Below, one piece after another: positions 1 through 64,000 of a stretch of 64,000 nt of DNA; within the stretch, counting starts at the first letter, position 1; every line of letters starts with the position of its first letter. The stretch covers positions 1 to 64,000 of the forward strand of contig JAIBAN010000036.1 in assembly GCA_019695185.1 (NCBI GenBank), written 5' to 3'. The stretch comes from Blastocatellia bacterium. GTDB taxonomy: Bacteria; Acidobacteriota; Blastocatellia; Chloracidobacteriales; Chloracidobacteriaceae. The notes below the pieces were generated by a model. That model had not been told where the DNA came from. It did no database searches and saw only the letters and a program-made list of their open reading frames with translations. Both the position numbers and the translations under genes were made by a program.

Positions 1-99
1 GTGACTGTGCCCGGAGGCTTGGCGTTGGCTGGGCCGGTGAAGGGCGAACCTGGGAATCCTACGTCAGTAGGTGGCCCGTTCCTTGGCGGCATGGCCTGA
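1..99 (+). CDS. Possible 3' tail of tnpB (partial)
   Basis: Frame 1 is open from the window edge to a TGA at 97-99 and encodes a Gly/Pro-rich tail containing GPVKGEPGNP and SVGGPFLGG. TnpB proteins often end in a poorly conserved tail of this kind, just before the right-end hairpin, and the tail region overlaps the omega RNA. No zinc-finger or RuvC motif is visible in the short piece seen here, so this is a positional inference. Frame 3 is also open through the hairpin, so the true reading frame is not certain. Confidence 0.3.
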   Translation: MTVPGGLALAGPVKGEPGNPTSVGGPFLGGMA

Positions 100-149
100 C
101 GGCCTCCACCCAAGGAATCCCCGCAATTCATTGCGGGGAGGACGTCAAG
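1..149 (+). mobile_element. Right end of an IS200/IS605-type element (truncated by window edge)
   Basis: A perfect 9-bp hairpin (CCCCGCAAT, loop TC, ATTGCGGGG; 119-138) is preceded by AAGGAAT and followed by AGGACGTCAAG. This is the typical layout of IS200/IS605/IS1341 right ends: a GAATCCCC-type foot, a subterminal hairpin, then GGGGAGGATGTCAA-like ending. These elements move by single-strand transposition without target duplication, and the right end also encodes the 3' part of the omega/re RNA used by TnpB. A PAS-domain coding sequence begins immediately after the inferred end (148-149), which is what an insertion into a gene would look like. The left end, tnpA and most of tnpB lie outside the window, so the family call rests on the end structure only. 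Confidence 0.62.
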
Positions 150-695
150 CACTTTCCATTGATGAAAAAGGCAATTTCACTCCCGCCTGGGTCAGCCCCA
201 ATATTTTTGCGATGACCGGTTTCCATCCAGAAGAAACACTCTCTTTTGGCTGGTGGAAAAAAACTATTCATGAAGAGGACCGGGAACGAGTGATCAAATC
301 CAATTCCCAGCTCCAAAAAGTGGATGAACTGGTCGTGGAATTCCGAGTGTACCGTAAAGATGGTTCAATCTTATGGGTGCGCGATGCCAAACGGATCCTG
401 CGCAATCAGGATGGAAAACGCTTTGAGTTGGTGGGTGCCTGGAGTGACATCACGGAGCGGGTCGAATTGGAAGAGCAGTCTGACAGACGTGGTGATGCCC
501 GAAATGGGAGGAAGGCAGGTGGCAGAACAGCTTTTGACCCAATATCCTGATCTCAAAGTTCTGTTCATGAGCGGTTACATTGGTGATGCCATTGTCCATC
601 ATGGAGTGAGTGAATCCAGCTTCGCTTTTTTGCAAAAACCATTTTCCGCTCAGGAACTGGTTCAGAAAATCAAACAGGTCTTAAAGCAGGACTAA
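150..695 (+). pseudogene. Remnant of a hybrid histidine kinase: PAS domain joined out of frame to a receiver-domain C-terminus
   Basis: Residues after the IS end form a PAS/PAC domain (SIDEKGNFTPAW, then TGFHPEE, FRVYRKDGSILWV and SDITERVELEEQ). At about 478 the reading frame switches: the next frame continues as the second half of a response-regulator receiver domain (LTDVVMPEMGG, VLFMSGY, FLQKPFS) to a TAA at 693-695. The whole histidine kinase core (HisKA, HATPase_c) and the first half of the receiver are missing. The parental gene was therefore probably PAS-HK-REC; it lost its centre by an internal deletion and its 5' part by the IS200/IS605-type insertion. No functional product is expected. 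Confidence 0.72.
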
Positions 696-990
696 ATCAG
701 TCTGGCAGTTTGAGGCAAAGTGGAACCGTGGCACATGACCGGGCAGGCGATAGAGTCACTCAACCCAGTGGAGCCTTGCTTTCGGTTTTGGGGATGGCTG
801 GCTTTTTCCGGGGGAGGGGTAAGTCCGGAACCCGAACCCCCGTGAAACAAATCAACCTCAGTCCTTTTAAGTGGATGCCGTCTTTGCGCCCCCGTGTAGG
901 GCAAGGGCTGGTTGTCTGGAATTGGTGGAATTTGTCTGCTACTGTGTGGGCAACTCGTCATTTTAACACCCCTTGGTTATGTTCCAGCTT
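696..990. other. Intergenic stretch with one GC-rich hairpin, no gene seen
   Basis: No open frame here has protein-like composition. A GC-rich stem (CGGGGG 809-814 with CCCCCG 837-842, plus inner GGGT 817-820 with ACCC 830-833) is the only clear structure; no T-run follows it, so it is not a standard intrinsic terminator. Confidence 0.4.
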
Positions 991-2211
991 ATGGTTAGAC
1001 TGCTTCGGTTTCGCTTTTTGATTCCGGTGTTCCTGGCAGGTTTGTGGCTTGCCGGTTGGCCGGTGATGTCAGGCTTTCCGACCCCCAAAAAAGTTTCTGC
1101 GCAACCCCAAACCGACCGCCCCCGGCGGGTCGAAGGGGCTGACACCCGGCAGGCTCCCGTGCCGCCTGCTGCCACCCAACCGGTGACCACCGTCACTCCC
1201 ACCGGGTACAGTACCGAAGCACTCGACAAGGAAATTGCCGGACGGTTCGCACCGATATTTATTCAATCCCTGGGAGACAGCCCCCGGTTTGATTACATCA
1301 CCAAATTTGATTTTGATGGTGACTGGAAGGGCACCAATAACTGGGAAAATGCGGCCAATCAAAAATACCCATTGACTGCCAATGTGTATTTCTCACTGTG
1401 TGAAAGCCAGACGCATTATTTTATTCACTACGCGGCTTTCCATCCCCGTGATTACAAAGGCGGCAATACCAAGGGCACGCTTTTGAGCGAGTTGTTTCAG
1501 GAAGGAGCCAGGCTGGGGGGCAAATATGACCCGACCGGCCTGGCGCAGGAAGCCGTGCTGGCCCATGAGAACGACCTGGAAGGTTGTTTACTCGTCATTG
1601 AAAAATCCGGAAACGATCCGCAAAAAGGCAAACTGGTTTATTTTGAAACTCTGGCACACAACAAATTTAACCAATACCGGCCCAATCCAGACACGGATGG
1701 AAACAACGCGCTGTTGTATGTTGAGCCCAAGGGCCATGGGATTTACTCCTACGAGGATGGAAAACGGCAGGCCAAAAACCAGTCCAAAGGGGAAATGCGG
1801 TACGAGTACCGGGGCCGGGCCGAAGACCCGGAAAAAAACACAACCGGAACGGTCGGGTATGATTTGATTCCAATGGTATCCACACTGTGGGTCAAAGCCC
1901 AGGGCAGCCCCAACGAAACCTACGGGATTGAGAACGATTACCAGTCCCTCCAGTTGGAGGTGGTCAAACCCCGCAAAATCCGTGCGCAGGAAATCAAGGT
2001 GGGTTTGGTGGGGAACGCCTTTCGCGGTGATGTCGGCGGGAAAAACATGGCCCGTCCGCCGTGGGGCTGGTTCAGTTCTGCCGAACGGGACCGGCCTTTG
2101 GGAGAATGGTTTTTCGACCCGGCCAAAGTGGTCAAACGTCATTACAACCTGCCGGACACCTTTTCCCTTGCCTATCTTCACCACCCGATTCTGGGTGTGT
2201 ATCGCAATTAA
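991..2211 (+). CDS. Secreted protein of unknown function (Vps62-like motifs possible)
   Basis: About 406 residues. The N-terminus (MVRLLRFRFLIPVFLAGLWL) is a basic region followed by a hydrophobic helix, that is a signal peptide or anchor. A Pro/Thr-rich linker follows (QAPVPPAATQPVTTVTP, about residues 48-70). The conserved-looking core contains NVYFSLCESQTHYFIHYAAF, HENDLEGCLLVIEK and GHGIYSYEDGKRQ. The THYFIHY...HENDLEG pattern reminds me of the Vps62-like family found in fungi and some bacteria, but I cannot confirm it. In-frame alternative starts are TTG 973 and ATG 979; none has a good Shine-Dalgarno, and 991 gives the cleanest signal peptide. It sits 126 bases upstream of the carboxyltransferase gene in the same direction. 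Function unknown. Confidence 0.6.
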   Translation: MVRLLRFRFLIPVFLAGLWLAGWPVMSGFPTPKKVSAQPQTDRPRRVEGADTRQAPVPPAATQPVTTVTPTGYSTEALDKEIAGRFAPIFIQSLGDSPRFDYITKFDFDGDWKGTNNWENAANQKYPLTANVYFSLCESQTHYFIHYAAFHPRDYKGGNTKGTLLSELFQEGARLGGKYDPTGLAQEAVLAHENDLEGCLLVIEKSGNDPQKGKLVYFETLAHNKFNQYRPNPDTDGNNALLYVEPKGHGIYSYEDGKRQAKNQSKGEMRYEYRGRAEDPEKNTTGTVGYDLIPMVSTLWVKAQGSPNETYGIENDYQSLQLEVVKPRKIRAQEIKVGLVGNAFRGDVGGKNMARPPWGWFSSAERDRPLGEWFFDPAKVVKRHYNLPDTFSLAYLHHPILGVYRN

Positions 2212-2337
2212 GAAAAACTTCACACCTCGTCAGGGTTTTGCCTGGAGCGGGAAAGCTGATATTTCCAAATCTTCATGTGGTAAATTGGGCCTCCGGGCAA
2301 AATTCTGGCGTCTTTTTTTCAGGAAAATTCCACTGCC

Positions 2338-3945
2338 GTGCTGATTCCATCCCAAATCCAAACCGATAGCGAAGACTTTCAGAAAAACTATGCCGCCAAT
2401 CGGCTGCTGTGCGATGAACTGGCCGAACGCCTTGACCTGGTGCGCAAGGGCGGAGGCGAAAAAATCGCCCAAAAATTCAAAGCCCGGAAAAAGCTGCTTC
2501 CCCGTGAGCGGGTTGAAATGCTGCTTGACCCCGGTTCCCCCTTTTTGGAGCTTGCTTCGCTGGCAGCCTGGGATATGTATGACAACGAATCCCCCGGTGC
2601 CTCCCATATTGATGGAATCGGGGTGGTCAACGGGGTGGAATGTATGATTATGGGCAATGACGCCACGGTCAAAGGCGGGGCGTTTTATCCCATGAGCGTT
2701 ACCAAAAGCCTGCGCTGCCAGCAGATTGCGCTCGAAAACCGGTTGCCCACGATTTATCTGGTCGAATCTGCCGGGGCCAACCTGCTCCATCAGGCCGAAT
2801 TGTTTGCCGACAGTGGCGGGCGGGGGTTTGCCAATCAGGCCCGGATGTCAGCCGCTGGAATTCCCCAAATCGCCCTGGTTTTTGGAAGCTGCACGGCGGG
2901 CGGAGCCTATGTTCCGGGGTTGTCAGATTACACGGTCATGGTGCGGAAGCAGGCCAAGGTTTTTCTGGCCGGCCCTCCGCTGGTCAAAGCTGCCACGGGC
3001 GAAGAAGTGGATGACGAAACTTTGGGCGGGGCTGACATGCACGGAAAAATTTCCGGCCTCAGCGATTACACCGCCAATGACGATGTGGATGCGGTCCGGA
3101 TTGGCCGGGCCATCGTCAAGTACCTCAACTGGAGCAAAATCACCCCGCCCAATTGGCAGGAACCGGAAGAGCCCGAATATGACCCGGATGAACTCCTGGG
3201 CATTATTCCCACGGACCTGCGGCGGCCTTTCCCGGTCCGGGAAATCATTGCCCGGATTGTGGATGGCTCCCGGTTTCATGAATTCAAACGGGATTATGCC
3301 CCCACGATTGTCACCGGGTTTGCTCACCTCAACGGCTACCAGATTGGAATTGTCGCCAACAATGGCGTGTTGTTTTCGGAAAGCGCGCACAAGGCCACTC
3401 AGTTTATCCAGTTGTGCAATCAGGCGCGGGTTCCGATTTTGTATTTGCAGAATGTTCCGGGCTTCATGGTCGGGAGCAAAGTGGAACGGGAAGGCATCGT
3501 CAAACATGGTTCCAAGCTGGTCAACGCCGTTGCCAATTCCAGTGTGCCGCAGTTGACCGTGATTATTGGCGGGTCGTATGGGGCCGGCAATTACGGCATG
3601 TGCGGCCGGGGTTTTGACCCGACGCTGTTGTTCAGTTGGCCGAACAGTCGGATTGCCGTCATGGGGGGCGAGCAGGCAGCCGGGGTCCTCGTCAGCGTTC
3701 AGAAAGCGGCCCTCAAGCTCAAGGGAATCGAACCTGACCACGAACGGCTGGAACTGATGCGGCAGGAAATTGTCAAAAAGTTTGAGCGCGAATCCTCTCC
3801 CTATTACGCCACGGCCCGGTTGTGGGATGACGGCGTGATTGACCCCCGGACGACCCGCCGGGTGCTCAGTACGGCAGTCTCAATGGCCTATAACCGGGAC
3901 TTTATTACGGAAAAAGCGCCCCGGTATGGCGTTTTCCGGATGTAA
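2338..3945 (+). CDS. Acyl-CoA carboxylase, carboxyltransferase (beta) subunit
   Basis: 535 residues, full length for the family. Two crotonase-fold halves are visible. The N half carries the acyl-CoA oxyanion segment SCTAGGAYVPGLSD (about 183-196). The C half carries GGSYGAGNYGMCGRG (about 410-424), which forms the carboxybiotin site. FADSGGRGFANQARMS and GIPQIALVFGSCTAGG are closest to the methylcrotonyl/geranyl-CoA carboxylase beta branch rather than propionyl-CoA carboxylase, but substrate cannot be fixed by eye. It would transfer CO2 from carboxybiotin to an acyl-CoA in the cytosol. The biotin carboxylase/BCCP alpha subunit is not in this window, so the partner must be encoded elsewhere. 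The start is GTG, weakly preceded by AGGA. Confidence 0.93.
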   Translation: MLIPSQIQTDSEDFQKNYAANRLLCDELAERLDLVRKGGGEKIAQKFKARKKLLPRERVEMLLDPGSPFLELASLAAWDMYDNESPGASHIDGIGVVNGVECMIMGNDATVKGGAFYPMSVTKSLRCQQIALENRLPTIYLVESAGANLLHQAELFADSGGRGFANQARMSAAGIPQIALVFGSCTAGGAYVPGLSDYTVMVRKQAKVFLAGPPLVKAATGEEVDDETLGGADMHGKISGLSDYTANDDVDAVRIGRAIVKYLNWSKITPPNWQEPEEPEYDPDELLGIIPTDLRRPFPVREIIARIVDGSRFHEFKRDYAPTIVTGFAHLNGYQIGIVANNGVLFSESAHKATQFIQLCNQARVPILYLQNVPGFMVGSKVEREGIVKHGSKLVNAVANSSVPQLTVIIGGSYGAGNYGMCGRGFDPTLLFSWPNSRIAVMGGEQAAGVLVSVQKAALKLKGIEPDHERLELMRQEIVKKFERESSPYYATARLWDDGVIDPRTTRRVLSTAVSMAYNRDFITEKAPRYGVFRM

Positions 3946-3970
3946 GCGGGTTTGGGGAAATTTGGAAAAT

Positions 3971-4068
3971 GTGGCGCGATTTGGTTCATCGCACTTGGAA
4001 AGAACTCTTTGGTTCGCCAAATCGAATGGAAGAGATAGGTCAAAACGCGATGAACCAAATCGCGTCAC
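3971..4068. terminator. Long inverted repeat between convergent genes (likely bidirectional terminator or intergenic repeat)
   Basis: Arm 3971-3992 (GTGGCGCGATTTGGTTCATCGC) and arm 4047-4068 are complementary over 22 bases with a single mismatch, separated by 54 bases. The spacer contains a partial echo of the arm (TTTGGTTCGCCAAATCG). The element lies between the ends of the carboxyltransferase gene (+) and the DUF5916 gene (-), the place where a shared terminator would be. No clear T-run is present, so an intergenic repeat is an equally good reading. Confidence 0.45.
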
Positions 4069-4083
4069 AATCCACGGAAACGC

Positions 4084-6528
4084 CTATTTTTTCCCCAGAC
4101 TCCAGCGGAATAAATAGGAAAACTTGACAAAAAACGAACGCCGGTTGCGCTGTAAGCCAGGTTCGTACCCTCCGTCAAACGGATTGAACCCGTTGCGGTT
4201 GAGGTTGTCATTGTAGCCGACATAAAAGGCCGTGCCGGGATTGGGAGTCCACCCAAACAGGAATTGTTCGTTGAGATTGGCAGCCAACGTGTTGTAATCG
4301 GCTCTGGCCCGAATGAACAGAAATCGGGTCAACTGGTATTTCACCCGGAAAGACAAAATATGGGAGCGAAAGGCCGTCCGTCCGGTGTCTTCGCGTTTCA
4401 GCCGGTTGTAATTGTACCGGATGGTCAGGTTCAGGGCCGAGGTCGGCTGGATTTCGGTTTCCGCGTCCATATTCAGGCCATGTGCGGCTCCGGGGTCCAA
4501 TGGGGCGTTGGGGTCGAGCAGGGCTGCCGGGCTGACGCGGGGGAAGCGAGGTCCCCCGCCAAAGTCGAAATCCAACACCCCGGCGTCGTATCCGATGGAC
4601 CCGTTGATGCGGAATTTCCGACTTGGGGTCATATTTCCAAAAATGTAACCCGTATTGCGATGAGCCGAGCGCTCCGGGTCGGTTCCGGCAAAGGTGCCCG
4701 GATTGGTGAAAGACCTGCGAGGGCCGAATTCTTCCTCAAACACCCGTTCATAGCCTCGCTCATACCCAAATCCGATATTGATTTGCCGTTGGAAAAAGTA
4801 TTCGGCTTCAAGGTAGGCAGCCCCGTATTGCGTCCGTCCCTGAAAATCAAACCCGATGTTTGACCCTGCTCCAATCCGGTAATTGATGAGGCGGCTCTTT
4901 GGATGTTGCTCGCTGATGTAGTTGAGGTTCACCAATTGCTGGTTGGAATTGGTCCGCCGGGTGAACCCCACATTGGCCCGGTAATCACGTGACCGTCCCT
5001 GGGCCCGGTATTCCATGCTCAGGTGGCGGCCATTTTTGGAAAGGGTCAGAAAATACCCCAACCCATTGCCGGTGCGGTACATATCCTGGCCCTGGTTCGC
5101 ATCGAAAAAGAACTGGCGGGAGGTGGTTCCCAAAACCTGGAAATTCAGGGTGGTCTGCGGGCCAAACCGGAACTTTCCGTCAAATCCGCCCAGATGGTTG
5201 TGCCGTTCGATAAAGTTTGAAGTGGTGGCCAAAAACCCCAGGCTGTTTTCCTGCCCCACATCCCGTCTCACCCGAAACACCCCAATGTAAGAGTTTTTGT
5301 CTAAAAATTTTTCGATGGAGGGTCGCACTTCCGGGTCATTTCGCTCCTCCTCGGAAAAATTACCCGGAGCATTGTCGCTGGCCAGCAACGCCCCAAAGAA
5401 GGTGCGTCCCTTTTTGCCGGACAGTTTTACTGCAATATCAGGGTCCACAATGGCACGGGTGTTGACCGGTTGCAGGGAAGTTTGAAAAATATCAATGTTT
5501 TCCAGGAAGAAAGGGCGACGTTCGGGAAAGAAAATCGGGAACCGCTGATTGGCCAGCAGCACAGGTTGGTCGGCTTCCACATCGGCAAAATCCGGATTGA
5601 TGGCCAGGTCAAGGGTAATATTGGGCGTGATGCCATATTTGGCCGTGAGGCCGACTTCACCCCGGACCGGCTTGTTCAGGAACCGACCGGGAGGAATCCT
5701 TTTTCCGGTTTCGGAGACGGTCAAGGTCGGAATGATTTCCAGGTTGTGTTCGGTGGCAATTCGGTCGAGTCCGGTCAAATGGCCGGCTTGGTTGAGTAAT
5801 CCGGTAATGTCACGCGAGATTGGCTCCCAGGAATCAATTTCATCATTAAACCGGTCAATATTGCGCCAGACGTGAAATCCCCACTGTTTTCCTTTACCGG
5901 CTTCATAGCGCAGGGATTTGAACGGGATTGCGGCTTCCACCAGCCAGCCTTCGGCAGTGATTTTCCCTTTGGAAACCATTACCACGTCAACACTGTAGTC
6001 GGTTCCGGCACCATTGGTCAGAATGCCGTCCTGTTGAATGCCGTAAGGGTTGAACCCAAGGACGTACGCCCGCCGCTGGTCGTTGAAGGTGTCGAGAAAG
6101 ACCCGGATATTGTCTTCGCTGAAAACCGTGTCCCGCTGGGCAAAAGTGGCCCGAATCCGGTCTGGTTCATCAAAACAGATAAACCCGAAATACAGGTTTT
6201 TGGCGTCGTACCCAACCCTGACAACGGTCTTGCGGGAAGGCTCAATATTGTCACCCGGATTGGTCTGATAGAAATCCCTGAGTTCAACCGCGTTGGTCCA
6301 GACCGGTTCTGCCATTTCCCCATCTATGGTCGGCGGGGTTTCAAAAAACGGAACCCGCACGGGAGCAACTTTTTCCGGCGGAACCGCAATCGTGCGGGTT
6401 GAGGTTTTTACAAATTTCCCGGATGGGAGCGGCGTATCCGCCGGAGCGGACAGACTTTGGCCCAGGCTCGCTGCCGAACCAGTCAGACAAATCAGACAAA
6501 AAGCCAGAAACCGTGGGAGGAAACGCAT
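4084..6528 (-). CDS. DUF5916 protein: CBM9-like domain plus outer membrane beta-barrel
   Basis: 814 residues from the chosen ATG at 6528, which gives a clean signal peptide (MRFLPRFLAFCLICLTGSAA). An upstream extension to 6615 is open but would hide that signal. Residues about 50-230 match the carbohydrate-binding family 9-like module found in DUF5916 proteins (PTIDGEMAEPVW, VRVGYDAKNLYFGF, RVFLDTFNDQRRAYVLGFNP, WLVEAAIPFKSLRY). The remainder has alternating beta-strands with aromatic girdles (YRIGAGSNIGFDFQGRTQYG, FLFGWTPNPGTAFYVGYND) and ends in KFSYLFRWSLGKK, consistent with an outer membrane barrel. NPDFADVEADQ and FFPERRPFFLENIDIF are typical family motifs. Members are abundant in Acidobacteriota and Bacteroidota, probably in surface glycan or peptide handling; the substrate is unknown. 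Confidence 0.85.
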   Translation of the reverse strand: MRFLPRFLAFCLICLTGSAASLGQSLSAPADTPLPSGKFVKTSTRTIAVPPEKVAPVRVPFFETPPTIDGEMAEPVWTNAVELRDFYQTNPGDNIEPSRKTVVRVGYDAKNLYFGFICFDEPDRIRATFAQRDTVFSEDNIRVFLDTFNDQRRAYVLGFNPYGIQQDGILTNGAGTDYSVDVVMVSKGKITAEGWLVEAAIPFKSLRYEAGKGKQWGFHVWRNIDRFNDEIDSWEPISRDITGLLNQAGHLTGLDRIATEHNLEIIPTLTVSETGKRIPPGRFLNKPVRGEVGLTAKYGITPNITLDLAINPDFADVEADQPVLLANQRFPIFFPERRPFFLENIDIFQTSLQPVNTRAIVDPDIAVKLSGKKGRTFFGALLASDNAPGNFSEEERNDPEVRPSIEKFLDKNSYIGVFRVRRDVGQENSLGFLATTSNFIERHNHLGGFDGKFRFGPQTTLNFQVLGTTSRQFFFDANQGQDMYRTGNGLGYFLTLSKNGRHLSMEYRAQGRSRDYRANVGFTRRTNSNQQLVNLNYISEQHPKSRLINYRIGAGSNIGFDFQGRTQYGAAYLEAEYFFQRQINIGFGYERGYERVFEEEFGPRRSFTNPGTFAGTDPERSAHRNTGYIFGNMTPSRKFRINGSIGYDAGVLDFDFGGGPRFPRVSPAALLDPNAPLDPGAAHGLNMDAETEIQPTSALNLTIRYNYNRLKREDTGRTAFRSHILSFRVKYQLTRFLFIRARADYNTLAANLNEQFLFGWTPNPGTAFYVGYNDNLNRNGFNPFDGGYEPGLQRNRRSFFVKFSYLFRWSLGKK

Positions 6529-7046
6529 AATCAGAACCAGATTATTTGGGAGTAAAACAGGAAAGGTGTCAGGGTGCCAAACGATGTTATTCCCTTCGGG
6601 TTCACTAAAAATCACTCGGTTTCAATCAGATATTCGCTAAAACGAGAATTTCTGAAGAATGGCTGAGAGATTGATTTCACCTGGAAACAAATATAACGCA
6701 AAGTGAAATTTTGGGGTGGGGCGACAGCATTCGCCTTGGGTAAAACCCGTAGTCATACGGTAAACCCACATCCTACAACTTTTGCCAGGGAACGTCCTTT
6801 TTTTCTTTGGATTTCTTGTTCAGCTCTTGCTGCCACGGGCCTTGTGAGGCAGTTCATAGCACTTGCCCGGAAAGTATGTTATTTTGCCAGTTCACCTCTA
6901 TCCGAAACTGGTACACCAGGATTTTGGTTTGGTGATTCAAGTAGCCTGCCATAACCATCAATAACATCGTGCAGGCTCAACCGGACCGCCAGGTTGGAAC
7001 CTGCGCTTGTCCTGGCCAAATCACTCAGGAAGTTTTTCTTTATTTT
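6529..7046. other. Divergent intergenic region before the exopolysaccharide locus
   Basis: About 500 bases separate DUF5916 (-) from the BY-kinase (+), so promoters for both should lie here. I see no confident -35/-10 pair, no strong hairpin and no small ORF with a good ribosome site. A GTG at 6969 could extend the kinase by 26 residues, but the added sequence does not look coding. Confidence 0.35.
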
Positions 7047-9497
7047 ATGTCCAAATCCGACAGTCTTGCGGTTAAACCCGTCACCGAAGTGACGCCGACC
7101 CCGTTTCGCTTGGAAAAAAAATACCGGGGCGGGGCTCCTGTTTCCGTTGAAGAAAAAGAGCATGTGCTCCGGAAATATCTGCAAATCCTTTTGAAATATA
7201 AATGGTCCATACTGGCCTGTATTGCCGTTGTGATGGTGGTGGTAACCTTGGCATTGGGGCGGGTGCAGCCAATTTATGAAGCCACTTCAACGATTCAGGT
7301 CAACCCGGAGGAACTCAAGGCGTTTGATGCCAGGGCGTTGATTTTGAATCCAAACCGGGTGGACCCTGAATACCTCAACACCCAATTACTGCTCTTTTCC
7401 AATCCGACATTGGCCCAAAGAGTCGTCAAAAAGCTGAATCTGAACGAAACCCCGGAGTTTTTGGAAAGCGGCCCCACCACCCTGTCGGCGGCTTTAACGG
7501 ATTTGCTGACCTTGAAGCCAGCCCGTCTTAAAACGACTTCCTCAAAACTGAATCCGGCCACCAAGGCCCCAAAGATTCGGGATTTGAAGGAAACGGCAGA
7601 CGACACCCTCAACCTGGATGAAGAGCTGGCACCCTTCACGGGCGTGATTTTGAATGGCATGCAAACGGTACCGTTGACCAAAACCCGTTTGGTCCGGGTC
7701 ACGTTTCGTCATCATGACCCGGAAATGGCCCAAAAAGTGGTCAATGCCATGACCGACACCTTTGTCACCGACAACTTGCAACGGCGGGTCAGTTCCTCCC
7801 AATCCACTTCTAAATTCCTGCAGAAACGGATTACCGAATTACAAACCGATATTCAGAAAGCGGACGAGGATTTAGTGGACTATGGGAAAAATCATGAAAT
7901 CATTTCCCTGTCTCCTGACCAGAACGCCGTCACGGAACGGTTGCAAGCCCTCAGCAAAAAACTGTTTGAGATAGAAAACAACCGTAAGGACCTGGAATCG
8001 AATTACCGGCTAGCCAAAGAAACATCCAATCTTTCTGCGCTGCCGCCCGAGTTGCGGATTTCCGACAACACCAAACTGTTGGAGGAACAACTCAATGGAT
8101 TGCGCAAACGGCGCAATGAACTGATTGTCGAGTACACGGAAAACTGGCCGGAAGTCAAACAAGTGGATTTTTCCATTCAACAAGTGGAAAAACAGATTCG
8201 GCTGGAAAATGACAAGACGCGCGAGGTGATTGAAACCAAATACCGGCTGGCGCTGGCACGGGAAAAAACCGCCCGTGAGGATTACAACAACCAGATGGCG
8301 TTGACCCTTAAACAAAATCAGGATGCGATCAATTACAAGCTTAAGCAGCAGGAACTGGAAATCAAAAAAGACCTGTTGAAAACGTTGTTGTCGAGCCTGA
8401 AAAATGTTGATATTTCAGCAAGCTCCGAAGTCAACAACATCTCCGTGACGGGGTACGCCCCGGTTCCCCGCACTCCCATCAGCCCCAATCGGCGGCAAAC
8501 GTTTGCGGTTACCTTCTTTTTGGCTGTATTGGCCAGCTTTGGTCTGGCCTATGCCAGGGAATCCTGGAGCAATCGGATTCATTCGGTGGAAGATGTGGAC
8601 CGGTTTGTCAAGCTGCCCACATTGGGGTTGATCCCATCGGCCCGCCCCAAAGCCTGGGCCCTTCAGAACGGGGCCAAAGGGGAAGGGGGCGGACCCGGTG
8701 AGCTGGCGGCGAACCGGGAACAACTCGAACTGATCACGTTCCAATCGGCAACTTCCAGCATTGCTGAATCCTACCGGCAGTTGCGCACTTCCATGCTGCT
8801 TTCCCGAAATGGAGACCGCCGGCTTCAGGTCATCCTGGTGACCAGCAGCCAACCCTCAGAGGGAAAAACCACGACTGCCGCCAACATTGCCATTTCCCTG
8901 GCCCAAACCGGCTCGAAAACGGTTCTGGTTGATTGCGACCTGCGCAAACCCAGGGCCCATTCAATTTTCAACCTCAAAGCAGACCGTGGCATTGCCGACT
9001 TTTTGAACAATGAGGCCGATTTTGACAGCATCAGCTATCCCGGACCAGTCCCGAATTTTGAGGTGATTCCCTGTGGCACCATTCCCGCCAATCCGGCTGA
9101 TTTACTCAGTATGGACCGGCTGAAACATTTGGTCGGGCTATTGCGGGAACAATTCACTCATGTGGTGATTGACTCACCGCCTTCGCTCCTGTTCGCGGAT
9201 GCAGTGATTCTTTCGGCAGTGGCGGATGGGGTTTTACTGGTAGTCAATTCTGAAACTTCCAAGCGTGAAGTGGTGATGCGCACCTGTCGCAGCCTTGAAG
9301 AAGCCAATGCCAACCTGTTGGGAGTGGTGCTCAACAACGTCAGTTTCGAGCAGGGTGGGGGCTACGGCTACGGTTATCAGAAATATCGCGCCGAATATTA
9401 CAGCAACGAAGCGGCTCCCACCGGCTCATGGCTCAATCGGGCCCTGGGCGCTTTCAAGGAGTCGTCCAAAGGCAACCGCAACCAGGACAAGAAATAA
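7047..9497 (+). CDS. Polysaccharide co-polymerase / tyrosine autokinase (Wzz-BY-kinase fusion)
   Basis: 816 residues from ATG 7047. Domain order: a cytosolic N-terminus, a transmembrane helix near residues 48-70 (YKWSILACIAVVMVVVTLAL), a Wzz-type periplasmic segment with a long coiled coil (about 230-470), PxxP-like NRRQTFAVTFF and a second membrane helix (about 480-500), then the BY-kinase domain. Walker A is SEGKTTTAAN (about 603-612), Walker A' is VLVDCDLRKP, and Walker B is VVIDSPPSLLFADA (about 704). The C-terminal tyrosine cluster GYGYGYQKYRAEYY (about 771-784) is the autophosphorylation site typical of Wzc/CapAB/ExoP. It would control chain length and export of the polysaccharide made by the genes up to 23986. 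Its 3' end overlaps the convergent polymerase gene by 72 bases. Confidence 0.93.
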   Translation: MSKSDSLAVKPVTEVTPTPFRLEKKYRGGAPVSVEEKEHVLRKYLQILLKYKWSILACIAVVMVVVTLALGRVQPIYEATSTIQVNPEELKAFDARALILNPNRVDPEYLNTQLLLFSNPTLAQRVVKKLNLNETPEFLESGPTTLSAALTDLLTLKPARLKTTSSKLNPATKAPKIRDLKETADDTLNLDEELAPFTGVILNGMQTVPLTKTRLVRVTFRHHDPEMAQKVVNAMTDTFVTDNLQRRVSSSQSTSKFLQKRITELQTDIQKADEDLVDYGKNHEIISLSPDQNAVTERLQALSKKLFEIENNRKDLESNYRLAKETSNLSALPPELRISDNTKLLEEQLNGLRKRRNELIVEYTENWPEVKQVDFSIQQVEKQIRLENDKTREVIETKYRLALAREKTAREDYNNQMALTLKQNQDAINYKLKQQELEIKKDLLKTLLSSLKNVDISASSEVNNISVTGYAPVPRTPISPNRRQTFAVTFFLAVLASFGLAYARESWSNRIHSVEDVDRFVKLPTLGLIPSARPKAWALQNGAKGEGGGPGELAANREQLELITFQSATSSIAESYRQLRTSMLLSRNGDRRLQVILVTSSQPSEGKTTTAANIAISLAQTGSKTVLVDCDLRKPRAHSIFNLKADRGIADFLNNEADFDSISYPGPVPNFEVIPCGTIPANPADLLSMDRLKHLVGLLREQFTHVVIDSPPSLLFADAVILSAVADGVLLVVNSETSKREVVMRTCRSLEEANANLLGVVLNNVSFEQGGGYGYGYQKYRAEYYSNEAAPTGSWLNRALGAFKESSKGNRNQDKK

Positions 9498-10760
9498 CAG
9501 GGCATTGGAAGGAACCTGCAAGTTAAAATCAGTCAGGCTGTGCAGCAAAAGCCCCAGACAGGCCGTCATGCTGGCACACCAGCCGGTCATCCAGGCAGGA
9601 GGTGGCGAGGTTGTTCCCTGCCGTCCCAACCAGATGAGATGAGCCCTGATGGTTTGAACCAAACCACCGACAAACAGCAGCAGCAAAACCCCACCAGCCA
9701 AACCAAGTTCGACAATAATTTGTAAAAGGTCGCAGTGGGCATGTTCCAGTCTCCATTCACCGGTTCCAGTGTCATATTGGGTATAGGCCACGGCAAACGA
9801 ACCCAGGCCCGTCCCCAGCCACGGATGGTCCGCAATCATTTTCACTGAATTCCGCCAGATGGCAGGCCGATCATAGGACTGCAGTCCCTGGGATTGGACA
9901 TCCGTCATGGTTTCCTGAATGCGGTCGGAAATTCCTTCACTGCCAACCCAGTACCAGCCCACTCCGATCATAAGCAGAATGCCCAGAACCAGTGCTGCGA
10001 CACTGAACAGGTTTTGTCTCCGCACGCCCATCTGGATAAAAAGCCAGCCTGAAACGAACAGCTCCAGCAATAAACACAGGGTCCCCGTACGGGAACCAGA
10101 AACCAACACCGTCACAGTCAGCAAAAAAGTGCCCACACCCAACAGCACTTTTTTGCCTGGGTTCAGTTTTTCCTCCAGCATCGCCAAAAATGGAAAAGGC
10201 CAGACCAACTCAACCCACCCCGCATAATGGTTGCGGTTGATAAAGGGGCCGGCAGAGAGTTTTTGGGCTGGCTGGACCGGCAAGCCAAAATCAAACAGCC
10301 AATAATATTTACCGTTGCCAAACAGCCATTGGAGGACAAAGAAAAAAGCCACCCCGCCACCCCACACGACCAACACCTTTCCAAGGTGGGAAACCCGCTC
10401 AGTGGTGGTCAGGGTTTGCAAGGCGGTAAACAACAAAATGGCATAAGCCACTCCCATCATCAGTGCCTGGTCCGTGTCCCAGGGTGAAAGTGAAACCGGG
10501 GTACCTTTTTGAATTGGGAGTAATTGACAGAGGCCAATGCCCAGCCCCCCCACCAGTATCCACCAGGGGAGTGGTAAATGATTTTTTCCGAGTGTTCCCA
10601 AACCAAAACGAATGGCCCAACCCACCAGTAACAAAGCCGCGCCGACCTGCAAAACGGCTTTTGACCAGGGTTCAACCGAGCCAAATGGAAGGGGACTCCA
10701 GCAAACCAGCACCAGCAGCAGATAAAATTGCGCATGCTCAATCCGCTCTGCAAGGTTCAT
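9426..10760 (-). CDS. O-antigen ligase / polymerase family membrane protein (Wzy/WaaL-like)
   Basis: 444 residues with about 10-12 hydrophobic helices. The region with NRNHYAGWVELVWPF, LVSGSRTGTLCLLLELFVS and HPWLGTGLGSFAVAY followed by HAHCDLLQIIVELGL is the Wzy_C signature: the large periplasmic loop with the conserved RxG...H...(D/N) residues. It would polymerise or ligate lipid-linked glycan units at the periplasmic face. It is the third gene of a minus-strand operon (FecR-like, TPR protein, this gene), and its ATG overlaps the TPR gene stop (ATGA at 10757-10760), suggesting coupled translation. Confidence 0.88.
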   Translation of the reverse strand: MNLAERIEHAQFYLLLVLVCWSPLPFGSVEPWSKAVLQVGAALLLVGWAIRFGLGTLGKNHLPLPWWILVGGLGIGLCQLLPIQKGTPVSLSPWDTDQALMMGVAYAILLFTALQTLTTTERVSHLGKVLVVWGGGVAFFFVLQWLFGNGKYYWLFDFGLPVQPAQKLSAGPFINRNHYAGWVELVWPFPFLAMLEEKLNPGKKVLLGVGTFLLTVTVLVSGSRTGTLCLLLELFVSGWLFIQMGVRRQNLFSVAALVLGILLMIGVGWYWVGSEGISDRIQETMTDVQSQGLQSYDRPAIWRNSVKMIADHPWLGTGLGSFAVAYTQYDTGTGEWRLEHAHCDLLQIIVELGLAGGVLLLLFVGGLVQTIRAHLIWLGRQGTTSPPPAWMTGWCASMTACLGLLLHSLTDFNLQVPSNALLFLVLVAVAFGRLLESAQGPIEP

Positions 10761-12004
10761 TGAAGTTCCTGAAGTTCAAAGCCGCCAAACCACAGGCGAC
10801 CGAAGATTGAACAGGGTTGGTCCGGCGGACAGGTGCCATATCGTCCGATGGAAATGGTCAGGGCGGAGATTCGGTCCGGCACTTGGAAGACCGTTTCGGT
10901 ACGCGTCCACGGGGCAGTGCCGCTCGCGCTGGGTGAGGATTCCATCACGTTTTGGTCGGACAACGGATAGGTTTGCGCGACACAACGGACCGGAACTCCC
11001 GTGGCCATCTGCTCAGTCCGACTCCAGAAGGAAAACCGGTACCGACCAAGAGGTTTCACCGGGAGCAGTTGCCAAACGTAGGACCCTCTCGACTCACCAT
11101 CAAACTCCAGCACCAGACTTTTCCCGGAACATTTCGGAGGGGGAGCGTCCAATGCTGCTGTGACGGTTTTAATTTCTGTTACCTGCCAGCCAAAATTCGG
11201 CCCGTTGTTCCCCAACGGTTGTGCAAAGTCACCGTTATCAAGAAGGTTGTTGGTTGGGCTGGCTTGTGTTTGGGGTGCTGATTGCTTCCAGATTTCCCAG
11301 GCTTCCGACACAAAATGAGTTTCAATCAGTTTTTTTATGAATGGCCCTGAGAAGATTTCCACTTTGGCAGGATATGGTGAAAAAAAAGAATGCCAGACCG
11401 CAAGTGCTGATTGGGGTTTGCCATTTTCCACCAGGTAGGTGACAAACGCCCATTGGGTATCGTCTCTCTGGGGAACAAGGGGCTGAATCAAGCCGGGGTC
11501 AGCCTGAAAGGACTCGGGCAGGAGTGAAAATGCAAGCGGTACAATGGAAGGGTTTTGGGCGAAAGATTGCTTTAGAAAAGGAGTGGCCTGCACAACCTTG
11601 TCTTGTTGCAGGTAATAGGCTGCCAAGTCCCAATTGGTCTGAAAAAAAGACGGAGCCAGCCGGTGGGCATTCAACAGGTTCTTTTCCACTTCATCCGGAT
11701 GGTCAAAAGAAGCCGCTTTCGCCCGGAGCCGCCACCAGCGGAAATCACAGGGGGCCAATTGGGTGGCCTGGGTCAGGTAGGTAAAGGCTTGGCTCGGGTT
11801 CGAAGATTCCAGGTCGTACAAATAACGATGGCCCAGTTCCCCCATCACGAGTGGATTGGGGGAAGCCAGGCCAGAAACTTTTTCGAGTGGGGCAATCCGA
11901 GGTTGATAGCGCAGTACCAATCCAACTTGCCCAGCTTGTATGGAACGCAATCCAAACCAAATGGCAAAAGCCAGGAGACCGGATGCAATTCCCCAGCGCC
12001 ACAT
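10757..12004 (-). CDS. Membrane-anchored TPR protein with C-terminal beta-sandwich-like region
   Basis: 415 residues. An N-terminal membrane helix (RWGIASGLLAFAIWFGL) is followed by TPR-like helical pairs (GELGHRYLYDLESSNPSQAF, ATQLAPCDFRWWRLRAKAAS, NAHRLAPSFFQTNWDLAAYY, about residues 55-240). The C-terminal 150 residues start at LLDNGDFAQPLGNNGPNFGW and look like a carbohydrate-binding jelly-roll (SLVLEFDGESRGSYVWQLLP, YRFSFWSRTEQ). The gene sits between the FecR-like protein and the O-antigen polymerase with start/stop overlaps on both sides, so a role as periplasmic scaffold for polymer assembly or secretion is likely. The precise function is not known. Confidence 0.75.
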   Translation of the reverse strand: MWRWGIASGLLAFAIWFGLRSIQAGQVGLVLRYQPRIAPLEKVSGLASPNPLVMGELGHRYLYDLESSNPSQAFTYLTQATQLAPCDFRWWRLRAKAASFDHPDEVEKNLLNAHRLAPSFFQTNWDLAAYYLQQDKVVQATPFLKQSFAQNPSIVPLAFSLLPESFQADPGLIQPLVPQRDDTQWAFVTYLVENGKPQSALAVWHSFFSPYPAKVEIFSGPFIKKLIETHFVSEAWEIWKQSAPQTQASPTNNLLDNGDFAQPLGNNGPNFGWQVTEIKTVTAALDAPPPKCSGKSLVLEFDGESRGSYVWQLLPVKPLGRYRFSFWSRTEQMATGVPVRCVAQTYPLSDQNVMESSPSASGTAPWTRTETVFQVPDRISALTISIGRYGTCPPDQPCSIFGRLWFGGFELQELQ

Positions 12005-12606
12005 TAGGGGTTCACACGGCTGACCGGTTTGGCGGCGGCTTCGGTTCCTGGGTCAGTAAAGACAGCCTGTCCCTTGGAGCCGGAAACTGCGGTTCCCGCA
12101 GTGACGGTGTAATCAGAATTGGGAGCACTGCTTGAGGCGAACGGAAGCCGGGTGGCGAAATCGCGGGAAGTGCCGGCGTTCAGGGTCTCCTGTGAATCAG
12201 CCAAACGGAGGGAGCCTTTGGCCACCTGGACTCGTGATTGGGTGGCGGTGTGAACCGTTGCCGCACCACGGCTGCCACCCTTGACCCGCACAGCCCCATT
12301 CACCAAATCCACTTTGACACCCTCGGCGGTGGACTTCAAAACCAATTCGGTGTTGCTGGCAATAAACAATTGACCGTATCCGCCAAGGTTGGCCACGGCG
12401 CTATTGGCACCGGTCACAATCCGACTGGATTTGACCAGGGGGATGGTGTTGGATACATTGACCCCGTTCAGCAGGACCGGGCCGCTAACGGTCAATTCTG
12501 CATTCTCTCCCCCAAACGCAAAGAGCGGTGCCGAACCCAGAAAAAGGATAAAACAAAAAGTCAACCCAAGGAGCTTTGAACTGAATGGCTTGGAGACGAT
12601 GCTCAT
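12004..12606 (-). CDS. Exported FecR-like domain protein
   Basis: 200 residues with a signal peptide (LLGLTFCFILFLGSAPLFAF) and a FecR-type beta-helical region: a 'raise the flag' pattern of SRIVTGANSAVANLGGYGQL, TELVLKSTAEGVKVDLVNGA and VRVKGG. It has no metal-sensing anti-sigma N-terminal domain. FecR-like exported proteins often accompany exopolysaccharide or exosortase loci. Its stop codon overlaps the TPR gene start by one base (TAATG), and it is the first gene of the operon served by the promoter at 12788-12816. Confidence 0.72.
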   Translation of the reverse strand: MSIVSKPFSSKLLGLTFCFILFLGSAPLFAFGGENAELTVSGPVLLNGVNVSNTIPLVKSSRIVTGANSAVANLGGYGQLFIASNTELVLKSTAEGVKVDLVNGAVRVKGGSRGAATVHTATQSRVQVAKGSLRLADSQETLNAGTSRDFATRLPFASSSAPNSDYTVTAGTAVSGSKGQAVFTDPGTEAAAKPVSRVNP

Positions 12607-12787
12607 AAATTACTCCGTTTCGGCGACATTCACAGACAGAATGTGCGAAAAGCTGAAAATTCCTTGTAACAAGCGTTTTTGGAAGTGAAGCCCGGCAAAG
12701 GTGAAGACGCTGCCGACCAATTTCGATTTCGCTGTGTCTTGCCAAAGACACATAAAAGAAGATAGTTTAACAAAGTCCGTCCGGCGA

Positions 12788-12816
12788 AAATTAGGACAAC
12801 GTCCGGAACTTGTCAA
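12788..12816 (-). promoter_or_regulatory. Sigma70-like promoter for the FecR-TPR-polymerase operon
   Basis: Reading the minus strand, TTGACA (12816-12811), a 17-base spacer and TAATTT (12793-12788) form a near-consensus promoter. It implies transcription starting near 12781 and a 5' leader of about 175 bases. I found no equally clear promoter for the divergent dehydrogenase gene in the same 320-base gap. Confidence 0.5.
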
Positions 12817-12926
12817 CCCGAAAACTGTTGCAGGCAATGGTTGAAATGGCCCCTGCCGTTTTTACTGGACTGGAATTTCCAAAATCGGGTTTGGATTTTT
12901 TACAAATCAATTGAAGGAATGAAGGA

Positions 12927-14249
12927 ATGATGAACCAAACACCATCATCTGCCAACCCGCGTGTGGGAATTGTGGGCCTTGGTTATGTGGGGCTTCCGAT
13001 GGCCATTCAGTTTGCCAGGGCCAATTGTCAAACCGTGGGTTTCGATATTGACCAGGCTAAAACCAAGGCGGTGAATGAGGGAACCTCCTACATTAAAAAT
13101 ATCCCCTCGGAGGGGTTGGCCGAACAGGTTCAGAAAGGTCTCTTGCGGGCCACCACGGATTTTTCGGAAATTCAACATTTGGACGCCGTGCTCATTTGTG
13201 TCCCAACCCCGTTGAATTTGCACCGGGAACCGGACCTGTCCTTTGTGGTCAATACGGGCCGGACCATTGCACCGTTTATTCGCAAGGGGCAAGTTATCAG
13301 CCTGGAATCCACTACCTATCCCGGCACGACCGAAGAGGATTTGTTGCCAATTTTGGAAAAAGGGTCGGGCCTCAGAGCCGGGGTTGATTTTCATCTGGTT
13401 TTTTCACCTGAGCGGGAAGACCCTGGAAATCCGCATTTTGCCACCAGAGATATCCCCAAAGTGGTCGGCGGTCTCACCAGTGAATGTTGTCAGGCTGGCT
13501 GTGCCCTCTATGCCAGGGCGGTGAAAACCGTGATCCCGGTCACCTCAACCCGCGTCGCCGAAGCCGCCAAACTGGTGGAAAATATTTTTCGCAGCGTCAA
13601 TATCGCCATGGTCAATGAACTCAAAGTGGTTTTTGAGGCGATGGGAATTGACATTTGGGAAGTTCAGCAGGCAGCCCAAACCAAACCGTTCGGATTTATG
13701 CGGTTTGACCCAGGACCGGGGCTGGGCGGTCATTGCATTCCGATTGACCCGTTTTATTTGACCTGGAAAGCCAGGGAGTTTGGCATTCAAACCAAATTCA
13801 TTGAACTGGCTGGTGAAATCAATACGGCCATGCCGAAATACGTGATTACCCGGTTGTTGGAAGCCCTTTCCGACCGGGGAAAACCCCTGAAAAACTCAAA
13901 AATTCTGCTGCTGGGACTGGCCTATAAAAAAAATGTGGATGACCCACGCGAGTCCCCCTCCTTTGTCCTGTGGGACCTGTTACGGGAACGGGGAGCCCAG
14001 GTCAGTTACCACGACCCATTTATCCCGGTGGCCCCTTTTATGCGCCAGCATCCCCATTATGCCGGGAACCAATCGGTTCCTTTAACTGCTGAAACCCTTC
14101 GGGAATTCGATGCGGTCTTGATTGCGACTGCTCATGACGTTACTGATTTCACCTTTGTGGTGGAACATTCCTCTCTGGTGGTTGATACCCGAAACGCTTG
14201 TCATGCAGTGCCAGCCCGGTTGAAAGAAGGAAAAATCGTCAAAGCCTAA
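12927..14249 (+). CDS. UDP-N-acetyl-hexosamine 6-dehydrogenase (nucleotide sugar dehydrogenase)
   Basis: 440 residues. The Rossmann motif is GIVGLGYVGLPMA near residue 14. CVPTPLNLHREPDLSFV and SLESTTYPGTTEE match the WbpA/WecC/TviB branch, which oxidises UDP-GlcNAc, UDP-GalNAc or UDP-ManNAc to the uronic acid. The catalytic cysteine lies in GGHCIPIDPFYL (about 270), and the C-terminal UDP-binding domain has LLLGLAYKKNVDDPRESPS. This enzyme supplies an acidic amino sugar for the exopolysaccharide. The start is ATG 12927 or 12930, both behind GAAGGAATGAAGGA. It is the first gene of the plus-strand sugar operon, followed by the epimerase. Confidence 0.92.
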   Translation: MMNQTPSSANPRVGIVGLGYVGLPMAIQFARANCQTVGFDIDQAKTKAVNEGTSYIKNIPSEGLAEQVQKGLLRATTDFSEIQHLDAVLICVPTPLNLHREPDLSFVVNTGRTIAPFIRKGQVISLESTTYPGTTEEDLLPILEKGSGLRAGVDFHLVFSPEREDPGNPHFATRDIPKVVGGLTSECCQAGCALYARAVKTVIPVTSTRVAEAAKLVENIFRSVNIAMVNELKVVFEAMGIDIWEVQQAAQTKPFGFMRFDPGPGLGGHCIPIDPFYLTWKAREFGIQTKFIELAGEINTAMPKYVITRLLEALSDRGKPLKNSKILLLGLAYKKNVDDPRESPSFVLWDLLRERGAQVSYHDPFIPVAPFMRQHPHYAGNQSVPLTAETLREFDAVLIATAHDVTDFTFVVEHSSLVVDTRNACHAVPARLKEGKIVKA

Positions 14250-14385
14250 GGAAAAAATCGGGCAGTGGACTGAGGGCTGAACCTAGTTCCAGGGCGGGTG
14301 GTGAGTTGGCGGGGCTTGAGGTCTGTTGTGAATGCCCAAATCAAATTGAACTGCCAGCCAAAGCAGGGAAAGGAAAAGGGAGGAA

Positions 14386-15312
14386 ATGCGACAGTTAGTA
14401 ACGGGCGGAGCCGGATTCATTGGCAGCCACTTGGTTGAAGCGCTGCTTAAAGAAGGTCACGAAGTTCGTGTGGTGGACAGTTTGATAACCGGGCGCAGGT
14501 CAAACCTGGACACGTTTTACAAGGACATTGAATTTATTGAAGGTGACCTTGCCAATCCGGAAATTGCCCGCAAGGCTGTCCAGGGTGTGGACTGCATCTT
14601 TCATGAAGCAGCGGTTCCAAGTGTCCCCCGGTCGGTCGAAACTCCTTTGTTGACTCAACATAACGGCGAGATTGCCTTGTTGAATGTCCTGACGGAAGCC
14701 GTGGCGGCGGGTGTGCGGCGGGTGGTGCTGGCAGCTTCCTCCAGTGCCTATGGGGACACACCCACCTTACCCAAGGTGGAAACCATGCCCTCCAGTCCGC
14801 GCAGTCCCTACGCAGCTTCGAAGCTGGCCTGCGAAGGGTATCTGTCCGCTTTTGCCCATTCCTACCCGATTGATACGGTTTCCCTCCGGTATTTCAATGT
14901 GTTTGGGTTGCGTCAGGACCCCGGCAGCCCGTATTCCGGAGTGATTGCAAAATTCACCACGGTTATGAAAAAAGGGGAACGTCCGGTCATTTATGGGGAC
15001 GGAAAGCAAACCAGGGATTTTTGTTACATCGCCAATGCGGTCCAGGCCAATCTATTGGCCATGAGGCACCACAACCCGTTGAAAGGCGGAGTGTTTAACA
15101 TCGGTTATGGAAGACAAACCTCGTTGAATGAACTGGTGCGGGTTTTGAATCGCTTATTTGGAACCTCTTTAGAGCCGGTCTACCAGCCCAGCCGGGCAGG
15201 GGATGTGCGCGATTCCCTGGCTGACATTAGCAAAGCGGTTGGCGTTCTGGGGTATTGTCCCACTCATGACCTGGAAAGCGGGCTAAGGGAATTTCTGGCG
15301 CAATCGGAGTAA
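14386..15312 (+). CDS. NAD-dependent sugar epimerase (extended SDR, WbpP/GalE-like)
   Basis: 308 residues. The NAD site is VTGGAGFIGSHLVEAL at the N-terminus. The active-site pair is in SPYAASKLACEGYL (Tyr about 140, Lys about 144), with the preceding serines in AASSSAYGDTP. PGSPYSGVIAKF and DGKQTRDFCYIANAVQA are typical of UDP-GlcNAc/UDP-GlcNAcA 4-epimerases. Next to the nucleotide-sugar dehydrogenase this suggests a GlcNAc-to-GalNAc(uronate) route like WbpO/WbpP, which is an inference from context. SD GGGAGGA lies just upstream. Confidence 0.9.
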   Translation: MRQLVTGGAGFIGSHLVEALLKEGHEVRVVDSLITGRRSNLDTFYKDIEFIEGDLANPEIARKAVQGVDCIFHEAAVPSVPRSVETPLLTQHNGEIALLNVLTEAVAAGVRRVVLAASSSAYGDTPTLPKVETMPSSPRSPYAASKLACEGYLSAFAHSYPIDTVSLRYFNVFGLRQDPGSPYSGVIAKFTTVMKKGERPVIYGDGKQTRDFCYIANAVQANLLAMRHHNPLKGGVFNIGYGRQTSLNELVRVLNRLFGTSLEPVYQPSRAGDVRDSLADISKAVGVLGYCPTHDLESGLREFLAQSE

Positions 15313-15353
15313 GTCGGACTTGGCGTCCAGGCTCCGATGTCCAACAGCCCCAG

Positions 15354-16700
15354 ATGGGGAAGGCGAAAGCTGATTTTGTGAAAGTTGTACAGGCGACAGG
15401 TTGGTATTTTCCGGAATCCTCCGGCGGAACCGAGGTCTTTGTCAAAGGATTGACTGAAGGGTTGACGGAGCTTGGAGTCGAACCGCTGGTTTGTGCTCCC
15501 TGGGACCGCGAAACATCTGAAACCTACCAGTCATTTGGCTGTCCTGTATTTCGTTTTCCAGCCCCACACCTGCAAAACGGGAGCAACTTGTCCGTTTTTG
15601 AAACCTGGTTGCAGGAGGTGGGAGCCGACCTCTACCATCAGCATTCCTGGTCCGCCGGTTGTGGAGTGGAACACCTGAAAGTTGCTCACCGGCTGGGGTT
15701 AAAAACCATTTTGACGGTTCACGTACCTGGGTTTCATTGTTTGCAGGGGACCATGCTCCGGTACGGGAGGGAGGTTTGTGACGGGCGGCTTGATTCCTTC
15801 CACTGTGGAGCCTGTTGGGCCCATCAGCGCGGGCTTCCCTTGCCGTTTGCAAAGCTGTCAGCCCGCATCCCACCGCAGGTTGGCCAGCTTGGGGAAACGT
15901 TGCTGCCTGGAACCCAGTTCACTACCGCTATGGGGGTTCCTTTGGTTTTTCAGCGGTTTGCCACTGCTTTTCAACAAATTCCAATTTATACCGACCGGGT
16001 GGTGGCTGTTTGCCAATGGTTGTATGACATTCTGGCATTGAATGGAATTCCCCAGGAAAAACTGGTCCTGAGTCGGCAGGGTGTGGCTGAGGAGGTTGCC
16101 TCGGCGGTTCCTGAAAGCACTCCCCCAACTCAACCACGGTCGCTCCAAATTGGTTTTTTGGGAAGGCTGGACCCGGTCAAAGGGGTCCATATTCTGATAG
16201 AGGCCGTTGCCGGATTGCCCACCGAGGTTCCGGTCCGATTGGTGATTTATGGGCTGCCACAGACTGGAAATCATGACAAATATCAGATTTTACTGAAACA
16301 ATTGGCTGCTGCCGATCCCCGCATCAGGTTTGAGCCACCAGTGGGGCGAGACCGGCTGTATCATACCTTGACCAATTTGGACGTGCTGGCCGTTCCTTCC
16401 CAGTGGCTTGAAACGGGTCCCTTGGTGGTGTTGGAGGCCCAACAGGCCGGGGTCCCCATCCTGGGGGCCAACCTGGGCGGGATTGCCGAATTGGTGAAGG
16501 AAGGAGAAACCGGTTGGCTGGTGTCAGCCGCTGATGTCACCGCCTGGCGGGAAGCCATCTTGCGGCTTGCCACCAATCCGGACTGCCTGACCAAGCTGCG
16601 GACCAACCCCAAGCCGGTTCGCACCATGCGACAGGTGGCGCGGGAAATGAAGATTTTGTACGATGAGGTACTGGAGGGAGACGCACCTCCGACAGAGTGA
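15354..16700 (+). CDS. Glycosyltransferase family 4 (GT-B fold)
   Basis: 448 residues. N-terminal acceptor domain: VQATGWYFPESSGGTEVFVK and LYHQHSWSAGCGVEHL. C-terminal donor domain: LQIGFLGRLDPVKGVHILIE and the EX7E-type segment VPSQWLETGPLVVLEAQQAG. It transfers a sugar from a nucleotide donor onto the growing repeat unit on the cytosolic side. A cysteine-rich middle (FHCLQGT, REVCDGRLDSFHCGACWAHQ) is unusual and resembles the Cys segments seen in some cyanobacterial and acidobacterial GT4 proteins that bind a metal; this is only a suggestion. Confidence 0.87.
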   Translation: MGKAKADFVKVVQATGWYFPESSGGTEVFVKGLTEGLTELGVEPLVCAPWDRETSETYQSFGCPVFRFPAPHLQNGSNLSVFETWLQEVGADLYHQHSWSAGCGVEHLKVAHRLGLKTILTVHVPGFHCLQGTMLRYGREVCDGRLDSFHCGACWAHQRGLPLPFAKLSARIPPQVGQLGETLLPGTQFTTAMGVPLVFQRFATAFQQIPIYTDRVVAVCQWLYDILALNGIPQEKLVLSRQGVAEEVASAVPESTPPTQPRSLQIGFLGRLDPVKGVHILIEAVAGLPTEVPVRLVIYGLPQTGNHDKYQILLKQLAAADPRIRFEPPVGRDRLYHTLTNLDVLAVPSQWLETGPLVVLEAQQAGVPILGANLGGIAELVKEGETGWLVSAADVTAWREAILRLATNPDCLTKLRTNPKPVRTMRQVAREMKILYDEVLEGDAPPTE

Positions 16701-16717
16701 CCCTTCCTTCTTTTTTC

Positions 16718-17683
16718 ATGGCACAACCACCACTGATTTCAATCATCATTCCCTGCTATAACGCCGAGCGGTTTGTGGCAGAAACCATTCGCAGCGTACT
16801 CGGACAAACCTGGCCCAGGCGGGAAGTAATTGTGGTGGACGACGGCTCGAAAGACGGCTCGGCAGAGGTCATTCGTTCCTTTGGTGCTGAAATCAAACCG
16901 CTCTTCGGACCCAATCAGGGGGCCAGCCACGCCCGCAATCGCGGCACTGTGGCAGCCCAAGGGGAATTTATCCAATATCTGGATGCCGATGACCTGCTGG
17001 AGCCGGATGCTTTGGAAAAACGGTGGCAGGCCCTCCAGGCTCATTCTGCGGATGTGGCCTATGCGGATTGGCAGCGGTTGGAGGAAGGTGAAGCTGGCGG
17101 ATTTGGTCCGGGTGAGATCGTTTCCCGAACCATTGAAGACATCCATGTGGATCCGGAAATCGCACTCTTTACTCAATTCTGGTCGCCACCGGCAGCATTG
17201 CTTTACCGTCGTACCTTGGTGGACCGGATTGGCGGGTGGAACACTGCGCTGCCAATCATTCAGGACGCCCGTTTTGCCCAGGATGCAGCTTTGCAGGGGG
17301 GGAAGTTTATCCATGTTCCAGGGGTCGGGGCGTGGTACCGGGTTCATCGGGGAGCCAGTCTGTCCCGGCGCGACCCCGGCGGGTTTGTCCGTGATGTCTT
17401 TACCAATTCCTGCCAGATTGAAACCTGGTGGGAAGAACACGGCGGCATTTCCGAAGAACGGCGCAAGGCACTGGTGGCTACCTATGATTATACTGCCCGC
17501 ACCCTTTTTCGAACTGATTACAGCCTTTTTCAGGAAAACCTGCGCCGGCTCAGGCGAATAGACCCTGGTTTTCGCCTGACATGGCCACGGGTTGCAGGCG
17601 GTCTGGCGGCGGTTTTCGGACCCCGCAGAACCTTGACCATCCTGGACGGAATAAAAGCCATGCACAACAAAGTGGCTCCCTGA
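16718..17683 (+). CDS. Glycosyltransferase family 2 (GT-A fold)
   Basis: 321 residues from ATG 16718 (MAQPPLISIIIPCYNAERFV). A GTG at 16697 would add seven residues and overlap the previous stop. The GT2 core shows VVDDGSKDGS, GPNQGASHARNRG and the metal/sugar motif QYLDADDLLEPDAL (DxD, about 87-95). The predicted soluble enzyme adds one sugar to the exopolysaccharide unit. No membrane helix is seen. Confidence 0.88.
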   Translation: MAQPPLISIIIPCYNAERFVAETIRSVLGQTWPRREVIVVDDGSKDGSAEVIRSFGAEIKPLFGPNQGASHARNRGTVAAQGEFIQYLDADDLLEPDALEKRWQALQAHSADVAYADWQRLEEGEAGGFGPGEIVSRTIEDIHVDPEIALFTQFWSPPAALLYRRTLVDRIGGWNTALPIIQDARFAQDAALQGGKFIHVPGVGAWYRVHRGASLSRRDPGGFVRDVFTNSCQIETWWEEHGGISEERRKALVATYDYTARTLFRTDYSLFQENLRRLRRIDPGFRLTWPRVAGGLAAVFGPRRTLTILDGIKAMHNKVAP

Positions 17684-17704
17684 GTCCTGCCCGAAGGAGT
17701 TTTT

Positions 17705-19003
17705 CTGAACCACAACCTGCCACCCGGAATTTTATTTTCGTCTCCTGATCTGCGTCCCAGCCTGATGAGTGTGGTGAAAGGGATGGCCGAAGCCGGTCTG
17801 TTGCAAAAACTGGTCACAACGGTCGCACTTGACCCGGCTGGCTGGTTAATGAAAGGGGTGCAGGCACAAAAAAACCGGCTCCCTGCCAAAGCAGTGGCGA
17901 GTCTCAGGAATCGGACGGTTCCTGAATTCCTGCAAGGTAAAATCGAGGCGGTTTGGGGCCGGGAACTTTGTCGCATCCTGGCTGCCCGCTTTTTGACTCC
18001 GGTGACCGCCCATCATTTGTGGCTATGGGCGGAACTTGGCTTCGACCGGACCGTGGCTCGGCGTTATGGCGGTAAGTACCGGTTTATTTATGGGATGGAA
18101 CACAGTTCTCTTGAGACCTTCCGCCGTCAAAAAGAGGCTGGAGGGATCTGCCTGTTACGCCAGGTGACAACCCACGGCAGGTACTCTCAACAGGTGCTTG
18201 AACGGGAATTGAAACAATTCCCCCAGTTTGCCCGCCATTACGAACAGGTTTTTCTGGACGACAACCGCCGTTCCCTGGAACGCAAGGAAGCTGAATATGC
18301 TTTGGCTGACCGGATTGTCACCAATTCCACGTTTGTGGCAGACAGTTTCAAACGGATGGGGGTTCCAGCAGACAAATTGCAGGTGGTGCCAACCGGCTGT
18401 CCGGCAATTTCCCCGGCGTCCCTCAAAAAAGAAAAAAAATCCGCCCCGCTTATTTTTTTGTTTGCCGGTAAGTTGACCTTTCTCAAAGGAATTCCCTATT
18501 TATTGGAAGCCTGGCAAAACCTGAACCCTGGCCGTGATGCCGAGTTGTGGTTGGCAGGGGATGGCGAACTGGGGGGTGAGGTTGATAAGATGGGTCTTTC
18601 AAACGTGAAGCTGTGGGGAAAGGTACCGGCTGCCGCCCTGGCTGAGTTGTATGAGGCGGCGGATGTGCTGGTTTTGCCCACGTTGCTGGAAGGGCTTTCG
18701 CATGTGGTACTGGAAGGTGCTGCGCATGGCTTGCCCGTCTTGACCACACGGGAATCGGGTGGAGAGGATATCCTTCAGGATGGTGAGGCTGGGTGGTTCT
18801 TTCCGGCGGCTGATGCACAGGTTCTGGCTGAACGGCTCCGCTGGTGCCTGAACCACCCGCAACGCTTGCCCGAAATGGGAGCCGCCGCCCGCCGAAAAGC
18901 CGAAACCTGGACGGTTGAGGCTTCAAATTCGGCCCATTTACACGTGTTACACACTTTTTTGGCAAATTTCGAGGAAGGTGGGTTCCTCCCTAAACCGTTT
19001 TGA
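17705..19003 (+). CDS. Glycosyltransferase family 4, likely non-ATG start
   Basis: About 432 residues if translation starts at CTG 17705. The first ATG (17765) would remove the first beta-strand of the GT-B fold. The codons between 17705 and 17765 encode NLPPGILFSSPDLRPSL, which reads like a genuine GT4 N-terminus, and GAAGGAG (17694-17700) sits just upstream. CTG 17717 is a further alternative. The donor domain has PLIFLFAGKLTFLKGIPYLL, VVPTGCP and LVLPTLLEGLSHVVLEGAAH. It belongs to the exopolysaccharide operon; the stop codon of the preceding gene is in the same frame (17681-17683). Confidence 0.82.
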   Translation: MNHNLPPGILFSSPDLRPSLMSVVKGMAEAGLLQKLVTTVALDPAGWLMKGVQAQKNRLPAKAVASLRNRTVPEFLQGKIEAVWGRELCRILAARFLTPVTAHHLWLWAELGFDRTVARRYGGKYRFIYGMEHSSLETFRRQKEAGGICLLRQVTTHGRYSQQVLERELKQFPQFARHYEQVFLDDNRRSLERKEAEYALADRIVTNSTFVADSFKRMGVPADKLQVVPTGCPAISPASLKKEKKSAPLIFLFAGKLTFLKGIPYLLEAWQNLNPGRDAELWLAGDGELGGEVDKMGLSNVKLWGKVPAAALAELYEAADVLVLPTLLEGLSHVVLEGAAHGLPVLTTRESGGEDILQDGEAGWFFPAADAQVLAERLRWCLNHPQRLPEMGAAARRKAETWTVEASNSAHLHVLHTFLANFEEGGFLPKPF

Positions 19004-19006
19004 TTT

Positions 19007-19849
19007 ATGGCAAATATAATTCCCCGGATGGAATTTTTGGTTCAGAGTTTGTTCCGCAGCCAACGCCAGTGCCCGCATTGCGGGTCAGGCGAAACCAAGG
19101 TGCGGGCACGCAAGTATGTGACCATTCGCATTCGTGAATGTGTGACATGCGGGCTTTTTTTCACCGACCCGGTCTATGAAACCATGTTTGGTTCCACTTT
19201 TTATGATGTGTTGTATGTTGAGCACGACCTGACCACCGACCTGCCTCCGCCTGACCAGTTGGAAACCCTTAAACAAAAACGCTTTCAGGGTACCAATAAA
19301 TATTATGGAGTCCGGCTGGAACGCCTGCGGGATGCCCGCATCGGGACCACCATGGCGGAAATCGGCTCTTCCTGGGGATATTTTCTCTTTCAGGCCCAGC
19401 ATTACGGTTTTGAACCGACCGGGGTTGAAATCAGCCAGCCGCGCCGGGAATTTGGCCAAAAACATTTGGGCGTCAACATTGTGGACGGGACCGACAAACT
19501 TCCCAGCGAAGGGTTTGACCTGGTTTATACCTCGCATGTGTTGGAGCATTTTACCGACCTTTCCACCATTTTTCCGGAAATGCACAGGGTTCTGAAACCA
19601 CAGGGGAAACTGGTTCTGGAGGTGCCGCATTTTGCCTTTGCGACGCACCAAGCCGAGGTCCTGCAAATCATCGGAGCCGTTCACCCGCTCGGGTTCACCG
19701 CCGATTTCTTTAGCCGAAACCTGCCCCGCTACGGCTTTCGCATTCTCGATTTTTATCAATCCTGGGAACATTTCCCGACTCCCAAAGCTCCACAAGCCCA
19801 CTCAAACGTCGTGGCGCTGCTGGCCGAAAAAACGTCCCCGGCCTTCTAA
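19007..19849 (+). CDS. SAM-dependent methyltransferase with N-terminal zinc ribbon
   Basis: 280 residues. A four-cysteine ribbon (CPHCGSGETK, CVTCGLFF; residues about 23-48) precedes a class I methyltransferase fold: motif I TMAEIGSSWGYFLFQAQHYG, acidic GVEIS, and motif II FDLVYTSHVLEHFTDLSTIF. This domain layout is common among methyltransferases of O-antigen and exopolysaccharide clusters that modify sugars or cap chains. It follows the GT4 gene by 3 bases and precedes asnB by 21, so it is clearly in the same operon. Confidence 0.85.
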   Translation: MANIIPRMEFLVQSLFRSQRQCPHCGSGETKVRARKYVTIRIRECVTCGLFFTDPVYETMFGSTFYDVLYVEHDLTTDLPPPDQLETLKQKRFQGTNKYYGVRLERLRDARIGTTMAEIGSSWGYFLFQAQHYGFEPTGVEISQPRREFGQKHLGVNIVDGTDKLPSEGFDLVYTSHVLEHFTDLSTIFPEMHRVLKPQGKLVLEVPHFAFATHQAEVLQIIGAVHPLGFTADFFSRNLPRYGFRILDFYQSWEHFPTPKAPQAHSNVVALLAEKTSPAF

Positions 19850-19870
19850 TCCCTTCAGTTCAAGGCTTTT

Positions 19871-21622
19871 ATGTGTGGATTTATCGGCAGAATTCAGAAC
19901 GGTCCAGCCAATCGGCAGCGGCTGCCCTTGACGGCGGGATTGCCCCATCTGGCCCGCCGGGGGCCTGACTCAGCTCGGGTCTGGCAATCCAATGACGAGC
20001 GGGTTGAACTGTTGCATGCCCGGCTGGCCATCGTTGACACCGACAGTCGGGCGCATCAACCCTTTCGGGATGAAAACCTGGGGCTGACTGTGGTTTTCAA
20101 CGGGGAACTGTACAATTACCATGAATTGCGGTCCGAGTTGAACGGCTATGAATTTCGTACCACCTCCGATACCGAAGTCATTTTGGCCACTTATGCCTTG
20201 CAGGGAATCGAAGGATTTCGACGGTTTCGCGGCATGTTTTCACTTGCCTTGGCCGATGAAAAAAACGGCCAGGTCATTCTGGCCCGCGACCCGGTGGGAA
20301 AAAAACCTTTGTATCTGACCAATTGGAATGGCGACCGGCTCTTTGGTTCCTCGGTTTTTCCTTTGCTTGCCGCCCATAACCAGCCGGTTTCTTTGAATGT
20401 GGCCAGCGCTGCGTATTTTTGGGAAAAAGGATTTATTTATCCGGCGGAATCCGTGTTTGCTGATACCAAACCGCTCTTGCCGGGCCAAGTGCTCATACTG
20501 GATTGGAACGGGCGGGAGGTGGCCGCAGCGGATTGCACCCCCAGGAACACAGAACTATACCAAGGGGAATCCTGGAATGAGGTCGAGGAAAAAACCCGAC
20601 AGTTGTTGGAACAGGCCGTGGCCCGGCGGTTGACCAACAGTGTTCAGCCCACCGCATTGCTTTCAGGCGGGATTGATTCAACCGTGGTCACTAGGTTTGC
20701 CGAACAGATTTCCCGGCGGGAGGGGATGCCTCCCCTCCAGGCGCTTTCCCTGCGGTCTTTGGTCCCGTTGATGAATGACGATTTTTACAGCCGCTACGCC
20801 GCCCGCAAAATCGGAACCCGTCAGCAAATGGTGGGAATTTCTTTGCGCAATCCGGGCACGGCGGTAATACAGGCTTTTGCCCGGCAGGATGAACCGATTG
20901 CCGTTGCTTCTTATTTCATGCTGGCGCAACTGGTCCAGGCCGCTTCGGTTTATGGGAAAATTCTGTTGACCGGGGACGGGGGCGATGAAGTGTTCCTGGG
21001 GTACGGAAAGCCGGAGGATTGGAACTCCGCAACTCATGGCCCGACCTCGGTGCCGGGCGGGCCACCGCTGGTTCCCTGCGGGCCGGCGCTGCCAGGCTGG
21101 ATGAGTCCCTGGGCACAGGAAACGGTCACCAATACCCTGGTGGGCCATATGTTTGTCAAAACCGACCGGGCGGCTGCCGAACAAGGGGTTGAAATTCGCT
21201 GCCCGCTCTTGGACTGGGATGTCATGGCGTATATGCGGAGTCTTCCTTTTCCCCTGCTCACCGCGGGGAATCGTGCCAAGGCATTGCTTAAAGCCCAGTT
21301 GCCGGGGTGGCCTGGCTGGTTTCTGGAGCGACCCAAAATCGGCTTTGGCTATAACCTCAGGTGGCTATGGGCGGCCCGCCGGTTTGACGCTCTGCGCGAA
21401 AACATCGACCCGGAAGCCCAGCATCTGTTTGAAAGCCGATTGCCATCTGTTCTCATGAAGCCGGCCCGCCACTGGGCCACCAGGGATATTTTTAACCATT
21501 TTTCCACGGCGTGGAAGTTGCTTGCCTGGAGTTGTTTCCTCCAGAAGTACAAAACCGTTCACACGGGAGTGGCTTCCATCCCCGCAAAAACCTCAGTAGT
21601 CAGCAGAGGGTTGGTCCGTTGA
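19871..21622 (+). CDS. asnB: Asparagine synthase (glutamine-hydrolysing) type amidotransferase
   Basis: 583 residues. The N-terminal Ntn glutaminase begins MCGFIGRI with Cys2 as nucleophile, followed by RRGPDSARVW and VVFNGELYNYHEL. The ATP-pyrophosphatase synthetase domain has ALLSGGIDSTVVTRF (PP-loop about 262-272) and LTGDGGDEVFLGYGKPEDW. In exopolysaccharide loci such proteins often amidate sugar carboxylates rather than making free asparagine, which fits the uronate dehydrogenase upstream. A Pro/Gly-rich insert follows the GDEVFLGYG motif (SVPGGPPLVPCGPALPG, about 395-412) where AsnB normally has a helix. All glutaminase residues look intact, which argues against a lasso cyclase role. 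Confidence 0.86.
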   Translation: MCGFIGRIQNGPANRQRLPLTAGLPHLARRGPDSARVWQSNDERVELLHARLAIVDTDSRAHQPFRDENLGLTVVFNGELYNYHELRSELNGYEFRTTSDTEVILATYALQGIEGFRRFRGMFSLALADEKNGQVILARDPVGKKPLYLTNWNGDRLFGSSVFPLLAAHNQPVSLNVASAAYFWEKGFIYPAESVFADTKPLLPGQVLILDWNGREVAAADCTPRNTELYQGESWNEVEEKTRQLLEQAVARRLTNSVQPTALLSGGIDSTVVTRFAEQISRREGMPPLQALSLRSLVPLMNDDFYSRYAARKIGTRQQMVGISLRNPGTAVIQAFARQDEPIAVASYFMLAQLVQAASVYGKILLTGDGGDEVFLGYGKPEDWNSATHGPTSVPGGPPLVPCGPALPGWMSPWAQETVTNTLVGHMFVKTDRAAAEQGVEIRCPLLDWDVMAYMRSLPFPLLTAGNRAKALLKAQLPGWPGWFLERPKIGFGYNLRWLWAARRFDALRENIDPEAQHLFESRLPSVLMKPARHWATRDIFNHFSTAWKLLAWSCFLQKYKTVHTGVASIPAKTSVVSRGLVR

Positions 21623-22878
21623 CGCAAAACCTGCTTCCCAAGATTTGTATCGTGACTCCAGGATACCTTTCCCACACTCCCCGTGTGGTCAAGGAAGCCG
21701 ATGCCTTGGCGGCTGCCGGCTTTCGGGTGCATGTCGTTGGTACAGAAGGCAATCAGGAGTGGGCCAGGGAATATACCCGCAACGTCGTCAAGGGGAAGAG
21801 GTGGACTTATTCTGCCGTCAAGTGGTCGGAATCTGTTAAAGGCGAAAGCTGGCTGTTTCATAAATCCAGATTGCGCCACCGCTTGATGCAGGGTTTACCA
21901 CAAACCCTGCAAAGCTGGGGAAATCTGCCCGAAGTGGCGGAAGGGCGCATCTTTCCTGAGTTGGCCCGGTTGGCCTCAAACAATCAGGCGGACCTGTTTA
22001 TTGGCCACTATCCGGTTGGGTTGGCTGCCGCTGCCCAGGCCGCCAAACGGTGGGAGGCCAAACTGGGCTATGATGTTGAGGACCTGCATACCGAAGAACA
22101 GACGATGGACCCGGAAGGACTTCGTCAGAAAAACCGGATTGAATTGCTGGAACGGCGGTATCTCTCCCGCTGCACCCATGTTTCGGCGGTCTCGGAGCCG
22201 ATTGCGGCAGTCATGGTGCAAAAATACGGAATCACCCCGCCGGTAGTGATTCATAACGTTTTCCCCTGGTCGGAACAGGCTACGCTGGATGGTTTGGTGA
22301 AGGACCGGAAAGGTGAAAAAGTGTCACTGTATTGGTATTCTCAGACCATTGGGCCAGGTCGTGGCCTGGAGGAAGTCTTGTTGGCAGCCAATGCGGTACG
22401 GGAGGAAATCCAGTTCCACCTGCGAGGTGCAATCAGTGAAACCGACCGTGAATTTTTTTTGAAACTGGCACGGGAACACGGGCTTGGGCACAGTCTGTAT
22501 TTTCATCCACAGGTTCCGCCGGCTGAACTCCATTCCCGCGCCAGCGAGCACGACATTGGGCTGGCTTTGGAACAGACATTCCCTTTGGCCCGTGGAATGA
22601 CTGTCTCAAACAAGCTGTTTTCTTATTTACTGGCTGGTTTGGCGGTGGTTGCCACAGATGTTCCGGGGCAACGACACGTGTTGGAAACTACACCGGAAGT
22701 GGGCTTTCTGTATCCTCCCGGCGAGCATCAAAAACTGGCGGAGGTTCTGGTGAAGCTGGTCCGAAATCCGGGGCTGTTGGCAATCACAAAGCACGCTGCC
22801 CAACAGGCAGCCAACCGGCGGTGGAATTGGGAAATTGAACAGCAGAAGCTGGTCCAGGCCGTTTTCCAATTGTTCTGA
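21619..22878 (+). CDS. Glycosyltransferase (GT4-like)
   Basis: About 419 residues from TTG 21619, which overlaps the asnB stop as TTGA. The open frame extends upstream to 21511, but that part runs inside asnB. The N-terminal strand ICIVTPGYLSHTPRVVKEAD and later YDVEDLHTEEQTM, YLSRCTHVSAVSEPIAAVM and LGLALEQTFPLARGMTVSNKL are characteristic of a GT-B glycosyltransferase of the polysaccharide type. AGAGGG at 21605-21610 is a plausible ribosome site. No nucleotide-sugar specificity can be inferred. Confidence 0.8.
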   Translation: MTQNLLPKICIVTPGYLSHTPRVVKEADALAAAGFRVHVVGTEGNQEWAREYTRNVVKGKRWTYSAVKWSESVKGESWLFHKSRLRHRLMQGLPQTLQSWGNLPEVAEGRIFPELARLASNNQADLFIGHYPVGLAAAAQAAKRWEAKLGYDVEDLHTEEQTMDPEGLRQKNRIELLERRYLSRCTHVSAVSEPIAAVMVQKYGITPPVVIHNVFPWSEQATLDGLVKDRKGEKVSLYWYSQTIGPGRGLEEVLLAANAVREEIQFHLRGAISETDREFFLKLAREHGLGHSLYFHPQVPPAELHSRASEHDIGLALEQTFPLARGMTVSNKLFSYLLAGLAVVATDVPGQRHVLETTPEVGFLYPPGEHQKLAEVLVKLVRNPGLLAITKHAAQQAANRRWNWEIEQQKLVQAVFQLF

Positions 22879-22926
22879 TTTGACGTGCCTGAATGAAACC
22901 TTTGGACATAGTTTGGTAACACAAGT

Positions 22927-22954
22927 TCAAAACTCAAAACTCAAAACTCAAAAC
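22927..22954 (+). repeat. (TCAAAAC)x4 heptamer tandem repeat in the leader of a glycosyltransferase gene
   Basis: Four perfect copies of TCAAAAC (22927-22933, 34-40, 41-47, 48-54) end three bases before the ATG at 22958. The repeat occupies the exact position where a ribosome binding site should be, and no Shine-Dalgarno is visible. Other intergenic tandem repeats of 7, 9 or 14 bases occur in this window. Confidence 0.9.
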
Positions 22955-22957
22955 CTT

Positions 22958-23986
22958 ATGCGGATTCTGCTCTCGGTTGACCCGGAAATTCCGGTCCCTC
23001 CGAAACTGTACGGAGGGATAGAACGCATCGTCCATTCCCTCATCGAAGGGCTGGTCAAGCGTGGCCATCAGGTGGGCCTGTTGGCTCATCCGGAATCGGA
23101 AACTGCTGCGCAGGTCTTTTTCCCGTGGGAGGGAAAACATTCCAATCATCTGGCGGACACCATTCGCAATACCAGCCTGCTGTGGAGGGCTGTCAGGCAG
23201 TTCCGACCAGATGTGGTGCATAGTTTTTCGCGGCTTTGGTATTTGGCTCCCTTGCTGATAGGAAGCCTGCCCAAAGTGATGTCCTATCAGCGGCACCCTA
23301 ACCAGGTCACTGTTTCCTGGGCCGCCCGGCTGGGGGGGACCTCGTTACGGTTTACCGGGTGCAGCGAACATATCTGTGAGCGAGGCCGGCCCGCCGGTGG
23401 GACGTGGCTGCCCATTCATAATTTTGTGGACCTCAATACCTATACCTTTCAGGAAACGGTGGCACCCGATGCCCCTTTGGTTTTTTTAAGCCGGGTTGAG
23501 CGGATTAAAGGAGCACATACTGCGATTGCGGCGGCTTTGAAAACCAACCGAAGATTGATGATTGCCGGGAATCATGCCAACGAAGGCGATGAATTTCGCT
23601 ATTGGAAAGAGAAAGTCGAGCCACATCTGGGAAAAAATGGAATTGAATATGTAGGGCCGGTGAATGACGGGCAAAAAGACGAACTACTGGGAAAAGCCCT
23701 GGGAATGGTCGTTCCGATTGAATGGGATGAACCGTTTGGGATTGTCTTTGCAGAAGCATTGGCCTGTGGCACACCGGTGATTTCAAGTCCGCGCGGCGCG
23801 CTTCCGGAGATTGTCACGCACGGGGAAACGGGTTTTTTGTGCCGCACGTTGGATGAGATTTGTCAGGGCGTGGAAAGCCTTTCCGGTCTGCACCGGGGGG
23901 CCTGCCGCCAGAGGGCTGAGTTATGTTTTTCAGCACCGGTGGTTGTCAATCAATATGAGGCGTTGTACCAGCATCTGGTGGAGTGA
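22958..23986 (+). CDS. Glycosyltransferase family 4, last gene of the exopolysaccharide operon
   Basis: 342 residues from ATG 22958 (MRILLSVDPEIPVPPKLYGG). Compact GT-B enzyme: IERIVHSLIEGLVKRGHQVG, then RPDVVHSFSR, PLVFLSRVERIKGAHTAIAA, and the donor-site segment VPIEWDEPFGIVFAEALACG. Family members of this size transfer hexoses. It ends just before the terminator at 24015-24056, closing the operon. Its translation start is preceded by the heptamer repeat rather than a normal ribosome site. Confidence 0.88.
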   Translation: MRILLSVDPEIPVPPKLYGGIERIVHSLIEGLVKRGHQVGLLAHPESETAAQVFFPWEGKHSNHLADTIRNTSLLWRAVRQFRPDVVHSFSRLWYLAPLLIGSLPKVMSYQRHPNQVTVSWAARLGGTSLRFTGCSEHICERGRPAGGTWLPIHNFVDLNTYTFQETVAPDAPLVFLSRVERIKGAHTAIAAALKTNRRLMIAGNHANEGDEFRYWKEKVEPHLGKNGIEYVGPVNDGQKDELLGKALGMVVPIEWDEPFGIVFAEALACGTPVISSPRGALPEIVTHGETGFLCRTLDEICQGVESLSGLHRGACRQRAELCFSAPVVVNQYEALYQHLVE

Positions 23987-24014
23987 CGGGGGCGGTTCGT
24001 TCCCGGCAGACACA

Positions 24015-24056
24015 AAAAAACCCTTCGGGAAATTTCGCCGAAGGGTTCTTTTGTTT
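24015..24056. terminator. Bidirectional intrinsic terminator
   Basis: A perfect 10-bp stem (AACCCTTCGG 24019-24028, CCGAAGGGTT 24038-24047) with a 9-base loop, an A-run on the left and CTTTTGTTTG on the right. It can stop transcription from both the glycosyltransferase operon (+) and the convergent gene (-). Confidence 0.88.
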
Positions 24057-24071
24057 GTGCAAACAGGCAAT

Positions 24072-24872
24072 TTACCGCTGGGGTGACTCGGTGTATAGCG
24101 GTTCCACCGGAACCACCGGGCCATAGAATTGCGGTTCATCCGGATTGACCGCATCGGTCGGTGCTTGTTCCTCTGCCACCACCGGTTCTGCCGGTTCTTC
24201 AGCGGGAGGTTCCGCATCGTGGCAAGGTGGTTGGGGTGCCGGTTGGTCAAACGTTTCAGAATCTTTGACGACAACCGGAGCCGGCATGTCAATGAATGTG
24301 GGCTCTGCCGTCACCGGTTCAGCCGGTTTCGTTTCCACAGGTGCGGAAACCATTGTTTTTTCCACGGCGATGGTTTCAACCACAGGGACTGCAACTGGTA
24401 ATTCGACCGGGTGATATTTAAGCGTGCGCATCCGTTCCTGGGTCTTTTCGGGCAATTCGTAGTCAAATAACAGATTTTTCTTGAAATTCGGCAAATTGAC
24501 TTTGAATGCTACCGCAATTGCGGTTGGGTCGTCTTTCTTGTCAAAGGCAATTTGCAGGTCAACTTGATTGTTTTTGACAACCTGATGAAGGAGTTTTGCC
24601 GGTGACCGCCGCCGGACCGTTTTCAACGCCACGGTTTTGGTCTTGGGGGCCGGTTCTTCCCGCAGTACGGGTTCCGGGGCCATCTGGACCGTAGTGTCCT
24701 GGGCCAGTTGCATATCAACAGTTTGAATCACACCCGAAGCAACCAACCGGGGGATTTCCACCACTTTGTTGAGTCGCCACCCATCACAACAATCCCAAAT
24801 AATGGAAAAAGATAGCGTGACGGCCAGAAACTCAATAAATTTTTTGCTTGTTTCCTGTGACCTGGGCTTCAT
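24072..24872 (-). CDS. Hypothetical protein: N-terminal membrane anchor plus Pro/Val/Glu-rich tail
   Basis: 266 residues from ATG 24872 (MKPRSQETSKKFIEFLAV); an open extension to 24953 lacks coding character. A short hydrophobic stretch (FIEFLAVTLSFSIIW) precedes a charged middle part (VDLQIAFDKKDDPTAIAVAF, LLFDYELPEKTQERMRTLKY) and a low-complexity tail rich in PAPV, AEPV and EEPAEP repeats. The layout resembles envelope-spanning proteins such as TonB or cell-envelope scaffolds, but no TonB C-terminal domain is present. Function unknown. Confidence 0.6.
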   Translation of the reverse strand: MKPRSQETSKKFIEFLAVTLSFSIIWDCCDGWRLNKVVEIPRLVASGVIQTVDMQLAQDTTVQMAPEPVLREEPAPKTKTVALKTVRRRSPAKLLHQVVKNNQVDLQIAFDKKDDPTAIAVAFKVNLPNFKKNLLFDYELPEKTQERMRTLKYHPVELPVAVPVVETIAVEKTMVSAPVETKPAEPVTAEPTFIDMPAPVVVKDSETFDQPAPQPPCHDAEPPAEEPAEPVVAEEQAPTDAVNPDEPQFYGPVVPVEPLYTESPQR

Positions 24873-25219
24873 AGCAGGTGACTCCCTTGAGCGGAATGGG
24901 CAAGAACGGATGAAACGGAAACTGGAAGTTTGACCTGTGAGTGACGTCATCACTCCAAAAGTTTCAAGATTTTTTTGGGAAATTTGCAGAAAGTGAGAAA
25001 GTTTTGTACGAGATTAAACACCAAAACGCAATGGTTGCATGACGGTTCCTAAATTTTTTTCAAAAAAGTTACTTTTCGGGCTGAACCTGAGCCTTGATTA
25101 ATGGGCTGGACCAGGTTTCCCCTTGATACCACCCCAAAATAATCCAACTCCCTGCAATCCGCCCTAGGTTTGGTTTCCTGCAAAGTTGTGAATTTCCTGA
25201 AAAGCCAATGGTAGGGGCA
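24873..25219. other. 347-base gap with a TGACGTCA-centred palindrome
   Basis: GAGTGA (24939-24944) and TCACTC (24950-24955) are inverted arms around a TGACGTCA core, a plausible protein-binding site upstream of the membrane-anchored hypothetical gene. Nothing else in the gap stands out: no ORF with coding character and no clear terminator for the kinase gene that ends at 25220. Confidence 0.25.
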
Positions 25220-27076
25220 CTAGAATTTGGCCGACAGATTTTCAATTTCCTGAGTTTCAACCGGCTCGCTCGTAATTGGCAAAGCGATTTGAAACTGGCT
25301 CCCTTCCTGCACTCGACTGGTGACCTCAATCTTACCTCCGTGGGCTTCGATGATATGTTTGACCAGCGTGAGACCCAGGCCGCTTCCGCGAATGTGAAAC
25401 TCTTTTGCCCCCCTCCCACGAAAAAACCGGTCAAAAATATAGGGAAGTTCTTCCCGAGCAATGCCCATCCCCTTGTCTGCTACGGTCAGCAGAATATGCG
25501 GAGTGGAGTTGTTTTCCGTCTGGACCGTCAGCCCAATCCAGCGGCTGTCCCCACTGTATTTCATGGCGTTGGTCAAGAGGTTTTGCAGGACTCGTTCGAG
25601 GGCCGAGTAATCACCCATAATCAACGGCAGGTGTTCATCAATTCTGGTTTCAAGCTGAAACCCCTGCTCCTTCAGCAGGGGGCCAATTGACAGCAAGGCG
25701 CTGCCTATCAGTTGCCCCACATCTACCGGTTGCATGGAATATGATTTTCGGCCCGATTGGACACCGGCGAATTCCAGAACCTGTTCCACCATTTCCGTGA
25801 GTCGGAGTCCTTCCCGGCGGATGGTTTCGCCATATTTTACCACCCGTTCAGGTTTGGCCACGACTCCAACAGCCAGATTGTCTGCCGCCGAACAAATCAC
25901 ACTCAAGGGCGTCCGGAGTTCATGCGAAACCCCAGCCACAAAAGCCATTTGTTGTTCGGCCAGATGTTGGGCCCGTTTGGTGGCAACCAAGGTCACTGCC
26001 AGACTGACTGCCAACACGGTCAGCACCCCAAAGCTGAGAAAGAGATTGCGCCGACGAGTCCGTTGCACCATGGCTTCAAGCGAACCGGCACTGTGTTTGA
26101 GGACCACATCCCAACGTCCGTTCTCGTCATTGATTGGAGGCATGGCTCCGACAAACGTCTCTCCCGTTGCTTGTTTCAACAGGCTGACTGAAACCGGAGG
26201 TTCCGGCCCGGTTCCGCTTTGGGTGAAATTGCGGGAGAGGAGCTGGGTTTCGCGCAACAGGTTGCTGAATTTGGTGAACTGGACACTGAAAATATGGTAG
26301 GAGGCATCACCCGTGGCCGAAGTGAAGCGGGCTTGGGGATGTGATTGGTAAATCAAGTCTTGGGCATTTTTACGACTCACCACCGTCATTTGATACCCGG
26401 TGTCGTTGTTCAGGTTCAGCGTTCGTTTGGCAAGGGTGGGAATCAACTCGCGTTTGATGCAATCCTGGTTGAGGGTGACCACCGTGTAACCAAAAGCCTG
26501 AGTAAACTCAAGCCCGCGGCCATCCCCCCGGTATTGAATCGTGGAAAGCGGCACCACCAGGGCCGGAATCTCCTCGGCAATGGCCGGCACGGCAAAAGTC
26601 AGAATCTGTTCGGAATGGGAGGTCACCACTCGCAATTGTTCCTCAAACCGGTTGCGCAATTCCTTCATCGGGTGCGGCCAGGGTGATTCGGTAAAAATAT
26701 CCAAATTTTGGTCATAACGAAACAAGCGAAGCTGGTTGGAAGTTGTGGAGCGGACCACATAAACCTCCTGGACCAGATTGGGATAAGGGGCAGTTTTTTG
26801 CCAAAGCCGGCAACGGTCCACAATCTCAGTCCAGTTCCCTTGTTCCAACGGAGCGGCGTTCATCTGAAACGTGATGAATACCCGAGTAATTTCCCGGTCG
26901 AAGTCCTCAGCGAAATGGATCATGTCCAGAATCAAATTGCCATGCAGCCGCTCATGCTCACTCTGACTCACCTGACCCACCCACTGGTATTGCAATGTTG
27001 CCAACACGACCAACAGCATCGCCAGGATGATGGTTAAAAAAGTGAGGAAAGAAGGCGTCAATCGGGATAGTTTCAT
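25220..27076 (-). CDS. Sensor histidine kinase (orphan)
   Basis: 618 residues from ATG 27076. Two membrane helices (LTIILAMLLVVLATLQYQWV near the N-terminus; LFLSFGVLTVLAVSLAVTL near 340) enclose a periplasmic sensor of about 300 residues of unknown fold. HisKA: FVAGVSHELRTPLSVICSAA, phospho-accepting His near residue 384. HATPase_c: LLTNAMKYSGD (N box), DKGMGIAREELPYIFDRFFR (G1/F) and RGSGLGLTLVKHIIEAHGG (G2). All catalytic motifs look intact. No response regulator is adjacent, so the partner is unknown. It is divergently transcribed from the transglutaminase-like gene at 27261. Confidence 0.93.
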   Translation of the reverse strand: MKLSRLTPSFLTFLTIILAMLLVVLATLQYQWVGQVSQSEHERLHGNLILDMIHFAEDFDREITRVFITFQMNAAPLEQGNWTEIVDRCRLWQKTAPYPNLVQEVYVVRSTTSNQLRLFRYDQNLDIFTESPWPHPMKELRNRFEEQLRVVTSHSEQILTFAVPAIAEEIPALVVPLSTIQYRGDGRGLEFTQAFGYTVVTLNQDCIKRELIPTLAKRTLNLNNDTGYQMTVVSRKNAQDLIYQSHPQARFTSATGDASYHIFSVQFTKFSNLLRETQLLSRNFTQSGTGPEPPVSVSLLKQATGETFVGAMPPINDENGRWDVVLKHSAGSLEAMVQRTRRRNLFLSFGVLTVLAVSLAVTLVATKRAQHLAEQQMAFVAGVSHELRTPLSVICSAADNLAVGVVAKPERVVKYGETIRREGLRLTEMVEQVLEFAGVQSGRKSYSMQPVDVGQLIGSALLSIGPLLKEQGFQLETRIDEHLPLIMGDYSALERVLQNLLTNAMKYSGDSRWIGLTVQTENNSTPHILLTVADKGMGIAREELPYIFDRFFRGRGAKEFHIRGSGLGLTLVKHIIEAHGGKIEVTSRVQEGSQFQIALPITSEPVETQEIENLSAKF

Positions 27077-27260
27077 CGCTTTATTGGTATGGGATTTGAT
27101 CCTATCACAGCAAAACCGGTCCGAAACCTGCGAGGTGCTTGATTTTACATCCTTAACAAAGTCTTTGCGTTCTCTTAACCAATTCCAGATGCGGGACTCG
27201 TAGGATGGTTTTGGTGGGAGTCTTACCCCGCCACCATTCCACCTCAAAGGTTATCTCTTC

Positions 27261-28259
27261 ATGCGAACCGTTATCCGGGTTACTTTTGTCACCTTATTGT
27301 GTTTGGTTTTGCTCGCGGGGTTGCTCCCCGGTCTGCTTTTGCCGGAATCCACCCGGTACCGGATGCAATCCCGTATTGCCCACCTGGAGCGCAAGCTGGC
27401 CCGCTGGGATAATGTTGAAGCCAAGCCCATGGTGATGAAAGGCAGGTTGAATGTGCCCGGAGCCAGTATTCAAGAGCGGTTTGGTGCTTCGGGGTTGGCG
27501 GTTCTGGCGGATAAACTGGGGAATTTCGAGGTTCCGCAAATGACGTGGTTCCCTGGTCGGGAATATGCCTTGGTGGTGACGGCTCCCGGTTGGCAACTGC
27601 GGGAGGTTCGGGTTTTTGCTCCCTGGTTTTATCCGGAAAAAGGGGTTTTTCAGTTGGAACCAATTTCCCTGGTTCCGGGAGAGGAACCCGACCTGTTGTC
27701 AGTGCCGGGGCTGGCAGCCGCCCGGAGGCTGCCGTGTGACCAGGTGAACGAACAATTTTATCGAAATCTTTATCAGGAAATCACCCAGGGGTTGACCAGT
27801 CATGCCGACAAAATTGAAGCCTTGAACGCCTTTGTTTTCGGCAAGCGGAAAAAGAAACAGAAGGTGACGTTCCCGGTTGAGACGGCGCGCACCATTTTGG
27901 AAAACCCCCGGCCCTTTTCCTATTCCTGCGGAGAACTGGCACTGGCATTGGCCACCCTGGCACGGGCGGGAGGGTACAACGTGCGGATGGTGACTTTGAT
28001 CAAGCTGGTTCCCGATGAGAGTCCCTATACCCATGTTGTGGTTGAGGTTTCCTATAATTATACCTGGCACTTGTATGACCCGACCTATGGGGCAAGCTAC
28101 CACGATGAAGCCGGAAACGCTCTCAGCTTGTGTGAGGTCCGCACCAATCCGGATGTAACGGATACGCCTTTCGCCTCATCTCAGGTGGCACCATTGTTTC
28201 CAACCTGGATCAAATTGGTTTATGACAGCGGAACCCATTTTCTGGTCTATGTCCGATAA
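27261..28259 (+). CDS. Membrane-anchored transglutaminase-like protein, copy 1
   Basis: 332 residues. N-terminal membrane helix (VTLLCLVLLAGLLPGLLLP), a beta-sandwich like a regulatory CNA-B/CarboxypepD domain (LNVPGASIQ, GLAVLADKLGNFEVPQ, about 60-135), then a transglutaminase/protease-like domain with FSYSCGELALALATLARAGG (Cys about 223), YTHVVVEVSY (His about 257) and WHLYDPTYG (Asp about 272). The Cys-His-Asp triad is intact. Likely a periplasmic thiol enzyme acting on peptide or glycan amides. The adjacent gene is a paralogue with the same layout, so this is a tandem duplication. Confidence 0.8.
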   Translation: MRTVIRVTFVTLLCLVLLAGLLPGLLLPESTRYRMQSRIAHLERKLARWDNVEAKPMVMKGRLNVPGASIQERFGASGLAVLADKLGNFEVPQMTWFPGREYALVVTAPGWQLREVRVFAPWFYPEKGVFQLEPISLVPGEEPDLLSVPGLAAARRLPCDQVNEQFYRNLYQEITQGLTSHADKIEALNAFVFGKRKKKQKVTFPVETARTILENPRPFSYSCGELALALATLARAGGYNVRMVTLIKLVPDESPYTHVVVEVSYNYTWHLYDPTYGASYHDEAGNALSLCEVRTNPDVTDTPFASSQVAPLFPTWIKLVYDSGTHFLVYVR

Positions 28260-28271
28260 ATCACAAGATTC

Positions 28272-28296
28272 AGCCCAGCAGCCAACTCTGGGCTTT
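28272..28296 (+). terminator. Weak hairpin between the two transglutaminase-like genes
   Basis: AGCCCAG (28272-28278) pairs with CTGGGCT (28288-28294), followed by TT. The stem is short and the T-run is only three bases, so partial termination or none is equally likely. Confidence 0.3.
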
Positions 28297-28395
28297 GACT
28301 GCTTGAAATGTTCCAGCTCGTGATAGGATGTTGTCGGTGGGGTCAAGGACTGCTTCCCGCCAGACGGTTGGAACTCTCTCAAATATCAGGTTTTT

Positions 28396-29457
28396 ATGAA
28401 ATTCCGCCCGCATTTTTTTTGGTTTGTGCCATTGTGTCTGGTGATTGGGGTGGGATTGTTTTGGGGATTGCTCCCTGAATCAAGGCAGTACCGGCTGGCC
28501 CGAGCCATGAAAAAAGCTCAAACCAAAATCGCCGCCTTAACGGGGAAAAAATCGGAACTGGCTTCGATTTCCGGTTATATTGGCCGGCCCGGAGTGCTGA
28601 TTCAGGCTTTGGACTCACCTTCCGGATGGGCAGCCTGTTCCGATGCCACCGGAAAATTCACTTTAATAGAGGAATCATGCTATCCCGGTGCCGAAATCGA
28701 ATTGGTGATTCCCATTTCCAGTGAAATGTCACAAAAGGTGACCGTCACTTTGCCAAAAAAGGTTTCCCAGCCGGGGCTGTTTGAAATTGGCAGAATTCCC
28801 ATCGAAAGAGCCAAGACTGTTTCAACCTCATCAGTCTGGGGGCGAAATGCCGTCAGTCTGGTGGATTACGACTTGGTGAACGATACCTATTACCGAAATC
28901 TGTTTGCCAAAATTACTGAAGGGAAGAAGACCGACCAGGAAAAACTGACGGCCCTCAATTACTTTGTGGCGGCGAAACTCAATTTTGACGAGGCCACCGC
29001 CGAGTATCATTCACCACGGCAAATTCTGGAGCGCGGTTCCAAATATTGTGGACCACTCAGTCTGGCCATGGCCACTTTGTCGCGTGCCGGCGGGTACCCA
29101 ACCCGCATGCTCCATCTGCGAACCGGAGGACCGTTTCCCAACTTTCATGCGGTGGTTGAGATTTATTATGACCAAAGTTGGCATGTTTTCGATGCCACCT
29201 ACGGCATTACCTTTCTCCGCCCGGACGGCTCGGTGGCCAGCTATCTGGACTTGCGCCTGACTCCGGAGTTGGTCACCCCTGAAACCCTCAAGGCCATTGC
29301 CCCGCGAGCCCGGCGGAGCGGGTACGCCTGGGTTCCCAACGCTTCCAACTCAGTATTTGTCTTTTTGGTCGAACCCCGCGATTTTGACGGCATCAGCCAG
29401 TGGATGCCCAGCCTTTATTCTTCCGGGATGTTTCACGAGTTTTATTTCAGGCTCTGA
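28396..29457 (+). CDS. Membrane-anchored transglutaminase-like protein, copy 2
   Basis: 353 residues, same architecture as the upstream gene: membrane helix (FFWFVPLCLVIGVGLFWGLL), heptad-like basic stretch (RAMKKAQTKIAALTGKKSEL), beta domain (SISGYIGRPGVLIQALDSPS), and a catalytic domain with KYCGPLSLAMATLSRAGGYP (Cys about 218), FHAVVEIYYD (His about 251) and WHVFDATYG (Asp about 265). Shared motifs such as NLF/NLYxxIT, LNxFV and ATLxRAGGY show common descent, while the beta domains have diverged, which suggests different binding partners. The gene ends one base before the nucleotidyltransferase gene on the other strand. Confidence 0.8.
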   Translation: MKFRPHFFWFVPLCLVIGVGLFWGLLPESRQYRLARAMKKAQTKIAALTGKKSELASISGYIGRPGVLIQALDSPSGWAACSDATGKFTLIEESCYPGAEIELVIPISSEMSQKVTVTLPKKVSQPGLFEIGRIPIERAKTVSTSSVWGRNAVSLVDYDLVNDTYYRNLFAKITEGKKTDQEKLTALNYFVAAKLNFDEATAEYHSPRQILERGSKYCGPLSLAMATLSRAGGYPTRMLHLRTGGPFPNFHAVVEIYYDQSWHVFDATYGITFLRPDGSVASYLDLRLTPELVTPETLKAIAPRARRSGYAWVPNASNSVFVFLVEPRDFDGISQWMPSLYSSGMFHEFYFRL

Positions 29458-29458
29458 C

Positions 29459-30574
29459 TCAGGTTGGTGAGTTTTTGGGGGTCAGTCTTCTGTGTAGGGC
29501 ATCAGTTGCCTGGCGGGACAAAAAGCGAAAACCAGTAGGGAAGGTATCGTGCAGACAAGCGGCAAAGAGAGTGGTTCCAAGATGGTGGAGCGGGCGACGG
29601 GGAGTGTCTTTGGGGAGGTTAAGTGCCAGTTTTTCAAGGGCCCACCCGCGCAGTGGCGAGCCCGGAAGGAATTGCGCCAGGTAGGGCGGAAGTGCGAACT
29701 GGAGTCGTTGTTGACATTGGGTCAGGGCAAATTGCAACGCACTGGTGACCCGGTATTGGTGGGCGCGCCGCACCACCATTTCCAGGTCAAGCGACGGGTG
29801 ACGGGTAAGAAAAAAACGCAGATCAAGCAGCCAAGATAACCGGGCAACCCGGTGCCCTGCGGCATGAACGGCCAGGAACAGAAATTCATCTTCCGGGGCG
29901 GGAATCAAAGTTTTAAGACTTCCCACGGTCTGATATGGAATGGCTCGTTGCATGACATCCAGGGCTGGCAAAGGGGTTCCAAACCCTTCGTGGGCATTGA
30001 AATGCAGTTCCACCGGGACCGACTTGGGGCGTTCAAAACCAAGTTCATGGAGGCTTTTCTGGGCTCCTTGCGGGAGGTTTTGTGGAGCAGTACCGGAAAT
30101 CCGATATCCCAAATCCGAGAGGCAGGCTGAGGCTTGGGGAAATTGTTCCGGGGCAATTAAAAAATCGAGGTCAGTGGAAATCCGGGTGGTTGGTACAGCA
30201 TAAATACGTTCAGCCAGCACTGGACCTTTCAGACAAACCACCTGGATGCCGGCCTTCTCGAATGCCGTCATGAGCTCAAACAGAGCTTCCTGAAGGCGCA
30301 ACCACAAGAGTTTACATCGGTTTTCCTGCTGCTGAAGGTATTGTTGCGTCAGTGGTTGCAATCGGATTCCCTGGGCTTCGGCCAGACTGGGCAGCATCCC
30401 TTCCAGATTGTGCAACACAGCACAAATCAAGAGAGGTTTCCATTCAGTATCGGTCAGCCTGAGAAACCAGTCACGCTCCTCATCCTCCAGGTTCTTTCGG
30501 AATAGGGTTTCGAGTTTTTGTTCGTATTCCCGAAATCGGGAGGAGGCTGCAAATTCGGCTTGTGCGTTCAGCAT
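29459..30574 (-). CDS. Nucleotidyltransferase family protein (NTP_transf_5 type)
   Basis: 371 residues. The nucleotidyltransferase core is KAGIQVVCLKGPVLAERIY followed by RISTDLDFLIAPEQ (metal-binding DxD at about 135-137). The helical C-terminal part has LFLAVHAAGHRVARLSWLLD, the usual HxxxH-like segment of this family. Such proteins are recurrent partners of lasso-peptide and HPr-rel-A loci, where they may modify a peptide or kinase product; the substrate is not established. It is the last gene of the minus-strand peptide-modification operon, 110 bases after the PqqD gene. Confidence 0.78.
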   Translation of the reverse strand: MLNAQAEFAASSRFREYEQKLETLFRKNLEDEERDWFLRLTDTEWKPLLICAVLHNLEGMLPSLAEAQGIRLQPLTQQYLQQQENRCKLLWLRLQEALFELMTAFEKAGIQVVCLKGPVLAERIYAVPTTRISTDLDFLIAPEQFPQASACLSDLGYRISGTAPQNLPQGAQKSLHELGFERPKSVPVELHFNAHEGFGTPLPALDVMQRAIPYQTVGSLKTLIPAPEDEFLFLAVHAAGHRVARLSWLLDLRFFLTRHPSLDLEMVVRRAHQYRVTSALQFALTQCQQRLQFALPPYLAQFLPGSPLRGWALEKLALNLPKDTPRRPLHHLGTTLFAACLHDTFPTGFRFLSRQATDALHRRLTPKNSPT

Positions 30575-30684
30575 GGAAAATCAGCCTGCCACTTTCCTTT
30601 GAATACAGTTTTGCGGATCCGGGAAAACACAGAAGACACTTGAGACCCCTCAGCAATTCCACGAAGTCAAGGCCACAGATAGGG

Positions 30685-30951
30685 TTACTGCCGTTGAACC
30701 AGTTCTGCCCGCTCAAGTTTTTCAAGAAAAGAAATCACTGCCCCCTGCAATCGTTCTTCACTTGCATCATATTCAGCCAGCAAGACTGCCACAATCTCCG
30801 GGACTGACTTTTGTTTCAGCAAAGATTTCCAAATCACTACGCCAGTGCTGTTGATGGTGTAATACCGTTTGGTCGTGAGGTGAAGCAGCACCATCGAGTC
30901 ATCAATCTCTGTGTGGATGACTGACGGATGAATGCTGTAGGAACCGGTCAT
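30685..30951 (-). CDS. PqqD-like peptide chaperone (RiPP recognition element, lasso B1 type)
   Basis: 88 residues, complete. The sequence SYSIHPSVIHTEIDDSMVLL, then TTKRYYTINSTGVVIWKSL and the helical tail VPEIVAVLLAEYD...LEKLERAELV, is the PqqD/RRE winged-helix pattern. These proteins bind the leader segment of a precursor peptide and present it to maturation enzymes. The start ATG (30951) overlaps the radical SAM stop as ATGA, with GGAGG upstream. Its partner is most likely the 48-residue peptide at 32977-33123, which has an F-x2-P-x-L leader motif. Confidence 0.85.
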   Translation of the reverse strand: MTGSYSIHPSVIHTEIDDSMVLLHLTTKRYYTINSTGVVIWKSLLKQKSVPEIVAVLLAEYDASEERLQGAVISFLEKLERAELVQRQ

Positions 30952-31937
30952 GAAGGAGAACCTCCGGATTGAAGGGAGTTGGGATTGGGTTGCCAAGTGG
31001 TTTTGCCAAAACAAGAGAGGCAATAATGACAGGGGAATTCGGCCTCGGGCTGGTTCTGCCTGAGGGCTGCGGTACGTCTGTCATTCTGCTCGGAAACGAG
31101 CTGAAGAAAATGCTGATAGGCCTCGGGAAATCGGACCTGATGCAGATTGGCGGCCACTTCAGGAGCTTGGCCGGCATGGCGAAAATCCGAAAGCTGGCAG
31201 CACAAGGTCATTTCACCATAACAGTTGATGTCAATGGTGGAGCCATGCAGGACATCGCAGGGCGGTTCAGGACCGGGATTGTATCTGGAAGCCGAAAAGG
31301 AAACCTCCATCTTCAGGATTTCATTTAATTGGGCGGCTTCGATTTCAACCGCCTGGCGGAGGTGCGGGGAAAGCGATAGTTCCGCATCCAGGCTCATGGA
31401 GGTTGGCAGCAAGTGGCTGAAGCGGACCCGTTGGGCTCCCAACCGGGCTCCCAAAACTGCCACCTTTTCCATGTCATGCCGGTTGTGCGAAGTAACCACC
31501 ATCTGAAAACTGAAGGGAAAGCGTTGCAATCGGCACAAACTGACAGCACTCATCAGCTTTTGAAAGGAACCTTTGCCTCGCACCTGGTCATGGGCTTCGG
31601 CATCAGCGGCGTCAATACTCAGGGAAACCATATGCAGCGCTGATCTGGTGGCGGTCAGATGGGGTACCAAACGGGGGAAATGCCAACCGTTGGTGATGAG
31701 GGCGAATTGGTATCCCAACTGTTCAGTCAGGCGCAAAGTTTCACCCAGATGCGGATACAGTGAAATTTCCCCGCCAGTGAAGGTGATTCGGTCAGCTCCA
31801 CATTCTTTTGCATCCTGTAACACCTGTAACAGTAAGGCATAATCCAGATGCTGTGCGGCGGAAACCTTCAGACAGTAGGCACAGTCAAGGTTGCACAAAT
31901 TGGTCAGTTCGACGGTGAGCTTGGTGAGGTGCTGCAT
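30948..31937 (-). CDS. Radical SAM enzyme with SPASM-like C-terminus
   Basis: 329 residues from ATG 31937, where the family N-terminus begins (MQHLTKLTVELTNLCNLDC). The [4Fe-4S]-SAM motif CxxxCxxC is C15, C19, C22; TFTGGEISLYPHL is the GGE motif. The C-terminus has CDVLHGSTIDINCYGEMTLC and CHYCLSCFGK, a SPASM-type set of cysteines for auxiliary clusters, typical of peptide-modifying radical SAM enzymes (PqqE/AlbA-like). The gene overlaps the kinase gene by 34 bases and the pqqD-like gene by 4, so it is translated in a tight operon. It would modify the adjacent peptide, perhaps by thioether or C-C bond formation; the reaction is unknown. Confidence 0.88.
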   Translation of the reverse strand: MQHLTKLTVELTNLCNLDCAYCLKVSAAQHLDYALLLQVLQDAKECGADRITFTGGEISLYPHLGETLRLTEQLGYQFALITNGWHFPRLVPHLTATRSALHMVSLSIDAADAEAHDQVRGKGSFQKLMSAVSLCRLQRFPFSFQMVVTSHNRHDMEKVAVLGARLGAQRVRFSHLLPTSMSLDAELSLSPHLRQAVEIEAAQLNEILKMEVSFSASRYNPGPEPPCDVLHGSTIDINCYGEMTLCCQLSDFRHAGQAPEVAANLHQVRFPEAYQHFLQLVSEQNDRRTAALRQNQPEAEFPCHYCLSCFGKTTWQPNPNSLQSGGSPS

Positions 31938-32980
31938 GGGTCTGAAACTGTCCGAACGGCTACACCCTGGCGAAGCAGATGTTCGGGGTCGAGTAAAGAT
32001 GCCAGCCGCGCCCGATCCTGAAGGACATCGGGGCAAAGTTGGAGTTCGAAACCATAACACGAACTGGCTAACGTACGAAAGACGGCCAGGTGTGCCGGTG
32101 AAGTTTCCCGGTCCAGCATCAGCCACAGACTGGATGGAATCAACCGGGTGAGGATGGCCTCAGGTGAAAGTGGTAAAATGCGAGTGTGCTGGCCGGTTGT
32201 TCGGGTCAAAGCAAGCAAAAACCTGATGCGGGTATTGGACTGGGATTGTTCAGGCCAAAGCTGAGACGGATTGAACTGGATTTTGCCTTTTACGGTTTGG
32301 TGGGCGTGCCCGGAAATCGGGGTTCCGTACCAGTGTAATGTTTCCGGGCGTAAAGCAAAAAATCTGCGGAAGGAACGAGCCAGGAAACCAGGAGGTTGAT
32401 GCGACTCTTGTGGGAGGGAGCTGACCAGCACCGAATCATCACTGACAAAATTCCAGCCTTGTTCGATTAAACCAAAAACAGTACTGCTTTTGCCCGCCGT
32501 GGAGTGACCCAGTAACAAGAACCCATTTCCCTGGCGGTCTACACACCCTGCATGGCTTTCAAACCAACCTAACCGGCGCAGGCACCACATCAGAATCAGC
32601 CGGAGAAATTGTTCCGGAATCTGAACCGTGAGGGAATGATGGTCAAATGCTAAGAGAATGTCAGTGGAAGAACCCAAGGAGCGGAGTTGGCATAAGATAT
32701 GCCAGTTGGCAAAAGAAAAAAAATAAACTGCCCCTTTTTTGACACACGAATAGCCATTCCACTCAAAAATGATGGAATGGCTATCCGGGTGAAACTCAAA
32801 ATCTGTGGGAAAACCGACTGTAAATTGTAAATTAGGTTGTGACTGAACGGCTTTTTCAAACCCGCCGTCAATGAGGGCCTGTTCAAGATCTTCCGCCAAG
32901 GATGAACCGGAACTGCAAACGGCAAACGTCAGTGACCGATTGTCTTCGGCGAAAAGCATCCAGTGGCAGTTTTTCCTCAA
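31904..32980 (-). CDS. HprK-like peptide/protein kinase (HPr-rel-A or lasso-kinase family)
   Basis: 358 residues from TTG 32980, whose codon overlaps the precursor stop (TTGA); ATG 32959 is an alternative. The P-loop is LLGHSTAGKSSTVFGL (about 155-170), in the order found in HPr kinase/phosphorylase, and GWNFVSDDSVLVSSL follows as the Walker B-like acidic pair. The N-terminal 150 residues and the C-terminal region do not look like canonical HprK. Related HprK-like kinases of lasso clusters (paeninodin type) phosphorylate a C-terminal Ser of the precursor, and HprK-related kinases with PqqD occur in exosortase loci. The only Ser/Thr near the C-terminus of the neighbouring peptide is Thr47. Confidence 0.78.
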   Translation of the reverse strand: MRKNCHWMLFAEDNRSLTFAVCSSGSSLAEDLEQALIDGGFEKAVQSQPNLQFTVGFPTDFEFHPDSHSIIFEWNGYSCVKKGAVYFFSFANWHILCQLRSLGSSTDILLAFDHHSLTVQIPEQFLRLILMWCLRRLGWFESHAGCVDRQGNGFLLLGHSTAGKSSTVFGLIEQGWNFVSDDSVLVSSLPQESHQPPGFLARSFRRFFALRPETLHWYGTPISGHAHQTVKGKIQFNPSQLWPEQSQSNTRIRFLLALTRTTGQHTRILPLSPEAILTRLIPSSLWLMLDRETSPAHLAVFRTLASSCYGFELQLCPDVLQDRARLASLLDPEHLLRQGVAVRTVSDPCSTSPSSPSN

Positions 32981-33123
32981 AAAGTTCCGATAAAGGCTTC
33001 TTGGGCAAATCCTTGAATTTGGCGTTCCATTTCATCGAACTCACGTAATTCAGGTTCGACAAACACTTTTTTCTCCTTCGGAAGCGTTTCGATTGAATGA
33101 CCGTTCTGGAATTCGTTGGACAT
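32977..33123 (-). CDS. Candidate RiPP precursor peptide (48 residues)
   Basis: 48 residues (MSNEFQNGHSIETLPKEKKV... ending GFAQEAFIGTF), with a strong SD AGGAG (33131-33135) seven bases before ATG 33123. F21-V-E-P24-E-L26 followed at +4 by D30 resembles the Y-x2-P-x-L-x3-G leader motif that PqqD/B1 proteins recognise in lasso precursors (Phe for Tyr, Asp for Gly). The C-terminal part is rich in Gly, Phe and Gln. A lasso core would need Gly/Ala/Ser/Cys at 1 and Asp/Glu at 7-9; starting at G38, the only acidic residue is at position 5. It lies between the B2-like gene (10 bases) and the kinase gene (4-base overlap). It may instead be a small carrier protein. Confidence 0.72.
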   Translation of the reverse strand: MSNEFQNGHSIETLPKEKKVFVEPELREFDEMERQIQGFAQEAFIGTF

Positions 33124-33133
33124 GGCTTGGCTC

Positions 33134-33619
33134 CTACTCCAAGTGGTTTGAGAGATGGTTTCTCTTTCTGGTGTACCGATATAAAACCTTGAAAACTTGA
33201 GCTGGATTGGCCGGTTCGGCAATTGGCTCGCCGTTGACTTCAATCCAACTATGACTTGAAAGTTGCCCTTGATGTAAATGAACGCCGATCACCAGGGTTG
33301 TGGTTGTAAACTCTCTTGGTAAAAAGCCGTACAGAAGTACCGAACGCAAAAGGCACTTCCCAATTCCGTAATTCGGTAGAAATTGGATCACCTGGGAAAA
33401 CAAGGCGGCGTGCTCTGATGCAGTAAATCTTTCGGTGGACAAAAAGAACGGCGCTATATTTACATAATCAAGCAATTTAAGCAACCTTGGCAGTGAAAAT
33501 ACCTTGATCAAGAATGGCACCCATAAGAAAAAGAGCCCTGCCTGAGCTGCCAGATTTGCTTTGTAAAACATTTTCCGAAAGAACTGCCAGGATGTCCCAG
33601 GTTTTTCACCAACCGCCAT
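33134..33619 (-). CDS. Lasso-peptide B2-like protein (transglutaminase-fold leader peptidase)
   Basis: 161 residues. The C-terminal half carries GIGKCLLRSVLLYGFLP (Cys89), TLVIGVHLHQGQLSSHSWIE (His123) and GEPIAEPANP, the pattern of B2/McjB-type leader peptidases. The third catalytic residue, normally Asp, may be Glu131 or Glu135. The N-terminal half (about 20-60) is helical with hydrophobic stretches (AAQAGLFFLWVPFLI) that are common in B2 proteins. It is the first gene of the operon and would cleave the leader of the adjacent peptide. The ATG at 33619 has no good ribosome site. Confidence 0.85.
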   Translation of the reverse strand: MAVGEKPGTSWQFFRKMFYKANLAAQAGLFFLWVPFLIKVFSLPRLLKLLDYVNIAPFFLSTERFTASEHAALFSQVIQFLPNYGIGKCLLRSVLLYGFLPREFTTTTLVIGVHLHQGQLSSHSWIEVNGEPIAEPANPAQVFKVLYRYTRKRNHLSNHLE

Positions 33620-33746
33620 CAGGATTCAATTTTTGGTCGGTCCAACAGCCGTAGCTGTGTGTACCAAAGCTCCAAGCTGGAAATTTCAGAAATAAAGGAG
33701 AGTGATTGCTGTTGTTATGTTGGTTGTAGTGTGACAACTCATCCCA

Positions 33747-33776
33747 CTATAGCGAAAGAAATCCCTGGCGGTCAAA
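33747..33776 (-). promoter_or_regulatory. Sigma70-like promoter for the peptide-modification operon
   Basis: On the minus strand, TTGACC (33776-33771), an 18-base spacer and TATAGT (33752-33747) make a near-consensus promoter. A start near 33740 gives a leader of about 120 bases before the B2-like gene. It lies just downstream of the SpoIIE gene end (33857), so the operon can be expressed independently of that gene. Confidence 0.55.
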
Positions 33777-33856
33777 TGTTTCTACAGGCAGGGGGCTGAA
33801 AGTCCAGAGAGAAGGTGACCCTGTGATAGTGGGCTGACCATATCAGGCCCGCTGAC

Positions 33857-35206
33857 TTACAGATTAATGTCCCAAATCATGGAAAAGGAACCGGTCACAT
33901 GCTGGCTCCAATCCGAAAGCGGCAGGGGCAATCGGACCGCCAACAGGGTGATATCATCGCGTTGTGGTTCAATACCTTGAAATTGATGGAGTTCATCCAG
34001 CAAAGGGGTTTTCTGACGGGCCAAAGGCTTGTCGGAAATTTTACTGAGCAGCGAGCGCAATCGTTTGCTGCCAAACCGTTCCCCCTGTTCGTTACATTGG
34101 TCGGCAAAGCCATCGGTTGACAAAAAAAGGACTGTGCCTTCGCTGAATTCGATCACACAGTTGGTAAACTTACGGATTTCATTTTTCTTCACCCCGCCAA
34201 CGGTTTTCCGGTCGCCTTTCACTTCTTCCAGCATGGGGGCACCCTCCGGCATTGGTTTCAGAACCAGCAGGGGGCGACGGGCTCCTGCAAAAGTCAGTCG
34301 GTAGCCCTCAATACAGACCAGCCCGATATCCATTCCATCGTTGGTTCCCGTACCTCCATTGGTTTGGCCGAGGATAGTCTGAACTCCGGCATGGAGCAGC
34401 TCAAGAATTTGGGCCGGGTCGTAAATGTTTTTTTCACCGATAATCTGATTGAGCAGGGTGTTGCCAATCATGGACATGAACGCGCCTGGGACTCCATGCC
34501 CGGTACAATCGGCAACCACCAGAAAAACCCTGGTTACCTGGTCAGCGTGGGTGACATACACCCAATAGAAATCTCCTGATACAATGTCCTTGGGTTGAAA
34601 AACCAAAAAATAATCGCCCAACAGGGTTTCGAGCAGGGGGCCTTGCGGGAGCATGGCATTTTGAATCCGGTTCGCATAGTGAATGCTGTCGAGAATCTGA
34701 CGGTTTTTCTCCTCGATATCCTCTTTTTGTTTGACAATTTTTCCCAAGGTTTCAGTCAGGGTGTCATGAAGGCGTTTTTTTTCAAGGCAATTCCATACCC
34801 GCGCCTTGAGCAAGGCCGGGTCATAGGGCCGGGTCAGGTAATCGTCGGCCCCCATTTCGATACAGCGTACGACACTCCCGGTTTCGTCAAGACTGGAAAT
34901 CATAATGACTGGCAGATGCAAAAACTCAGTCCGGCTTTTGATGATTTCCAAAACCTGAAATCCGTCCAGTTCCGGCATCATGAGGTCCAGCAACAGCACA
35001 TCAAACGGTTCGGCCAACAACAAGTCCAATGCCTGTTTGCCGTTTTCCACCGTGCGAACTTCGTATCCTTCTTTTCTGAAAACCTGAGAAAGGACCATGC
35101 AGTTCAGCTTGTTGTCATCGGCAATCAACAATTTTCCCAGGGGCGGTATGTGCGTGGAATTGGTTTGTGGAAGCGGAAACGTGTGAGGCATGGTTTGGAA
35201 CGCCAA
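33857..35206 (-). CDS. Receiver domain-SpoIIE/PP2C phosphatase (RsbU-like response regulator)
   Basis: 449 residues. N-terminal receiver: GKLLIADDNKLNCMVL, phosphorylatable Asp74 in DVLLLDLMMPELDGF, and VIMISSLDETGS. A short coiled-coil linker (GKIVKQKEDIEEKNRQILD) leads to the phosphatase core: QPKDIVSGDFYWVYV, VVADCTGHGVPGAFMSMIGN and GTVLFLSTDGFADQ, with metal-binding aspartates present. Such proteins dephosphorylate anti-anti-sigma or partner-switching proteins in response to a kinase. No RsbW/RsbV partners are adjacent. ATG 35191 is an alternative start. Confidence 0.92.
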   Translation of the reverse strand: MAFQTMPHTFPLPQTNSTHIPPLGKLLIADDNKLNCMVLSQVFRKEGYEVRTVENGKQALDLLLAEPFDVLLLDLMMPELDGFQVLEIIKSRTEFLHLPVIMISSLDETGSVVRCIEMGADDYLTRPYDPALLKARVWNCLEKKRLHDTLTETLGKIVKQKEDIEEKNRQILDSIHYANRIQNAMLPQGPLLETLLGDYFLVFQPKDIVSGDFYWVYVTHADQVTRVFLVVADCTGHGVPGAFMSMIGNTLLNQIIGEKNIYDPAQILELLHAGVQTILGQTNGGTGTNDGMDIGLVCIEGYRLTFAGARRPLLVLKPMPEGAPMLEEVKGDRKTVGGVKKNEIRKFTNCVIEFSEGTVLFLSTDGFADQCNEQGERFGSKRLRSLLSKISDKPLARQKTPLLDELHQFQGIEPQRDDITLLAVRLPLPLSDWSQHVTGSFSMIWDINL

Positions 35207-35271
35207 AAAATCCCTTCACCGTGAAAATGAAATTTGAAGAAAATGGAGCAGGTCGAGTTTTTCTGACTGGC

Positions 35272-36408
35272 TTACACGGTTTTCTTCTTGAACTGTACTG
35301 TAGCAATGAGAATTGTGACAATCCCCATCGCCGACAAAACCAGCCCATTTGACCACATTTGGCTGACTCCGGCCCCTCGCAGGATAATGGCGCGCAAGGC
35401 GTTAATGTAATAGGTGGCCGGAACCAGGGCGCTGACCCATTGGAAAAACACCGGCATGTTTTCAATTGGGAAGATGTAACCCGAAAGAAAAACCGAGGGC
35501 AGAATCGAACCGCTTGCCATCTGAACGGCTTCCACCTGAGAGCGGGCCCGCACTGAAATCAAAAGCCCAAGGCCCAGTACTGTCAACAGAAAGGGGAGTG
35601 AGACACCAAACAAAACAAACAGGCTTCCGGCAATGGGGACTTCAAAAACAAACCGCATCAGCACCAGGATTCCGCAGACTTCAATAAATCCCAGAAAACC
35701 ATAAGGAAGCATTTTCCCTACCATCACGCCCAGCGGGGTGATGGGGGTCAGGTACAATTGCTCCAGGGTTCCTTTTTCCCGCTCCCGTACCAGGGAAAAC
35801 GAAATGAGGAGAATGTTAATCATTTGAAGCAGGATGGCAATCATGCCGGGGATCAGAAAATTTGGGCTCCGCAAGTCGGGATTGAAGAGGACGGATTGGC
35901 GGGCTTCAACCGGAAGCACCTTGCCGCCGGAGTCCCCCAAAACCTGCCGCAATGATTCCTGGAGGGTAATTTGATTGGCCACATTGACCGCCTCGCCGGT
36001 GACGGTCGAATCCGACCCATCCACCAAGACCAGAACACTGGCTGTCCGGCCATCCTGTAAACGACGGGAATAATCAACCGGAATTTTGATTCCCACCTTG
36101 CCCCGGCCTTCGATGATGAAGTTGTACAGCTCCCGGTCTGAGGTGGCAATTTCGATGATATGAAAGTCGTCGGTATTGGTAAAACGGTCAAGCAACCGCT
36201 TGCTTTCCTGGGTTCCGGCAGCATCATAGACAATGGTCTTGATTTGGCGGACCTTGGTATCAAGAGCAAAGCCAAACAGCAGCAGTTCGAACATGGGAAT
36301 GAACAACGCGAAGTACAGGGTTGCCGGGTCGCGGAGGATATGGATGACTTCTTTGCGCAGGATGGGCCAGGCACCGTAAATAAACCGCTTGCGGGCAATC
36401 CGGTTCAT
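35272..36408 (-). CDS. ABC-2 type transporter permease (YhhJ/YbhS family)
   Basis: 378 residues: an N-terminal helix (PATLYFALFIPMFELLLFGF), a large periplasmic domain (KTIVYDAAGTQESKRLLDRF, VPVD, LVLVDGSDSTVTGEA), then about five helices with LVREREKGTLEQLYLTPITP, the typical cytosolic loop before TM3 of ABC-2 permeases. The end has SGYIFPIENMPVFFQWVSAL and LRAIILRGAG. It begins six bases after the phaC stop. No ATP-binding gene is adjacent; the closest candidate partners are the ATPase at 46724-47683 and the HlyD protein at 50910-52046. Confidence 0.9.
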   Translation of the reverse strand: MNRIARKRFIYGAWPILRKEVIHILRDPATLYFALFIPMFELLLFGFALDTKVRQIKTIVYDAAGTQESKRLLDRFTNTDDFHIIEIATSDRELYNFIIEGRGKVGIKIPVDYSRRLQDGRTASVLVLVDGSDSTVTGEAVNVANQITLQESLRQVLGDSGGKVLPVEARQSVLFNPDLRSPNFLIPGMIAILLQMINILLISFSLVREREKGTLEQLYLTPITPLGVMVGKMLPYGFLGFIEVCGILVLMRFVFEVPIAGSLFVLFGVSLPFLLTVLGLGLLISVRARSQVEAVQMASGSILPSVFLSGYIFPIENMPVFFQWVSALVPATYYINALRAIILRGAGVSQMWSNGLVLSAMGIVTILIATVQFKKKTV

Positions 36409-36413
36409 GAGGT

Positions 36414-37448
36414 TCAGTTTCCTTGAGGTGTGGAGGCGTCACGTTCCGCCAGCCAGGCCACGGTTTTCGGCCAGACAATGCCAAGGGCCTTGGGGCCGAT
36501 TGACACTCCGTGGTGTCCGCCCTTGACCCGCAATTCGGTTTTGTCGCTGCTTCCAATGAGTTTCAAGGCAATTTCGGCTGATTTGGGGGGCACGATGTCA
36601 TCATGTTCAGCCAGAATATTGAGCACGGGGCTGGTAATGTTTTTGAGCCGGACTGCCTGCCCGCCCAGTTTGAAACGGTTCTTTTTGAGGAGGTTTTTTT
36701 GATAACAGTCTTTGATGAATGTGCGAAAGGTTTCGCCAGCCACGGGAACCGCATCGTTCACCCAATAATCAAACGCCATAAAGGTCTGGACGAATTCCTC
36801 GTTGTCCATATTTTCAAGCAGGCTGGTGTACTTGGTAATGTTTTTGGTGGGTTTGAGCATCATGAAAGTGCTTTTGAGCACTTCCACCGGGGCATTCCCG
36901 TGGGAATCAACAAAGGCATCCACATCAAAATAATCAGGGCGGGCCCACTGGCTGAGGAGCGAGTCGTTTTCAAAATCAACCGGGGTCGCCAGTAAAATCA
37001 GATTTTTGACTGATTCCGGATAAAGGGCCGCATACATCAGGGCCATTGTCCCACCCATGCAATATCCCAGCAGCGAAACCTGTTCCGAGCCCGAATGACG
37101 GCTAACCTTCCGAACAAGATTGGGCAGGTAGCGATTGATATGGTCCTCCAGCGTGACTTCACAATCGGCATCATCCGGCACTCCCCAATCAACCATATAA
37201 ACCTGGAACCCCTGCTCCACAAGGTAGGAAACAAAACTTTTGCCGGGCATCAAATCCAGAATGTAATACTTGTTGATGAGAGAATTGACGATGACGAGCG
37301 GGGTTTGAAATTTGGGTTTGGTTTTTGATTTGTAATGGAGAACCCGCAATTTGTTTTCCCGGTAAATCACCCGCGAAGGGGTTGGGGCAATCCGGGGAGG
37401 CTTGTTCATTTTCGTGAGCAATTCAGAAAATTTGACGAAATCAAGCAT
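36414..37448 (-). CDS. phaC: Class III-type poly(R)-hydroxyalkanoate synthase PhaC
   Basis: 344 residues, the size of class III PhaC. The nucleophile elbow is LLGYCMGGTMALMY with Cys130 (G-x-C-x-G-G). The Asp is in LAEHDDIVPPKSAE and the His in VKGGHHGVSIG. KTKPKFQTPLVIVNSLINKY, FVSYLVEQGFQVYMVDWGVP and FENDSLLSQWARPDYFDVDA follow the family. It polymerises hydroxyacyl-CoA on the PHA granule. Class III enzymes need PhaE, and no full-length PhaE (about 40 kDa) is visible; the 135-residue protein at 38723 could take its place. It lies downstream of a PhaC-like paralogue, with a 5x9-base repeat in its leader. Confidence 0.9.
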   Translation of the reverse strand: MLDFVKFSELLTKMNKPPRIAPTPSRVIYRENKLRVLHYKSKTKPKFQTPLVIVNSLINKYYILDLMPGKSFVSYLVEQGFQVYMVDWGVPDDADCEVTLEDHINRYLPNLVRKVSRHSGSEQVSLLGYCMGGTMALMYAALYPESVKNLILLATPVDFENDSLLSQWARPDYFDVDAFVDSHGNAPVEVLKSTFMMLKPTKNITKYTSLLENMDNEEFVQTFMAFDYWVNDAVPVAGETFRTFIKDCYQKNLLKKNRFKLGGQAVRLKNITSPVLNILAEHDDIVPPKSAEIALKLIGSSDKTELRVKGGHHGVSIGPKALGIVWPKTVAWLAERDASTPQGN

Positions 37449-37459
37449 AGGCCGAAACA

Positions 37460-37504
37460 GTCTTGGGAGTCTTGGGAGTCTTGGGAGTCTTGGGAGTCCT
37501 GGGA
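37460..37504 (+). repeat. (GTCTTGGGA)x5 nonamer tandem repeat in the phaC leader
   Basis: Five consecutive copies of GTCTTGGGA, the last with one change (GTCCTGGGA), starting 12 bases upstream of the phaC ATG (37448) and ending 22 bases after the stop of the paralogue (37527). On the minus strand it reads TCCCAAGAC repeated, which contains no ribosome-binding sequence. Copy-number change here would alter the leader of phaC. Confidence 0.9.
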
Positions 37505-37526
37505 GTTTGGTGAAACTCCAAAGCCC

Positions 37527-38726
37527 TTAAACGGATGAACGAAGCCATTGCAAAAGCTGTGGCCAAACTTGATTTTTAGCACCACCACTGACCGAAAGCG
37601 AGAGATGTCCATAGGGAAAGAGAGCTTGATGATACGCATCTGCCGGAATGTGTTGCGCCAGCGCCGCCGCCGCCGCAAACGGCACCACTTGGTCCTTTTC
37701 ACCAATGACATTGAGGACCGGGCAGGTGATGGAATCCAGGCGAACCCGCCGGCTCCCGATTTTCAGCCGGTTCTGAAAAAGCTGGTTTTTTTGGTAGGTC
37801 GAGGCCACAAACTGCCGGTAAAAGGTGCCCGGAATATCCACTGAATCATTGAACCAGCATTCCAAAGCCAATAGAACCTTGAGATTTTCAGCCGAATCGG
37901 CATTCAGCCATAAATTCCAGGGCAGGGTGGCATTGCTCACCGGTTTCATGCCTCGAAACGACGCCAGGACAAATTCTGAAGGCATATTCCCCAACGTCGC
38001 AATAAAGTCATCAATATCGAGTTGTTCCGGGTGGAGCCATTCACTCACAAAGCCTGCCTGGGAAAAATCCACCGGCGTGGCAAACAACGCCAGTCGCCGG
38101 ACCAGGGCCGGGTTCAAGGCCGAGCAAATCAGTGACAAGACCCCTCCCATTGAATAACCCAACAGGTCCACCTGCTGCCGCTTGGTGCGGGCGCAAACTT
38201 CGTGCAAAACCTGGGGGAGATAGGACAGCACCAGGGTGTCAAAAGTTATCTGGGAATCAGTTTCGTCAATTTCCCCCCAATCCACTACAAAAACCTCGAT
38301 TCCATTTTGGGTCAGGAATTCAACCAGACTGCGCCCCGGTGCCAAATCAAGCAGGTACCAGCGATTGACCAGCGATGTCACAATGACCAGCGGATAGGAG
38401 GGTTTTGCCAAACGGGCCGGGCGGAAGTGCCGTAACCGCATTTTCCCAAGTTCCAACGCAATAGTGTGTGCCGTCGGTTTGAGGTCAAGGCAGGCAGCCA
38501 GATTCCGGGAGGTTTCCCGGCACAGGGCTTCCGGAAGTGACGGAACCCCCGTCAGACGCTGATTGACGCGCCGGAATTCAGCATAAACGGGAAGCAGGTG
38601 CTGTATCCAGGAGCGTTGCGCAGAAAGCAAAAGCGGATTCCGCATCCATTGCTGGAAGGCGGCATCCGCGTGCCATTGCCAGATTTCAAACGCTTCACGG
38701 GTGAAGGTTGCCAGGTCGGTTTTCAT
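37527..38726 (-). CDS. PhaC-family paralogue with Ser in place of the nucleophilic Cys
   Basis: 399 residues. Same alpha/beta fold as the phaC neighbour: LVIVTSLVNRWYLLDLAPGR, EFLTQNGIEVFVVDWGEIDE, FATPVDFSQAGFVSEWLHPE and VLNVIGEKDQVVPFAAAAAL with YGHLSLSV for the His. The elbow is LLGYSMGGVLSLICS, so Ser192 replaces the catalytic Cys of PHA synthases. Such a change usually strongly reduces polymerase activity, so this protein may be a hydrolase/depolymerase, a chain-transfer enzyme or a non-catalytic partner. It is about 50 residues longer at the N-terminus than class III PhaC. It overlaps the upstream granule-protein gene (ATGA). Confidence 0.85.
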   Translation of the reverse strand: MKTDLATFTREAFEIWQWHADAAFQQWMRNPLLLSAQRSWIQHLLPVYAEFRRVNQRLTGVPSLPEALCRETSRNLAACLDLKPTAHTIALELGKMRLRHFRPARLAKPSYPLVIVTSLVNRWYLLDLAPGRSLVEFLTQNGIEVFVVDWGEIDETDSQITFDTLVLSYLPQVLHEVCARTKRQQVDLLGYSMGGVLSLICSALNPALVRRLALFATPVDFSQAGFVSEWLHPEQLDIDDFIATLGNMPSEFVLASFRGMKPVSNATLPWNLWLNADSAENLKVLLALECWFNDSVDIPGTFYRQFVASTYQKNQLFQNRLKIGSRRVRLDSITCPVLNVIGEKDQVVPFAAAAALAQHIPADAYHQALFPYGHLSLSVSGGAKNQVWPQLLQWLRSSV

Positions 38727-39130
38727 TCTTTTTTCGCTGTTCGACGAGGAGCTGCTTTTTTCTTGGGAGCGGGTTTGACCACCGGTTCCGGCTCCGGTTC
38801 TTCCATTTTGCTATTGAGTTCTTCCAATTGTTCCAGCACGGCATCCAGTTTACGGTTCAGGGCTTTCAAATCGTCACGAGTCACCATGTTCATTGATTTC
38901 ATGGTTTGGGTGACAACTTCCTGGACCTTCGTCTGCAGGTTCATGGATTGTTCCATGGTTGCCGAAACCAAAGCCAGAACCTGGGGATTTCGCATTAACT
39001 GGCCCCACTGTTCCTCGGCTTGTTTCATCATTTGCCCGGCAGTATTGAGCGCCAGTTGACTGGCGGTTTCAATGGCGGCCTTGGCTGGACTGGTCGGGGC
39101 TTTTTTCGGAGCGCTTTTTTCACGTGGCAT
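38723..39130 (-). CDS. PHA granule-associated protein with histone-like tail (PhaF/PhaE-like)
   Basis: 135 residues from ATG 39130. The N-terminus is Lys/Ala/Pro-rich (KSAPKKAPTSPAKAAIET), the central part is a coiled coil (LMRNPQVLALVSATMEQSMN, DDLKALNRKLDAVLEQLEEL) and the tail is Lys-rich (VKPAPKKKAAPRRTAKKE) as in PhaF, which binds DNA and granules. The central NPQVLALVSATMEQSMNLQT segment is also like the phasin/PhaE C-terminal region. It may be the subunit that activates PhaC in place of PhaE. Its start and stop overlap the Ser-PhaC gene (ATGA). Confidence 0.7.
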   Translation of the reverse strand: MPREKSAPKKAPTSPAKAAIETASQLALNTAGQMMKQAEEQWGQLMRNPQVLALVSATMEQSMNLQTKVQEVVTQTMKSMNMVTRDDLKALNRKLDAVLEQLEELNSKMEEPEPEPVVKPAPKKKAAPRRTAKKE

Positions 39131-39157
39131 AGAGTCTCCCAGGAAATTGAGAATGAA

Positions 39158-39268
39158 GAATTGAGAATTGAGAATTGAAATTCCAGAAAAAACTCCTTGG
39201 GACAAAGGTTGATTTCGCTTGGCCCAGGATTACGTCATTCCCAATTCTCAATTCTCAATTCTCAATTG
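39158..39268. repeat. Inverted pair of (GAATTGA)n / (CAATTCT)n heptamer repeats
   Basis: Left block 39158-39177 (GAATTGAGAATTGAGAATTG) and right block 39242-39268 (CAATTCT repeated, ending CAATTG) are inverted copies; the 20-base left block pairs exactly with 39242-39261. The spacer is about 64 bases. The right block supplies the stop codon of the phasin gene (TCA at 39262-39264). A long hairpin could form in the mRNA between the phasin gene and the downstream granule-protein gene. Confidence 0.9.
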
Positions 39269-39558
39269 AGGAATGTGGGAACTCCCGAAAAGGCTTTTTC
39301 GGTGAGTTCGGCGGATTTTTTGACAAGATCATGTTGAATGGCAAACAGGGTGCCGACGAAATCTTTCGCGGCACGAGCGCTGGCCTCTTGTGAAGTGAAG
39401 CCGAGGTTGAGCGCATCAAGCATCATTTTGTGTGATGTTTCCTGGGTTTGTAAAGCGGCTTGAAAGGTCGCCATTGCCATTTCATGCGGAAAATCGGCCA
39501 TCTTCGAAAGCTGTTCGGTAACTTTGGGGGTGGATTTGGTTTGAGCGGTGGTTGCCAT
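39262..39558 (-). CDS. Phasin family protein
   Basis: 98 residues, mostly amphipathic helix: KMADFPHEMAMATFQAALQT, KMMLDALNLGFTSQEASARA and FAIQHDLVKKSAELTEKAF. Phasins coat PHA granules and limit their size. SD GGAGG lies about nine bases upstream of the ATG. The region upstream holds two palindromes and the divergent phaR gene, a configuration seen where PhaR represses phasin. The last codons and the stop lie in the heptamer repeat, so slippage there would change the C-terminus. Confidence 0.8.
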   Translation of the reverse strand: MATTAQTKSTPKVTEQLSKMADFPHEMAMATFQAALQTQETSHKMMLDALNLGFTSQEASARAAKDFVGTLFAIQHDLVKKSAELTEKAFSGVPTFLN

Positions 39559-39642
39559 GACGTGTGTCCTCCGGAAAATATGGTTTCAGTTTGTCTGATG
39601 GCCAGGAAAATAGGATGTATTCTGAATCCTGTCAATAGGTTT

Positions 39643-39658
39643 TTTCGCAATTGCGAAA
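39643..39658. promoter_or_regulatory. Perfect 16-base palindrome, candidate PhaR operator
   Basis: TTTCGCAATTGCGAAA is fully symmetric and lies 85 bases upstream of the phasin ATG, in the gap between the divergent phasin and phaR genes. Known PhaR sites are short dyads with TGC/GCA-type arms. Together with the second palindrome at 39770-39785 it is the natural candidate for autoregulation. Confidence 0.5.
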
Positions 39659-39769
39659 TAAATTATGTAAATTATTTATTATAAAAGCTTTAATACTTAT
39701 CAAAATTCAAAATTGTAAAGATTATGTGAATATTGATGGTACTGGATAGATTATTTTTCTGATATTTAA

Positions 39770-39785
39770 TTGTGCGGTTGCACAA
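39770..39785. promoter_or_regulatory. TTGTGC-N4-GCACAA palindrome, candidate PhaR operator
   Basis: Two perfect 6-base arms with a 4-base centre (GGTT), 81 bases upstream of the phaR start. The TGC-N4-GCA core matches the type of dyad reported for PhaR in other bacteria. The surrounding gap (39559-39865) is far more AT-rich than its neighbours. Confidence 0.5.
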
Positions 39786-39829
39786 AATTGCATTTTTGAT
39801 TTTTTACCTGATAATGAACATGTTCCAGT

Positions 39830-39858
39830 TTGACTTGGTGAATTTTCCCCACTAGAGT
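39830..39858 (+). promoter_or_regulatory. Promoter for phaR, possibly leaderless mRNA
   Basis: TTGACT (39830-39835), a 17-base spacer and TAGAGT (39853-39858). Transcription would start at or within a base or two of the phaR ATG (39866), and no ribosome binding site precedes that ATG, so a leaderless message is possible. Confidence 0.45.
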
Positions 39859-39865
39859 TTCGCAC

Positions 39866-40345
39866 ATGCCCAAAAAAAGCTCCGAAACCGATCCGCTGTT
39901 GATTAAACGTTATGGAAACCGCCGCCTTTACAACACGGAGACGGGCGCTTATGTCAATTTTGATGATTTAATTGCCCTTATCCGTTCCGGGCGTGACATC
40001 CGGGTGATTGACTCAACCACCAAAGAGGACCTGACCAAGATCATTCTCACCCAAATCATTCTGGAAGAAGAAAAAAACAACCGGAATATTCTGCCGGTGC
40101 CCTTTCTCTACCAGTTGATTCGATATCAGGAAGCAACCATCCAGGACTTTTTTCAAAATTATCTGGCGGCGACGTTTGATGCCTATTTGCGGACCAAACA
40201 GGAATTTGACCGCAAGTTTCGGGATTGGCTGAATGTGGGAGTCCCGATGGCAAAAATGTTTGAACCTGCTCAATCTGAAGAGCCGGAGCCGCCGCCCCGC
40301 AGCCGGGGCCGAAAAAAGAAATCAGATAGTACGGAAAGCTCTTGA
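39866..40345 (+). CDS. phaR: PHA synthesis repressor PhaR
   Basis: 159 residues. The N-terminal DNA-binding domain is [20 protein letters not shown] followed by [20 protein letters not shown], and the PHB-accumulation domain has [20 protein letters not shown]. The tail is basic (RSRGRKKKS). PhaR senses PHA granules and represses phasin and its own gene. It is divergent from the phasin-phaC operon, with two palindromes in between. The ATG has no Shine-Dalgarno. Confidence 0.94.
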
Positions 40346-40426
40346 AATCATGAGTTTAACCTGAATTGTCCGAGCTCGGACAATGCACTTTTTGAACCGG
40401 ATTTGGTCCGGACTGGAACCGATTTT

Positions 40427-41311
40427 ATGACTCGCAATGCCGTTATTATTTACAACCCCAGGTCGGGTGCGCATCGCAAACGGGACCGCAATCTGGAAAT
40501 CGCGCACTATGCCCAATTTCTGAAAGCCCGTGGCATTGAAGCCCACCCCTGGCCTACGAGTGGACCAGGGGACGCCGCCACCTTGGCACGCCGGGCAGTT
40601 GCCGAACGGGCTGATGTGGTGATTGGCAGCGGCGGGGATGGCACCCTGAATGAAATTTTGCAGGGAATGGCGGAAAGCCAGACCCCGCTGGCCGTGTTTC
40701 CCGGTGGGACAGCCAATGTCCTGGCGCGCGACCTGGGAATTCCGATGGAACCGGAAGCCAATGCCGCTTATGTGGCCCGATGGAACGTCCGGCCCATCAC
40801 AATTGGCAAAGCCAATCAGCATTATTTTTTCTTAATGGCCGGAATTGGTTTGGATGCTGCGATGGTGCAAGGGGTGGATTCGGAATTAAAAGGGAAATGG
40901 GGTGAAGGGGCCTATTGGATTTCGGCCCTGAACCATTTGGTCAAGCGCCCTCAGGTATTTTCAGTCGAAGTCAACGGGAAACGTTATGAAAGCTCGTTTG
41001 TAGTGGTAGGGAATTCCAAAGGGTATGGCGGCGGCTTCAGTCTGACACCCAAAGCCAATATTTTTGAACCCGGATTTGAAGTAACCATTTTTCCTGCCAA
41101 GGATATGGGCCTTATGTTTTTGCCCTATGCGTTCACTTCGTTTTTGGGTGACCCCACCAAACTGGGCGGGGTCTACCAGGAAACTGCCCGCAACCTGAAG
41201 GCGTATGGTCCGGGACCAACCCAGCCTTGGGTGCAGGTTGACGGGGAGTTGTTAGGGCAATTACCCATGACGTTTGAAGCCATTTCGAATGGACTTCAGT
41301 TGGTTTGCTAA
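40427..41311 (+). CDS. Lipid kinase of the diacylglycerol kinase catalytic family
   Basis: 294 residues from ATG 40427 (MTRNAVIIYNPRSGAHRK). The nucleotide site is VVIGSGGDGTLNEILQGM with FPGGTANVLARDLGI; LMAGIGLDAAMVQGVDSELK and KGYGGGFSLTPKANIFEPGF are typical of the DagK/YegS C-terminal beta domain. It phosphorylates a lipid such as diacylglycerol on the cytosolic membrane face. It follows phaR by 81 bases but is not evidently part of the PHA function. Confidence 0.9.
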   Translation: MTRNAVIIYNPRSGAHRKRDRNLEIAHYAQFLKARGIEAHPWPTSGPGDAATLARRAVAERADVVIGSGGDGTLNEILQGMAESQTPLAVFPGGTANVLARDLGIPMEPEANAAYVARWNVRPITIGKANQHYFFLMAGIGLDAAMVQGVDSELKGKWGEGAYWISALNHLVKRPQVFSVEVNGKRYESSFVVVGNSKGYGGGFSLTPKANIFEPGFEVTIFPAKDMGLMFLPYAFTSFLGDPTKLGGVYQETARNLKAYGPGPTQPWVQVDGELLGQLPMTFEAISNGLQLVC

Positions 41312-41348
41312 ATCCGGTCCACAAAACATTTGAACCCGTTGCAATGTT

Positions 41349-41440
41349 CTTTCACCGCAGAGGCGCAGAGCAGTCGCAGAGTTTACGCAGAGAAGCCAAA
41401 GAAAACCTCTGCGAAACCTTTGCGTCTCTGCGGTGAAAAG
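41349..41440. repeat. CGCAGAG-type intergenic repeat folded as a long hairpin
   Basis: The left part (CTTTCACCGCAGAGGCGCA, 41349-41367) is the reverse complement of the right part (41421-41440) with one insertion and one mismatch. Nested inside, CGCAGAG and CTCTGCG pair again. The CACCGCAGAGRCGCAGAG pattern is a common intergenic element in several bacterial phyla; its unit CGCAGAG is again a heptamer. It lies between the convergent lipid kinase and outer membrane channel genes. Confidence 0.82.
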
Positions 41441-41484
41441 AAAGTCAGCCGACAAAACGCCGAAATATTTACAGGGCAAAAAAT

Positions 41485-42942
41485 TCACCATCCTCCGCCC
41501 AGAGATTTGAACAGTGCCACTGCCTGAACTGCTCTTTCTGTTTCGCTCCGCACCAAGTCGTTTTCCAAAGTCAGTTGTGTTTTTTGGGCATCAAGCACTG
41601 ACAGAAAATCCGCCAGACCGCGAACATACAACTCATTTGCCAAATGAACCGCCCGCTGGCTCGATTGAACTGCCCGGTTCAGGCGGAGAAACCGCTCGTT
41701 TTCGTTTGAAAACCGGTCCAGTGCTGTTTCCGATTCTTCCAATGCCAAAAGAACTGTTTGCTCAAACCGGGCTACGGATTCCTCGTTGCGGGCTTTGTGC
41801 AGGTCAATATTGGACCGAATGCGGCCTCCTGCAAAAATCGGAAGGCGGAGGGACGGGCCAAACGCAAAGAAGTTGCCGGCACCAAGCGTAAATCCCCCCA
41901 CTTCACTGGCCTGTCTTCCGATTGAACCGAAGAGGGAGATTTTAGGAAACCGTTCGGCTTGAGCCACTTTCACCCGCGCCACAGCAGCCAGAATTTCGGC
42001 CTCTGCCTGACGCACATCGGGCCGCCGTCGCACAAGGTCAGCCGGGATGTCGGTGGGCATTTCCGCCGGCAGACGGGGAATGGTACGAACCTGCTTCAAT
42101 TCAGCTTCCAAAGCAGTGGGATTGCTTCCTAACAAAACTCCCAACCGGTGCAGGGCAGCCGCTTTCTGCCCCTCCAACTGCGGAATGACGGCTTCAAAAG
42201 TGGAAAGCTGGGCCTGAGCCCGTTCCACGTCAAATTCATTGGCGAGCCCGGCCTTATACCTGACTTCGGTCAAATGGGTGGTGTCCTGTTGGGAGGCAAT
42301 GTTTTTTCGGGCGATTTCAAGTTGTTGTTGAATTCCCCGAAAAGCAATGTAGGTGCGGGCTGTTTCAGCCACTACGGTCAGAAGCACATCCTTTTGACCG
42401 GCTTCGGCGGCCAAGGTATCCGCCTGGGAGGCTTTGACACTGTTGCGGACGCCTCCGAAAAGGTCAATTTCCCAGGAAGCATCAAACCCAACCTGGAACA
42501 GATTGGTTTCGAAAGGTGCAATCAGACTGCTGCGTGAATTTGGGTTTTCAGGATTGGCACCGACCCGGTTGACTCCTTGGGCCAGCCCTCCGCGAATCCG
42601 CTGAACTGAATCGGTTTGGTTGAGGGCAGGATAGCGGGCAGCGCCGGTAATCCCCTGGGCAGCCCGTGCCTCTCGCACCCGCAGGGCGGCCATTTTGACT
42701 TCCAGATTGGCCGTGATGGCTCGTGAAATCAAAGCATCCAATTCCGGGTCGCCAAATTTTTTCCACCAATCCTGAAATCCAATCTTCGTTTGGGAGTTCC
42801 CTGGCTGTGATTGATTGACGTTGGGTTCCTGGGCCATGCCCTCCAAGTTGAAAATCAACAGAAACCCCAGAATCAAAACAACCGGTTTGTTTCCGGACCC
42901 CAAACCCCAGAACCCGGACGCTGCCCTTTTCCTTTGTTGCAT
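41485..42942 (-). CDS. Outer membrane channel of the TolC/NodT efflux family
   Basis: 485 residues with a signal region (VVLILGFLLIFNLEG). The two OEP repeats are visible: DWWKKFGDPELDALISRAIT, NLEVKMAALRVREARAAQGI, then long coiled-coil helices around EIARKNIASQQDTTHLTEVR, and the second half LPAEMPTDIPADLVRRRPDV with AEAEILAAVARVKVAQAERF. The mature N-terminus lacks a lipobox cysteine, so it is not a lipoprotein like NodT. It is the last gene of the DevBCA-like operon, 11 bases after the HlyD gene, and completes the envelope-spanning export pathway. Confidence 0.92.
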   Translation of the reverse strand: MQQRKRAASGFWGLGSGNKPVVLILGFLLIFNLEGMAQEPNVNQSQPGNSQTKIGFQDWWKKFGDPELDALISRAITANLEVKMAALRVREARAAQGITGAARYPALNQTDSVQRIRGGLAQGVNRVGANPENPNSRSSLIAPFETNLFQVGFDASWEIDLFGGVRNSVKASQADTLAAEAGQKDVLLTVVAETARTYIAFRGIQQQLEIARKNIASQQDTTHLTEVRYKAGLANEFDVERAQAQLSTFEAVIPQLEGQKAAALHRLGVLLGSNPTALEAELKQVRTIPRLPAEMPTDIPADLVRRRPDVRQAEAEILAAVARVKVAQAERFPKISLFGSIGRQASEVGGFTLGAGNFFAFGPSLRLPIFAGGRIRSNIDLHKARNEESVARFEQTVLLALEESETALDRFSNENERFLRLNRAVQSSQRAVHLANELYVRGLADFLSVLDAQKTQLTLENDLVRSETERAVQAVALFKSLGGGW

Positions 42943-42953
42943 GGTGGCCTCCT

Positions 42954-44000
42954 CTATTTGACTGTGCTGTCAATAAAAACGTCTACCTGCTGGCCGACAT
43001 AAAGACCTTCCTGGTTTCCGGCAATTCGGTACACTACCTGCAAAACACGGGTATCAACCCGCTCCACACTGTCGCCGGTGAGTGATTTTTTAGGAACCAC
43101 ATACGGTTCAAACCGGACAAACTCCAGGGGAATTTTGACCTCGCCTTTACCTCGGACAAAAGCCACCGCCGGCTGACCGGCCCTGATTTTGGCGGCATCG
43201 TTTTCGTCCACGTCGGTGCGAATGTTGAGGGCTTCCACATTTCCCAGCACCATCAAGGGTTTGGGCATGGGGCCGCTGGCCGCGTACTCTCCGGGATGAA
43301 CATTGGATTGCAGAATTTTGCCGTCAACCAGTGCCCGGACGGTCAGGCGTTCAATGTCAGTTTCCGTTTTGCGGACCAATGCCTCACCCTGGGCAACCTC
43401 AGCCTGGGCAATCTGTAAATCCGGTTTCCAGGTGCCTGATTTAAGCAACGACAAATGTGATTTTGCTTCGTCGAGGCGGGCACCCGCTGCTTTGACGGCC
43501 AGCCGGCGGCGTTGCAGGTCTTCCTCCCGAATGGCCCTCCGGTCCGTCACGCTTTCCATCAAATCAAGTTGAACTTTTGTATCCGCCAATGCTGTTTCGG
43601 CTTCCCTGACACGGGCCTCAGCCGGAGGAATTTCTTCGGGGCGCGGAGAGGATTTCAGCTTTTCCAATCTTTGGACCGCCACACTCAAAGCCGCTCGGCG
43701 GAGGGCCAGTTCAGCTTGCAAATCACGGTCATCAAGGGCGAACAACCTGGTTCCGCTTTTCACCGGGTCACCAACTTTGACAAAAACCTTGGTGACCAAA
43801 CCTGCAACCGGAGTGCTGACGGCAATGTTTTCGCTGCTGGCTTCAATCAGTCCGACGGCAGCCACACTGGAGGGAAAGACGGTTGTGGGCGGTTGTCCGG
43901 GAGGGGCCACCGGTTTCCGCACCGGGCGTGAACTGTAAACGGACATCGAGGCATAAACCAACGCCACCAGGGCCAGTGCGGGCAAAAAATACTTTTTCAT
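42954..44000 (-). CDS. HlyD-family periplasmic adaptor (DevB-like)
   Basis: 348 residues from ATG 44000 (MKKYFLPALALVALVYASMS). One N-terminal anchor helix, lipoyl halves (GLIEASSENIAVSTPVAGLV, VFVKVGDPVKSGTRLFALDD), a helical hairpin (EDLQRRRLAVKAAGARLDEA) and a beta-barrel region (GQPAVAFVRGKGEVKIPLEF). It connects the inner membrane ABC transporter to the TolC-like channel. Gene order permease-ATPase-HlyD-channel matches DevBCA-TolC modules known from cyanobacterial glycolipid export, though the substrate here is unknown. Confidence 0.9.
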   Translation of the reverse strand: MKKYFLPALALVALVYASMSVYSSRPVRKPVAPPGQPPTTVFPSSVAAVGLIEASSENIAVSTPVAGLVTKVFVKVGDPVKSGTRLFALDDRDLQAELALRRAALSVAVQRLEKLKSSPRPEEIPPAEARVREAETALADTKVQLDLMESVTDRRAIREEDLQRRRLAVKAAGARLDEAKSHLSLLKSGTWKPDLQIAQAEVAQGEALVRKTETDIERLTVRALVDGKILQSNVHPGEYAASGPMPKPLMVLGNVEALNIRTDVDENDAAKIRAGQPAVAFVRGKGEVKIPLEFVRFEPYVVPKKSLTGDSVERVDTRVLQVVYRIAGNQEGLYVGQQVDVFIDSTVK

Positions 44001-44028
44001 GTGCGTGCGTCCTTTCTGTGGAAAACAG

Positions 44029-44727
44029 CTAATTTTGTTGCTGCTCAATGCGGTCAATGATTCCGTCGTTCATGTGGGCAATCCGGTCAGCGAAATCAAA
44101 CACGCGGCTGTCATGCGTGACGACCAACACGGCCCGGTCCGGACGGACGGCAAATGAGGCCAGCAATTCCATGACTGACCTGCCGGTAGCAGCATCCAGT
44201 GCGGAAGTCGGTTCGTCACAGACAATCAAACGGGGCTCATGAACCAGGGCGCGAGCCAATGCGACCCGTTGCTGCTGCCCACCCGAAAGCTGTGACGGGA
44301 AAGCGTTGAGGCGCTGCCCCAAACCCAAAGAAGTAAGTAAGTCGGAGGCTTTGGCGATGGCGCGCAGGCGCGGCAGGCCCTGAGCCAACAACGGAACCGC
44401 TACGTTTTCAGCCGCTGTCAGGGCAGGCAAAAGGTTGAATTGTTGGAATACAAATCCCAGGTTGGTGCGGCGAAACACCACCTGCTGATGATTGGAAAGC
44501 CGTTTGAGAGGTTGACCGAGGACGACCACCTCGCCGGCAGTCGCATCCAGCAATCCGGCAATCACTGACAGAAGGGTGGTTTTACCGGAACCGCTTTCAC
44601 CCACCAGAAAGGTCATTTGACCCAGGTTGACTTCAAAATCCACGCCTCGCAGAACCTTGGTGCGTGATTCTCCCTGGCCGAAGTCCTTGGTCACACTTCG
44701 GCACGAGACGGCAACGGATGCGTCCAT
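44029..44727 (-). CDS. ABC transporter ATP-binding protein (DevA/LolD type)
   Basis: 232 residues. Walker A is LVGESGSGKTTLLS, the Q-loop segment is NLGFVFQQFNLLPAL, the signature is LSGGQQQRVALARAL and Walker B is LIVCDEPTSALD, followed by the H-loop VTHDSR. The full set is intact. It pairs with the FtsX-type permease immediately upstream (44770-45909) and the HlyD protein downstream. Confidence 0.95.
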   Translation of the reverse strand: MDASVAVSCRSVTKDFGQGESRTKVLRGVDFEVNLGQMTFLVGESGSGKTTLLSVIAGLLDATAGEVVVLGQPLKRLSNHQQVVFRRTNLGFVFQQFNLLPALTAAENVAVPLLAQGLPRLRAIAKASDLLTSLGLGQRLNAFPSQLSGGQQQRVALARALVHEPRLIVCDEPTSALDAATGRSVMELLASFAVRPDRAVLVVTHDSRVFDFADRIAHMNDGIIDRIEQQQN

Positions 44728-44769
44728 ACAAATTCCTTTCGTTGAAACTGTGAGAGTTGAAAGCAGGAC

Positions 44770-45909
44770 CTACCCTCGGAACACAACGGCTGGTTCCAGG
44801 GTCAACACCCGGCGGATACTCATCAGGCTGGCCAAAACCACAATGAAGAAAACCGCCACGGCGGTTCCTCCGGCAATTTGCCAAAGGAGGACAAACCCCC
44901 GCAGGTGAACAATGTCGCGGGTCAGGTCAAAAAACAGGGAGCACATTCCAATCCCCAACGAATATCCGATAAACCCCACCACAAACGCCTGGAGCAGAAT
45001 CATGCCCGTGATTCGCAGGTTCGTGACTCCGATTGCCTTGAGTGCTCCGAATTGTTTGAGGTTTTCAATGGTAAAGATGTAAAAAGTCTGACCAGCCACA
45101 ACCGTCCCCACAATCAGGGCAATCATGACTGTGATTCCGAAATTCACCGGAATGCCGGTGTTGCGGATGTAATACAGCACTGTTTTCCAGGCAAAGTCGG
45201 TGCTTTCGAGGGCTTTGAGTCCGGTTGCCTGGGTAATTCGCAGACAGACTTCTTCGGTGGTCAGCCCGGCTGCCGGTTTGACCAGCACAAAAGACATGGA
45301 ATTGCGTTCCCGTCCCACGAAATTGACTGCCTGACTGTAACGGGTAAACATCACCGGGAAGGTTCCAAAGGGTGCCGAAGCCTCGCAGATACCCACAATC
45401 GTAATCCGGTGGTCATTCATTTCCAGGTGCTGGCCGATGGAAAGCGGTTGATTGGGAAAGAAAAAATAAAAGCCGGCCCGGTCAATCACCACACTGTCCG
45501 GTTGGCGCAAATCCGCCAGAGAGCCGAGCAGCATCCGCCTGGGCGCTCCCACCAGTGAAGCATCATCCACACCCAGCAGAATCACGTTGCGAAACTTCCC
45601 GTCATCCGCTTTGGCACGGGGAACGCCTTTGAACAGCTTGACGGCCCATTCCACCCCGGAAACTCCGCGCACCCGGTACAAATCATTGTCCGTGAGGGCT
45701 TTCACTTCATCAATGTACTGCGTTTCAGGATCCATGACCCAGATGTCGGCATCGGTAATATCCTTGATTTGGCTGGTGGTCCGAATCATCAGCCCGCAAA
45801 AAATCGAACTTTGATGGGCCATCAGAAAGCTGGAAAAGGCAATGGCAAACACCAAACCGAGGAACTTGGCCCGGTCACCGGTCAACATTTTGAGCGCCAC
45901 AAAGTTCAT
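44770..45909 (-). CDS. FtsX/MacB-type ABC permease (DevC-like)
   Basis: 379 residues from ATG 45909 (MNFVALKMLTGDRAKFLGLV), with SD AAAGGAG seven bases upstream. Four helices: one near the N-terminus (FLGLVFAIAFSSFLMAH) and three at the C-terminus (FGITVMIALIVGTVVAGQTF, GMILLQAFVVGFIGYSLGIG, IAGGTAVAVFFIVVLASLMS), with a large periplasmic domain in between. LKQFGALKAIGVTN is the coupling segment of DevC/FtsX-like permeases. First gene of the export operon, preceded by the operator-like site at 45943-45959. Confidence 0.9.
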   Translation of the reverse strand: MNFVALKMLTGDRAKFLGLVFAIAFSSFLMAHQSSIFCGLMIRTTSQIKDITDADIWVMDPETQYIDEVKALTDNDLYRVRGVSGVEWAVKLFKGVPRAKADDGKFRNVILLGVDDASLVGAPRRMLLGSLADLRQPDSVVIDRAGFYFFFPNQPLSIGQHLEMNDHRITIVGICEASAPFGTFPVMFTRYSQAVNFVGRERNSMSFVLVKPAAGLTTEEVCLRITQATGLKALESTDFAWKTVLYYIRNTGIPVNFGITVMIALIVGTVVAGQTFYIFTIENLKQFGALKAIGVTNLRITGMILLQAFVVGFIGYSLGIGMCSLFFDLTRDIVHLRGFVLLWQIAGGTAVAVFFIVVLASLMSIRRVLTLEPAVVFRG

Positions 45910-45942
45910 GAAAAACTCCTTTGAGTTTACGATGTTGAAAAA

Positions 45943-45959
45943 TTTAATAGTGTTAAAAT
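45943..45959. promoter_or_regulatory. Candidate TetR operator O1
   Basis: TTTAATAGTGTTAAAAT, matching the site at 46636-46652 in 15 of 17 positions. It lies between the TetR gene stop and the permease start, 34 bases before the permease ATG, so a bound repressor would block entry into the export operon. Confidence 0.62.
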
Positions 45960-45998
45960 TCAAGGCAAAAAAATTTGCCTAACTTGGGCGGCGTTTTC

Positions 45999-46613
45999 TT
46001 ATTTTTTCCGGATGCCTTCAATCACAACGTCAATCATCTGCTCAATCAAAGCCTCAGGTTCTACAAACGGGAATCCAATACAGGAAATCAACCCGGTAAC
46101 CAATCCATGTTCGGCCAGCCAAATGGTTTGGGCAATTACCTCCGGGTCGCCGTCAATCAGCTTTCCTTCTTTTTGAGCCAACCTGACTGACTGACGCAGG
46201 TTATTAAAGGCAATTTGACCATTGTGGGCTTTTCCACAGAGCTCATCGCGGACCGGATACTCCTCCGGGGTCATGATAAAGGTCACCAGATAGTGGCTGG
46301 GGTGAGCCAGCCCAAAATGGATATAGGCGCGCATACATTGCCGCAGGGAATCAAGGGCATCCAGGTTTTCCCGCTGAATCCTTTTGAGTTCACTATCCAG
46401 CCCGATAAATGTTTCGGAACACAGGGCATCCAAAATCTCTGCTTTATCCTTGAAGTAGAAATAAATGGCGGTTGGCGAATATTCAATTTTCTCGGCAATT
46501 TTCCGAATCGAAGCGCTGCGGTACCCTTCACTCACAAACAATTCCCTGGCAGCGTCCAAAATCCGCTGACGCAAATCCTCTTTATGTTTTTGTTTTCGTT
46601 CTTTGGTTCCCAT
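45999..46613 (-). CDS. TetR/AcrR-family transcriptional regulator
   Basis: 204 residues. The HTH is RQRILDAARELFVSEGYRSA, SIRKIAEKIEYSPTAIYFYF, then KDKAEILDALCSETF. The C-terminal ligand domain (AYIHFGLAHPSHYLVTFIMT, AQTIWLAEHGLVTGLISC) is of the TetR_C_33-like type. It precedes the DevC-like permease gene by 90 bases on the same strand, and two near-identical palindromes flank it, so it probably represses itself and the exporter. Confidence 0.9.
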   Translation of the reverse strand: MGTKERKQKHKEDLRQRILDAARELFVSEGYRSASIRKIAEKIEYSPTAIYFYFKDKAEILDALCSETFIGLDSELKRIQRENLDALDSLRQCMRAYIHFGLAHPSHYLVTFIMTPEEYPVRDELCGKAHNGQIAFNNLRQSVRLAQKEGKLIDGDPEVIAQTIWLAEHGLVTGLISCIGFPFVEPEALIEQMIDVVIEGIRKK

Positions 46614-46635
46614 GAATTTTTACTATGTGAGTATT

Positions 46636-46652
46636 TTTAACGGTGTTAAAAT
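46636..46652. promoter_or_regulatory. Candidate TetR operator O2 upstream of tetR
   Basis: TTTAACGGTGTTAAAAT, a dyad with TTTTAAC (46635-46641) and GTTAAAA (46645-46651) arms around GGT, lying 23 bases upstream of the TetR start. It shares 15 of 17 bases with O1 before the permease gene, the best evidence that both are bound by the same regulator. Confidence 0.65.
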
Positions 46653-46723
46653 ATTGAAATTCTGCTTTTCAGTCAACTGGTTTTACCGGAAATCCATATC
46701 TTTTTGAGATTGGATTTTTGGGG

Positions 46724-47683
46724 TTACGTTGATTGGCCACTGTTCATCCGGGTAATTTGATTGGTCAATGTCACAAAAACATCCTCCAGGGAAGGCGAAA
46801 TCGGACGGATTTCGGCCTTCCCAAAATCAGCCCGACGCAAATCCTCTGCCAGTGCCTCCAATGAGTGATGGCTGTCCATTAACACATGGATGGATTGCCC
46901 GAAAATGGTTGATTCCAGGATGTATGGCATTGATTTCAAGTGGGTCAGCGCGGATGAGGGCATATTGCACTGCACTTCAAACCGGGCGGTTCCCGGTGGG
47001 GAGACTTCGGGCAGGGCGGTTAATTCTTCGATGGAACCGCTGGCAATCAGTTTGGAAAGATAGATATAGCCTACCCGGCCACAGCGTTCGGCTTCGTCCA
47101 TATAGTGGGTGGTCACAAAAAAGGTGACACCCTGGCCGGATAATTCGAACAACAAATCCCACAGGGCCCGGCGCGCCACCGGGTCAATACCGGCGGTTGG
47201 TTCGTCAAGGAACAACACCTCTGGTTCATGGATGATGGCACAAGCCAGCGCCAGCCGCTGTTTCCAACCTCCGGAAAGCGCCCCCGCCCGCCGGTCAAGA
47301 TAAGGACCGATGCCGGTCAGGTCAATCACCTCGCTCCGGCGCTTGACCAGATATTCATTTTTGAGTCCGAAGACCCCGGAATAAAAGGCCAGATTTTCAT
47401 CTACAGTCAGGTCTTCATAAAGGCTGAATTTCTGTGACATGTAGCCAATATGATGCCGGATTTCATCAGCGTCCTTGATGATGTCAAAGCCTAAAATCTG
47501 TCCGGAACCGGAAAAGGGGCGAATCAGGCCACACAAGGCTTTGATGAGGGTGGTCTTGCCAGAACCATTCGGACCCAGAAAACCATAAATCTCGCCTTTG
47601 GCAACGGAAAGGCTGACTTCGTTGACCGCAGTGAATTTCCCAAATTTGATGGTTAATTTGTCGGCACTGATGGCTGGGATCAT
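46724..47683 (-). CDS. ABC transporter ATP-binding protein (ABC-2 exporter type)
   Basis: 319 residues from ATG 47683. Walker A is [20 protein letters not shown], the signature is [15 protein letters not shown] (a W in place of the more usual Q) and Walker B is [15 protein letters not shown], with the H-loop VTTHYMDEA. The C-terminal domain ([32 protein letters not shown]) is typical of the CcmA/YbhF-like group that works with ABC-2 permeases. No permease is adjacent. The nearest ABC-2 permease in this window is at 35272-36408. Confidence 0.93.
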
Positions 47684-47694
47684 TTGAATAAACG

Positions 47695-47736
47695 GAGCAT
47701 TGAGAATCGAGCATTGAGAATCGAGCATTGAGAATC
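47695..47736 (+). repeat. (GAGCATTGAGAATC)x3 tandem repeat, 14 = 2x7 bases
   Basis: Three perfect copies of a 14-base unit made of two related heptamers (GAGCATT, GAGAATC). It ends 12 bases upstream of the ABC ATPase start codon (minus strand), overlapping the place of the ribosome binding site. Its ATTGAGAAT parts are complementary to the CAATTCT block at 47863-47883. Confidence 0.9.
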
Positions 47737-47862
47737 GAATCATTCAACGTGTTCTGTTTCAATCAAGTACAAGGAAATCAAAGGGTTGTTTTGCTTGTCT
47801 GTCCGACTTTTCTCCTGAACCTCTTTAAAAACCACTTATGAAATGATCCAATAGCTCACCCT

Positions 47863-47883
47863 CAATTCTCAATTCTCAATTTT
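47863..47883 (+). repeat. (CAATTCT)n heptamer repeat beside the corA stop
   Basis: CAATTCT, CAATTCT, CAATTTT in tandem, ending one base before the corA stop triplet (47885-47887). The same heptamer forms the right block of the repeat at 39242-39268, and it is roughly inverse to the 14-base repeat at 47695. Confidence 0.85.
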
Positions 47884-47884
47884 C

Positions 47885-48946
47885 TTAAATCCATTTCTTT
47901 TGGCGGAAAAACCAAAGCATGGCAAGCACAATGACAATCATGACCACCCACACAATGGGATAAAACCAGCGAAGGTGCAATTCCGGCATAAACTCAAAGT
48001 TCATCCCGTAAATGCCGGCAATAAAGGTGAGTGGCATCCAGATGGTTGAAAAAATCGTGAGGAATTTCATGACCTCATTCATCCGGTTGGAGGTGACGGA
48101 AAGCTGCGCTTCGGCGACACCGGTGGCCAAATCCGTCAGCATCAAAATGGATTCTTCAATCCGGGCGGCATGGTCATAGACATCACGAAAATAAATGACG
48201 GTTTTGGGCTGGATGAAAGGAAGGTCATCCCGGCGACTCATCCGGGCCAGCATTTCCCGCTGCGGGCCCATAATGCGCCGTAAATTGAGCAATCCCCGTT
48301 TGAGTTTCAGAACATAGGAAAGGTGAATGGTGGTTGAGTTATGAAAAATGGAGTCTTCAATCAGCTCAATGCGTTCCTCAAAAGCTTCCAGCACCGGGAA
48401 AACCCCGTCCACCATTCGGTCTACAATGGCGTGGAGCACTTGGTCCAGATGCTTTTCCAAGGCCATGTCTCTGGAGTCAATCTGCCGCCGGATTTCATCC
48501 ACCGCTGGAATCGGGCGATGATGGATGGTCACTAAAAAATCTTTTCCCAGATAAGCTGCAAGTTTGGTTTTCTCGCAAAAGTCACGTTCGTGGGTTTCCA
48601 GGGAAAAGCAGGAATCCCCCTCCCGGTCGGGCAATGAAACACTGCGGAAAACCATGAACAGGTAAAAGTCAAATTCATCAATTTTTGGCTGATGTTCCGG
48701 CGAGATGACATCTTCGACCGAAAGCGGGTGAAATCCGCAGACACTGGTCAAAAGCTCCATTTCCTGTGAGGTGGGAGCCTCGAAATCAACCCACAACAAT
48801 CCATCGGTACGCTTAAACCACACTTCTGCCAAATGGGTGTGCGGGGTATAGCACAACCCTTTTCCGTCATTGTATGAACGAATGGTCAACATAGGGTGAG
48901 GTAGCTGGCAGGAAGGTAAACCGGGCAGACAACTCAAATCGTTCAC
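47885..48946 (-). CDS. corA: CorA-type magnesium/cobalt transporter
   Basis: 353 residues from GTG 48946 (ATG 48892 is an equally good alternative). A long acidic/helical cytosolic domain (LLWVDFEAPTSQEMELLTSV, LSYVLKLKRGLLNLRRIMGP) is followed by two C-terminal helices, with the selectivity motif YGMNFEFMPE between them (GMN). The basic C-terminal end is RQKKWI. A pentameric Mg2+ channel of the inner membrane; it stands alone between the ABC ATPase and the superoxide dismutase gene. Confidence 0.94.
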   Translation of the reverse strand: MNDLSCLPGLPSCQLPHPMLTIRSYNDGKGLCYTPHTHLAEVWFKRTDGLLWVDFEAPTSQEMELLTSVCGFHPLSVEDVISPEHQPKIDEFDFYLFMVFRSVSLPDREGDSCFSLETHERDFCEKTKLAAYLGKDFLVTIHHRPIPAVDEIRRQIDSRDMALEKHLDQVLHAIVDRMVDGVFPVLEAFEERIELIEDSIFHNSTTIHLSYVLKLKRGLLNLRRIMGPQREMLARMSRRDDLPFIQPKTVIYFRDVYDHAARIEESILMLTDLATGVAEAQLSVTSNRMNEVMKFLTIFSTIWMPLTFIAGIYGMNFEFMPELHLRWFYPIVWVVMIVIVLAMLWFFRQKKWI

Positions 48947-48972
48947 CCGGTTTAGATTCAGGCAGGAAAAGG

Positions 48973-49731
48973 TTACCCGACCTTGCGGGCGGCATCATAA
49001 CGTTGGGCAATATTTTCCCAGTTCACGATGTCAAAGATTTTGGTGACGTAATCAGCCCGCTTGTTTTGATAGGTCAGGTAATAGGCATGCTCCCAGACAT
49101 CAATCACAAGCAAAGGAATGGAACCCCAGGTGGTTAAATCCTGATGTTTTTCAACCTGAAGCACTGTCAGTTTTTTGGCAAAAACCTGATAAGCCAAAAC
49201 ACCCCACCCGGAAGCTTCAACCGTGGTGGTGGCTGCCGTCAGATGCTGTTTGAACTTGGCAAAATCACCAAAATCCCTGGCAATCTGTTTGGCCAAGTCG
49301 CCTTTGGCTTCACCCCCGCCTTTGGGACCCAGATTGGTCCAGTAAATGGTGTGGAGGATGTGTCCGGACCCTTGAAAGGCCAACTCTTTGGACCAGTATT
49401 TCACTAAATCAAATTTGCCTTCGCTCCGGGCGGCGGTCAGGTTGTCCTCGGCTTTGTTGGCACCCGCGACATAGGCGGCGTGATGTTTGTCATGATGGAT
49501 TTCCACTGTTTTGGCATCAATCACAGGTTCCAGGGCTTTGTATTCATAGGGCAGTTTCGGCAGGGCATATTTTCCGGAAGCATCGGTCAGTTCCGCTTGC
49601 GGGTATAAAACCGAGGTCACACCAGCCTCGGCTACTCCATTCAGAATGGGCACACCTGCCAGGGTGACTCCGGCGGTGGTCAAGGCGGCGGTTGAAAGAA
49701 ACTGACGACGTGACGGTTGTTTGGCTGACAT
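48973..49731 (-). CDS. Tat-exported Fe/Mn superoxide dismutase
   Basis: 252 residues. The N-terminus PSRRQFLSTAALTTAGVTLA is a twin-arginine signal (SRRQFL), unusual for a Fe/Mn SOD and indicating export. Metal ligands are in EIHHDKHHAAYVAG (His), GSGHILHTIYWTNLG (His), and LLVIDVWEHAYYLTYQNKRA (Asp and His). ASGWGVLAYQ is the usual central motif. SD GGAGAATCC precedes the ATG. Fe versus Mn use cannot be told. It would protect the envelope from extracellular superoxide. Confidence 0.92.
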   Translation of the reverse strand: MSAKQPSRRQFLSTAALTTAGVTLAGVPILNGVAEAGVTSVLYPQAELTDASGKYALPKLPYEYKALEPVIDAKTVEIHHDKHHAAYVAGANKAEDNLTAARSEGKFDLVKYWSKELAFQGSGHILHTIYWTNLGPKGGGEAKGDLAKQIARDFGDFAKFKQHLTAATTTVEASGWGVLAYQVFAKKLTVLQVEKHQDLTTWGSIPLLVIDVWEHAYYLTYQNKRADYVTKIFDIVNWENIAQRYDAARKVG

Positions 49732-49864
49732 AGGATTCTCCGAAAGAAAGAAAAATGAGGCCCGTGCTGAATGACGGGCTGATGAGGGAATCAGGAAGCG
49801 GGAAATCTAGCACCACTTGCCAGGGAAGAAAACGAAAAACACCCTTGAAAACCGCATTCCGGGC

Positions 49865-49893
49865 TTGACATGCGTTGAGAGCTTTTTTAACTT
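49865..49893 (+). promoter_or_regulatory. Sigma70-like promoter upstream of the small Cys ORF
   Basis: TTGACA (49865-49870), a 17-base spacer and TAACTT (49888-49893). It would start transcription near 49900, in front of the 27-residue Cys ORF and the dienelactone hydrolase gene. Confidence 0.5.
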
Positions 49894-49939
49894 CCGAAAA
49901 TGAAATTACTTTTCAATTTTAACAGGCAGGATTTTGATC

Positions 49940-50023
49940 GTGGCCAAAAAAAGAAAAGCGCATAAATGCTGTAAAAAACTTAAAAAAGGGAAACAGTGCA
50001 AGGATTGTCCGTTGCGGGATTAG
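49940..50023 (+). CDS. Tiny Lys/Cys-rich protein (27 residues)
   Basis: GTG start; the product begins with a run of basic residues (AKKRKAHKCC) and contains two Cys pairs, C-C and C-x2-C in QCKDCPLRD, like a minimal zinc knuckle or nucleic-acid-binding patch. AGGCAGG lies about 10 bases upstream and a good promoter 47 bases upstream. It is shorter than most gene finders report. Similar short Lys/Cys proteins (KKCC...CKxCP) do occur in several phyla. Function unknown. Confidence 0.5.
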   Translation: MAKKRKAHKCCKKLKKGKQCKDCPLRD

Positions 50024-50172
50024 AATTGAACGGACCAGCACGCATTTATTATTTCATACGGAAGCGGCCCGGATGGACAGCCTTTGGTAGTTGCTGTATA
50101 TCTGTGGCCGCTTTTCCTGTTTTTACCCTCCTCCTGAATCCACAGGTTTCATTTCCTTTTCGAGGCTTTTCT

Positions 50173-50913
50173 ATGATCTTGACCAGTGAATACGTTGATA
50201 TTCCGGTGGGCGGCAGTCCCATGCGGATGTATGTGTGCAGCCCCAAACGTGAGGGACAGTTTCCCGGCATCCTCTATTATTCGGATATTTTTCAGTTGAC
50301 GGGGCCGATGGTACGGGCCTGTGAACGTTTGGCCGGGTATGGATTTGTGGTGGCGGCACCAGAGATTTACCATCGGATTGAACCCCTGGGAACCGTGATT
50401 CCCTTTGATGATGCCGGGCGCACCCAAGGACTGGAGGACGCAGCCCGCACACCGGTGGCGGATTTTGATGCCGATGCCAGGGCGGTGCTGGATTACCTGG
50501 GACAACACCCCAAAGTCGCTCCTGGCAAGTTGGGAGTCGGTGGTTTTTGTATTGGCGGACATCTTTCATTCCGGGCTGGCCTCAATCCGGATGTTAAAGG
50601 AACCGTCTGTTTTTATGGAACCGGCATCCATAATGGAAAACTGGGGCAGGATGCCGATGCCGGGTCACTGGAACGGGCGGCGGAATTCAAAGGTGAACTC
50701 TTATTGGTCTTTGGCAGTCAGGACCCGCATATTCCGGAGGATGGCCGGGCCAAAATTGCGGCTGGCTTAACCGCAGCGGGAACCAGTTTTTCGGTCAAAA
50801 TGTTAGATGCCGAGCATGCTTTCATGCGGGATGTGGGTCCCCGGTATGACCCGGAAGCCACAGATGCAGCTTTTGCAGAAATGATTGCGTTTTACCGTCG
50901 GATTTTCGCTTAA
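50173..50913 (+). CDS. Dienelactone hydrolase family protein
   Basis: 246 residues from ATG 50173; the open frame upstream to 49996 is not coding-like. Alpha/beta hydrolase with KLGVGGFCIGGHLSF (Cys126, the DLH-type thiol nucleophile), SQDPHIPEDGR (Asp) and DAEHAFMRDVG (His). The N-terminal PMRMYVCSPKREGQFPGILY and FQLTGPMVRACERLAGYGFV follow the family. Predicted substrates are cyclic esters such as dienelactone or other small esters, in the cytosol. It may share the 49865 promoter. Its stop overlaps the convergent HlyD stop (TTAA). Confidence 0.92.
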   Translation: MILTSEYVDIPVGGSPMRMYVCSPKREGQFPGILYYSDIFQLTGPMVRACERLAGYGFVVAAPEIYHRIEPLGTVIPFDDAGRTQGLEDAARTPVADFDADARAVLDYLGQHPKVAPGKLGVGGFCIGGHLSFRAGLNPDVKGTVCFYGTGIHNGKLGQDADAGSLERAAEFKGELLLVFGSQDPHIPEDGRAKIAAGLTAAGTSFSVKMLDAEHAFMRDVGPRYDPEATDAAFAEMIAFYRRIFA

Positions 50914-52046
50914 TACAAAACCACCTCAGCCGACATTCCAGGTTTGAGCACTTGCTCCTGGTTGTCAATCTGGATTTTGATGCCGAAAACCTGATGGTTG
51001 CGTTCGCTCCGGGTTTGGATGTTGCGGGGCAAAAATTCAGCTTGATTGGAGATTTGCTGCACCCTGCCAGGAAATTCCCGACTGGGAAACGTGTCAACCT
51101 TCACACCGGCCCGCTGTCCCACGGTGACTTTTCCCAGTTCCGGTTCCGGCACATAGACCCGCACCCAGAGTTGGCTGGCTTCAAGAAGCGTCGCCACGGG
51201 TTTGCCGGGCGGTATGATGTCTCCGGGGCGAACGCTCAAAATCTCCACCCGGCTGTCAACTGCCGCCACGACTGCACCTTCCTTGAGCAGAACTGCATTC
51301 TGCTCAAGCATGGCCCGGATTTCCTGGAGTTGGGCGTTAGCAGCGGCGATGTCCTCCCGCCGGGAGCCGGAGCGCATCATTTTTGCCTGTTGCTCGGCCT
51401 GATGGAAGCGGGCCTCGGCAGCCCGGATGTCTTCAGCCCGGTTCCCTGCCTCCAGCAGTGCCAGTCGTTGTTTCAAGGATTCAACCCGTTGATTGGCACC
51501 GTCCAGCCGCGCCTTGGCGGTATCATAGGCCTGCTGGGAAATATCGCCGGTTTTGATGAGCTTTTCGGTCCGTTGAAAAGCCAGACTTGCATTGGTTGCC
51601 TCGGCTTGGGCAACCTCCAGGTCGGCCCGCGCCTGATTGCGTTCCTGGGGCCGGGCCCCGTTTTTCATTTCTTCAAACAGGGCTGCCTCGCGTTTTTCGG
51701 CGGCTTCGGCTTGGGCTACTTCCTCCGGGCGAAAGCCCTTGGTTAATTTGGCGAGATTGGCTTCGGCCTGAAGGGCACGGGCCTCAAGTTGTTTCCGTTG
51801 AGTTTTCAGTTCCTCAATATCAAATCGCACCAGCACATCCCCAGCTTTGACCGGTTGCCCTTCCACCACCAGCACTTCGGAAATCCGGCCACCAACCTTG
51901 GATCCAACCTGGATTTCGTGGCTTTCGACGGTGCCTGACAACACCAACCCGGTCTTTTTGTTGGCGTTGACATTGACAAAAACCAAAGCCCCAATCACCA
52001 GGGCAACCACCACCAAGGCTCCAATCAAAATGGCTTGTTTTTTCAT
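50910..52046 (-). CDS. HlyD-family secretion adaptor (YbhG/YhiI-like)
   Basis: 378 residues from ATG 52046 (MKKQAILIGALVVVALVIGA); an extension to 52277 is open but not coding-like. Lipoyl domain IQVGSKVGGRISEVLVVEGQ, a very long helical hairpin with Ala-rich heptads (LTKGFRPEEVAQAEAAEKRE, NRAEDIRAAEARFHQAEQQA), and a C-terminal barrel (VKVDTFPSREFPGRVQQISN). YbhG-type adaptors usually sit next to an ABC-2 permease and a fused ATPase; here neither is adjacent, and the candidates lie at 35272-36408 and 46724-47683. Confidence 0.9.
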   Translation of the reverse strand: MKKQAILIGALVVVALVIGALVFVNVNANKKTGLVLSGTVESHEIQVGSKVGGRISEVLVVEGQPVKAGDVLVRFDIEELKTQRKQLEARALQAEANLAKLTKGFRPEEVAQAEAAEKREAALFEEMKNGARPQERNQARADLEVAQAEATNASLAFQRTEKLIKTGDISQQAYDTAKARLDGANQRVESLKQRLALLEAGNRAEDIRAAEARFHQAEQQAKMMRSGSRREDIAAANAQLQEIRAMLEQNAVLLKEGAVVAAVDSRVEILSVRPGDIIPPGKPVATLLEASQLWVRVYVPEPELGKVTVGQRAGVKVDTFPSREFPGRVQQISNQAEFLPRNIQTRSERNHQVFGIKIQIDNQEQVLKPGMSAEVVLY

Positions 52047-52162
52047 GAATGATGCTCCGCGAAACCACAACAACTGGAACTGCTTTCCGGCTGAACGTTT
52101 CACAACGGCTTTCTTTCGGTTCGTATTCCGTGGCGTGAATGGTATGTTGTTACCGTTGCAGT

Positions 52163-53596
52163 ATGGCACGAAGGACTCAGGTTTTTGAACGATTTTTGAG
52201 TGAAACCGGAAAGGGAACTGTGCAACAACGAAATCCACAGGAACTGGCCAAGGTTCTGGAAAAGAAAATCGAAGCACGGCAAACGCGCTTTACCAAAACC
52301 GAGGCTGCCGCTTTAACAGGACTGGAGGTCGAGGCCGCCGAGGTAGGGTTGCGGGAATTGATCAACCGTTACGACTGTCGGTTGCAGGTCACTGAAAATG
52401 GCGACCTGATTTATGACTTTGGCGGACTGCACCGACGCGGTGAAAAGACGTGGCGCGAATATTGGTCGGAGTTGGGCGAATGGCTGTGGAAGGTTTTTAC
52501 CTATGCCTTCAAAGCCTGTATTGCCGTGACGATGGTCGTCTATTGTATTATTTTCACCTTGATTCTGCTGGTTTGGGCCTTCAAATCCGAATCGGATGAC
52601 ATTGGGGAAGGCGGTTTCAGTCTGATTGGGCACATGTTTCTGGCTATTTTTGACTGGCACACAGCCACGAACACTGTGATTTATCGGCAGGACCAATATG
52701 GTTACCAATACGCCCAATATCAGCCGAAATCCGTTAAAAAACAAAAAGACAACGAAAAAGGATTCATCGCAGCGGTCTATGATTTTGTGTTTGGCCCGCC
52801 CAGGGTGGTGGCTGATACTTTAGAGAACCTGCGGGAGGCTGCTGCGTTTATTCGAACCCAAAACGGCATTTTGCTGCCGAGTGACATCAAGGCCCTTTCC
52901 GGGATGAATTCAACCGAAGCCGCCGCTTTTTTTGCCGAATGTATCGCCCGGTTTCAGGGCGACATCAAAGTGAGCGAAAATGGCGTGATGTACGGTGAGT
53001 TCCCCCAGATGTTACGGACCGTCCAGGAAGGCGACCATTCCACCATCGTATACTATTGGGATGAATATGAGCCTCCGCATCAGGTCACCGGAAACAGCAC
53101 CGGGCAGAATCTGGGCATTGCCGCCCTCAACTCGTTCAATCTGATTGCCTCGTTGGTTTTCATGTTTCTGGGAGCCAGGTTTTTTCCCCTTCTGCTTGGG
53201 GTGTTTCCCTTCCTGTTTTCGCTGCTGTTTTTTCTCATTCCGGCATTGCGGTCCATTGCCGTGGCCAACCGGGAGGAACAACGCCATCGGAACAACATTC
53301 GGAAACGGTTGGTGCGGGTGATCTTTGAACGTCGGGGAGAACCCATTTCCGTGGCCGCCATGACGAATATCGTGAATAACCTTGCGCGTACCGTCGAACC
53401 GCTTTCACCCGAAGTGGTCGAATCGGTTTTGGAAGACCTGCGCCGGGAAATGCCCGGAGACCTCCTGTTCCCTGAAACCGGTCCGCCCCAGTATGCCTTT
53501 CCCGTCATTGGCATGGAGTTGGAAGAAGGTATCAGATTGCGGCGGCGGCAACAGGACCGGGTGTTGGGGAAAGTGGTTTTTGACACCAGCTCATAG
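52163..53596 (+). CDS. Membrane protein with three winged-helix-like repeats
   Basis: 477 residues from ATG 52163. Three related modules surround the membrane parts: residues 41-86 (TKTEAAALTGLEVEAAEVGL ... TENGDLIYDF), 235-280 (LPSDIKALSGMNSTEAAAFF ... SENGVMYGEF) and 389-446 (EPISVAAMTNIVNNLART ... ETGPPQYAFP). Each ends in a beta-wing with a conserved Y-x-F, the pattern of a small wHTH/coiled-coil module. Hydrophobic helices are at about 115-140 and 327-365. The protein family is widespread in Gram-negative phyla but its role is unknown to me; it could sense the membrane and bind protein or nucleic acid. Confidence 0.75.
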   Translation: MARRTQVFERFLSETGKGTVQQRNPQELAKVLEKKIEARQTRFTKTEAAALTGLEVEAAEVGLRELINRYDCRLQVTENGDLIYDFGGLHRRGEKTWREYWSELGEWLWKVFTYAFKACIAVTMVVYCIIFTLILLVWAFKSESDDIGEGGFSLIGHMFLAIFDWHTATNTVIYRQDQYGYQYAQYQPKSVKKQKDNEKGFIAAVYDFVFGPPRVVADTLENLREAAAFIRTQNGILLPSDIKALSGMNSTEAAAFFAECIARFQGDIKVSENGVMYGEFPQMLRTVQEGDHSTIVYYWDEYEPPHQVTGNSTGQNLGIAALNSFNLIASLVFMFLGARFFPLLLGVFPFLFSLLFFLIPALRSIAVANREEQRHRNNIRKRLVRVIFERRGEPISVAAMTNIVNNLARTVEPLSPEVVESVLEDLRREMPGDLLFPETGPPQYAFPVIGMELEEGIRLRRRQQDRVLGKVVFDTSS

Positions 53597-53643
53597 ACCG
53601 TCAGGTTGGTTCGGATTAAAAAAACAAAAAGGGGAGAGCCTTG

Positions 53644-54534
53644 ATGACTAAGAAACACATTCCAGCCGAAGGGTCCCGAACTCTGGGCCTCACGTTCGCC
53701 GGCGGGGGGAACCGGGCTTTTTATCAGCTTGGTTTGATGAACCGGTGGGGAAACCGGCTTTGGCCGCAGGTGGCGGCAATTGCTTCCTGTAGCGCCGGTG
53801 CCTGCGTGGCTGCTTTCATTTTGAGCGGCAGGCAACAGGAAGCCTCGGATTTCTGGCTTCGGCGGCGGGCGGGGGTCACGAAAAATTTTGAATTTTCAAA
53901 ACTGCTGCAAGGGAAACGCCCGACCCCGCACGCGCCGATTTACCGCGATACGCTGCTGTGTTCATTTGACCATGGAGGGCTTGAGCAGATTCAGCAACTG
54001 CCCTTTCCGTTTTGGATCCTCACCACCAGTTGGACCCGCCTGCTGCCGGCCTTTTCCGCCGTGTTGTTGGGAATTACGGCCTACTCGTTGGAGAAGAAGC
54101 TCAAGGACGAAATGATTCACCCCTCGTTTGGCCGGAAATTGGGGTTCAATCCAGTGGCGTTTGACGCTCGTTCCTGTACGACTCCCGAACAACTGGCCGA
54201 CCTGATTCTGGCCTCGTCAGCCACGCCTCCGTTTACGCCCTTGGGGAATTTTCGAGGCTTCCGGTTGCTCGACGGCGGTATTGTGGATAACGCCCCGGCG
54301 TTCCTGCTTGACGACAACCCGGCAGTGACCAAAAACCTGGTGCTATTGACCCGGCCCTATCCTGCACAAGTTCTTGGCCGCCAGGGCAAAAGGTTGTATC
54401 TTGCCCCCAGCCGTGAAACCCCGGTCGAACGTTGGGACTACACGCAACCGGACAAGGTTTTTGAAACGGTTGCCATGGGGGAAACGGAAGCCGACCAACA
54501 CGCTCCGCTCCTGGAAGCTTTTCTGGCAAGTTGA
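53644..54534 (+). CDS. Patatin-like phospholipase
   Basis: 297 residues from ATG 53644. Oxyanion motif GLTFAGGGNRAFYQLGLMN; nucleophile Ser50 in AIASCSAGACVAAFIL (here S-C-S-A-G instead of G-x-S-x-G); catalytic Asp210 in FRLLDGGIVDNAPAF (DGG dyad). No signal peptide, so it acts on cytosolic or membrane lipids, or is exported by another route. Bacterial patatins act as phospholipases or effectors. SD GGGAGA precedes the start; the nuclease gene follows by 18 bases. Confidence 0.88.
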   Translation: MTKKHIPAEGSRTLGLTFAGGGNRAFYQLGLMNRWGNRLWPQVAAIASCSAGACVAAFILSGRQQEASDFWLRRRAGVTKNFEFSKLLQGKRPTPHAPIYRDTLLCSFDHGGLEQIQQLPFPFWILTTSWTRLLPAFSAVLLGITAYSLEKKLKDEMIHPSFGRKLGFNPVAFDARSCTTPEQLADLILASSATPPFTPLGNFRGFRLLDGGIVDNAPAFLLDDNPAVTKNLVLLTRPYPAQVLGRQGKRLYLAPSRETPVERWDYTQPDKVFETVAMGETEADQHAPLLEAFLAS

Positions 54535-54552
54535 TTTCACCCACACAAACAC

Positions 54553-55437
54553 ATGGCACGCAAACATAAAGCAGGCAATTCCAAATGGTACGTGGTCGCA
54601 ATTGCATTGATTTCCCTGGCGGTTTCCCTTTCCCGCTGTTCGCAGTTCAAAAAGGGAAATTCAGGTGAGGAATCGACCACCGGAACCAAACCACCGAAAT
54701 CCGCACCGCCCAGCAAATCGGGTGACCGGCAAAACATGCTGTTGGGGAACCCCAGTCAGGCCGGCACCAGCCCTGCCAATTATTTGATCCAGCGCAAGGA
54801 GTTTGCCATGGCCTACAATCGGGACAAGGGAATTCCCAATTGGGTTTGCTGGCATTTGGAGGAAAGCGATTTGGGAGATGTCAAACGCAGCCAGTTTCGT
54901 CCGGATGAGAATCTGCCGGACGGTTTCTATCGGGTGACCCCCAAGGATTACACCAATTCCGGTTACGACCGGGGCCACATGTGTCCTTCGGCGGACCGCG
55001 ATAAAACGGTGGCTGAAAACGAAGCCGTGTTTGTCATGTCCAACATCATTCCGCAGGCGGGTGGCAACAACCAGGGGCCTTGGGCCAAGCTGGAAGGCTA
55101 CTGCCGGAAACTGGCGGAAGAAGGCAATGAAATGTACATCATTTCCGGCGGGGCCGGCTCCAAAGGCAAAATTGCGGACGGCAAGGTGGCGGTTCCCGCC
55201 AAAACCTGGAAAGTGATTGTGGTTCTGAAAAAAGGCCAGAACGACCTGGACCGCATCAACTCCAGCACCCGTGTGATTGCCGTTTTGATGCCCAACGAGG
55301 AAGGCATCCGGGATGACGATTGGCAGAGTTTCCGGACCACCGTGCGGAAAATCGAAGGGGAGACCGGCTACGATTTACTTTCAGCTCTTCCCAAAGGTAT
55401 CCAGGACGCACTGGAGACGAAAACCGACAGGGAATGA
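54553..55437 (+). CDS. DNA/RNA non-specific endonuclease (NucA/beta-beta-alpha-Me type)
   Basis: 294 residues. N-terminal signal/anchor region KWYVVAIALISLAVSLSRC, then a low-complexity linker (TTGTKPPKSAPPSKSG). The catalytic domain has YDRGHMCPSADRD with His142 (DRGHM), followed by VFVMSNIIPQAGGNNQGPWA, where the Asn residues bind the metal. A secreted nuclease that degrades DNA and RNA; the Cys after the helix could be a lipobox. It is in the same transcription unit as the patatin gene. Confidence 0.92.
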   Translation: MARKHKAGNSKWYVVAIALISLAVSLSRCSQFKKGNSGEESTTGTKPPKSAPPSKSGDRQNMLLGNPSQAGTSPANYLIQRKEFAMAYNRDKGIPNWVCWHLEESDLGDVKRSQFRPDENLPDGFYRVTPKDYTNSGYDRGHMCPSADRDKTVAENEAVFVMSNIIPQAGGNNQGPWAKLEGYCRKLAEEGNEMYIISGGAGSKGKIADGKVAVPAKTWKVIVVLKKGQNDLDRINSSTRVIAVLMPNEEGIRDDDWQSFRTTVRKIEGETGYDLLSALPKGIQDALETKTDRE

Positions 55438-55459
55438 AGACCACCTCTGGCAATTTCTT

Positions 55460-56614
55460 TTACTTCCGGTCCAGGTAATGGAAGAGCCGTTCAATATCTT
55501 CCAGGTTGGTAAAATAGGAAGCCGACAGCCGAATGCCGCCTGTGAGCGGGGAAGCTCGCAGGTAAATCCGTGCTTTTTCCCAGGCGTCCCGAACGTACGC
55601 ATCCACGTTTTTTTCATCCACACAGGGCATCCGGAAGGTGACCAGACTGGATGACTGTTCAAAAATACGAGGGGAGAGCAGACGGAAGCCCTCCCGTTTT
55701 TCTATCTCCCGGCACATGCGTTCGCGCATGTCCGCCTGATGGTGCCAGATGTTGGACCAGCCCAGTTTATCCAGCCACTCAATGGCGGGCGAAAGCCCGG
55801 CAAACAGCGCATAGGGACGCCCTACCAGTTCAAACCGCCGCCGGTCATTCGGAATAAAAACTTCGTGGGTAATAGGGTCCCGAAGGGCGGTATGACTGAC
55901 CCACATGGGCCGCAATTGGGGAATAACTTCCTTGCGGGCATAGAACCAGCCGGTTCCTTTCGGGCCATGGAGCCATTTATGTCCGCCGCCCAGCGCCATG
56001 TCACAGCCCAGGTCATGCAGGTGAATCGGGTATTGCCCCACTGCCTGGGCCATATCCACGATGCTCCAGGCCATTTTGTATTTGGCAAAATCACAGATTT
56101 CCTTGACTGGCAGGCGAACGGCAGTCTCACAGGTGACGGCGCTCACCATGACGCAGCGCACACTGGAATCCCAGGCCAAATCCAGATTTTCCAAGGTGTC
56201 CTGCGGGTTATGTTCAATTTTGAAAAACTTCAGCCGGGGGCCTCCGTTTTGTTCCCGGTAGCGGAAAATATGTTCACAAATGGGATATTCCTCTCCGCTT
56301 AACAAAACCGTGTCCTTGGGACCCAACGGCAGGCCAAAGGCAGGAATATTGAGTCCGTGGGTGGCATTTTCCGTAAATGCAAGCTCGTCGGCGTGACATC
56401 CGAGCAGGGTCGCCAATTGCACTCTGGTATGACGCATTTTCTTTTGGACTTCATGATAACCGGGTGACCCTTGCAACTCGGCTTCAGCCATCAGTTTCAT
56501 CAGTTGGTCAAACACGGGTTGGGCCATAATTCCAAACGTACCGGTATTGAGATAGGTACAGGATTGCAAGCCCGGAATCTGTTGGCGAAGTTCAGCAAGG
56601 TCGTAGGAGGGCAT
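55460..56614 (-). CDS. Class V aminotransferase (cysteine desulfurase / isopenicillin epimerase-like)
   Basis: 384 residues from ATG 56614 (MPSYDLAELRQQIPGLQSCT). The open frame extends far upstream to 57256, but that part overlaps the opposite-strand gene and is not coding-like. The PLP lysine is Lys213 in GGGHKWLHGPKGTGWF, with SIVDMAQAVGQYPIHLHDLG supplying the Asp. NATHGLNIPAFGLPLG and SAVTCETAVRLPVKEICDFA fit the family. Substrate unknown; related enzymes are isopenicillin-N epimerases and selenocysteine lyases. Confidence 0.92.
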   Translation of the reverse strand: MPSYDLAELRQQIPGLQSCTYLNTGTFGIMAQPVFDQLMKLMAEAELQGSPGYHEVQKKMRHTRVQLATLLGCHADELAFTENATHGLNIPAFGLPLGPKDTVLLSGEEYPICEHIFRYREQNGGPRLKFFKIEHNPQDTLENLDLAWDSSVRCVMVSAVTCETAVRLPVKEICDFAKYKMAWSIVDMAQAVGQYPIHLHDLGCDMALGGGHKWLHGPKGTGWFYARKEVIPQLRPMWVSHTALRDPITHEVFIPNDRRRFELVGRPYALFAGLSPAIEWLDKLGWSNIWHHQADMRERMCREIEKREGFRLLSPRIFEQSSSLVTFRMPCVDEKNVDAYVRDAWEKARIYLRASPLTGGIRLSASYFTNLEDIERLFHYLDRK

Positions 56615-56749
56615 AATTCTATCCGTCTGATAACAAAAAAGTTCATTTTCCGCATTATTTTTTTCAAAACCAGGAACCAAACCAACGAGCGACGCGACTA
56701 TTGCACCCATCCAAACCAAAACACAAGCCGAAACACTTTGGAGGTTCCC

Positions 56750-57331
56750 ATGACACGCTTTTATAACGCTCTTGATTCGATTTCCATTGCATCCCCCTGT
56801 ACTGCTGATTGGGACCAGATGATTGGCAATGACAAAGTGCGGTTTTGCAACCAATGCCAGTTGAATGTGTACAATTTCTCCGGCATGAGCCAAACGGAAG
56901 CGCTCAAGCTGGTGCAAAACCGGGAAGGCCGGCTGTGCGTCCGGTTTTATCGGCGGGCTGACGGGAGCGTGTTGACCCAAAACTGTCCGGTTGGTTTGGC
57001 TGCTTTCAAACGCCGCGTTTCCAAAATTGCCAGTGCCTGTGCCGGCCTTTTGATTGGGTTGGTGTCCGGAATGGGAACGTACCTGGGGTTTGTCTCTGAG
57101 CCAAAACCAACTCCCATTGAAAAGCCGTTGATGGGAGCCCTTCCCGTGGTCAAACCGGCGGAACAACCAGTGGTTGAACAAGGCAAGATGATAATGGGCG
57201 ATATTGCCGTTCCTCCGGCTCCTCCAATTGATGAATTGAAGGAAACACCAACACAACCCAAATCCCGGCCTTTGCCGGTTATGGGCCGGTTGGCGGTTCG
57301 TTCCTGCGAAGCGCCGCCAGCCAAAAAATAA
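56750..57331 (+). CDS. Cys-rich 'CxxDW' domain protein with a membrane helix
   Basis: 193 residues. The N-terminal part has four Cys in a conserved block: ASPCTADWDQMIGNDKVRFC, NQCQLNVYNFSGMSQTEALK, then GRLCVRFYRRADG and TQNCPVG, a small domain found in many acidobacterial proteins that probably binds metal. A helix follows (SACAGLLIGLVSGMGTYLGF), then a Pro-rich tail ending PAKK. SD GGAGG lies right before the ATG at 56750. No function is assigned. It runs divergently from the aminotransferase gene. Confidence 0.65.
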   Translation: MTRFYNALDSISIASPCTADWDQMIGNDKVRFCNQCQLNVYNFSGMSQTEALKLVQNREGRLCVRFYRRADGSVLTQNCPVGLAAFKRRVSKIASACAGLLIGLVSGMGTYLGFVSEPKPTPIEKPLMGALPVVKPAEQPVVEQGKMIMGDIAVPPAPPIDELKETPTQPKSRPLPVMGRLAVRSCEAPPAKK

Positions 57332-57390
57332 ATTTCACAATCATCAACCGGAAAATCTCAAAGAGGTACTGGATTTCTCTCTCCCACTTG

Positions 57391-57432
57391 CGGCCTTGGT
57401 GTCAAGATAGTTGACACCAAGGCCGTTTTATT
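57391..57432 (+). terminator. Strong intrinsic terminator, then a 290-base gap
   Basis: A perfect 15-bp stem (CGGCCTTGGTGTCAA 57391-57405; TTGACACCAAGGCCG 57411-57425) with the 5-base loop GATAG, followed by TTTTA. It ends the Cys-domain gene. The remaining bases up to 57721 hold a C/T-rich stretch with no clear gene; the protease promoter is probably in it, but I could not place it. Confidence 0.92.
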
Positions 57433-57721
57433 GACATCGAATAAATTCTTTCTTTTCAGCAGGTTCTTTTTCCAGTCGCCGTCTATTGTTGACTTACTAC
57501 ACAGCAGTTTGCCCATCCATCCAAGTGTCCCGGCTTTCCATTTTGGCCAAGTAAAATCAGTGATTTCCTGGTTTGTTGCCCCGTTTTTTCCGGGCTCTTC
57601 CCATTGGCATTCAGTTTGCAGTTATTGGGATTGTACTTTCCTTTTTTCACCCCACAAAAAATCAATCTGGCCCCGACACAGTTGGAATTCGTCAGGCGGT
57701 CACCACATCTCGGAGGATTCA

Positions 57722-58759
57722 GTGAAGAGAACTCTTTTCATGTTCTGTCTGATTTTTGCGGTCGCGTTGGCAGTTACCGGTCGTTTCACCCAAATCAACC
57801 CAAGCCTTTCGGCTCATACCAACGGAAAACAAATCACGCTCAATGGCCCGTTGCCCCGGTGGCACCCGGATGCCCAAGTGGATCCGGCCTTGTTGCAGAT
57901 TCCCCAGATTCCCCAACCGGTTTACCAGACCGATGCTGAAATCCCTGATTCGGTCCCGGTCGAATATGACCTCAAAACCGGTCAGGTAACGGTGCTGGCC
58001 GCCGCCCCTGAAATTCATCCTGGGCTGGAGCGGAATCTCTTTGCACCCGGTTTTAACGGCCATGACAATCGGTGGGCCGATGAAAATCCACGCCCACAGT
58101 CAGTGATTGGAACCGATGACCGGGTCAAGATTACCGATACCACGGTGCTCCCCTGGCGGACGGTGTGCAAAATGTACATGACCTTTCCCAATGGGCAGCA
58201 ATATATCGGTTCCGGAACATTGATTGCAGCCAAGTATATGCTCACCGCCGGACATTGCGTGTATTCAAGTGCGGATGGCGGATATGCCACCCGGATTGAA
58301 GTCGTTCCCGGACAGAATGGGACCTATCGGCCTTATGGTTCTGCCCTCGCCACGAAATTGCGGGCTTTTTCCGGTTTTGTCAGTTCCGGCAGCAGTAACG
58401 ACGATATGGCGTTGGTAACACTTGATAAAAACATTGGAACCACAACCGGGTTCCTGGCCTATGCGTCATTGACCACAGTCAATGGCATCACCGGCAACAT
58501 TGCCGGGTATCCTGGTGACCGGGATGGCGGGATCAATATGTATTACCACAGCGGTGCAATTTCGAGTTCCAACACCTACCGGGTGTTTTACTCGATTGAC
58601 ACCTATGGCGGGCAAAGCGGGAGCGGGGTTTATCAGCGGGTGAACGATACCCGTACGATTTTTGCGGTTCACACCAACGGCGGTTCGACCAACGCCGGGA
58701 CCCGCATCAATTCCTCGAAATACAGTACGTTGCAATCCTGGATTGCCAGCGGCAGCTAA
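57722..58759 (+). CDS. Secreted trypsin-like serine protease (glutamyl endopeptidase-like)
   Basis: 345 residues from GTG 57722 with SD GGAGG six bases upstream. The hydrophobic signal (TLFMFCLIFAVALAVTGRF) is followed by a propeptide rich in Pro/Asp, then the chymotrypsin fold: LTAGHCVYS (His178), SNDDMALVTL (Asp227/228) and GGQSGSGVY (Ser299). IGSGTLIAAKYMLTAGHC and GSALATKLRAFSGFVSSGSS look like the V8/glutamyl-endopeptidase group. An intrinsic terminator follows at 58782-58822. Confidence 0.94.
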   Translation: MKRTLFMFCLIFAVALAVTGRFTQINPSLSAHTNGKQITLNGPLPRWHPDAQVDPALLQIPQIPQPVYQTDAEIPDSVPVEYDLKTGQVTVLAAAPEIHPGLERNLFAPGFNGHDNRWADENPRPQSVIGTDDRVKITDTTVLPWRTVCKMYMTFPNGQQYIGSGTLIAAKYMLTAGHCVYSSADGGYATRIEVVPGQNGTYRPYGSALATKLRAFSGFVSSGSSNDDMALVTLDKNIGTTTGFLAYASLTTVNGITGNIAGYPGDRDGGINMYYHSGAISSSNTYRVFYSIDTYGGQSGSGVYQRVNDTRTIFAVHTNGGSTNAGTRINSSKYSTLQSWIASGS

Positions 58760-58781
58760 ATTGCCAATTGTTCCCCACCCG

Positions 58782-58822
58782 AAAAAAAGACCCCTTTTCC
58801 CATGGGAAAGCGGGTCTTTTTT
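58782..58822. terminator. Bidirectional intrinsic terminator
   Basis: An 11-bp stem AAAAAAGACCC (58783-58793) with GGGTCTTTTTT (58812-58822), and an inner palindrome TTTCCCATGGGAAA (58796-58809). The T-run on the right and A-run on the left make it work in both directions. Confidence 0.92.
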
Positions 58823-58911
58823 GCTTTTCCGACTGGACTTTCCCGGATGCCTTCTCGTAGAGTCAAGGTCTCCGACAAGTTACTGCTTCCTGCAAGTCAT
58901 GGGCTGGTTTT

Positions 58912-59454
58912 ATGCGAACTGTTCGTGTCTTTGGTTTTGTGGGAAATTCCCTGGTTGAATTCCTGGACTCTTTGGCTAACTCCACAACTCCACGCAATTC
59001 CGGAACCATTTTACTGGTTTTGGGAACCTGTTTGATTGCATGGTGCTTGTGGGAAGGGGAAAAACAATTCGCCACCAAGCAATGGCCCCAGGTTTCGGGT
59101 TTGATTTCAACCGTTGGTGAAAAAACCGTTCAACTGCAAAAAGGAACCCTCAAGCGTCCTTTATTACAATGCTCGTATGTGGTGAACGGAGCGACCTATC
59201 AAACTGAACAGGTTTCCCTTGGTCTGTTTGGCGGTCGCCGGCTGAATGAAGGTTACACGCTGGTTTATTATGTTAAAGGACGGAACGTCACGGTTTATTA
59301 TAATCCGACCCGCCCCGGCCAGGGAATTCTCGAACCGGGAATCGGAACCGACACCTGGCTGGTGTCGGGGGTGGGAATAATTGCAATGGGAATCGGTTTT
59401 CTCCTTTTGACCGTGGTGCATAAACAAGACCTTTCAGACCTTGGTGAGCAGTAG
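58912..59454 (+). CDS. DUF3592 membrane protein
   Basis: 180 residues. Two hydrophobic helices (GTILLVLGTCLIAWCLWE and VSGVGIIAMGIGFLLLTVVH) flank an extramembrane domain with QWPQVSGLISTVGEKTVQLQ, RPLLQCSYVVNGATYQTEQV, and the diagnostic VTVYYNPTRPGQGILEPG. These proteins occur widely and have no known function. It stands alone, 71 bases before the PAS gene. Confidence 0.88.
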   Translation: MRTVRVFGFVGNSLVEFLDSLANSTTPRNSGTILLVLGTCLIAWCLWEGEKQFATKQWPQVSGLISTVGEKTVQLQKGTLKRPLLQCSYVVNGATYQTEQVSLGLFGGRRLNEGYTLVYYVKGRNVTVYYNPTRPGQGILEPGIGTDTWLVSGVGIIAMGIGFLLLTVVHKQDLSDLGEQ

Positions 59455-59524
59455 TTGCGGTTAAACCAAAATATTTTGAATCTGGTCAAACCTGGAGGTT
59501 CTGTATCTCCGCCGGTGTTGGAAA

Positions 59525-62320
59525 TTGGGCAGGGGCATCGAAACCGGAAATGTTGAATTGATTGATTGGCTGCTTCCCATTAACCATTCCCCGTCGGAGT
59601 CACAGGCCGCTTCCTTGATAGCAAACCCTTCAGGCTTTGTTTTGGAAACTGTGAATCAGGAAATGTTGCCTCCCCACGCTTTAACTGAGGAAATAAACCG
59701 CCTGCAAACTCGGTTGCACGAGTTAAAGGGCCTTCTTCCCCATGACTCAATTCCTTTACAATGGCCCGAACTGGGAACCTTGTTAAGTAATTTGGTGGAT
59801 GCTTTCCCGTTTTTACTTTCTTATATTGATGCTTCGCACCACTACCGATTCATCAACCAAGCCTATGAACACTGGTTTGACTTGCCCCGCCATGAAATTC
59901 TGGGGAAACACCTGCGCGAACTCCACGGTGAGCAGACCTATAAAAGGTTGCAAGGGTATTTTCGCTGGGCCCAAAGTGGCCAGACCGTGACGTTTGAACA
60001 TGGTCTTACCTTTCGTGACAAAAGCAGCCGGTATTTTCGGGCGACTTATGTACCCGACCTTGATAAAGGCGGGAACCTCCTCGGTTTTTTTGTGGCGGTT
60101 TTTGACATTACGGATCGCAAAGTATCTGAGGTTCGCCTGAAAGACCTTGAACGCGATTACAAAATTCTTTTGGATGAGGCAGAGTTTGGCCTCTGTGTGA
60201 CCAACGAAACCGGCTTTTTGCGGGTTATCAACAATGCTGCCCTGCAACTGTTTGGCTATCCCGAAGCAGAATTAAAACACCGTTCCCTGTTTGACTTGAT
60301 TGATGACCGCAATCTACCGGTCCAGTCCATCCATTCCCGGTTTGACCGGCTGACCAACCTGACCCAGGGCTCGGTTTTTCATATTGTCAAAAAAGATAAA
60401 AGTCATCGGCCTGTTCTGATTCGGATGCGAAAACTGTCGGGCAACCGTTTGATGTTTGTCCTGACAAGCCTCTCCACCACCTTTGAACTGGAACAAACCG
60501 AGAATGTGCGGGAACAGCGCTGTGCCAAAGCCTTACAGGCATTGCCGGACTTTTTCTTTGAAATCAGTGCGGATGAAAGTGTGCGCGAAATCGTGCCGGA
60601 GAATCACCCGGAGGAAAATTTTTTTCCGCCTTTTACTCCGGGAATCCGGCTGGAAGAGCTGATGCCGACCGAAGTGTATCACCAATGGGCCGAAGCCTTG
60701 GGGCGGGCCCGCGCCACGGAACAAGTGCAGACCATCACCTGGAAGTTTCCTTCTGCAACCGGGGAGCTGTTTTTTGAAATCCGGTTGATTCCAATGCCGA
60801 ATGGCGAATTTTTGGCCGCCATGCGCAACATCACCAATCAACAGCGAACCGAAGCAGTCTTGCGCACCAACGAACACCGGCTTCAGGCCCTGGTGCGGGC
60901 GATTGATGAAGTCGTTTACGAATTTGACCGGGAAGGGTTGATTGTCAACCTGTGGACGACCAATGAAGCTCTTTTGCCCATTTCCCAACCTGAGGCTGTC
61001 GGGTCAAAGCTGACTGAGATTTTCACCCCTGAAGTCAGTCAGCGAATTTTGGCGGCCATTCAGGAAGCCTTGGATATCCGCCAGCCAGTGACGTTTGAAT
61101 ATCCGGTTGATTTGCCAGACGGCCAACGGTGGTTCCTGGCTCGGCTGTGTCCGGTTCAAGGCGAGAAACTTCCCCCCCAAACGGTGTGTCAGTTCAATCG
61201 GGATATCACCCACCGCAAACGAAGCGAAGAGGCTTTGCGCCAGAACATGGCATATTACCAGGGTATTGTCGAAGAAAACCCCTATATGATTTGTCGCTTT
61301 GGGGTGGATGGGTCCCTCAGTTTTGTCAACCGGACCTTTTGCCGCTATTTTGGCACCACTGCCGACCAATTGGTGACCACCTCCATTTTTAGACTGGTCC
61401 ATCCGGATGACCGGGAGTTGGTGAGACTGTTGGTAGCTGACTTTCACCCTGGCATGCCGGTTTTGACCGTGGAATTACGGGTTGTGCTGCGGGATGGAAC
61501 CATTCATTGGAACCGCTGGAGCAGCCAGGCATTGTCGGATGAAACCGGAAAATTTCTTGAATATCAGGGCATTGGCGAGGATATCACCTTCCCCAAACAT
61601 CTTGAGGAGGAGTTGCAGAAATCGCGGAATCTGCTCAACAGCTTTTTTGATAATATTCCTTTTCCGGTTCATGGAATCACACCCGACCACCGATATTTTC
61701 TGGTCAACCGGGCCTGGGAGGAAGTCGCCCAAAAAACCCGCCATGAGGTTTTGGGCCATACCAAACAGGAATTGTTCCCGCTGGAAAATGTCAAACCATT
61801 TATTGAACTCGATGAACAGGTGTTAGCCACTCACCAGGTCTGTTACCGGGAAGCAGCTTTTGAAAACGAATCCATCATCCGTTATTTTCGTTCGGTTCGG
61901 TTTCCGCTTTATAACGAACACCATGGGGTGGAAGGGGTGGGCGGAGCAACGATTGATGTGACGGACGGAATGCACAATGAACATAAGGCACTGACCTTGC
62001 GCTCCATGTTTGAGCTTTCCGGCGAGGCTTTTTTCGAAATTACTGCCGATGGTGATATTGTCGATACCAATGAAACTGCTTCGGTGATGTTTGGGTTTTC
62101 CAAGGCTGAATTTGAGGAAATCAAAATACAGGATTTGTCTGCCTCAGCCGATGCCGTGGCCTGGGCAGGCTTTTGGAAATCCCTCCGACCAACGGGGCGC
62201 TTTACGGCTGAGACCCGTAAAAAAACAAAGCACGGCACCTTCGTGCTCGTGCTGGAACAATACCAATATTGGAAATTTGGGCACACCGAAGGGTGCTACG
62301 TCTTATTCCATAAAAAATAG
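59525..62320 (+). CDS. Multi-PAS protein without an output domain
   Basis: About 931 residues from TTG 59525; ATG 59663 is an alternative. Seven PAS/PAC units can be traced, roughly at 80-205, 208-325, 330-440, 445-570, 575-705, 710-825 and 830-931: e.g. SYIDASHHYRFINQAYEHWF, VTNETGFLRVINNAALQLFG, FFEISADESVREIVPENHP, VVYEFDREGLIVNLW, CRFGVDGSLSFVNRTFCRYF, GITPDHRYFLVNRAWEEVA and FFEITADGDIVDTNETASVM. The frame ends with KFGHTEGCYVLFHKK and contains no histidine kinase, GGDEF, EAL or receiver domain. It must work through a partner or has lost its output domain. It is followed at once by an inverted repeat. Confidence 0.85.
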   Translation: MGRGIETGNVELIDWLLPINHSPSESQAASLIANPSGFVLETVNQEMLPPHALTEEINRLQTRLHELKGLLPHDSIPLQWPELGTLLSNLVDAFPFLLSYIDASHHYRFINQAYEHWFDLPRHEILGKHLRELHGEQTYKRLQGYFRWAQSGQTVTFEHGLTFRDKSSRYFRATYVPDLDKGGNLLGFFVAVFDITDRKVSEVRLKDLERDYKILLDEAEFGLCVTNETGFLRVINNAALQLFGYPEAELKHRSLFDLIDDRNLPVQSIHSRFDRLTNLTQGSVFHIVKKDKSHRPVLIRMRKLSGNRLMFVLTSLSTTFELEQTENVREQRCAKALQALPDFFFEISADESVREIVPENHPEENFFPPFTPGIRLEELMPTEVYHQWAEALGRARATEQVQTITWKFPSATGELFFEIRLIPMPNGEFLAAMRNITNQQRTEAVLRTNEHRLQALVRAIDEVVYEFDREGLIVNLWTTNEALLPISQPEAVGSKLTEIFTPEVSQRILAAIQEALDIRQPVTFEYPVDLPDGQRWFLARLCPVQGEKLPPQTVCQFNRDITHRKRSEEALRQNMAYYQGIVEENPYMICRFGVDGSLSFVNRTFCRYFGTTADQLVTTSIFRLVHPDDRELVRLLVADFHPGMPVLTVELRVVLRDGTIHWNRWSSQALSDETGKFLEYQGIGEDITFPKHLEEELQKSRNLLNSFFDNIPFPVHGITPDHRYFLVNRAWEEVAQKTRHEVLGHTKQELFPLENVKPFIELDEQVLATHQVCYREAAFENESIIRYFRSVRFPLYNEHHGVEGVGGATIDVTDGMHNEHKALTLRSMFELSGEAFFEITADGDIVDTNETASVMFGFSKAEFEEIKIQDLSASADAVAWAGFWKSLRPTGRFTAETRKKTKHGTFVLVLEQYQYWKFGHTEGCYVLFHKK

Positions 62321-62414
62321 TCTGGGGAGTCTGGGGAGTCTGAAGAGATAAACGGTGGCAGGATTGTTTCTTGTCACTTGTCACTTGGCTTTGACTCCCC
62401 AGACTCCCCAGACT
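62319..62414. repeat. Perfect inverted repeat of (GTCTGGGGA)n nonamers with a heptamer in the loop
   Basis: AGTCTGGGGAGTCTGGGGAG plus TC (62319-62340) and its exact complement at 62393-62414 form a 22-base perfect stem with a 52-base loop. The arms are tandem nonamers (CTGGGGAGT). The loop carries a tandem heptamer (TTGTCAC twice). It starts on the stop codon of the multi-PAS gene and ends 15 bases before the TonB receptor stop, so it may act as a shared terminator. Confidence 0.9.
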
Positions 62415-62429
62415 CCCTAGACCTTCATT

Positions 62430-64000
62430 TTAGAAGTTCACCTTCAAAGCAAACTGCAACTGGCGGGGCGGGCTGGCCGCCGCCGGAGTTCCGGCTTTTT
62501 CAAAGAAGAACAGCACTTCACTGACGTTCGTGCGGTTAAACGCATTGAAGGCTTCAAAAATGAATTCCACATTGGAGCGTTCCGACGGGAACGGATAAAA
62601 CTTCCTGGACAAACGGAAATCAACCGAAGCATAGGTCGGAGTTTTGTAAACATTTCGTCCCAAACTGCCAACACTGCCTAACTGGGGCAGAATGAAGGCG
62701 GCTTTTCCATCCGGAGCCTTGATGGAACCGGGGGTTCCGAGAGGAACCAGTTCCGGGCGGGCGGTTGAACTGCTGTTGGCCAGCGTCCGGTCGTCGTTGG
62801 TGAAAATGTTGTAGGGACGTCCCGCTGAAATCTCCACAATCGGAGCAAAGGACCAATCCGCCAGCAGTTTGTTCTTGAAGCCAGGGTCCTTGCGCTTGAA
62901 CGGGCTGACCAGCACGGCGTTGAAAATGAAGCGGTGCCGCTGGTCAAAATTGGAATTGGAACGGTCCAGTCCTGGGCGGCTGTTGTCCTGCGGTTCCTGT
63001 TGGGTCTGGATGTCGGTTGAGTCATCAATCGCATGTGACCAGGTGTAGGATGCCAGGAACTGCACGTTATGCGAAAACCGTTTGTTCAGATTGACGGTCA
63101 ACGCATGGTAGACCGAACTTCCGCTCGATTCGTAGTTTTTCACGTTAAAGAACGGAATAAACTGGCCGGGCACCTGGGGCAAACCAAAGGTCGAACACAG
63201 GCGGCGCACCAAATCCTCTGAAAGGCCCAGGGATTGGGCAAAGGCGAAATTGGGTCCGGTGGCCCGGAACTGGTTAAAAATCAATGGCCCAATAGGTGCT
63301 GCGGGTCCCAGAATACGAGTCAGGGCATAAAGCGGACTACTGGTATCGCCTGCCAAGGCCCGGTTGTAATCAAGCTGCAATTTGGTGTTCGCCTGATTGA
63401 TATTGCGGGGGCGCAGCAGTTTTGAACCTTTAATGTAGCTGTAGGTGATGCCAATTCCCAAATCATTGGTCAATTGACGCTCAATGGAAAGATTCGCCTG
63501 CCCGGTATAGTCATAGTTAAAACTCTTGGCCAAGTGCAGTGTTTGCGGCAGAATCGGCGAAATTCGCAGCAAGGTGGCTTGATTTCCAAGGGCCGGGTTG
63601 AACGGGTCGAATTTTTGCTGACCCGGCAGATACCCCGGCACCGTCGGACCTGGTCCCGGTGTCAACTGAGCTCCTTGGAACAGATTGATGCCGCCAAATC
63701 CACCCGGCACGGCAAAAAACGGAGCCTGCGCACCGTCATTCACGTCCGAAAGGAAGGCCACGCCCAGCAAGGGGCGTCCGTAAAACAGTCCATAGGCAGC
63801 CTTGACGGCGGTTTTCCCGGTTTTGAACGGGTCCCAGGAAATGGCAATCCGGGGTGCCACGTTGTTGTTGTCGCGCGGAATCCCCTGCTGAATGTTCAAC
63901 AGTTTTTCGGCATTGGCATTGAGGTCGGTCAGCGGCTTGAAGGTTTGGGTAAATTCAACGTCATACCGAACCCCGTAATTCAAAGTAAAATTGGGCCGGA
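62430..64000 (-). CDS. TonB-dependent outer membrane receptor, C-terminal part (partial)
   Basis: 523 residues visible; the frame is open to the window edge, so the N-terminal CarboxypepD, plug and first barrel strands lie outside. The visible part is a beta-barrel with NYGVRYDVEF, PRIAISWDPFKTGKTAVKAA, QANLSIERQLTNDLGIGITY, NVQFLASYTWSHAIDD and SVDFRLSRKFYPFPSERSN, and it ends LQFALKVNF with the terminal Phe needed for BAM assembly. This Oar-like receptor type is very abundant in Acidobacteriota. The substrate is unknown. Confidence 0.9.
   Translation of the reverse strand, partial: RPNFTLNYGVRYDVEFTQTFKPLTDLNANAEKLLNIQQGIPRDNNNVAPRIAISWDPFKTGKTAVKAAYGLFYGRPLLGVAFLSDVNDGAQAPFFAVPGGFGGINLFQGAQLTPGPGPTVPGYLPGQQKFDPFNPALGNQATLLRISPILPQTLHLAKSFNYDYTGQANLSIERQLTNDLGIGITYSYIKGSKLLRPRNINQANTKLQLDYNRALAGDTSSPLYALTRILGPAAPIGPLIFNQFRATGPNFAFAQSLGLSEDLVRRLCSTFGLPQVPGQFIPFFNVKNYESSGSSVYHALTVNLNKRFSHNVQFLASYTWSHAIDDSTDIQTQQEPQDNSRPGLDRSNSNFDQRHRFIFNAVLVSPFKRKDPGFKNKLLADWSFAPIVEISAGRPYNIFTNDDRTLANSSSTARPELVPLGTPGSIKAPDGKAAFILPQLGSVGSLGRNVYKTPTYASVDFRLSRKFYPFPSERSNVEFIFEAFNAFNRTNVSEVLFFFEKAGTPAAASPPRQLQFALKVNF

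Follow-up and report, generated by a model that had tools for sequence, protein, structure and literature searches.

The window analyzed here is a stretch of 64,000 nt from a Blastocatellia bacterium with affinity to Chloracidobacterium (contig JAIBAN010000036.1). Between positions 29459 and 33619, it harbors six ORFs on the minus strand. The tight operon structure described in the initial annotation was reproduced from the coordinates, with gaps of 10, -4, -34, -4, and 110 nt between successive genes. The first gene (33134-33619) encodes a B2-type leader protease of 161 aa, a transglutaminase-like Cys protease, and is followed by the gene for a precursor peptide of 48 aa (32977-33123). Further downstream are the genes for an HprK-like kinase of 358 aa with a TTG start (31904-32980), a radical SAM enzyme of 329 aa (30948-31937), a discrete, lasso B1-like RRE of the PqqD family with 88 aa (30685-30951), and an NTP_transf_5 nucleotidyltransferase of 371 aa (29459-30574). 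The profile search confirmed the earlier assignments to the B2, HprK-like, radical SAM, PqqD, and NTP_transf_5 families, while the SPASM domain ascribed to the radical SAM protein gave no match to the Pfam model. No dedicated exporter was found for the operon. We concluded that the arrangement is not due to chance, since the gene order recurs, the peptide evolves as a protein, and an empty site is present in a related genome.

The identical six-gene order, including a homologous small ORF, was present in six Chloracidobacterium-type genomes. A seventh genome of this type (G004) lacked the six-gene block, with flanks of 92-96% identity: positions 1-4189 of locus L033 in G005 matched positions 8550-12755 of locus L097 in G004 (92%), and positions 8475-11599 matched 12876-16001 (96%). 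Because both flanks match across the empty site, the block at 4190-8474 of L033 is either there or missing as one unit. Wider relatives were found in Pyrinomonadaceae, in one Acidobacteria gp5 MAG, and in Candidatus Brocadia; the occurrence outside Acidobacteriota is a lower bound from a contig scan with two short peptide patterns. In Ca. Brocadia pituitae (L071), the genes for kinase, radical SAM enzyme, PqqD protein, B2, nucleotidyltransferase, and peptide are all on a single strand. The conservation check on the small ORF next to the kinase gene was positive, as it was kept across Blastocatellia and in one planctomycete. In most Pyrinomonadaceae loci, the B2 gene is on the opposite strand and up to several kb away, and the link between B2 and the peptide is therefore weaker there. 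Locus L094 had no B2 gene in range and Gln at position -2 of the peptide. The radical SAM proteins of group f7 (L040-L049, about 30% identity) were excluded, as neither an RRE nor a kinase was matched in the stretches examined.

The B2 protein matched Transglut_core3 (PF13471, 1.4e-11) and lasso_biosyn_B2 (NF033537, 42.9 bits, cut-off 33), and Cys89, His123, and Glu135 were invariant in 20 homologues. The operon thus possesses the leader protease of lasso clusters, and this is the single B2 in the genome of the window (G000). A search of B2 against PDB sequences by hmmsearch gave no match.

The ATG of the peptide gene is preceded at a distance of 7 nt by AGGAG (33131-33135), and the peptide homologues are under purifying selection, with pN of 0.01-0.10 versus pS of 0.39-0.90 from KK onward. 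The leader motif F-x2-P-x-L was indeed present as FVEPEL (33046-33063, residues 21-26), which aligned with all homologues and occupies positions -17 to -12 in the register taken from Duan 2023; it is a putative RRE-binding motif. Phe at -17 was universal among the 32 collected peptides, and 31 of them had Thr or Ile at -2 when the register was set by the last search-motif match. The sole exception was the Brocadia peptide, which contains two overlapping motifs. The first FxEPKL motif gives His at -2 and was rejected as the wrong register; the second gives Thr and was preferred, a choice made after the data had been seen. Chloracidobacterium has an additional, separate canonical lasso cluster with Tyr(-17), Thr(-2), and ring Asp9 in the identical register, and the ring Asp9 of these true lasso precursors calibrates the leader register.

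In this register, residues 1-37 are the predicted leader, and an 11-residue core, GFAQEAFIGTF (32980-33012), is predicted to follow Ile(-2)-Gln(-1). The predicted cores comprise 11-15 residues, and neither they nor the leader-motif segments contain Cys in any of the 32 peptides. As noted before, the window core has no Asp or Glu at positions 7-9, its only acidic residue being Glu5. The Chloracidobacterium core has Glu6, the L077 core neither Asp nor Glu, and some Pyrinomonadaceae peptides have Asp or Glu at 8-9. Residue 3 is Ala in the window and Arg in Chloracidobacterium. Thr10 is the only hydroxyl residue of the window core and aligns with Ser11 of Chloracidobacterium in the motif EAFxx[ST]F.

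The RRE scored 63.4 bits with PqqD (cut-off 23.4) and remained below the cut-off of the NCBIfam lasso PqqD models (54.8 of 70). The nearest solved RREs were TbiB1 (6.9e-17), TfuB1 (5.6e-14), and a paeninodin-type B1 (2e-11). A B1-type RRE is thus combined with the lasso leader register (aromatic residue at -17, Pro at -14, Thr or Ile at -2). Phosphorylated lasso peptide clusters (paeninodin; Bsf, PMC10368454) likewise have B1, B2, HprK-like kinase, nucleotidyltransferase, and the register -17 to -12, and Ile(-2) resembles the Bsf and Acidobacteriaceae lasso precursors. Unlike in these clusters, the macrolactam (Asn-synthetase-like) cyclase is absent, a radical SAM enzyme is present, and the window core lacks the ring Asp or Glu. 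The reported absence of the cyclase was borne out in 28 related loci (L051-L081, flanks up to 8 kb per side), none of which contained an Asn synthase or lasso cyclase.

A cyclase supplied in trans would agree with the lasso-like B1, B2, kinase, nucleotidyltransferase, and leader register, and with the few Pyrinomonadaceae peptides that have acidic residues at core positions 8-9. However, G000 had no lasso cyclase at E<=1e-60 and has only the one B2, Glu5 is the sole acidic residue of the window core, and the L077 core has none. The Asn-synthase-like protein of the window (19871-21622) scored 275 bits as Asn synthase and only 124 of 525 with the cyclase model. A cyclase in trans was rejected for G000 and for this gene, and as a general explanation we consider it highly improbable.

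The kinase scored 34.5 bits with Hpr_kinase_C (cut-off 33.3), with the P-loop GHSTAGKS, His143, and Asp181-Asp182 as invariant residues. The nucleotidyltransferase matched NTP_transf_5 (PF14907) with 149.5 bits (cut-off 31.2) and has the equivalent position in homologous operons. A small acidic peptide next to an HprK-like kinase could also be an HPr-like phosphocarrier or regulator instead of a RiPP precursor, and the initial annotation had allowed for a modified, phosphorylated small carrier. This idea conflicts with the lasso-type leader register of the peptide and the B2 protease alongside. The HPr-rel-A loci, named earlier as a reference, turned out to be a poor one: the models were far under cut-off for the kinase (TIGR04352, 27 of 200 bits) and for PqqD (TIGR04353, 16.1 of 35). 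We give the phosphocarrier almost no weight. The SynChlorMet cassette (TIGR04248-04251) likewise unites HprK-like, PqqD-like, and radical SAM proteins, but it has two radical SAM proteins, while here one is found together with B2 and a lasso-type leader. Membership was rejected on scores far below the cut-offs (ScmF 72.5 of 400, ScmE 70.3 of 400, ScmD 31.4 of 100, ScmC 19.3 of 125).

A closer likeness was seen to the linear polyphosphorylated peptides (LPP; Popov et al. 2026, PMC13381572), which also combines a discrete lasso-type RRE, HprK-like kinase, NTP transferase, and aromatic-xxP leader without a cyclase, and which can share its host with a separate lasso cluster. LPP clusters have a signal peptidase of the SipW type and an exporter resembling MsbA, while here B2 is retained; Pfam and NCBIfam scans of the neighbours revealed no archaeal-type signal peptidase I, in whose place B2 is found. 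The homologous kinases of LPP and Bsf phosphorylate Ser3 of the core (PMC13381572; PMC10368454), and the LPP kinase rejected Thr at this site (PMC13381572). The window core is without Ser3. The radical SAM enzyme is an addition here, as it is not a core gene of LPP clusters with kinase and nucleotidyltransferase.

The radical SAM protein scored 65.9 bits with PF04055 (cut-off 29.5). Invariant in 29 sequences were CX3CX2C plus C135, C227, C246, C247, C303, and C306, and the five C-terminal Cys of this set (from C227 on) would be compatible with a SPASM/twitch-like auxiliary cluster. The Brocadia homologue showed a SPASM match below threshold. In a structure model (pLDDT 87), the closest folds were SuiB (Z 25.9), SkfB (24.4), and BlsE (23.8). 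The RiPP maturases SuiB (streptide), SkfB (sactipeptide), and EpeE (epipeptide) appear to share the modeled fold at 12-21% identity. These enzymes are not known to be paired with B2 or an HprK-like kinase. Differing from their systems, the precursor here is Cys-free, and since no precursor has Cys, thioether links are excluded; a sactipeptide or ranthipeptide was rejected for all 32 peptides.

The enzyme might also leave the peptide untouched and produce an unusual nucleotide or sugar that NTP_transf_5 attaches to a phosphorylated, LPP-like peptide. In the PDB search, the nucleotide-sugar decarboxylase BlsE was the best match by sequence, tied with PqqE and SkfB, and also by Foldseek; the LPP authors suggest that LppN requires a partner producing a rare substrate (PMC13381572); and in the window, the operon and an EPS locus are separated by about 5 kb. 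On the other hand, the structural scores of SuiB and SkfB equal or exceed that of BlsE, the radical SAM and RRE genes share 4 bp in the window and directly adjoin each other in many loci, and LPP clusters with kinase and nucleotidyltransferase do not have a radical SAM enzyme as a core gene. The polysaccharide link suggested in the initial annotation was not supported, since in Chloracidobacterium ATP-grasp and mnmG-like genes instead of an EPS locus adjoin the operon. We regard a peptide-sparing enzyme as unlikely.

Less probable still is an intracellular, peptide-derived redox cofactor. RRE, radical SAM enzyme, and protease form the layout of PQQ and mycofactocin, a conserved exporter is lacking, and the core is nearly invariant among the six Chloracidobacterium-type genomes. 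Between genera, in contrast, the cores are wholly different (GFAQEAFIGTF, SPSPLIGQFSP, FFQATSSGATN, QSNGFFSAFVP), kinase and nucleotidyltransferase are foreign to cofactor pathways, and the lasso B1-like RRE matched the PQQ PqqD only weakly (7.5e-4).

With the small ORF conserved, the cyclase absent, and no acidic residue at positions 7-9, the non-lasso RiPP reading of the initial annotation was supported. We consider it reasonably likely that the operon directs RiPP biosynthesis with lasso-type recognition and leader removal and a radical SAM enzyme in the absence of a macrolactam cyclase. The best reading is a RiPP family that is sister to lasso peptides and LPP, with a radical SAM step and no macrolactam, and the product is probably a short modified peptide of a hitherto undescribed kind. 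The RRE would bind the leader at F(-17)VEPEL(-12), as suggested by the motif and the RRE class. The radical SAM enzyme, to which the RRE would present its bound peptide, would alter the core in a Cys-independent way, with a crosslink at a Phe (C-C or C-O) or an epimerisation as the most likely change. The kinase may phosphorylate a Ser or Thr of the core, Thr10 in the window, and by analogy to LPP and paeninodin the NTP_transf_5 enzyme may extend the phosphate. B2 and RRE would cut after Ile(-2)-Gln(-1) and free the 11-mer. We propose no fixed order for the steps after leader binding. No prior description of the operon was found in the open literature, with most subscription journals outside the scope. 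LPP has demonstrated that lasso machinery can function without a cyclase; the operon would be a second, different departure in other phyla, which retains the lasso leader protease and adds radical chemistry. As a short, tractable operon, it would also give access to a radical SAM reaction other than thioether formation.

The recognition residues differ as well. In lasso and LPP systems, the residue equivalent to Asp70 of LppB forms a hydrogen bond to Tyr, which is Tyr(-16) in LPP, and it is Asp in three lasso RREs from Chloracidobacterium genomes. The 29 RREs of the operon family have Ser (26), Ala, Asn, or Thr (one each) at this position, Ala71 in the window, which matches the universal Phe(-17). 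Judged from these alignments, Phe(-17) with a Ser/Ala pocket may be a third RRE code, although few independent lineages are covered. There is, in our estimate, an even chance that the operon defines a RiPP class of its own with Blastocatellia as its main hosts. Such a class would combine the recognition, protease, kinase, and nucleotidyltransferase set of lasso peptides with a radical SAM enzyme acting on a Cys-free core of 11-15 residues, and this code would separate it from the true lasso pathway of the same cell. How RREs separate two pathways within a single cell (Phe/Ser versus Tyr/Asp) could be studied here in a natural setting.

The six open reading frames of the operon (29459-33619, minus strand) and their intergenic gaps, as given in the initial annotation, matched exactly when the window sequence was re-read. 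The gene for the 48-residue peptide starts at 33123, with AGGAG 7 bases upstream, and the peptide matched no Pfam or NCBIfam family. The HprK-like kinase, the radical SAM protein, the PqqD protein (RRE), the NTP_transf_5 protein (NTase) and the leader protease B2 all exceeded the cut-offs of their families in these databases; B2 matched Transglut_core3 and lasso_biosyn_B2 (42.9 bits, cut-off 33). The SPASM label proposed for the radical SAM protein held only in part: Pfam gave no SPASM match, but five C-terminal Cys residues were invariant in 29 sequences. At 27261-28259 and 28396-29457 (plus strand), two transglutaminase-core proteins whose N-termini are hydrophobic are encoded in tandem, convergent with the operon; this pair was not seen beside the operon in relatives.

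When the radical SAM protein was used as query against 58 genomes (the window's own and relatives), close homologues were found in six genomes, all from a single genus within the window's family. The order B2, peptide, kinase, radical SAM, PqqD, NTase was kept in 6/6 Chloracidobacterium-type genomes. Alignment of the peptides from the window, from six Chloracidobacterium-type genomes and from genome G015 (two peptides) revealed eight invariant residues. From KK onward, pN was 0.01-0.10 and pS 0.39-0.90 among the six genomes. We concluded that this region is translated and under purifying selection. The operon was absent from G004, a genome of the same genus with flanks 92% and 96% identical to those of the operon-carrying G005. 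Positions 4190-8474 of the G005 locus (L033), comprising the operon except for some 60 bases at the end of the NTase gene, were replaced in G004 by ~120 bases. This empty site indicates that the six genes were gained or lost together as a unit.

Active-site residues were invariant in B2 (Cys89, His123, Glu135; 20 sequences) and in the kinase (P-loop, His143, Asp181-182), as were CX3CX2C and further Cys in the radical SAM protein. The AlphaFold model of the latter (mean pLDDT 87) was nearest to SuiB (Z 25.9), SkfB (24.4) and BlsE (23.8) among solved folds, and Foldseek ranked BlsE first. The fold does not discriminate between peptide and nucleotide sugar as substrate. The radical SAM reaction, its substrate and the NTase reaction are putative.

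In lasso leaders, positions -17 to -12 hold YxxPxL and position -2 is Thr, sometimes Ile (PMC10368454). Read in this register, Phe was at -17 in 32/32 peptides of the operon family and Thr or Ile at -2 in 31/32. In the Brocadia peptide two motifs overlap, and reading from the second puts Thr at -2. The window peptide reads F(-17)VEPEL(-12)REFDEMERQI(-2)Q, followed after the predicted cut by the core GFAQEAFIGTF, in which Thr10 may be phosphorylated. Other predicted cores are GLRVLEAFTASFIAP (Chloracidobacterium), SPSPLIGQFSP (L077, an Acidobacteria gp5 MAG) and FFQATSSGATN (Pyrinomonadaceae). No Cys occurred in the leader motif or core of the collected family peptides. The more distant locus L094 falls outside the rule, with Gln at -2 and no B2 seen. 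Its diverged precursor-like peptide (6203-6472; FEEPSI motif, long Gly-rich tail) precedes kinase, radical SAM and PqqD genes in a host of another class of the phylum.

Chloracidobacterium genomes also harbor a separate lasso cluster (RRE, B2, cyclase, precursor, kinase), which served as positive control. Its precursors showed Y(-17), T(-2) and Asp9 in the same register (e.g., ATSGGIRAD), so the register is trustworthy. The cyclase of one such cluster (L123) scored 274 bits with the lasso cyclase model vs 193 with Asn synthase. The cluster lies 1.2-1.5 Mb from the radical SAM operon in two nearly closed genomes, and G004 keeps its B2/cyclase pair without the operon. We conclude that the two systems are separate.

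The absence of a lasso cyclase, claimed initially, was borne out. With the window's Asn-synthase-like protein as query, nothing credible was found in loci L051-L081, read with flanks of at most 8 kb a side. As this query recovers Chloracidobacterium cyclases at 4e-12 or better, a cyclase in these loci would have been expected to show. The window's genome lacks a lasso cyclase at E<=1e-60 and carries a single B2. An Asn-synthase-like amidotransferase is encoded at 19871-21622 (plus strand) within the EPS locus, its Asn_synthase domain matched in two pieces.

The nearest solved structures to the RRE were those of lasso B1 proteins (TbiB1 6.9e-17, vs 7.5e-4 for PQQ PqqD), and we infer that it binds the leader. 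In the RRE of linear polyphosphorylated peptides (LPP), Asp70 hydrogen-bonds Tyr(-16) and D70A lowers binding; the paeninodin-type RRE has Gln at this position and binds Trp (PMC13381572). LppB Asp70 and the Asp of TbiB1/TfuB1 share one column in the HMMER alignment. This column held Asp in 3/3 Chloracidobacterium lasso RREs, and in the operon family Ser (26/29), Ala (1/29, the window), Asn (1/29) or Thr (1/29). The loss of Asp fits Phe(-17), which has no hydroxyl to bond. As the 29 RREs are of kindred sequence, they represent few events, not 29.

No published description of such an operon was found in the open-access literature searched. It differs from lasso peptides in cyclase and ring residue and from LPP in signal peptidase and Ser3, while its leader handling resembles both systems. 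Its proteins miss the cut-offs for SynChlorMet and for HPr-rel-A.

Scanning species genomes with the radical SAM alignment yielded 31 loci. Clear relatives numbered 28 and came from Chloracidobacterium-type genomes, from MAGs of Pyrinomonadaceae and other Acidobacteria, and from Candidatus Brocadia pituitae. Among 396 genomes sampled evenly across the phylum, only 8 had a radical SAM match at E<=1e-30, five of them with operon context; the operon is thus rare. L077 has B2, peptide, kinase and radical SAM in the window's order, and in Brocadia (L071) a single strand carries peptide, kinase, radical SAM, PqqD, B2 and NTase. The usual make-up of the Pyrinomonadaceae type is NTase, one more gene that belongs to no known family, peptide, kinase, radical SAM and PqqD, with B2 on the opposite strand and often a pair of a 188-residue and a membrane protein. 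In loci L040-L049 (group f7 genomes), a radical SAM homologue of ~30% identity had no RRE or kinase match alongside; it is possibly a paralogue with another substrate.

The 188-residue/membrane protein pair lies 3' of PqqD in many loci (e.g., L039 3752-5226, L060 10531-12344). Neither partner belongs to a Pfam or NCBIfam family; we take the pair to be reminiscent of SdpA/SdpB-type pairs. Most Pyrinomonadaceae-type loci encode, 5' of the peptide, a conserved protein of ~260-320 residues whose N-terminus is signal-like and which matched no family (L039 8736-9698 and homologues). Between radical SAM and PqqD, L060 (9124-10194) and L070 (8896-9981) encode a 356-361-residue protein with an FHTSRCGSTL-type motif. 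By eye this protein looks sulfotransferase-like, and it may be an extra tailoring enzyme; its L060 version had no Pfam match. Large secreted-looking proteins are encoded downstream of Pyrinomonadaceae-type operons (L055 9601-13569, L059 12092-13393, L094 10177-13789). That of L055 has a Lamin Tail Domain (LTD) and Big_5, that of L059 a weak LTD, and that of L094 is similar by eye; they are possibly a partner or target of the peptide.

Follow-up and report, generated by a model that had tools for sequence, protein, structure and literature searches.

The nearest described system to the operon reported here is that of the linear polyphosphorylated peptides (LPP) of Bacillota, which has an RRE, an HprK kinase and an NTP transferase, and no cyclase (Popov et al. 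2026, PMC13381572). LPP are multiply phosphorylated on one Ser, the kinase LppK acting on core S3 and an S3T variant being inactive; strains deleted for the NTP transferase showed no difference (PMC13381572). The main text of that paper contains the term "radical SAM" 0 times. A homologous NTP transferase from the pseudomycoidin system has been reported to add a hexose to phospho-Ser (PMC9266682). Among phosphorylated lasso peptides, the kinase BsfK phosphorylates core Ser3 and also accepts Thr (PMC10368454). The statement of an earlier note on the locus described here, that known HprK-like lasso kinases use a C-terminal Ser, is incomplete, since both BsfK and LppK use core Ser3.

The locus lies in a window of 64,000 nucleotides, this being the whole stretch of DNA that was analysed. 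Its operon has the order B2 peptidase, precursor, HprK-like kinase, radical SAM enzyme, PqqD-type RRE and NTP_transf_5, and comprises the following features:

33134..33619, minus strand: lasso-type B2 leader peptidase, transglutaminase-like (NF033537 and PF13471)
33131..33135, minus strand: AGGAG ribosome-binding site of the precursor gene (sequence reading)
32977..33123, minus strand: gene of the 48-aa precursor peptide, from ATG at 33123 to the stop codon at 32977-32979 (orthologues and dN/dS)
33013..33123, minus strand: predicted leader, residues 1-37 (lasso register of PMC10368454 laid on the precursor family; predicted cleavage)
32980..33012, minus strand: predicted core GFAQEAFIGTF, residues 38-48 (register and core alignment)
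32983..32985, minus strand: Thr47 codon (translation and core alignment)
31904..32980, minus strand: HprK-like kinase (PF07475, TIGR00679 partial), start TTG 32980 or ATG 32959
30948..31937, minus strand: radical SAM enzyme (PF04055; CxxxCxxC and conserved C-terminal cysteines)
30685..30951, minus strand: PqqD-type RRE (B1) (PF05402; start placed by alignment)
29459..30574, minus strand: NTP_transf_5 nucleotidyltransferase (PF14907, 149.5 bits; same gene in relatives)

The 48-aa minus-strand ORF is real and conserved. Translation of the minus strand from 33123 to 32977 gives MSNEFQNGHSIETLPKEKKVFVEPELREFDEMERQIQGFAQEAFIGTF followed by a stop codon, and confirms what had been read before, namely the motif F21-x2-P24-x-L26-x3-D30 and S2, S10, T13 and T47 as the only Ser/Thr residues. 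The AGGAG Shine-Dalgarno sequence is placed 7 nt ahead of the ATG and shares bases with the B2 stop codon. The precursor profile matched its own genome with E = 4.8e-23 and six Chloracidobacterium-type genomes with E values from 2e-30 to 4e-32; 18 columns are invariant in the 7-sequence alignment, and dN/dS over six orthologues is far below 1, indicating that the ORF is under purifying selection. ORFs of 48 aa are common, and no family model of NCBIfam or Pfam matches this precursor, which could speak for a chance ORF; conservation, selection and synteny contradict this, and we regard the idea as refuted for practical purposes. The Chloracidobacterium sequence from which product masses would derive is GLRVLEAFTASFIAP.

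The B2 peptidase scored 42.9 bits against NF033537 (cut-off 33) and is the sole B2 match in the genome, with Cys89 and His123 conserved in 22/22 sequences. The kinase could start at TTG 32980, which overlaps the precursor stop by TTGA, or at an in-frame ATG 7 codons on (32959); its alignment fits either start, orthologous kinases begin near the aligned ATG 32959, and in the six orthologues a gap of 11-77 nt separates the precursor stop from the kinase ORF. It had been proposed from the 4-base overlap that peptide and kinase are made in similar amounts, but as the overlap is not conserved and the kinase start is uncertain, nothing follows about relative amounts. Residues H143, G158, K164, S165, D181 and D182 match the BsfK catalytic set. 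All of these except S165 are kept in 32/33 family members and are among those found important in BsfK (PMC10368454). Where BsfK has G166, the window kinase has Thr. The structural model (pLDDT 85.5) matched HprK and PEPCK folds with modest TM-scores. Judged by these alignments, the kinase of the operon has intact catalytic residues. In one Chloracidobacterium-type locus (L043, 7593-8582, genome G005) the kinase is split over two ORFs, possibly by a frameshift or a sequencing error.

What most sets the operon apart from lasso systems is its radical SAM enzyme, which was not considered in the earlier comparison with lasso kinases. The enzyme carries both cysteine signatures of RiPP radical SAM maturases, CxxxCxxC and auxiliary-cluster cysteines: Cys228, 247, 304 and 307 do not vary among 28 sequences, a pattern suggestive of an auxiliary cluster, and the model (pLDDT 87) matched BlsE, SuiB, viperin, SkfB and PqqE. 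The RRE gene starts with an ATG at 30951 that lies across the stop codon of the radical SAM gene; the nearest solved relatives of the RRE are the lasso RREs TbiB1 and TfuB1, and its score is below both lasso PqqD cut-offs.

Chloracidobacterium has related operons, as do other Acidobacteriota, mainly Blastocatellia/Pyrinomonadaceae, and members of the order to which Candidatus Brocadia (Planctomycetota) belongs. All six genes stand on one strand at 13/45 tabulated loci (the window, six Chloracidobacterium-type and six Brocadiales-type), in two gene orders. The six Chloracidobacterium-type genomes, which belong to the same family as the window, keep its order B2-precursor-kinase-radical SAM-RRE-NTP transferase; the operon is absent from G004, a genome of the same genus as these six. 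The Brocadiales-type order is precursor-kinase-radical SAM-RRE-B2-NTP transferase, and thus B2 is linked there too. The precursors fall into type I (window, Chloracidobacterium, G001 and L108), type II (Pyrinomonadaceae and relatives) and type III (Brocadiales). At 17 type II loci NTP_transf_5, precursor, kinase, radical SAM and RRE genes share one strand, with the B2 gene on the opposite strand and usually kilobases off (12 loci); this B2 gene may not belong to the system. The kinase gene directly follows the precursor in nearly all loci showing both.

The radical SAM protein was matched in 31/58 relative genomes at E ≤ 1e-10, the operon occurring in the closer ones only, and in 7/396 genomes of the phylum sample at E ≤ 1e-40; the precursor profile had matches in 9/162 genomes of the class (E ≤ 0.01), including one weak match. 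A second contig scan returned 41 loci, of which 28 (L082-L109) carry close relatives and come from Pyrinomonadaceae, other Acidobacteriota and Candidatus Brocadia pituitae; in the phylum of the latter 4/294 sampled genomes matched, and in its order 11/62. A radical SAM alignment worked as query of the genome contigs, and a single-sequence kinase query of them gave no matches. Ten loci (L019, L050-L058) with a distant radical SAM subfamily, approximately 30% identical, were set aside: L050-L058 showed no kinase, RRE or B2 and a single weak NTP5 match on the opposite strand, and L019 the radical SAM match alone. Duplicates were dropped (L082-L084 and L089 equal L045, L047, L046 and L048), the 45-locus table also leaves out L085, L110-L112 and L050-L058, L145 has no row, and the weak matches L113-L122 of the second scan were unannotated. 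Several loci have peculiarities of their own. Genome G619 holds two radical SAM and RRE copies (L130 and L131), one without kinase, B2 or NTP transferase nearby; L049, L105 and L144 each have two precursor genes with differing cores; and in the type II loci L086, L087, L094 and L104 a protein of approximately 290 aa with a signal-like start is encoded upstream of the precursor. In L087 this protein has weak secretin N0/FecR-like matches, and an O-methyltransferase gene precedes the NTP transferase.

Lasso precursors carry Tyr(-17), Pro(-14) and Leu(-12) with Thr or Ile at -2 (PMC10368454). Laid on this register, the leader of the window precursor, FVEPELREFDEMERQIQ, has F21 at -17, P24 at -14, L26 at -12, I36 at -2 and Q37 at -1. 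Among 33 precursors of the family, which were hand-picked from pattern matches with unrelated ORFs carrying the pattern omitted, Phe occupies -17 in 33/33 and the -2 residue is Thr in 23/33 and Ile in 10/33. Compared with the lasso leader Y/WxxPx[L...] at -17 to -12 with Thr or Ile at -2, spacing and -2 residue agree in 33/33, but Phe replaces Tyr/Trp at -17 in all. The search pattern that yielded these sequences included P-x-hydrophobic and did not include the -2 position; the pattern used for the 45-locus table does require T/I at -2 and hence is no test of that residue. The count takes in L103 as its only Brocadiales member, its register set on the second of two motif copies; L100, and ten Brocadiales precursors, added later, also fit the register by eye. 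L080 is uncounted, and its candidate peptide (FEEPSI, a long tail, no T/I at -2) misfits the register. In the Brocadiales leaders of L103, L128, L129, L131 and L139-L144 the motif stands twice in tandem, as F[AT][EN]PKLTF[IV]EPKLTK[HQ]G.

These comparisons support the view that the peptide is a precursor whose leader carries an RRE motif. The earlier note had read that motif as deviating from Y-x2-P-x-L-x3-G at two positions; F21, P24, L26 and D30 are indeed present, but F21 is no oddity, as Phe(-17) is the rule in the family. The orthologue check proposed there gave P-x-[L/V/I/M] in 33/33 precursors, a weak result because P-x-hydrophobic was part of the search pattern, and a Ser/Thr within the last ten residues in 33/33, equally weak because Ser/Thr are common. 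As the -2 residue is Thr or Ile in 33/33, which is the best evidence for the site, cleavage is predicted between Q37 and G38. In BsfA, Ile(-2) matters for both cleavage and phosphorylation and the YxxPxL residues are dispensable for phosphorylation (PMC10368454), so the leader motif need not guide the kinase. A candidate Tyr of the RRE contacting Thr(-2) was dropped, its placement being uncertain.

The predicted cores of the family are very short (6-15 aa; SFFGTF is an example) and, within a genus, strongly conserved. A set of 17 distinct type I and III cores could be aligned on the motif [FL]-x-[GSAN]-x-[FI]; this set retains one of the identical L139/L143, merges identical Chloracidobacterium cores and the two copies of G001, and omits type II. 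The window sequence FIGTF resembles FFGTF and FFGSF of Brocadiales. T47 had been pointed out as the only phospho-acceptor of the putative core, and it is the only hydroxyl residue of the predicted core; by this alignment it lies in a C-terminal motif shared across phyla. Its position holds Ser/Thr in 12/17 cores and Gln, Ala, Ile, Pro or Val in 5/17, where a hydroxyl is found at 46 or 49 instead. A hydroxyl at 46, 47 or 49 is thus present in 17/17 cores, compared with a shuffled mean of 8.4 (0 of 20000 shuffles), a result that is supportive and not proof, because the choice of positions was made with the data in view and the sequences are relatives of one another. The C-terminal motif is missing from type II cores (FFQxxxSGATN); of 20 distinct ones, 15 carry Ser at core 7 and 12 carry Thr at core 10. 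Across the whole family no hydroxyl position is conserved throughout. T47 is a fair candidate phospho-site and its phosphorylation is plausible from the alignment; taken alone, the assignment of the phosphate to this residue has about an even chance of being right.

On the gene, operon, conservation, leader register and kinase and RRE families established by computation we base a proposal whose chemical steps, step order, cleavage site and phospho-site are inferred: the ORF is probably the precursor of a linear, ribosomally made and modified peptide. The PqqD-type RRE would bind the leader at F(-17)-x2-P(-14)-x-L(-12) and present the precursor to three enzymes: radical SAM enzyme, kinase and B2. 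The radical SAM enzyme would alter the core at a carbon centre, with a conserved Phe (F44/F48) or its vicinity as the most likely place. The hydroxyl beside the conserved C-terminal Phe would be phosphorylated by the HprK-like kinase; in the window core this could only be T47. NTP_transf_5 would then decorate that phosphate. Finally, B2 would cut between Q37 and G38, leaving an 11-residue peptide derived from GFAQEAFIGTF. Phosphorylation followed by decoration near the C-terminus is proposed by analogy with the LPP and pseudomycoidin systems. For the radical SAM step a triceptide-like Phe-x-x cyclophane is disfavoured, as the third residue of the F44 motif is Gly46 and a Gly in that place has no beta carbon.

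One point against this pathway is that the hydroxyl position is not fixed in the cores, whereas BsfK and LppK are position-strict. The kinase could instead act on another protein or on a leader hydroxyl (S2, S10 or T13), leaving most of the modification of the peptide to the radical SAM enzyme. The five of 17 cores with a non-hydroxyl residue in the place of T47 favour this, as do the rejection of Thr by LppK at its site and the fact that core position 3, where BsfK acts, is occupied by Ala in the window and, in most type II cores, by Gln. BsfK does accept Thr, however, all 17 aligned cores have a hydroxyl no more than two residues away from the conserved Phe/Ile48, and the kinase gene comes directly after the precursor at nearly all loci with both. 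We hold a kinase acting away from T47 to be the less probable case, albeit one to be taken seriously. An RRE, a radical SAM enzyme and a peptidase are also a toolkit of the cofactor type, and the core might be a scaffold for a small molecule or redox cofactor as in the PQQ and mycofactocin pathways. Besides the toolkit itself, PqqE among the radical SAM fold matches and the shortness and within-genus conservation of the cores are in line with such a product. Both B2 and the kinase are lasso-type, however, and the conserved core residues are Phe and not the Glu-Tyr pair of PqqA, which makes a cofactor improbable.

A lasso peptide would need a cyclase encoded elsewhere in the genome to close a macrolactam from G38. 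B1, B2, kinase and NTP transferase are the helper set of paeninodin-type clusters, the pair of RRE (B1) and B2 peptidase that marks lasso systems is present with NF033537 over its cut-off, the predicted core starts with Gly, and the genome has AsnB-like proteins. Yet a four-sequence AsnB profile found no Asn-synthetase homologue in any locus, and the cut-off of the NF033535 cyclase model was passed in 0/22 genomes; three genomes (G526, G770 and G009) carry the operon with no NF033535 match at E ≤ 0.001. Of these, G526 (Ca. Brocadia pituitae, listed as a complete genome) and G770 have the whole operon and zero NF033535 match, the PF00733 matches of G526 being weak (best 1.6e-5). As no control genome passed the 525-bit cut-off of NF033535 either, a divergent cyclase may exist where AsnB-like genes occur. 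Moreover, in the 17 type I/III cores an acidic residue is at 5, 6 or 10, or absent, and never at 7-9; 10/17 have no Asp/Glu, and one core has only 6 aa. Absence of a cyclase is likely from these searches, and with neither a cyclase match above the cut-off nor ring-closing acids, the evidence to date excludes a lasso product; the chance that a distant cyclase rescues it is in our estimate very slight. The earlier note is thus right in what it observed and about half right in its interpretation: its lasso frame and its premise of a C-terminal Ser are best given up. The AsnB protein of the window itself (19871-21622, plus strand) was rejected as a cyclase: it begins MCGF and sits among glycosyltransferases, in a polysaccharide gene cluster at 12927-23986, and its Asn_synthase domain match is split in two.

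Other features surround the operon. Two tandem Transglut_core genes (27261-28259 and 28396-29457, plus strand) are convergent with it and were not seen in related loci. Directly upstream of B2 on the minus strand lies a gene (33857-35206) whose product resembles a response regulator ending in a phosphatase of the SpoIIE/PP2C type; neither this neighbouring regulator nor the transglutaminase genes had relatives among the related loci scanned. A short tandem repeat at 37400-37540, translated SWESWESWE / QDSQDSQDS, sits between two genes resembling polyhydroxyalkanoate synthases.

The peptide group looks undescribed, no paper on this gene set having been found in a literature search limited to open-licence papers. 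The wider proposal is of a new RiPP class across Acidobacteriota and Planctomycetota, with linear peptides of 6-15 residues, Phe(-17) leaders, and a radical SAM modification at the Phe pair followed by phosphorylation, with NTP transferase decoration alongside; we consider the case for it evenly balanced. If true, it would be the first radical SAM and HprK-kinase chemistry on one peptide, as far as our searches show. The operon shows the lasso toolkit of RRE, B2, kinase and NTP transferase put to use without a lasso cyclase, and with a radical SAM enzyme, in Gram-negative phyla. The system offers a defined precursor, a predicted core and a single candidate phospho-site, T47.

Compared with known systems, SynChlorMet cassettes combine HprK-like, PqqD-like and radical SAM proteins, as the present operon does. 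Membership was rejected, the models ScmC, ScmD, ScmE and ScmF scoring far below their cut-offs (19.3/125, 31.4/100, 69.6/400 and 72/400 bits). The PQQ and mycofactocin pathways share a PqqD-type RRE and a radical SAM enzyme whose fold belongs to the PqqE/SkfB/SuiB group, but the present operon has in addition a kinase, B2 and an NTP transferase, and reached no PqqE or mycofactocin radical SAM equivalog cut-off. With the paeninodin-like or BsfA-type phosphorylated lasso peptides it has B1, B2, kinase and NTP transferase in common, as well as the -17/-14/-12 register and an Ile(-2) as in Bradymonadales precursors; unlike them it has no cyclase and no conserved ring-closing Asp/Glu, carries Phe for Tyr/Trp(-17), and includes a radical SAM enzyme. 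The LPP operons are like it in having a discrete lasso-type RRE, an HprK-like kinase, an NTP transferase and a lasso-like leader motif, and no macrolactam cyclase, the product being inferred to be linear and phosphorylated. LPP use a SipW-like signal peptidase (LppS) and an MsbA-like exporter and are phosphorylated at core Ser3; none of the six operon genes here is SipW-like, and the LPP leader YxxPxVLxHQxIxFETxxS differs from the present one with its Phe(-17). For its part, the present operon has a B2-type peptidase and the radical SAM enzyme. The best reading of the system is a cyclase-less relative of the linear polyphosphorylated peptides with an added radical SAM step.
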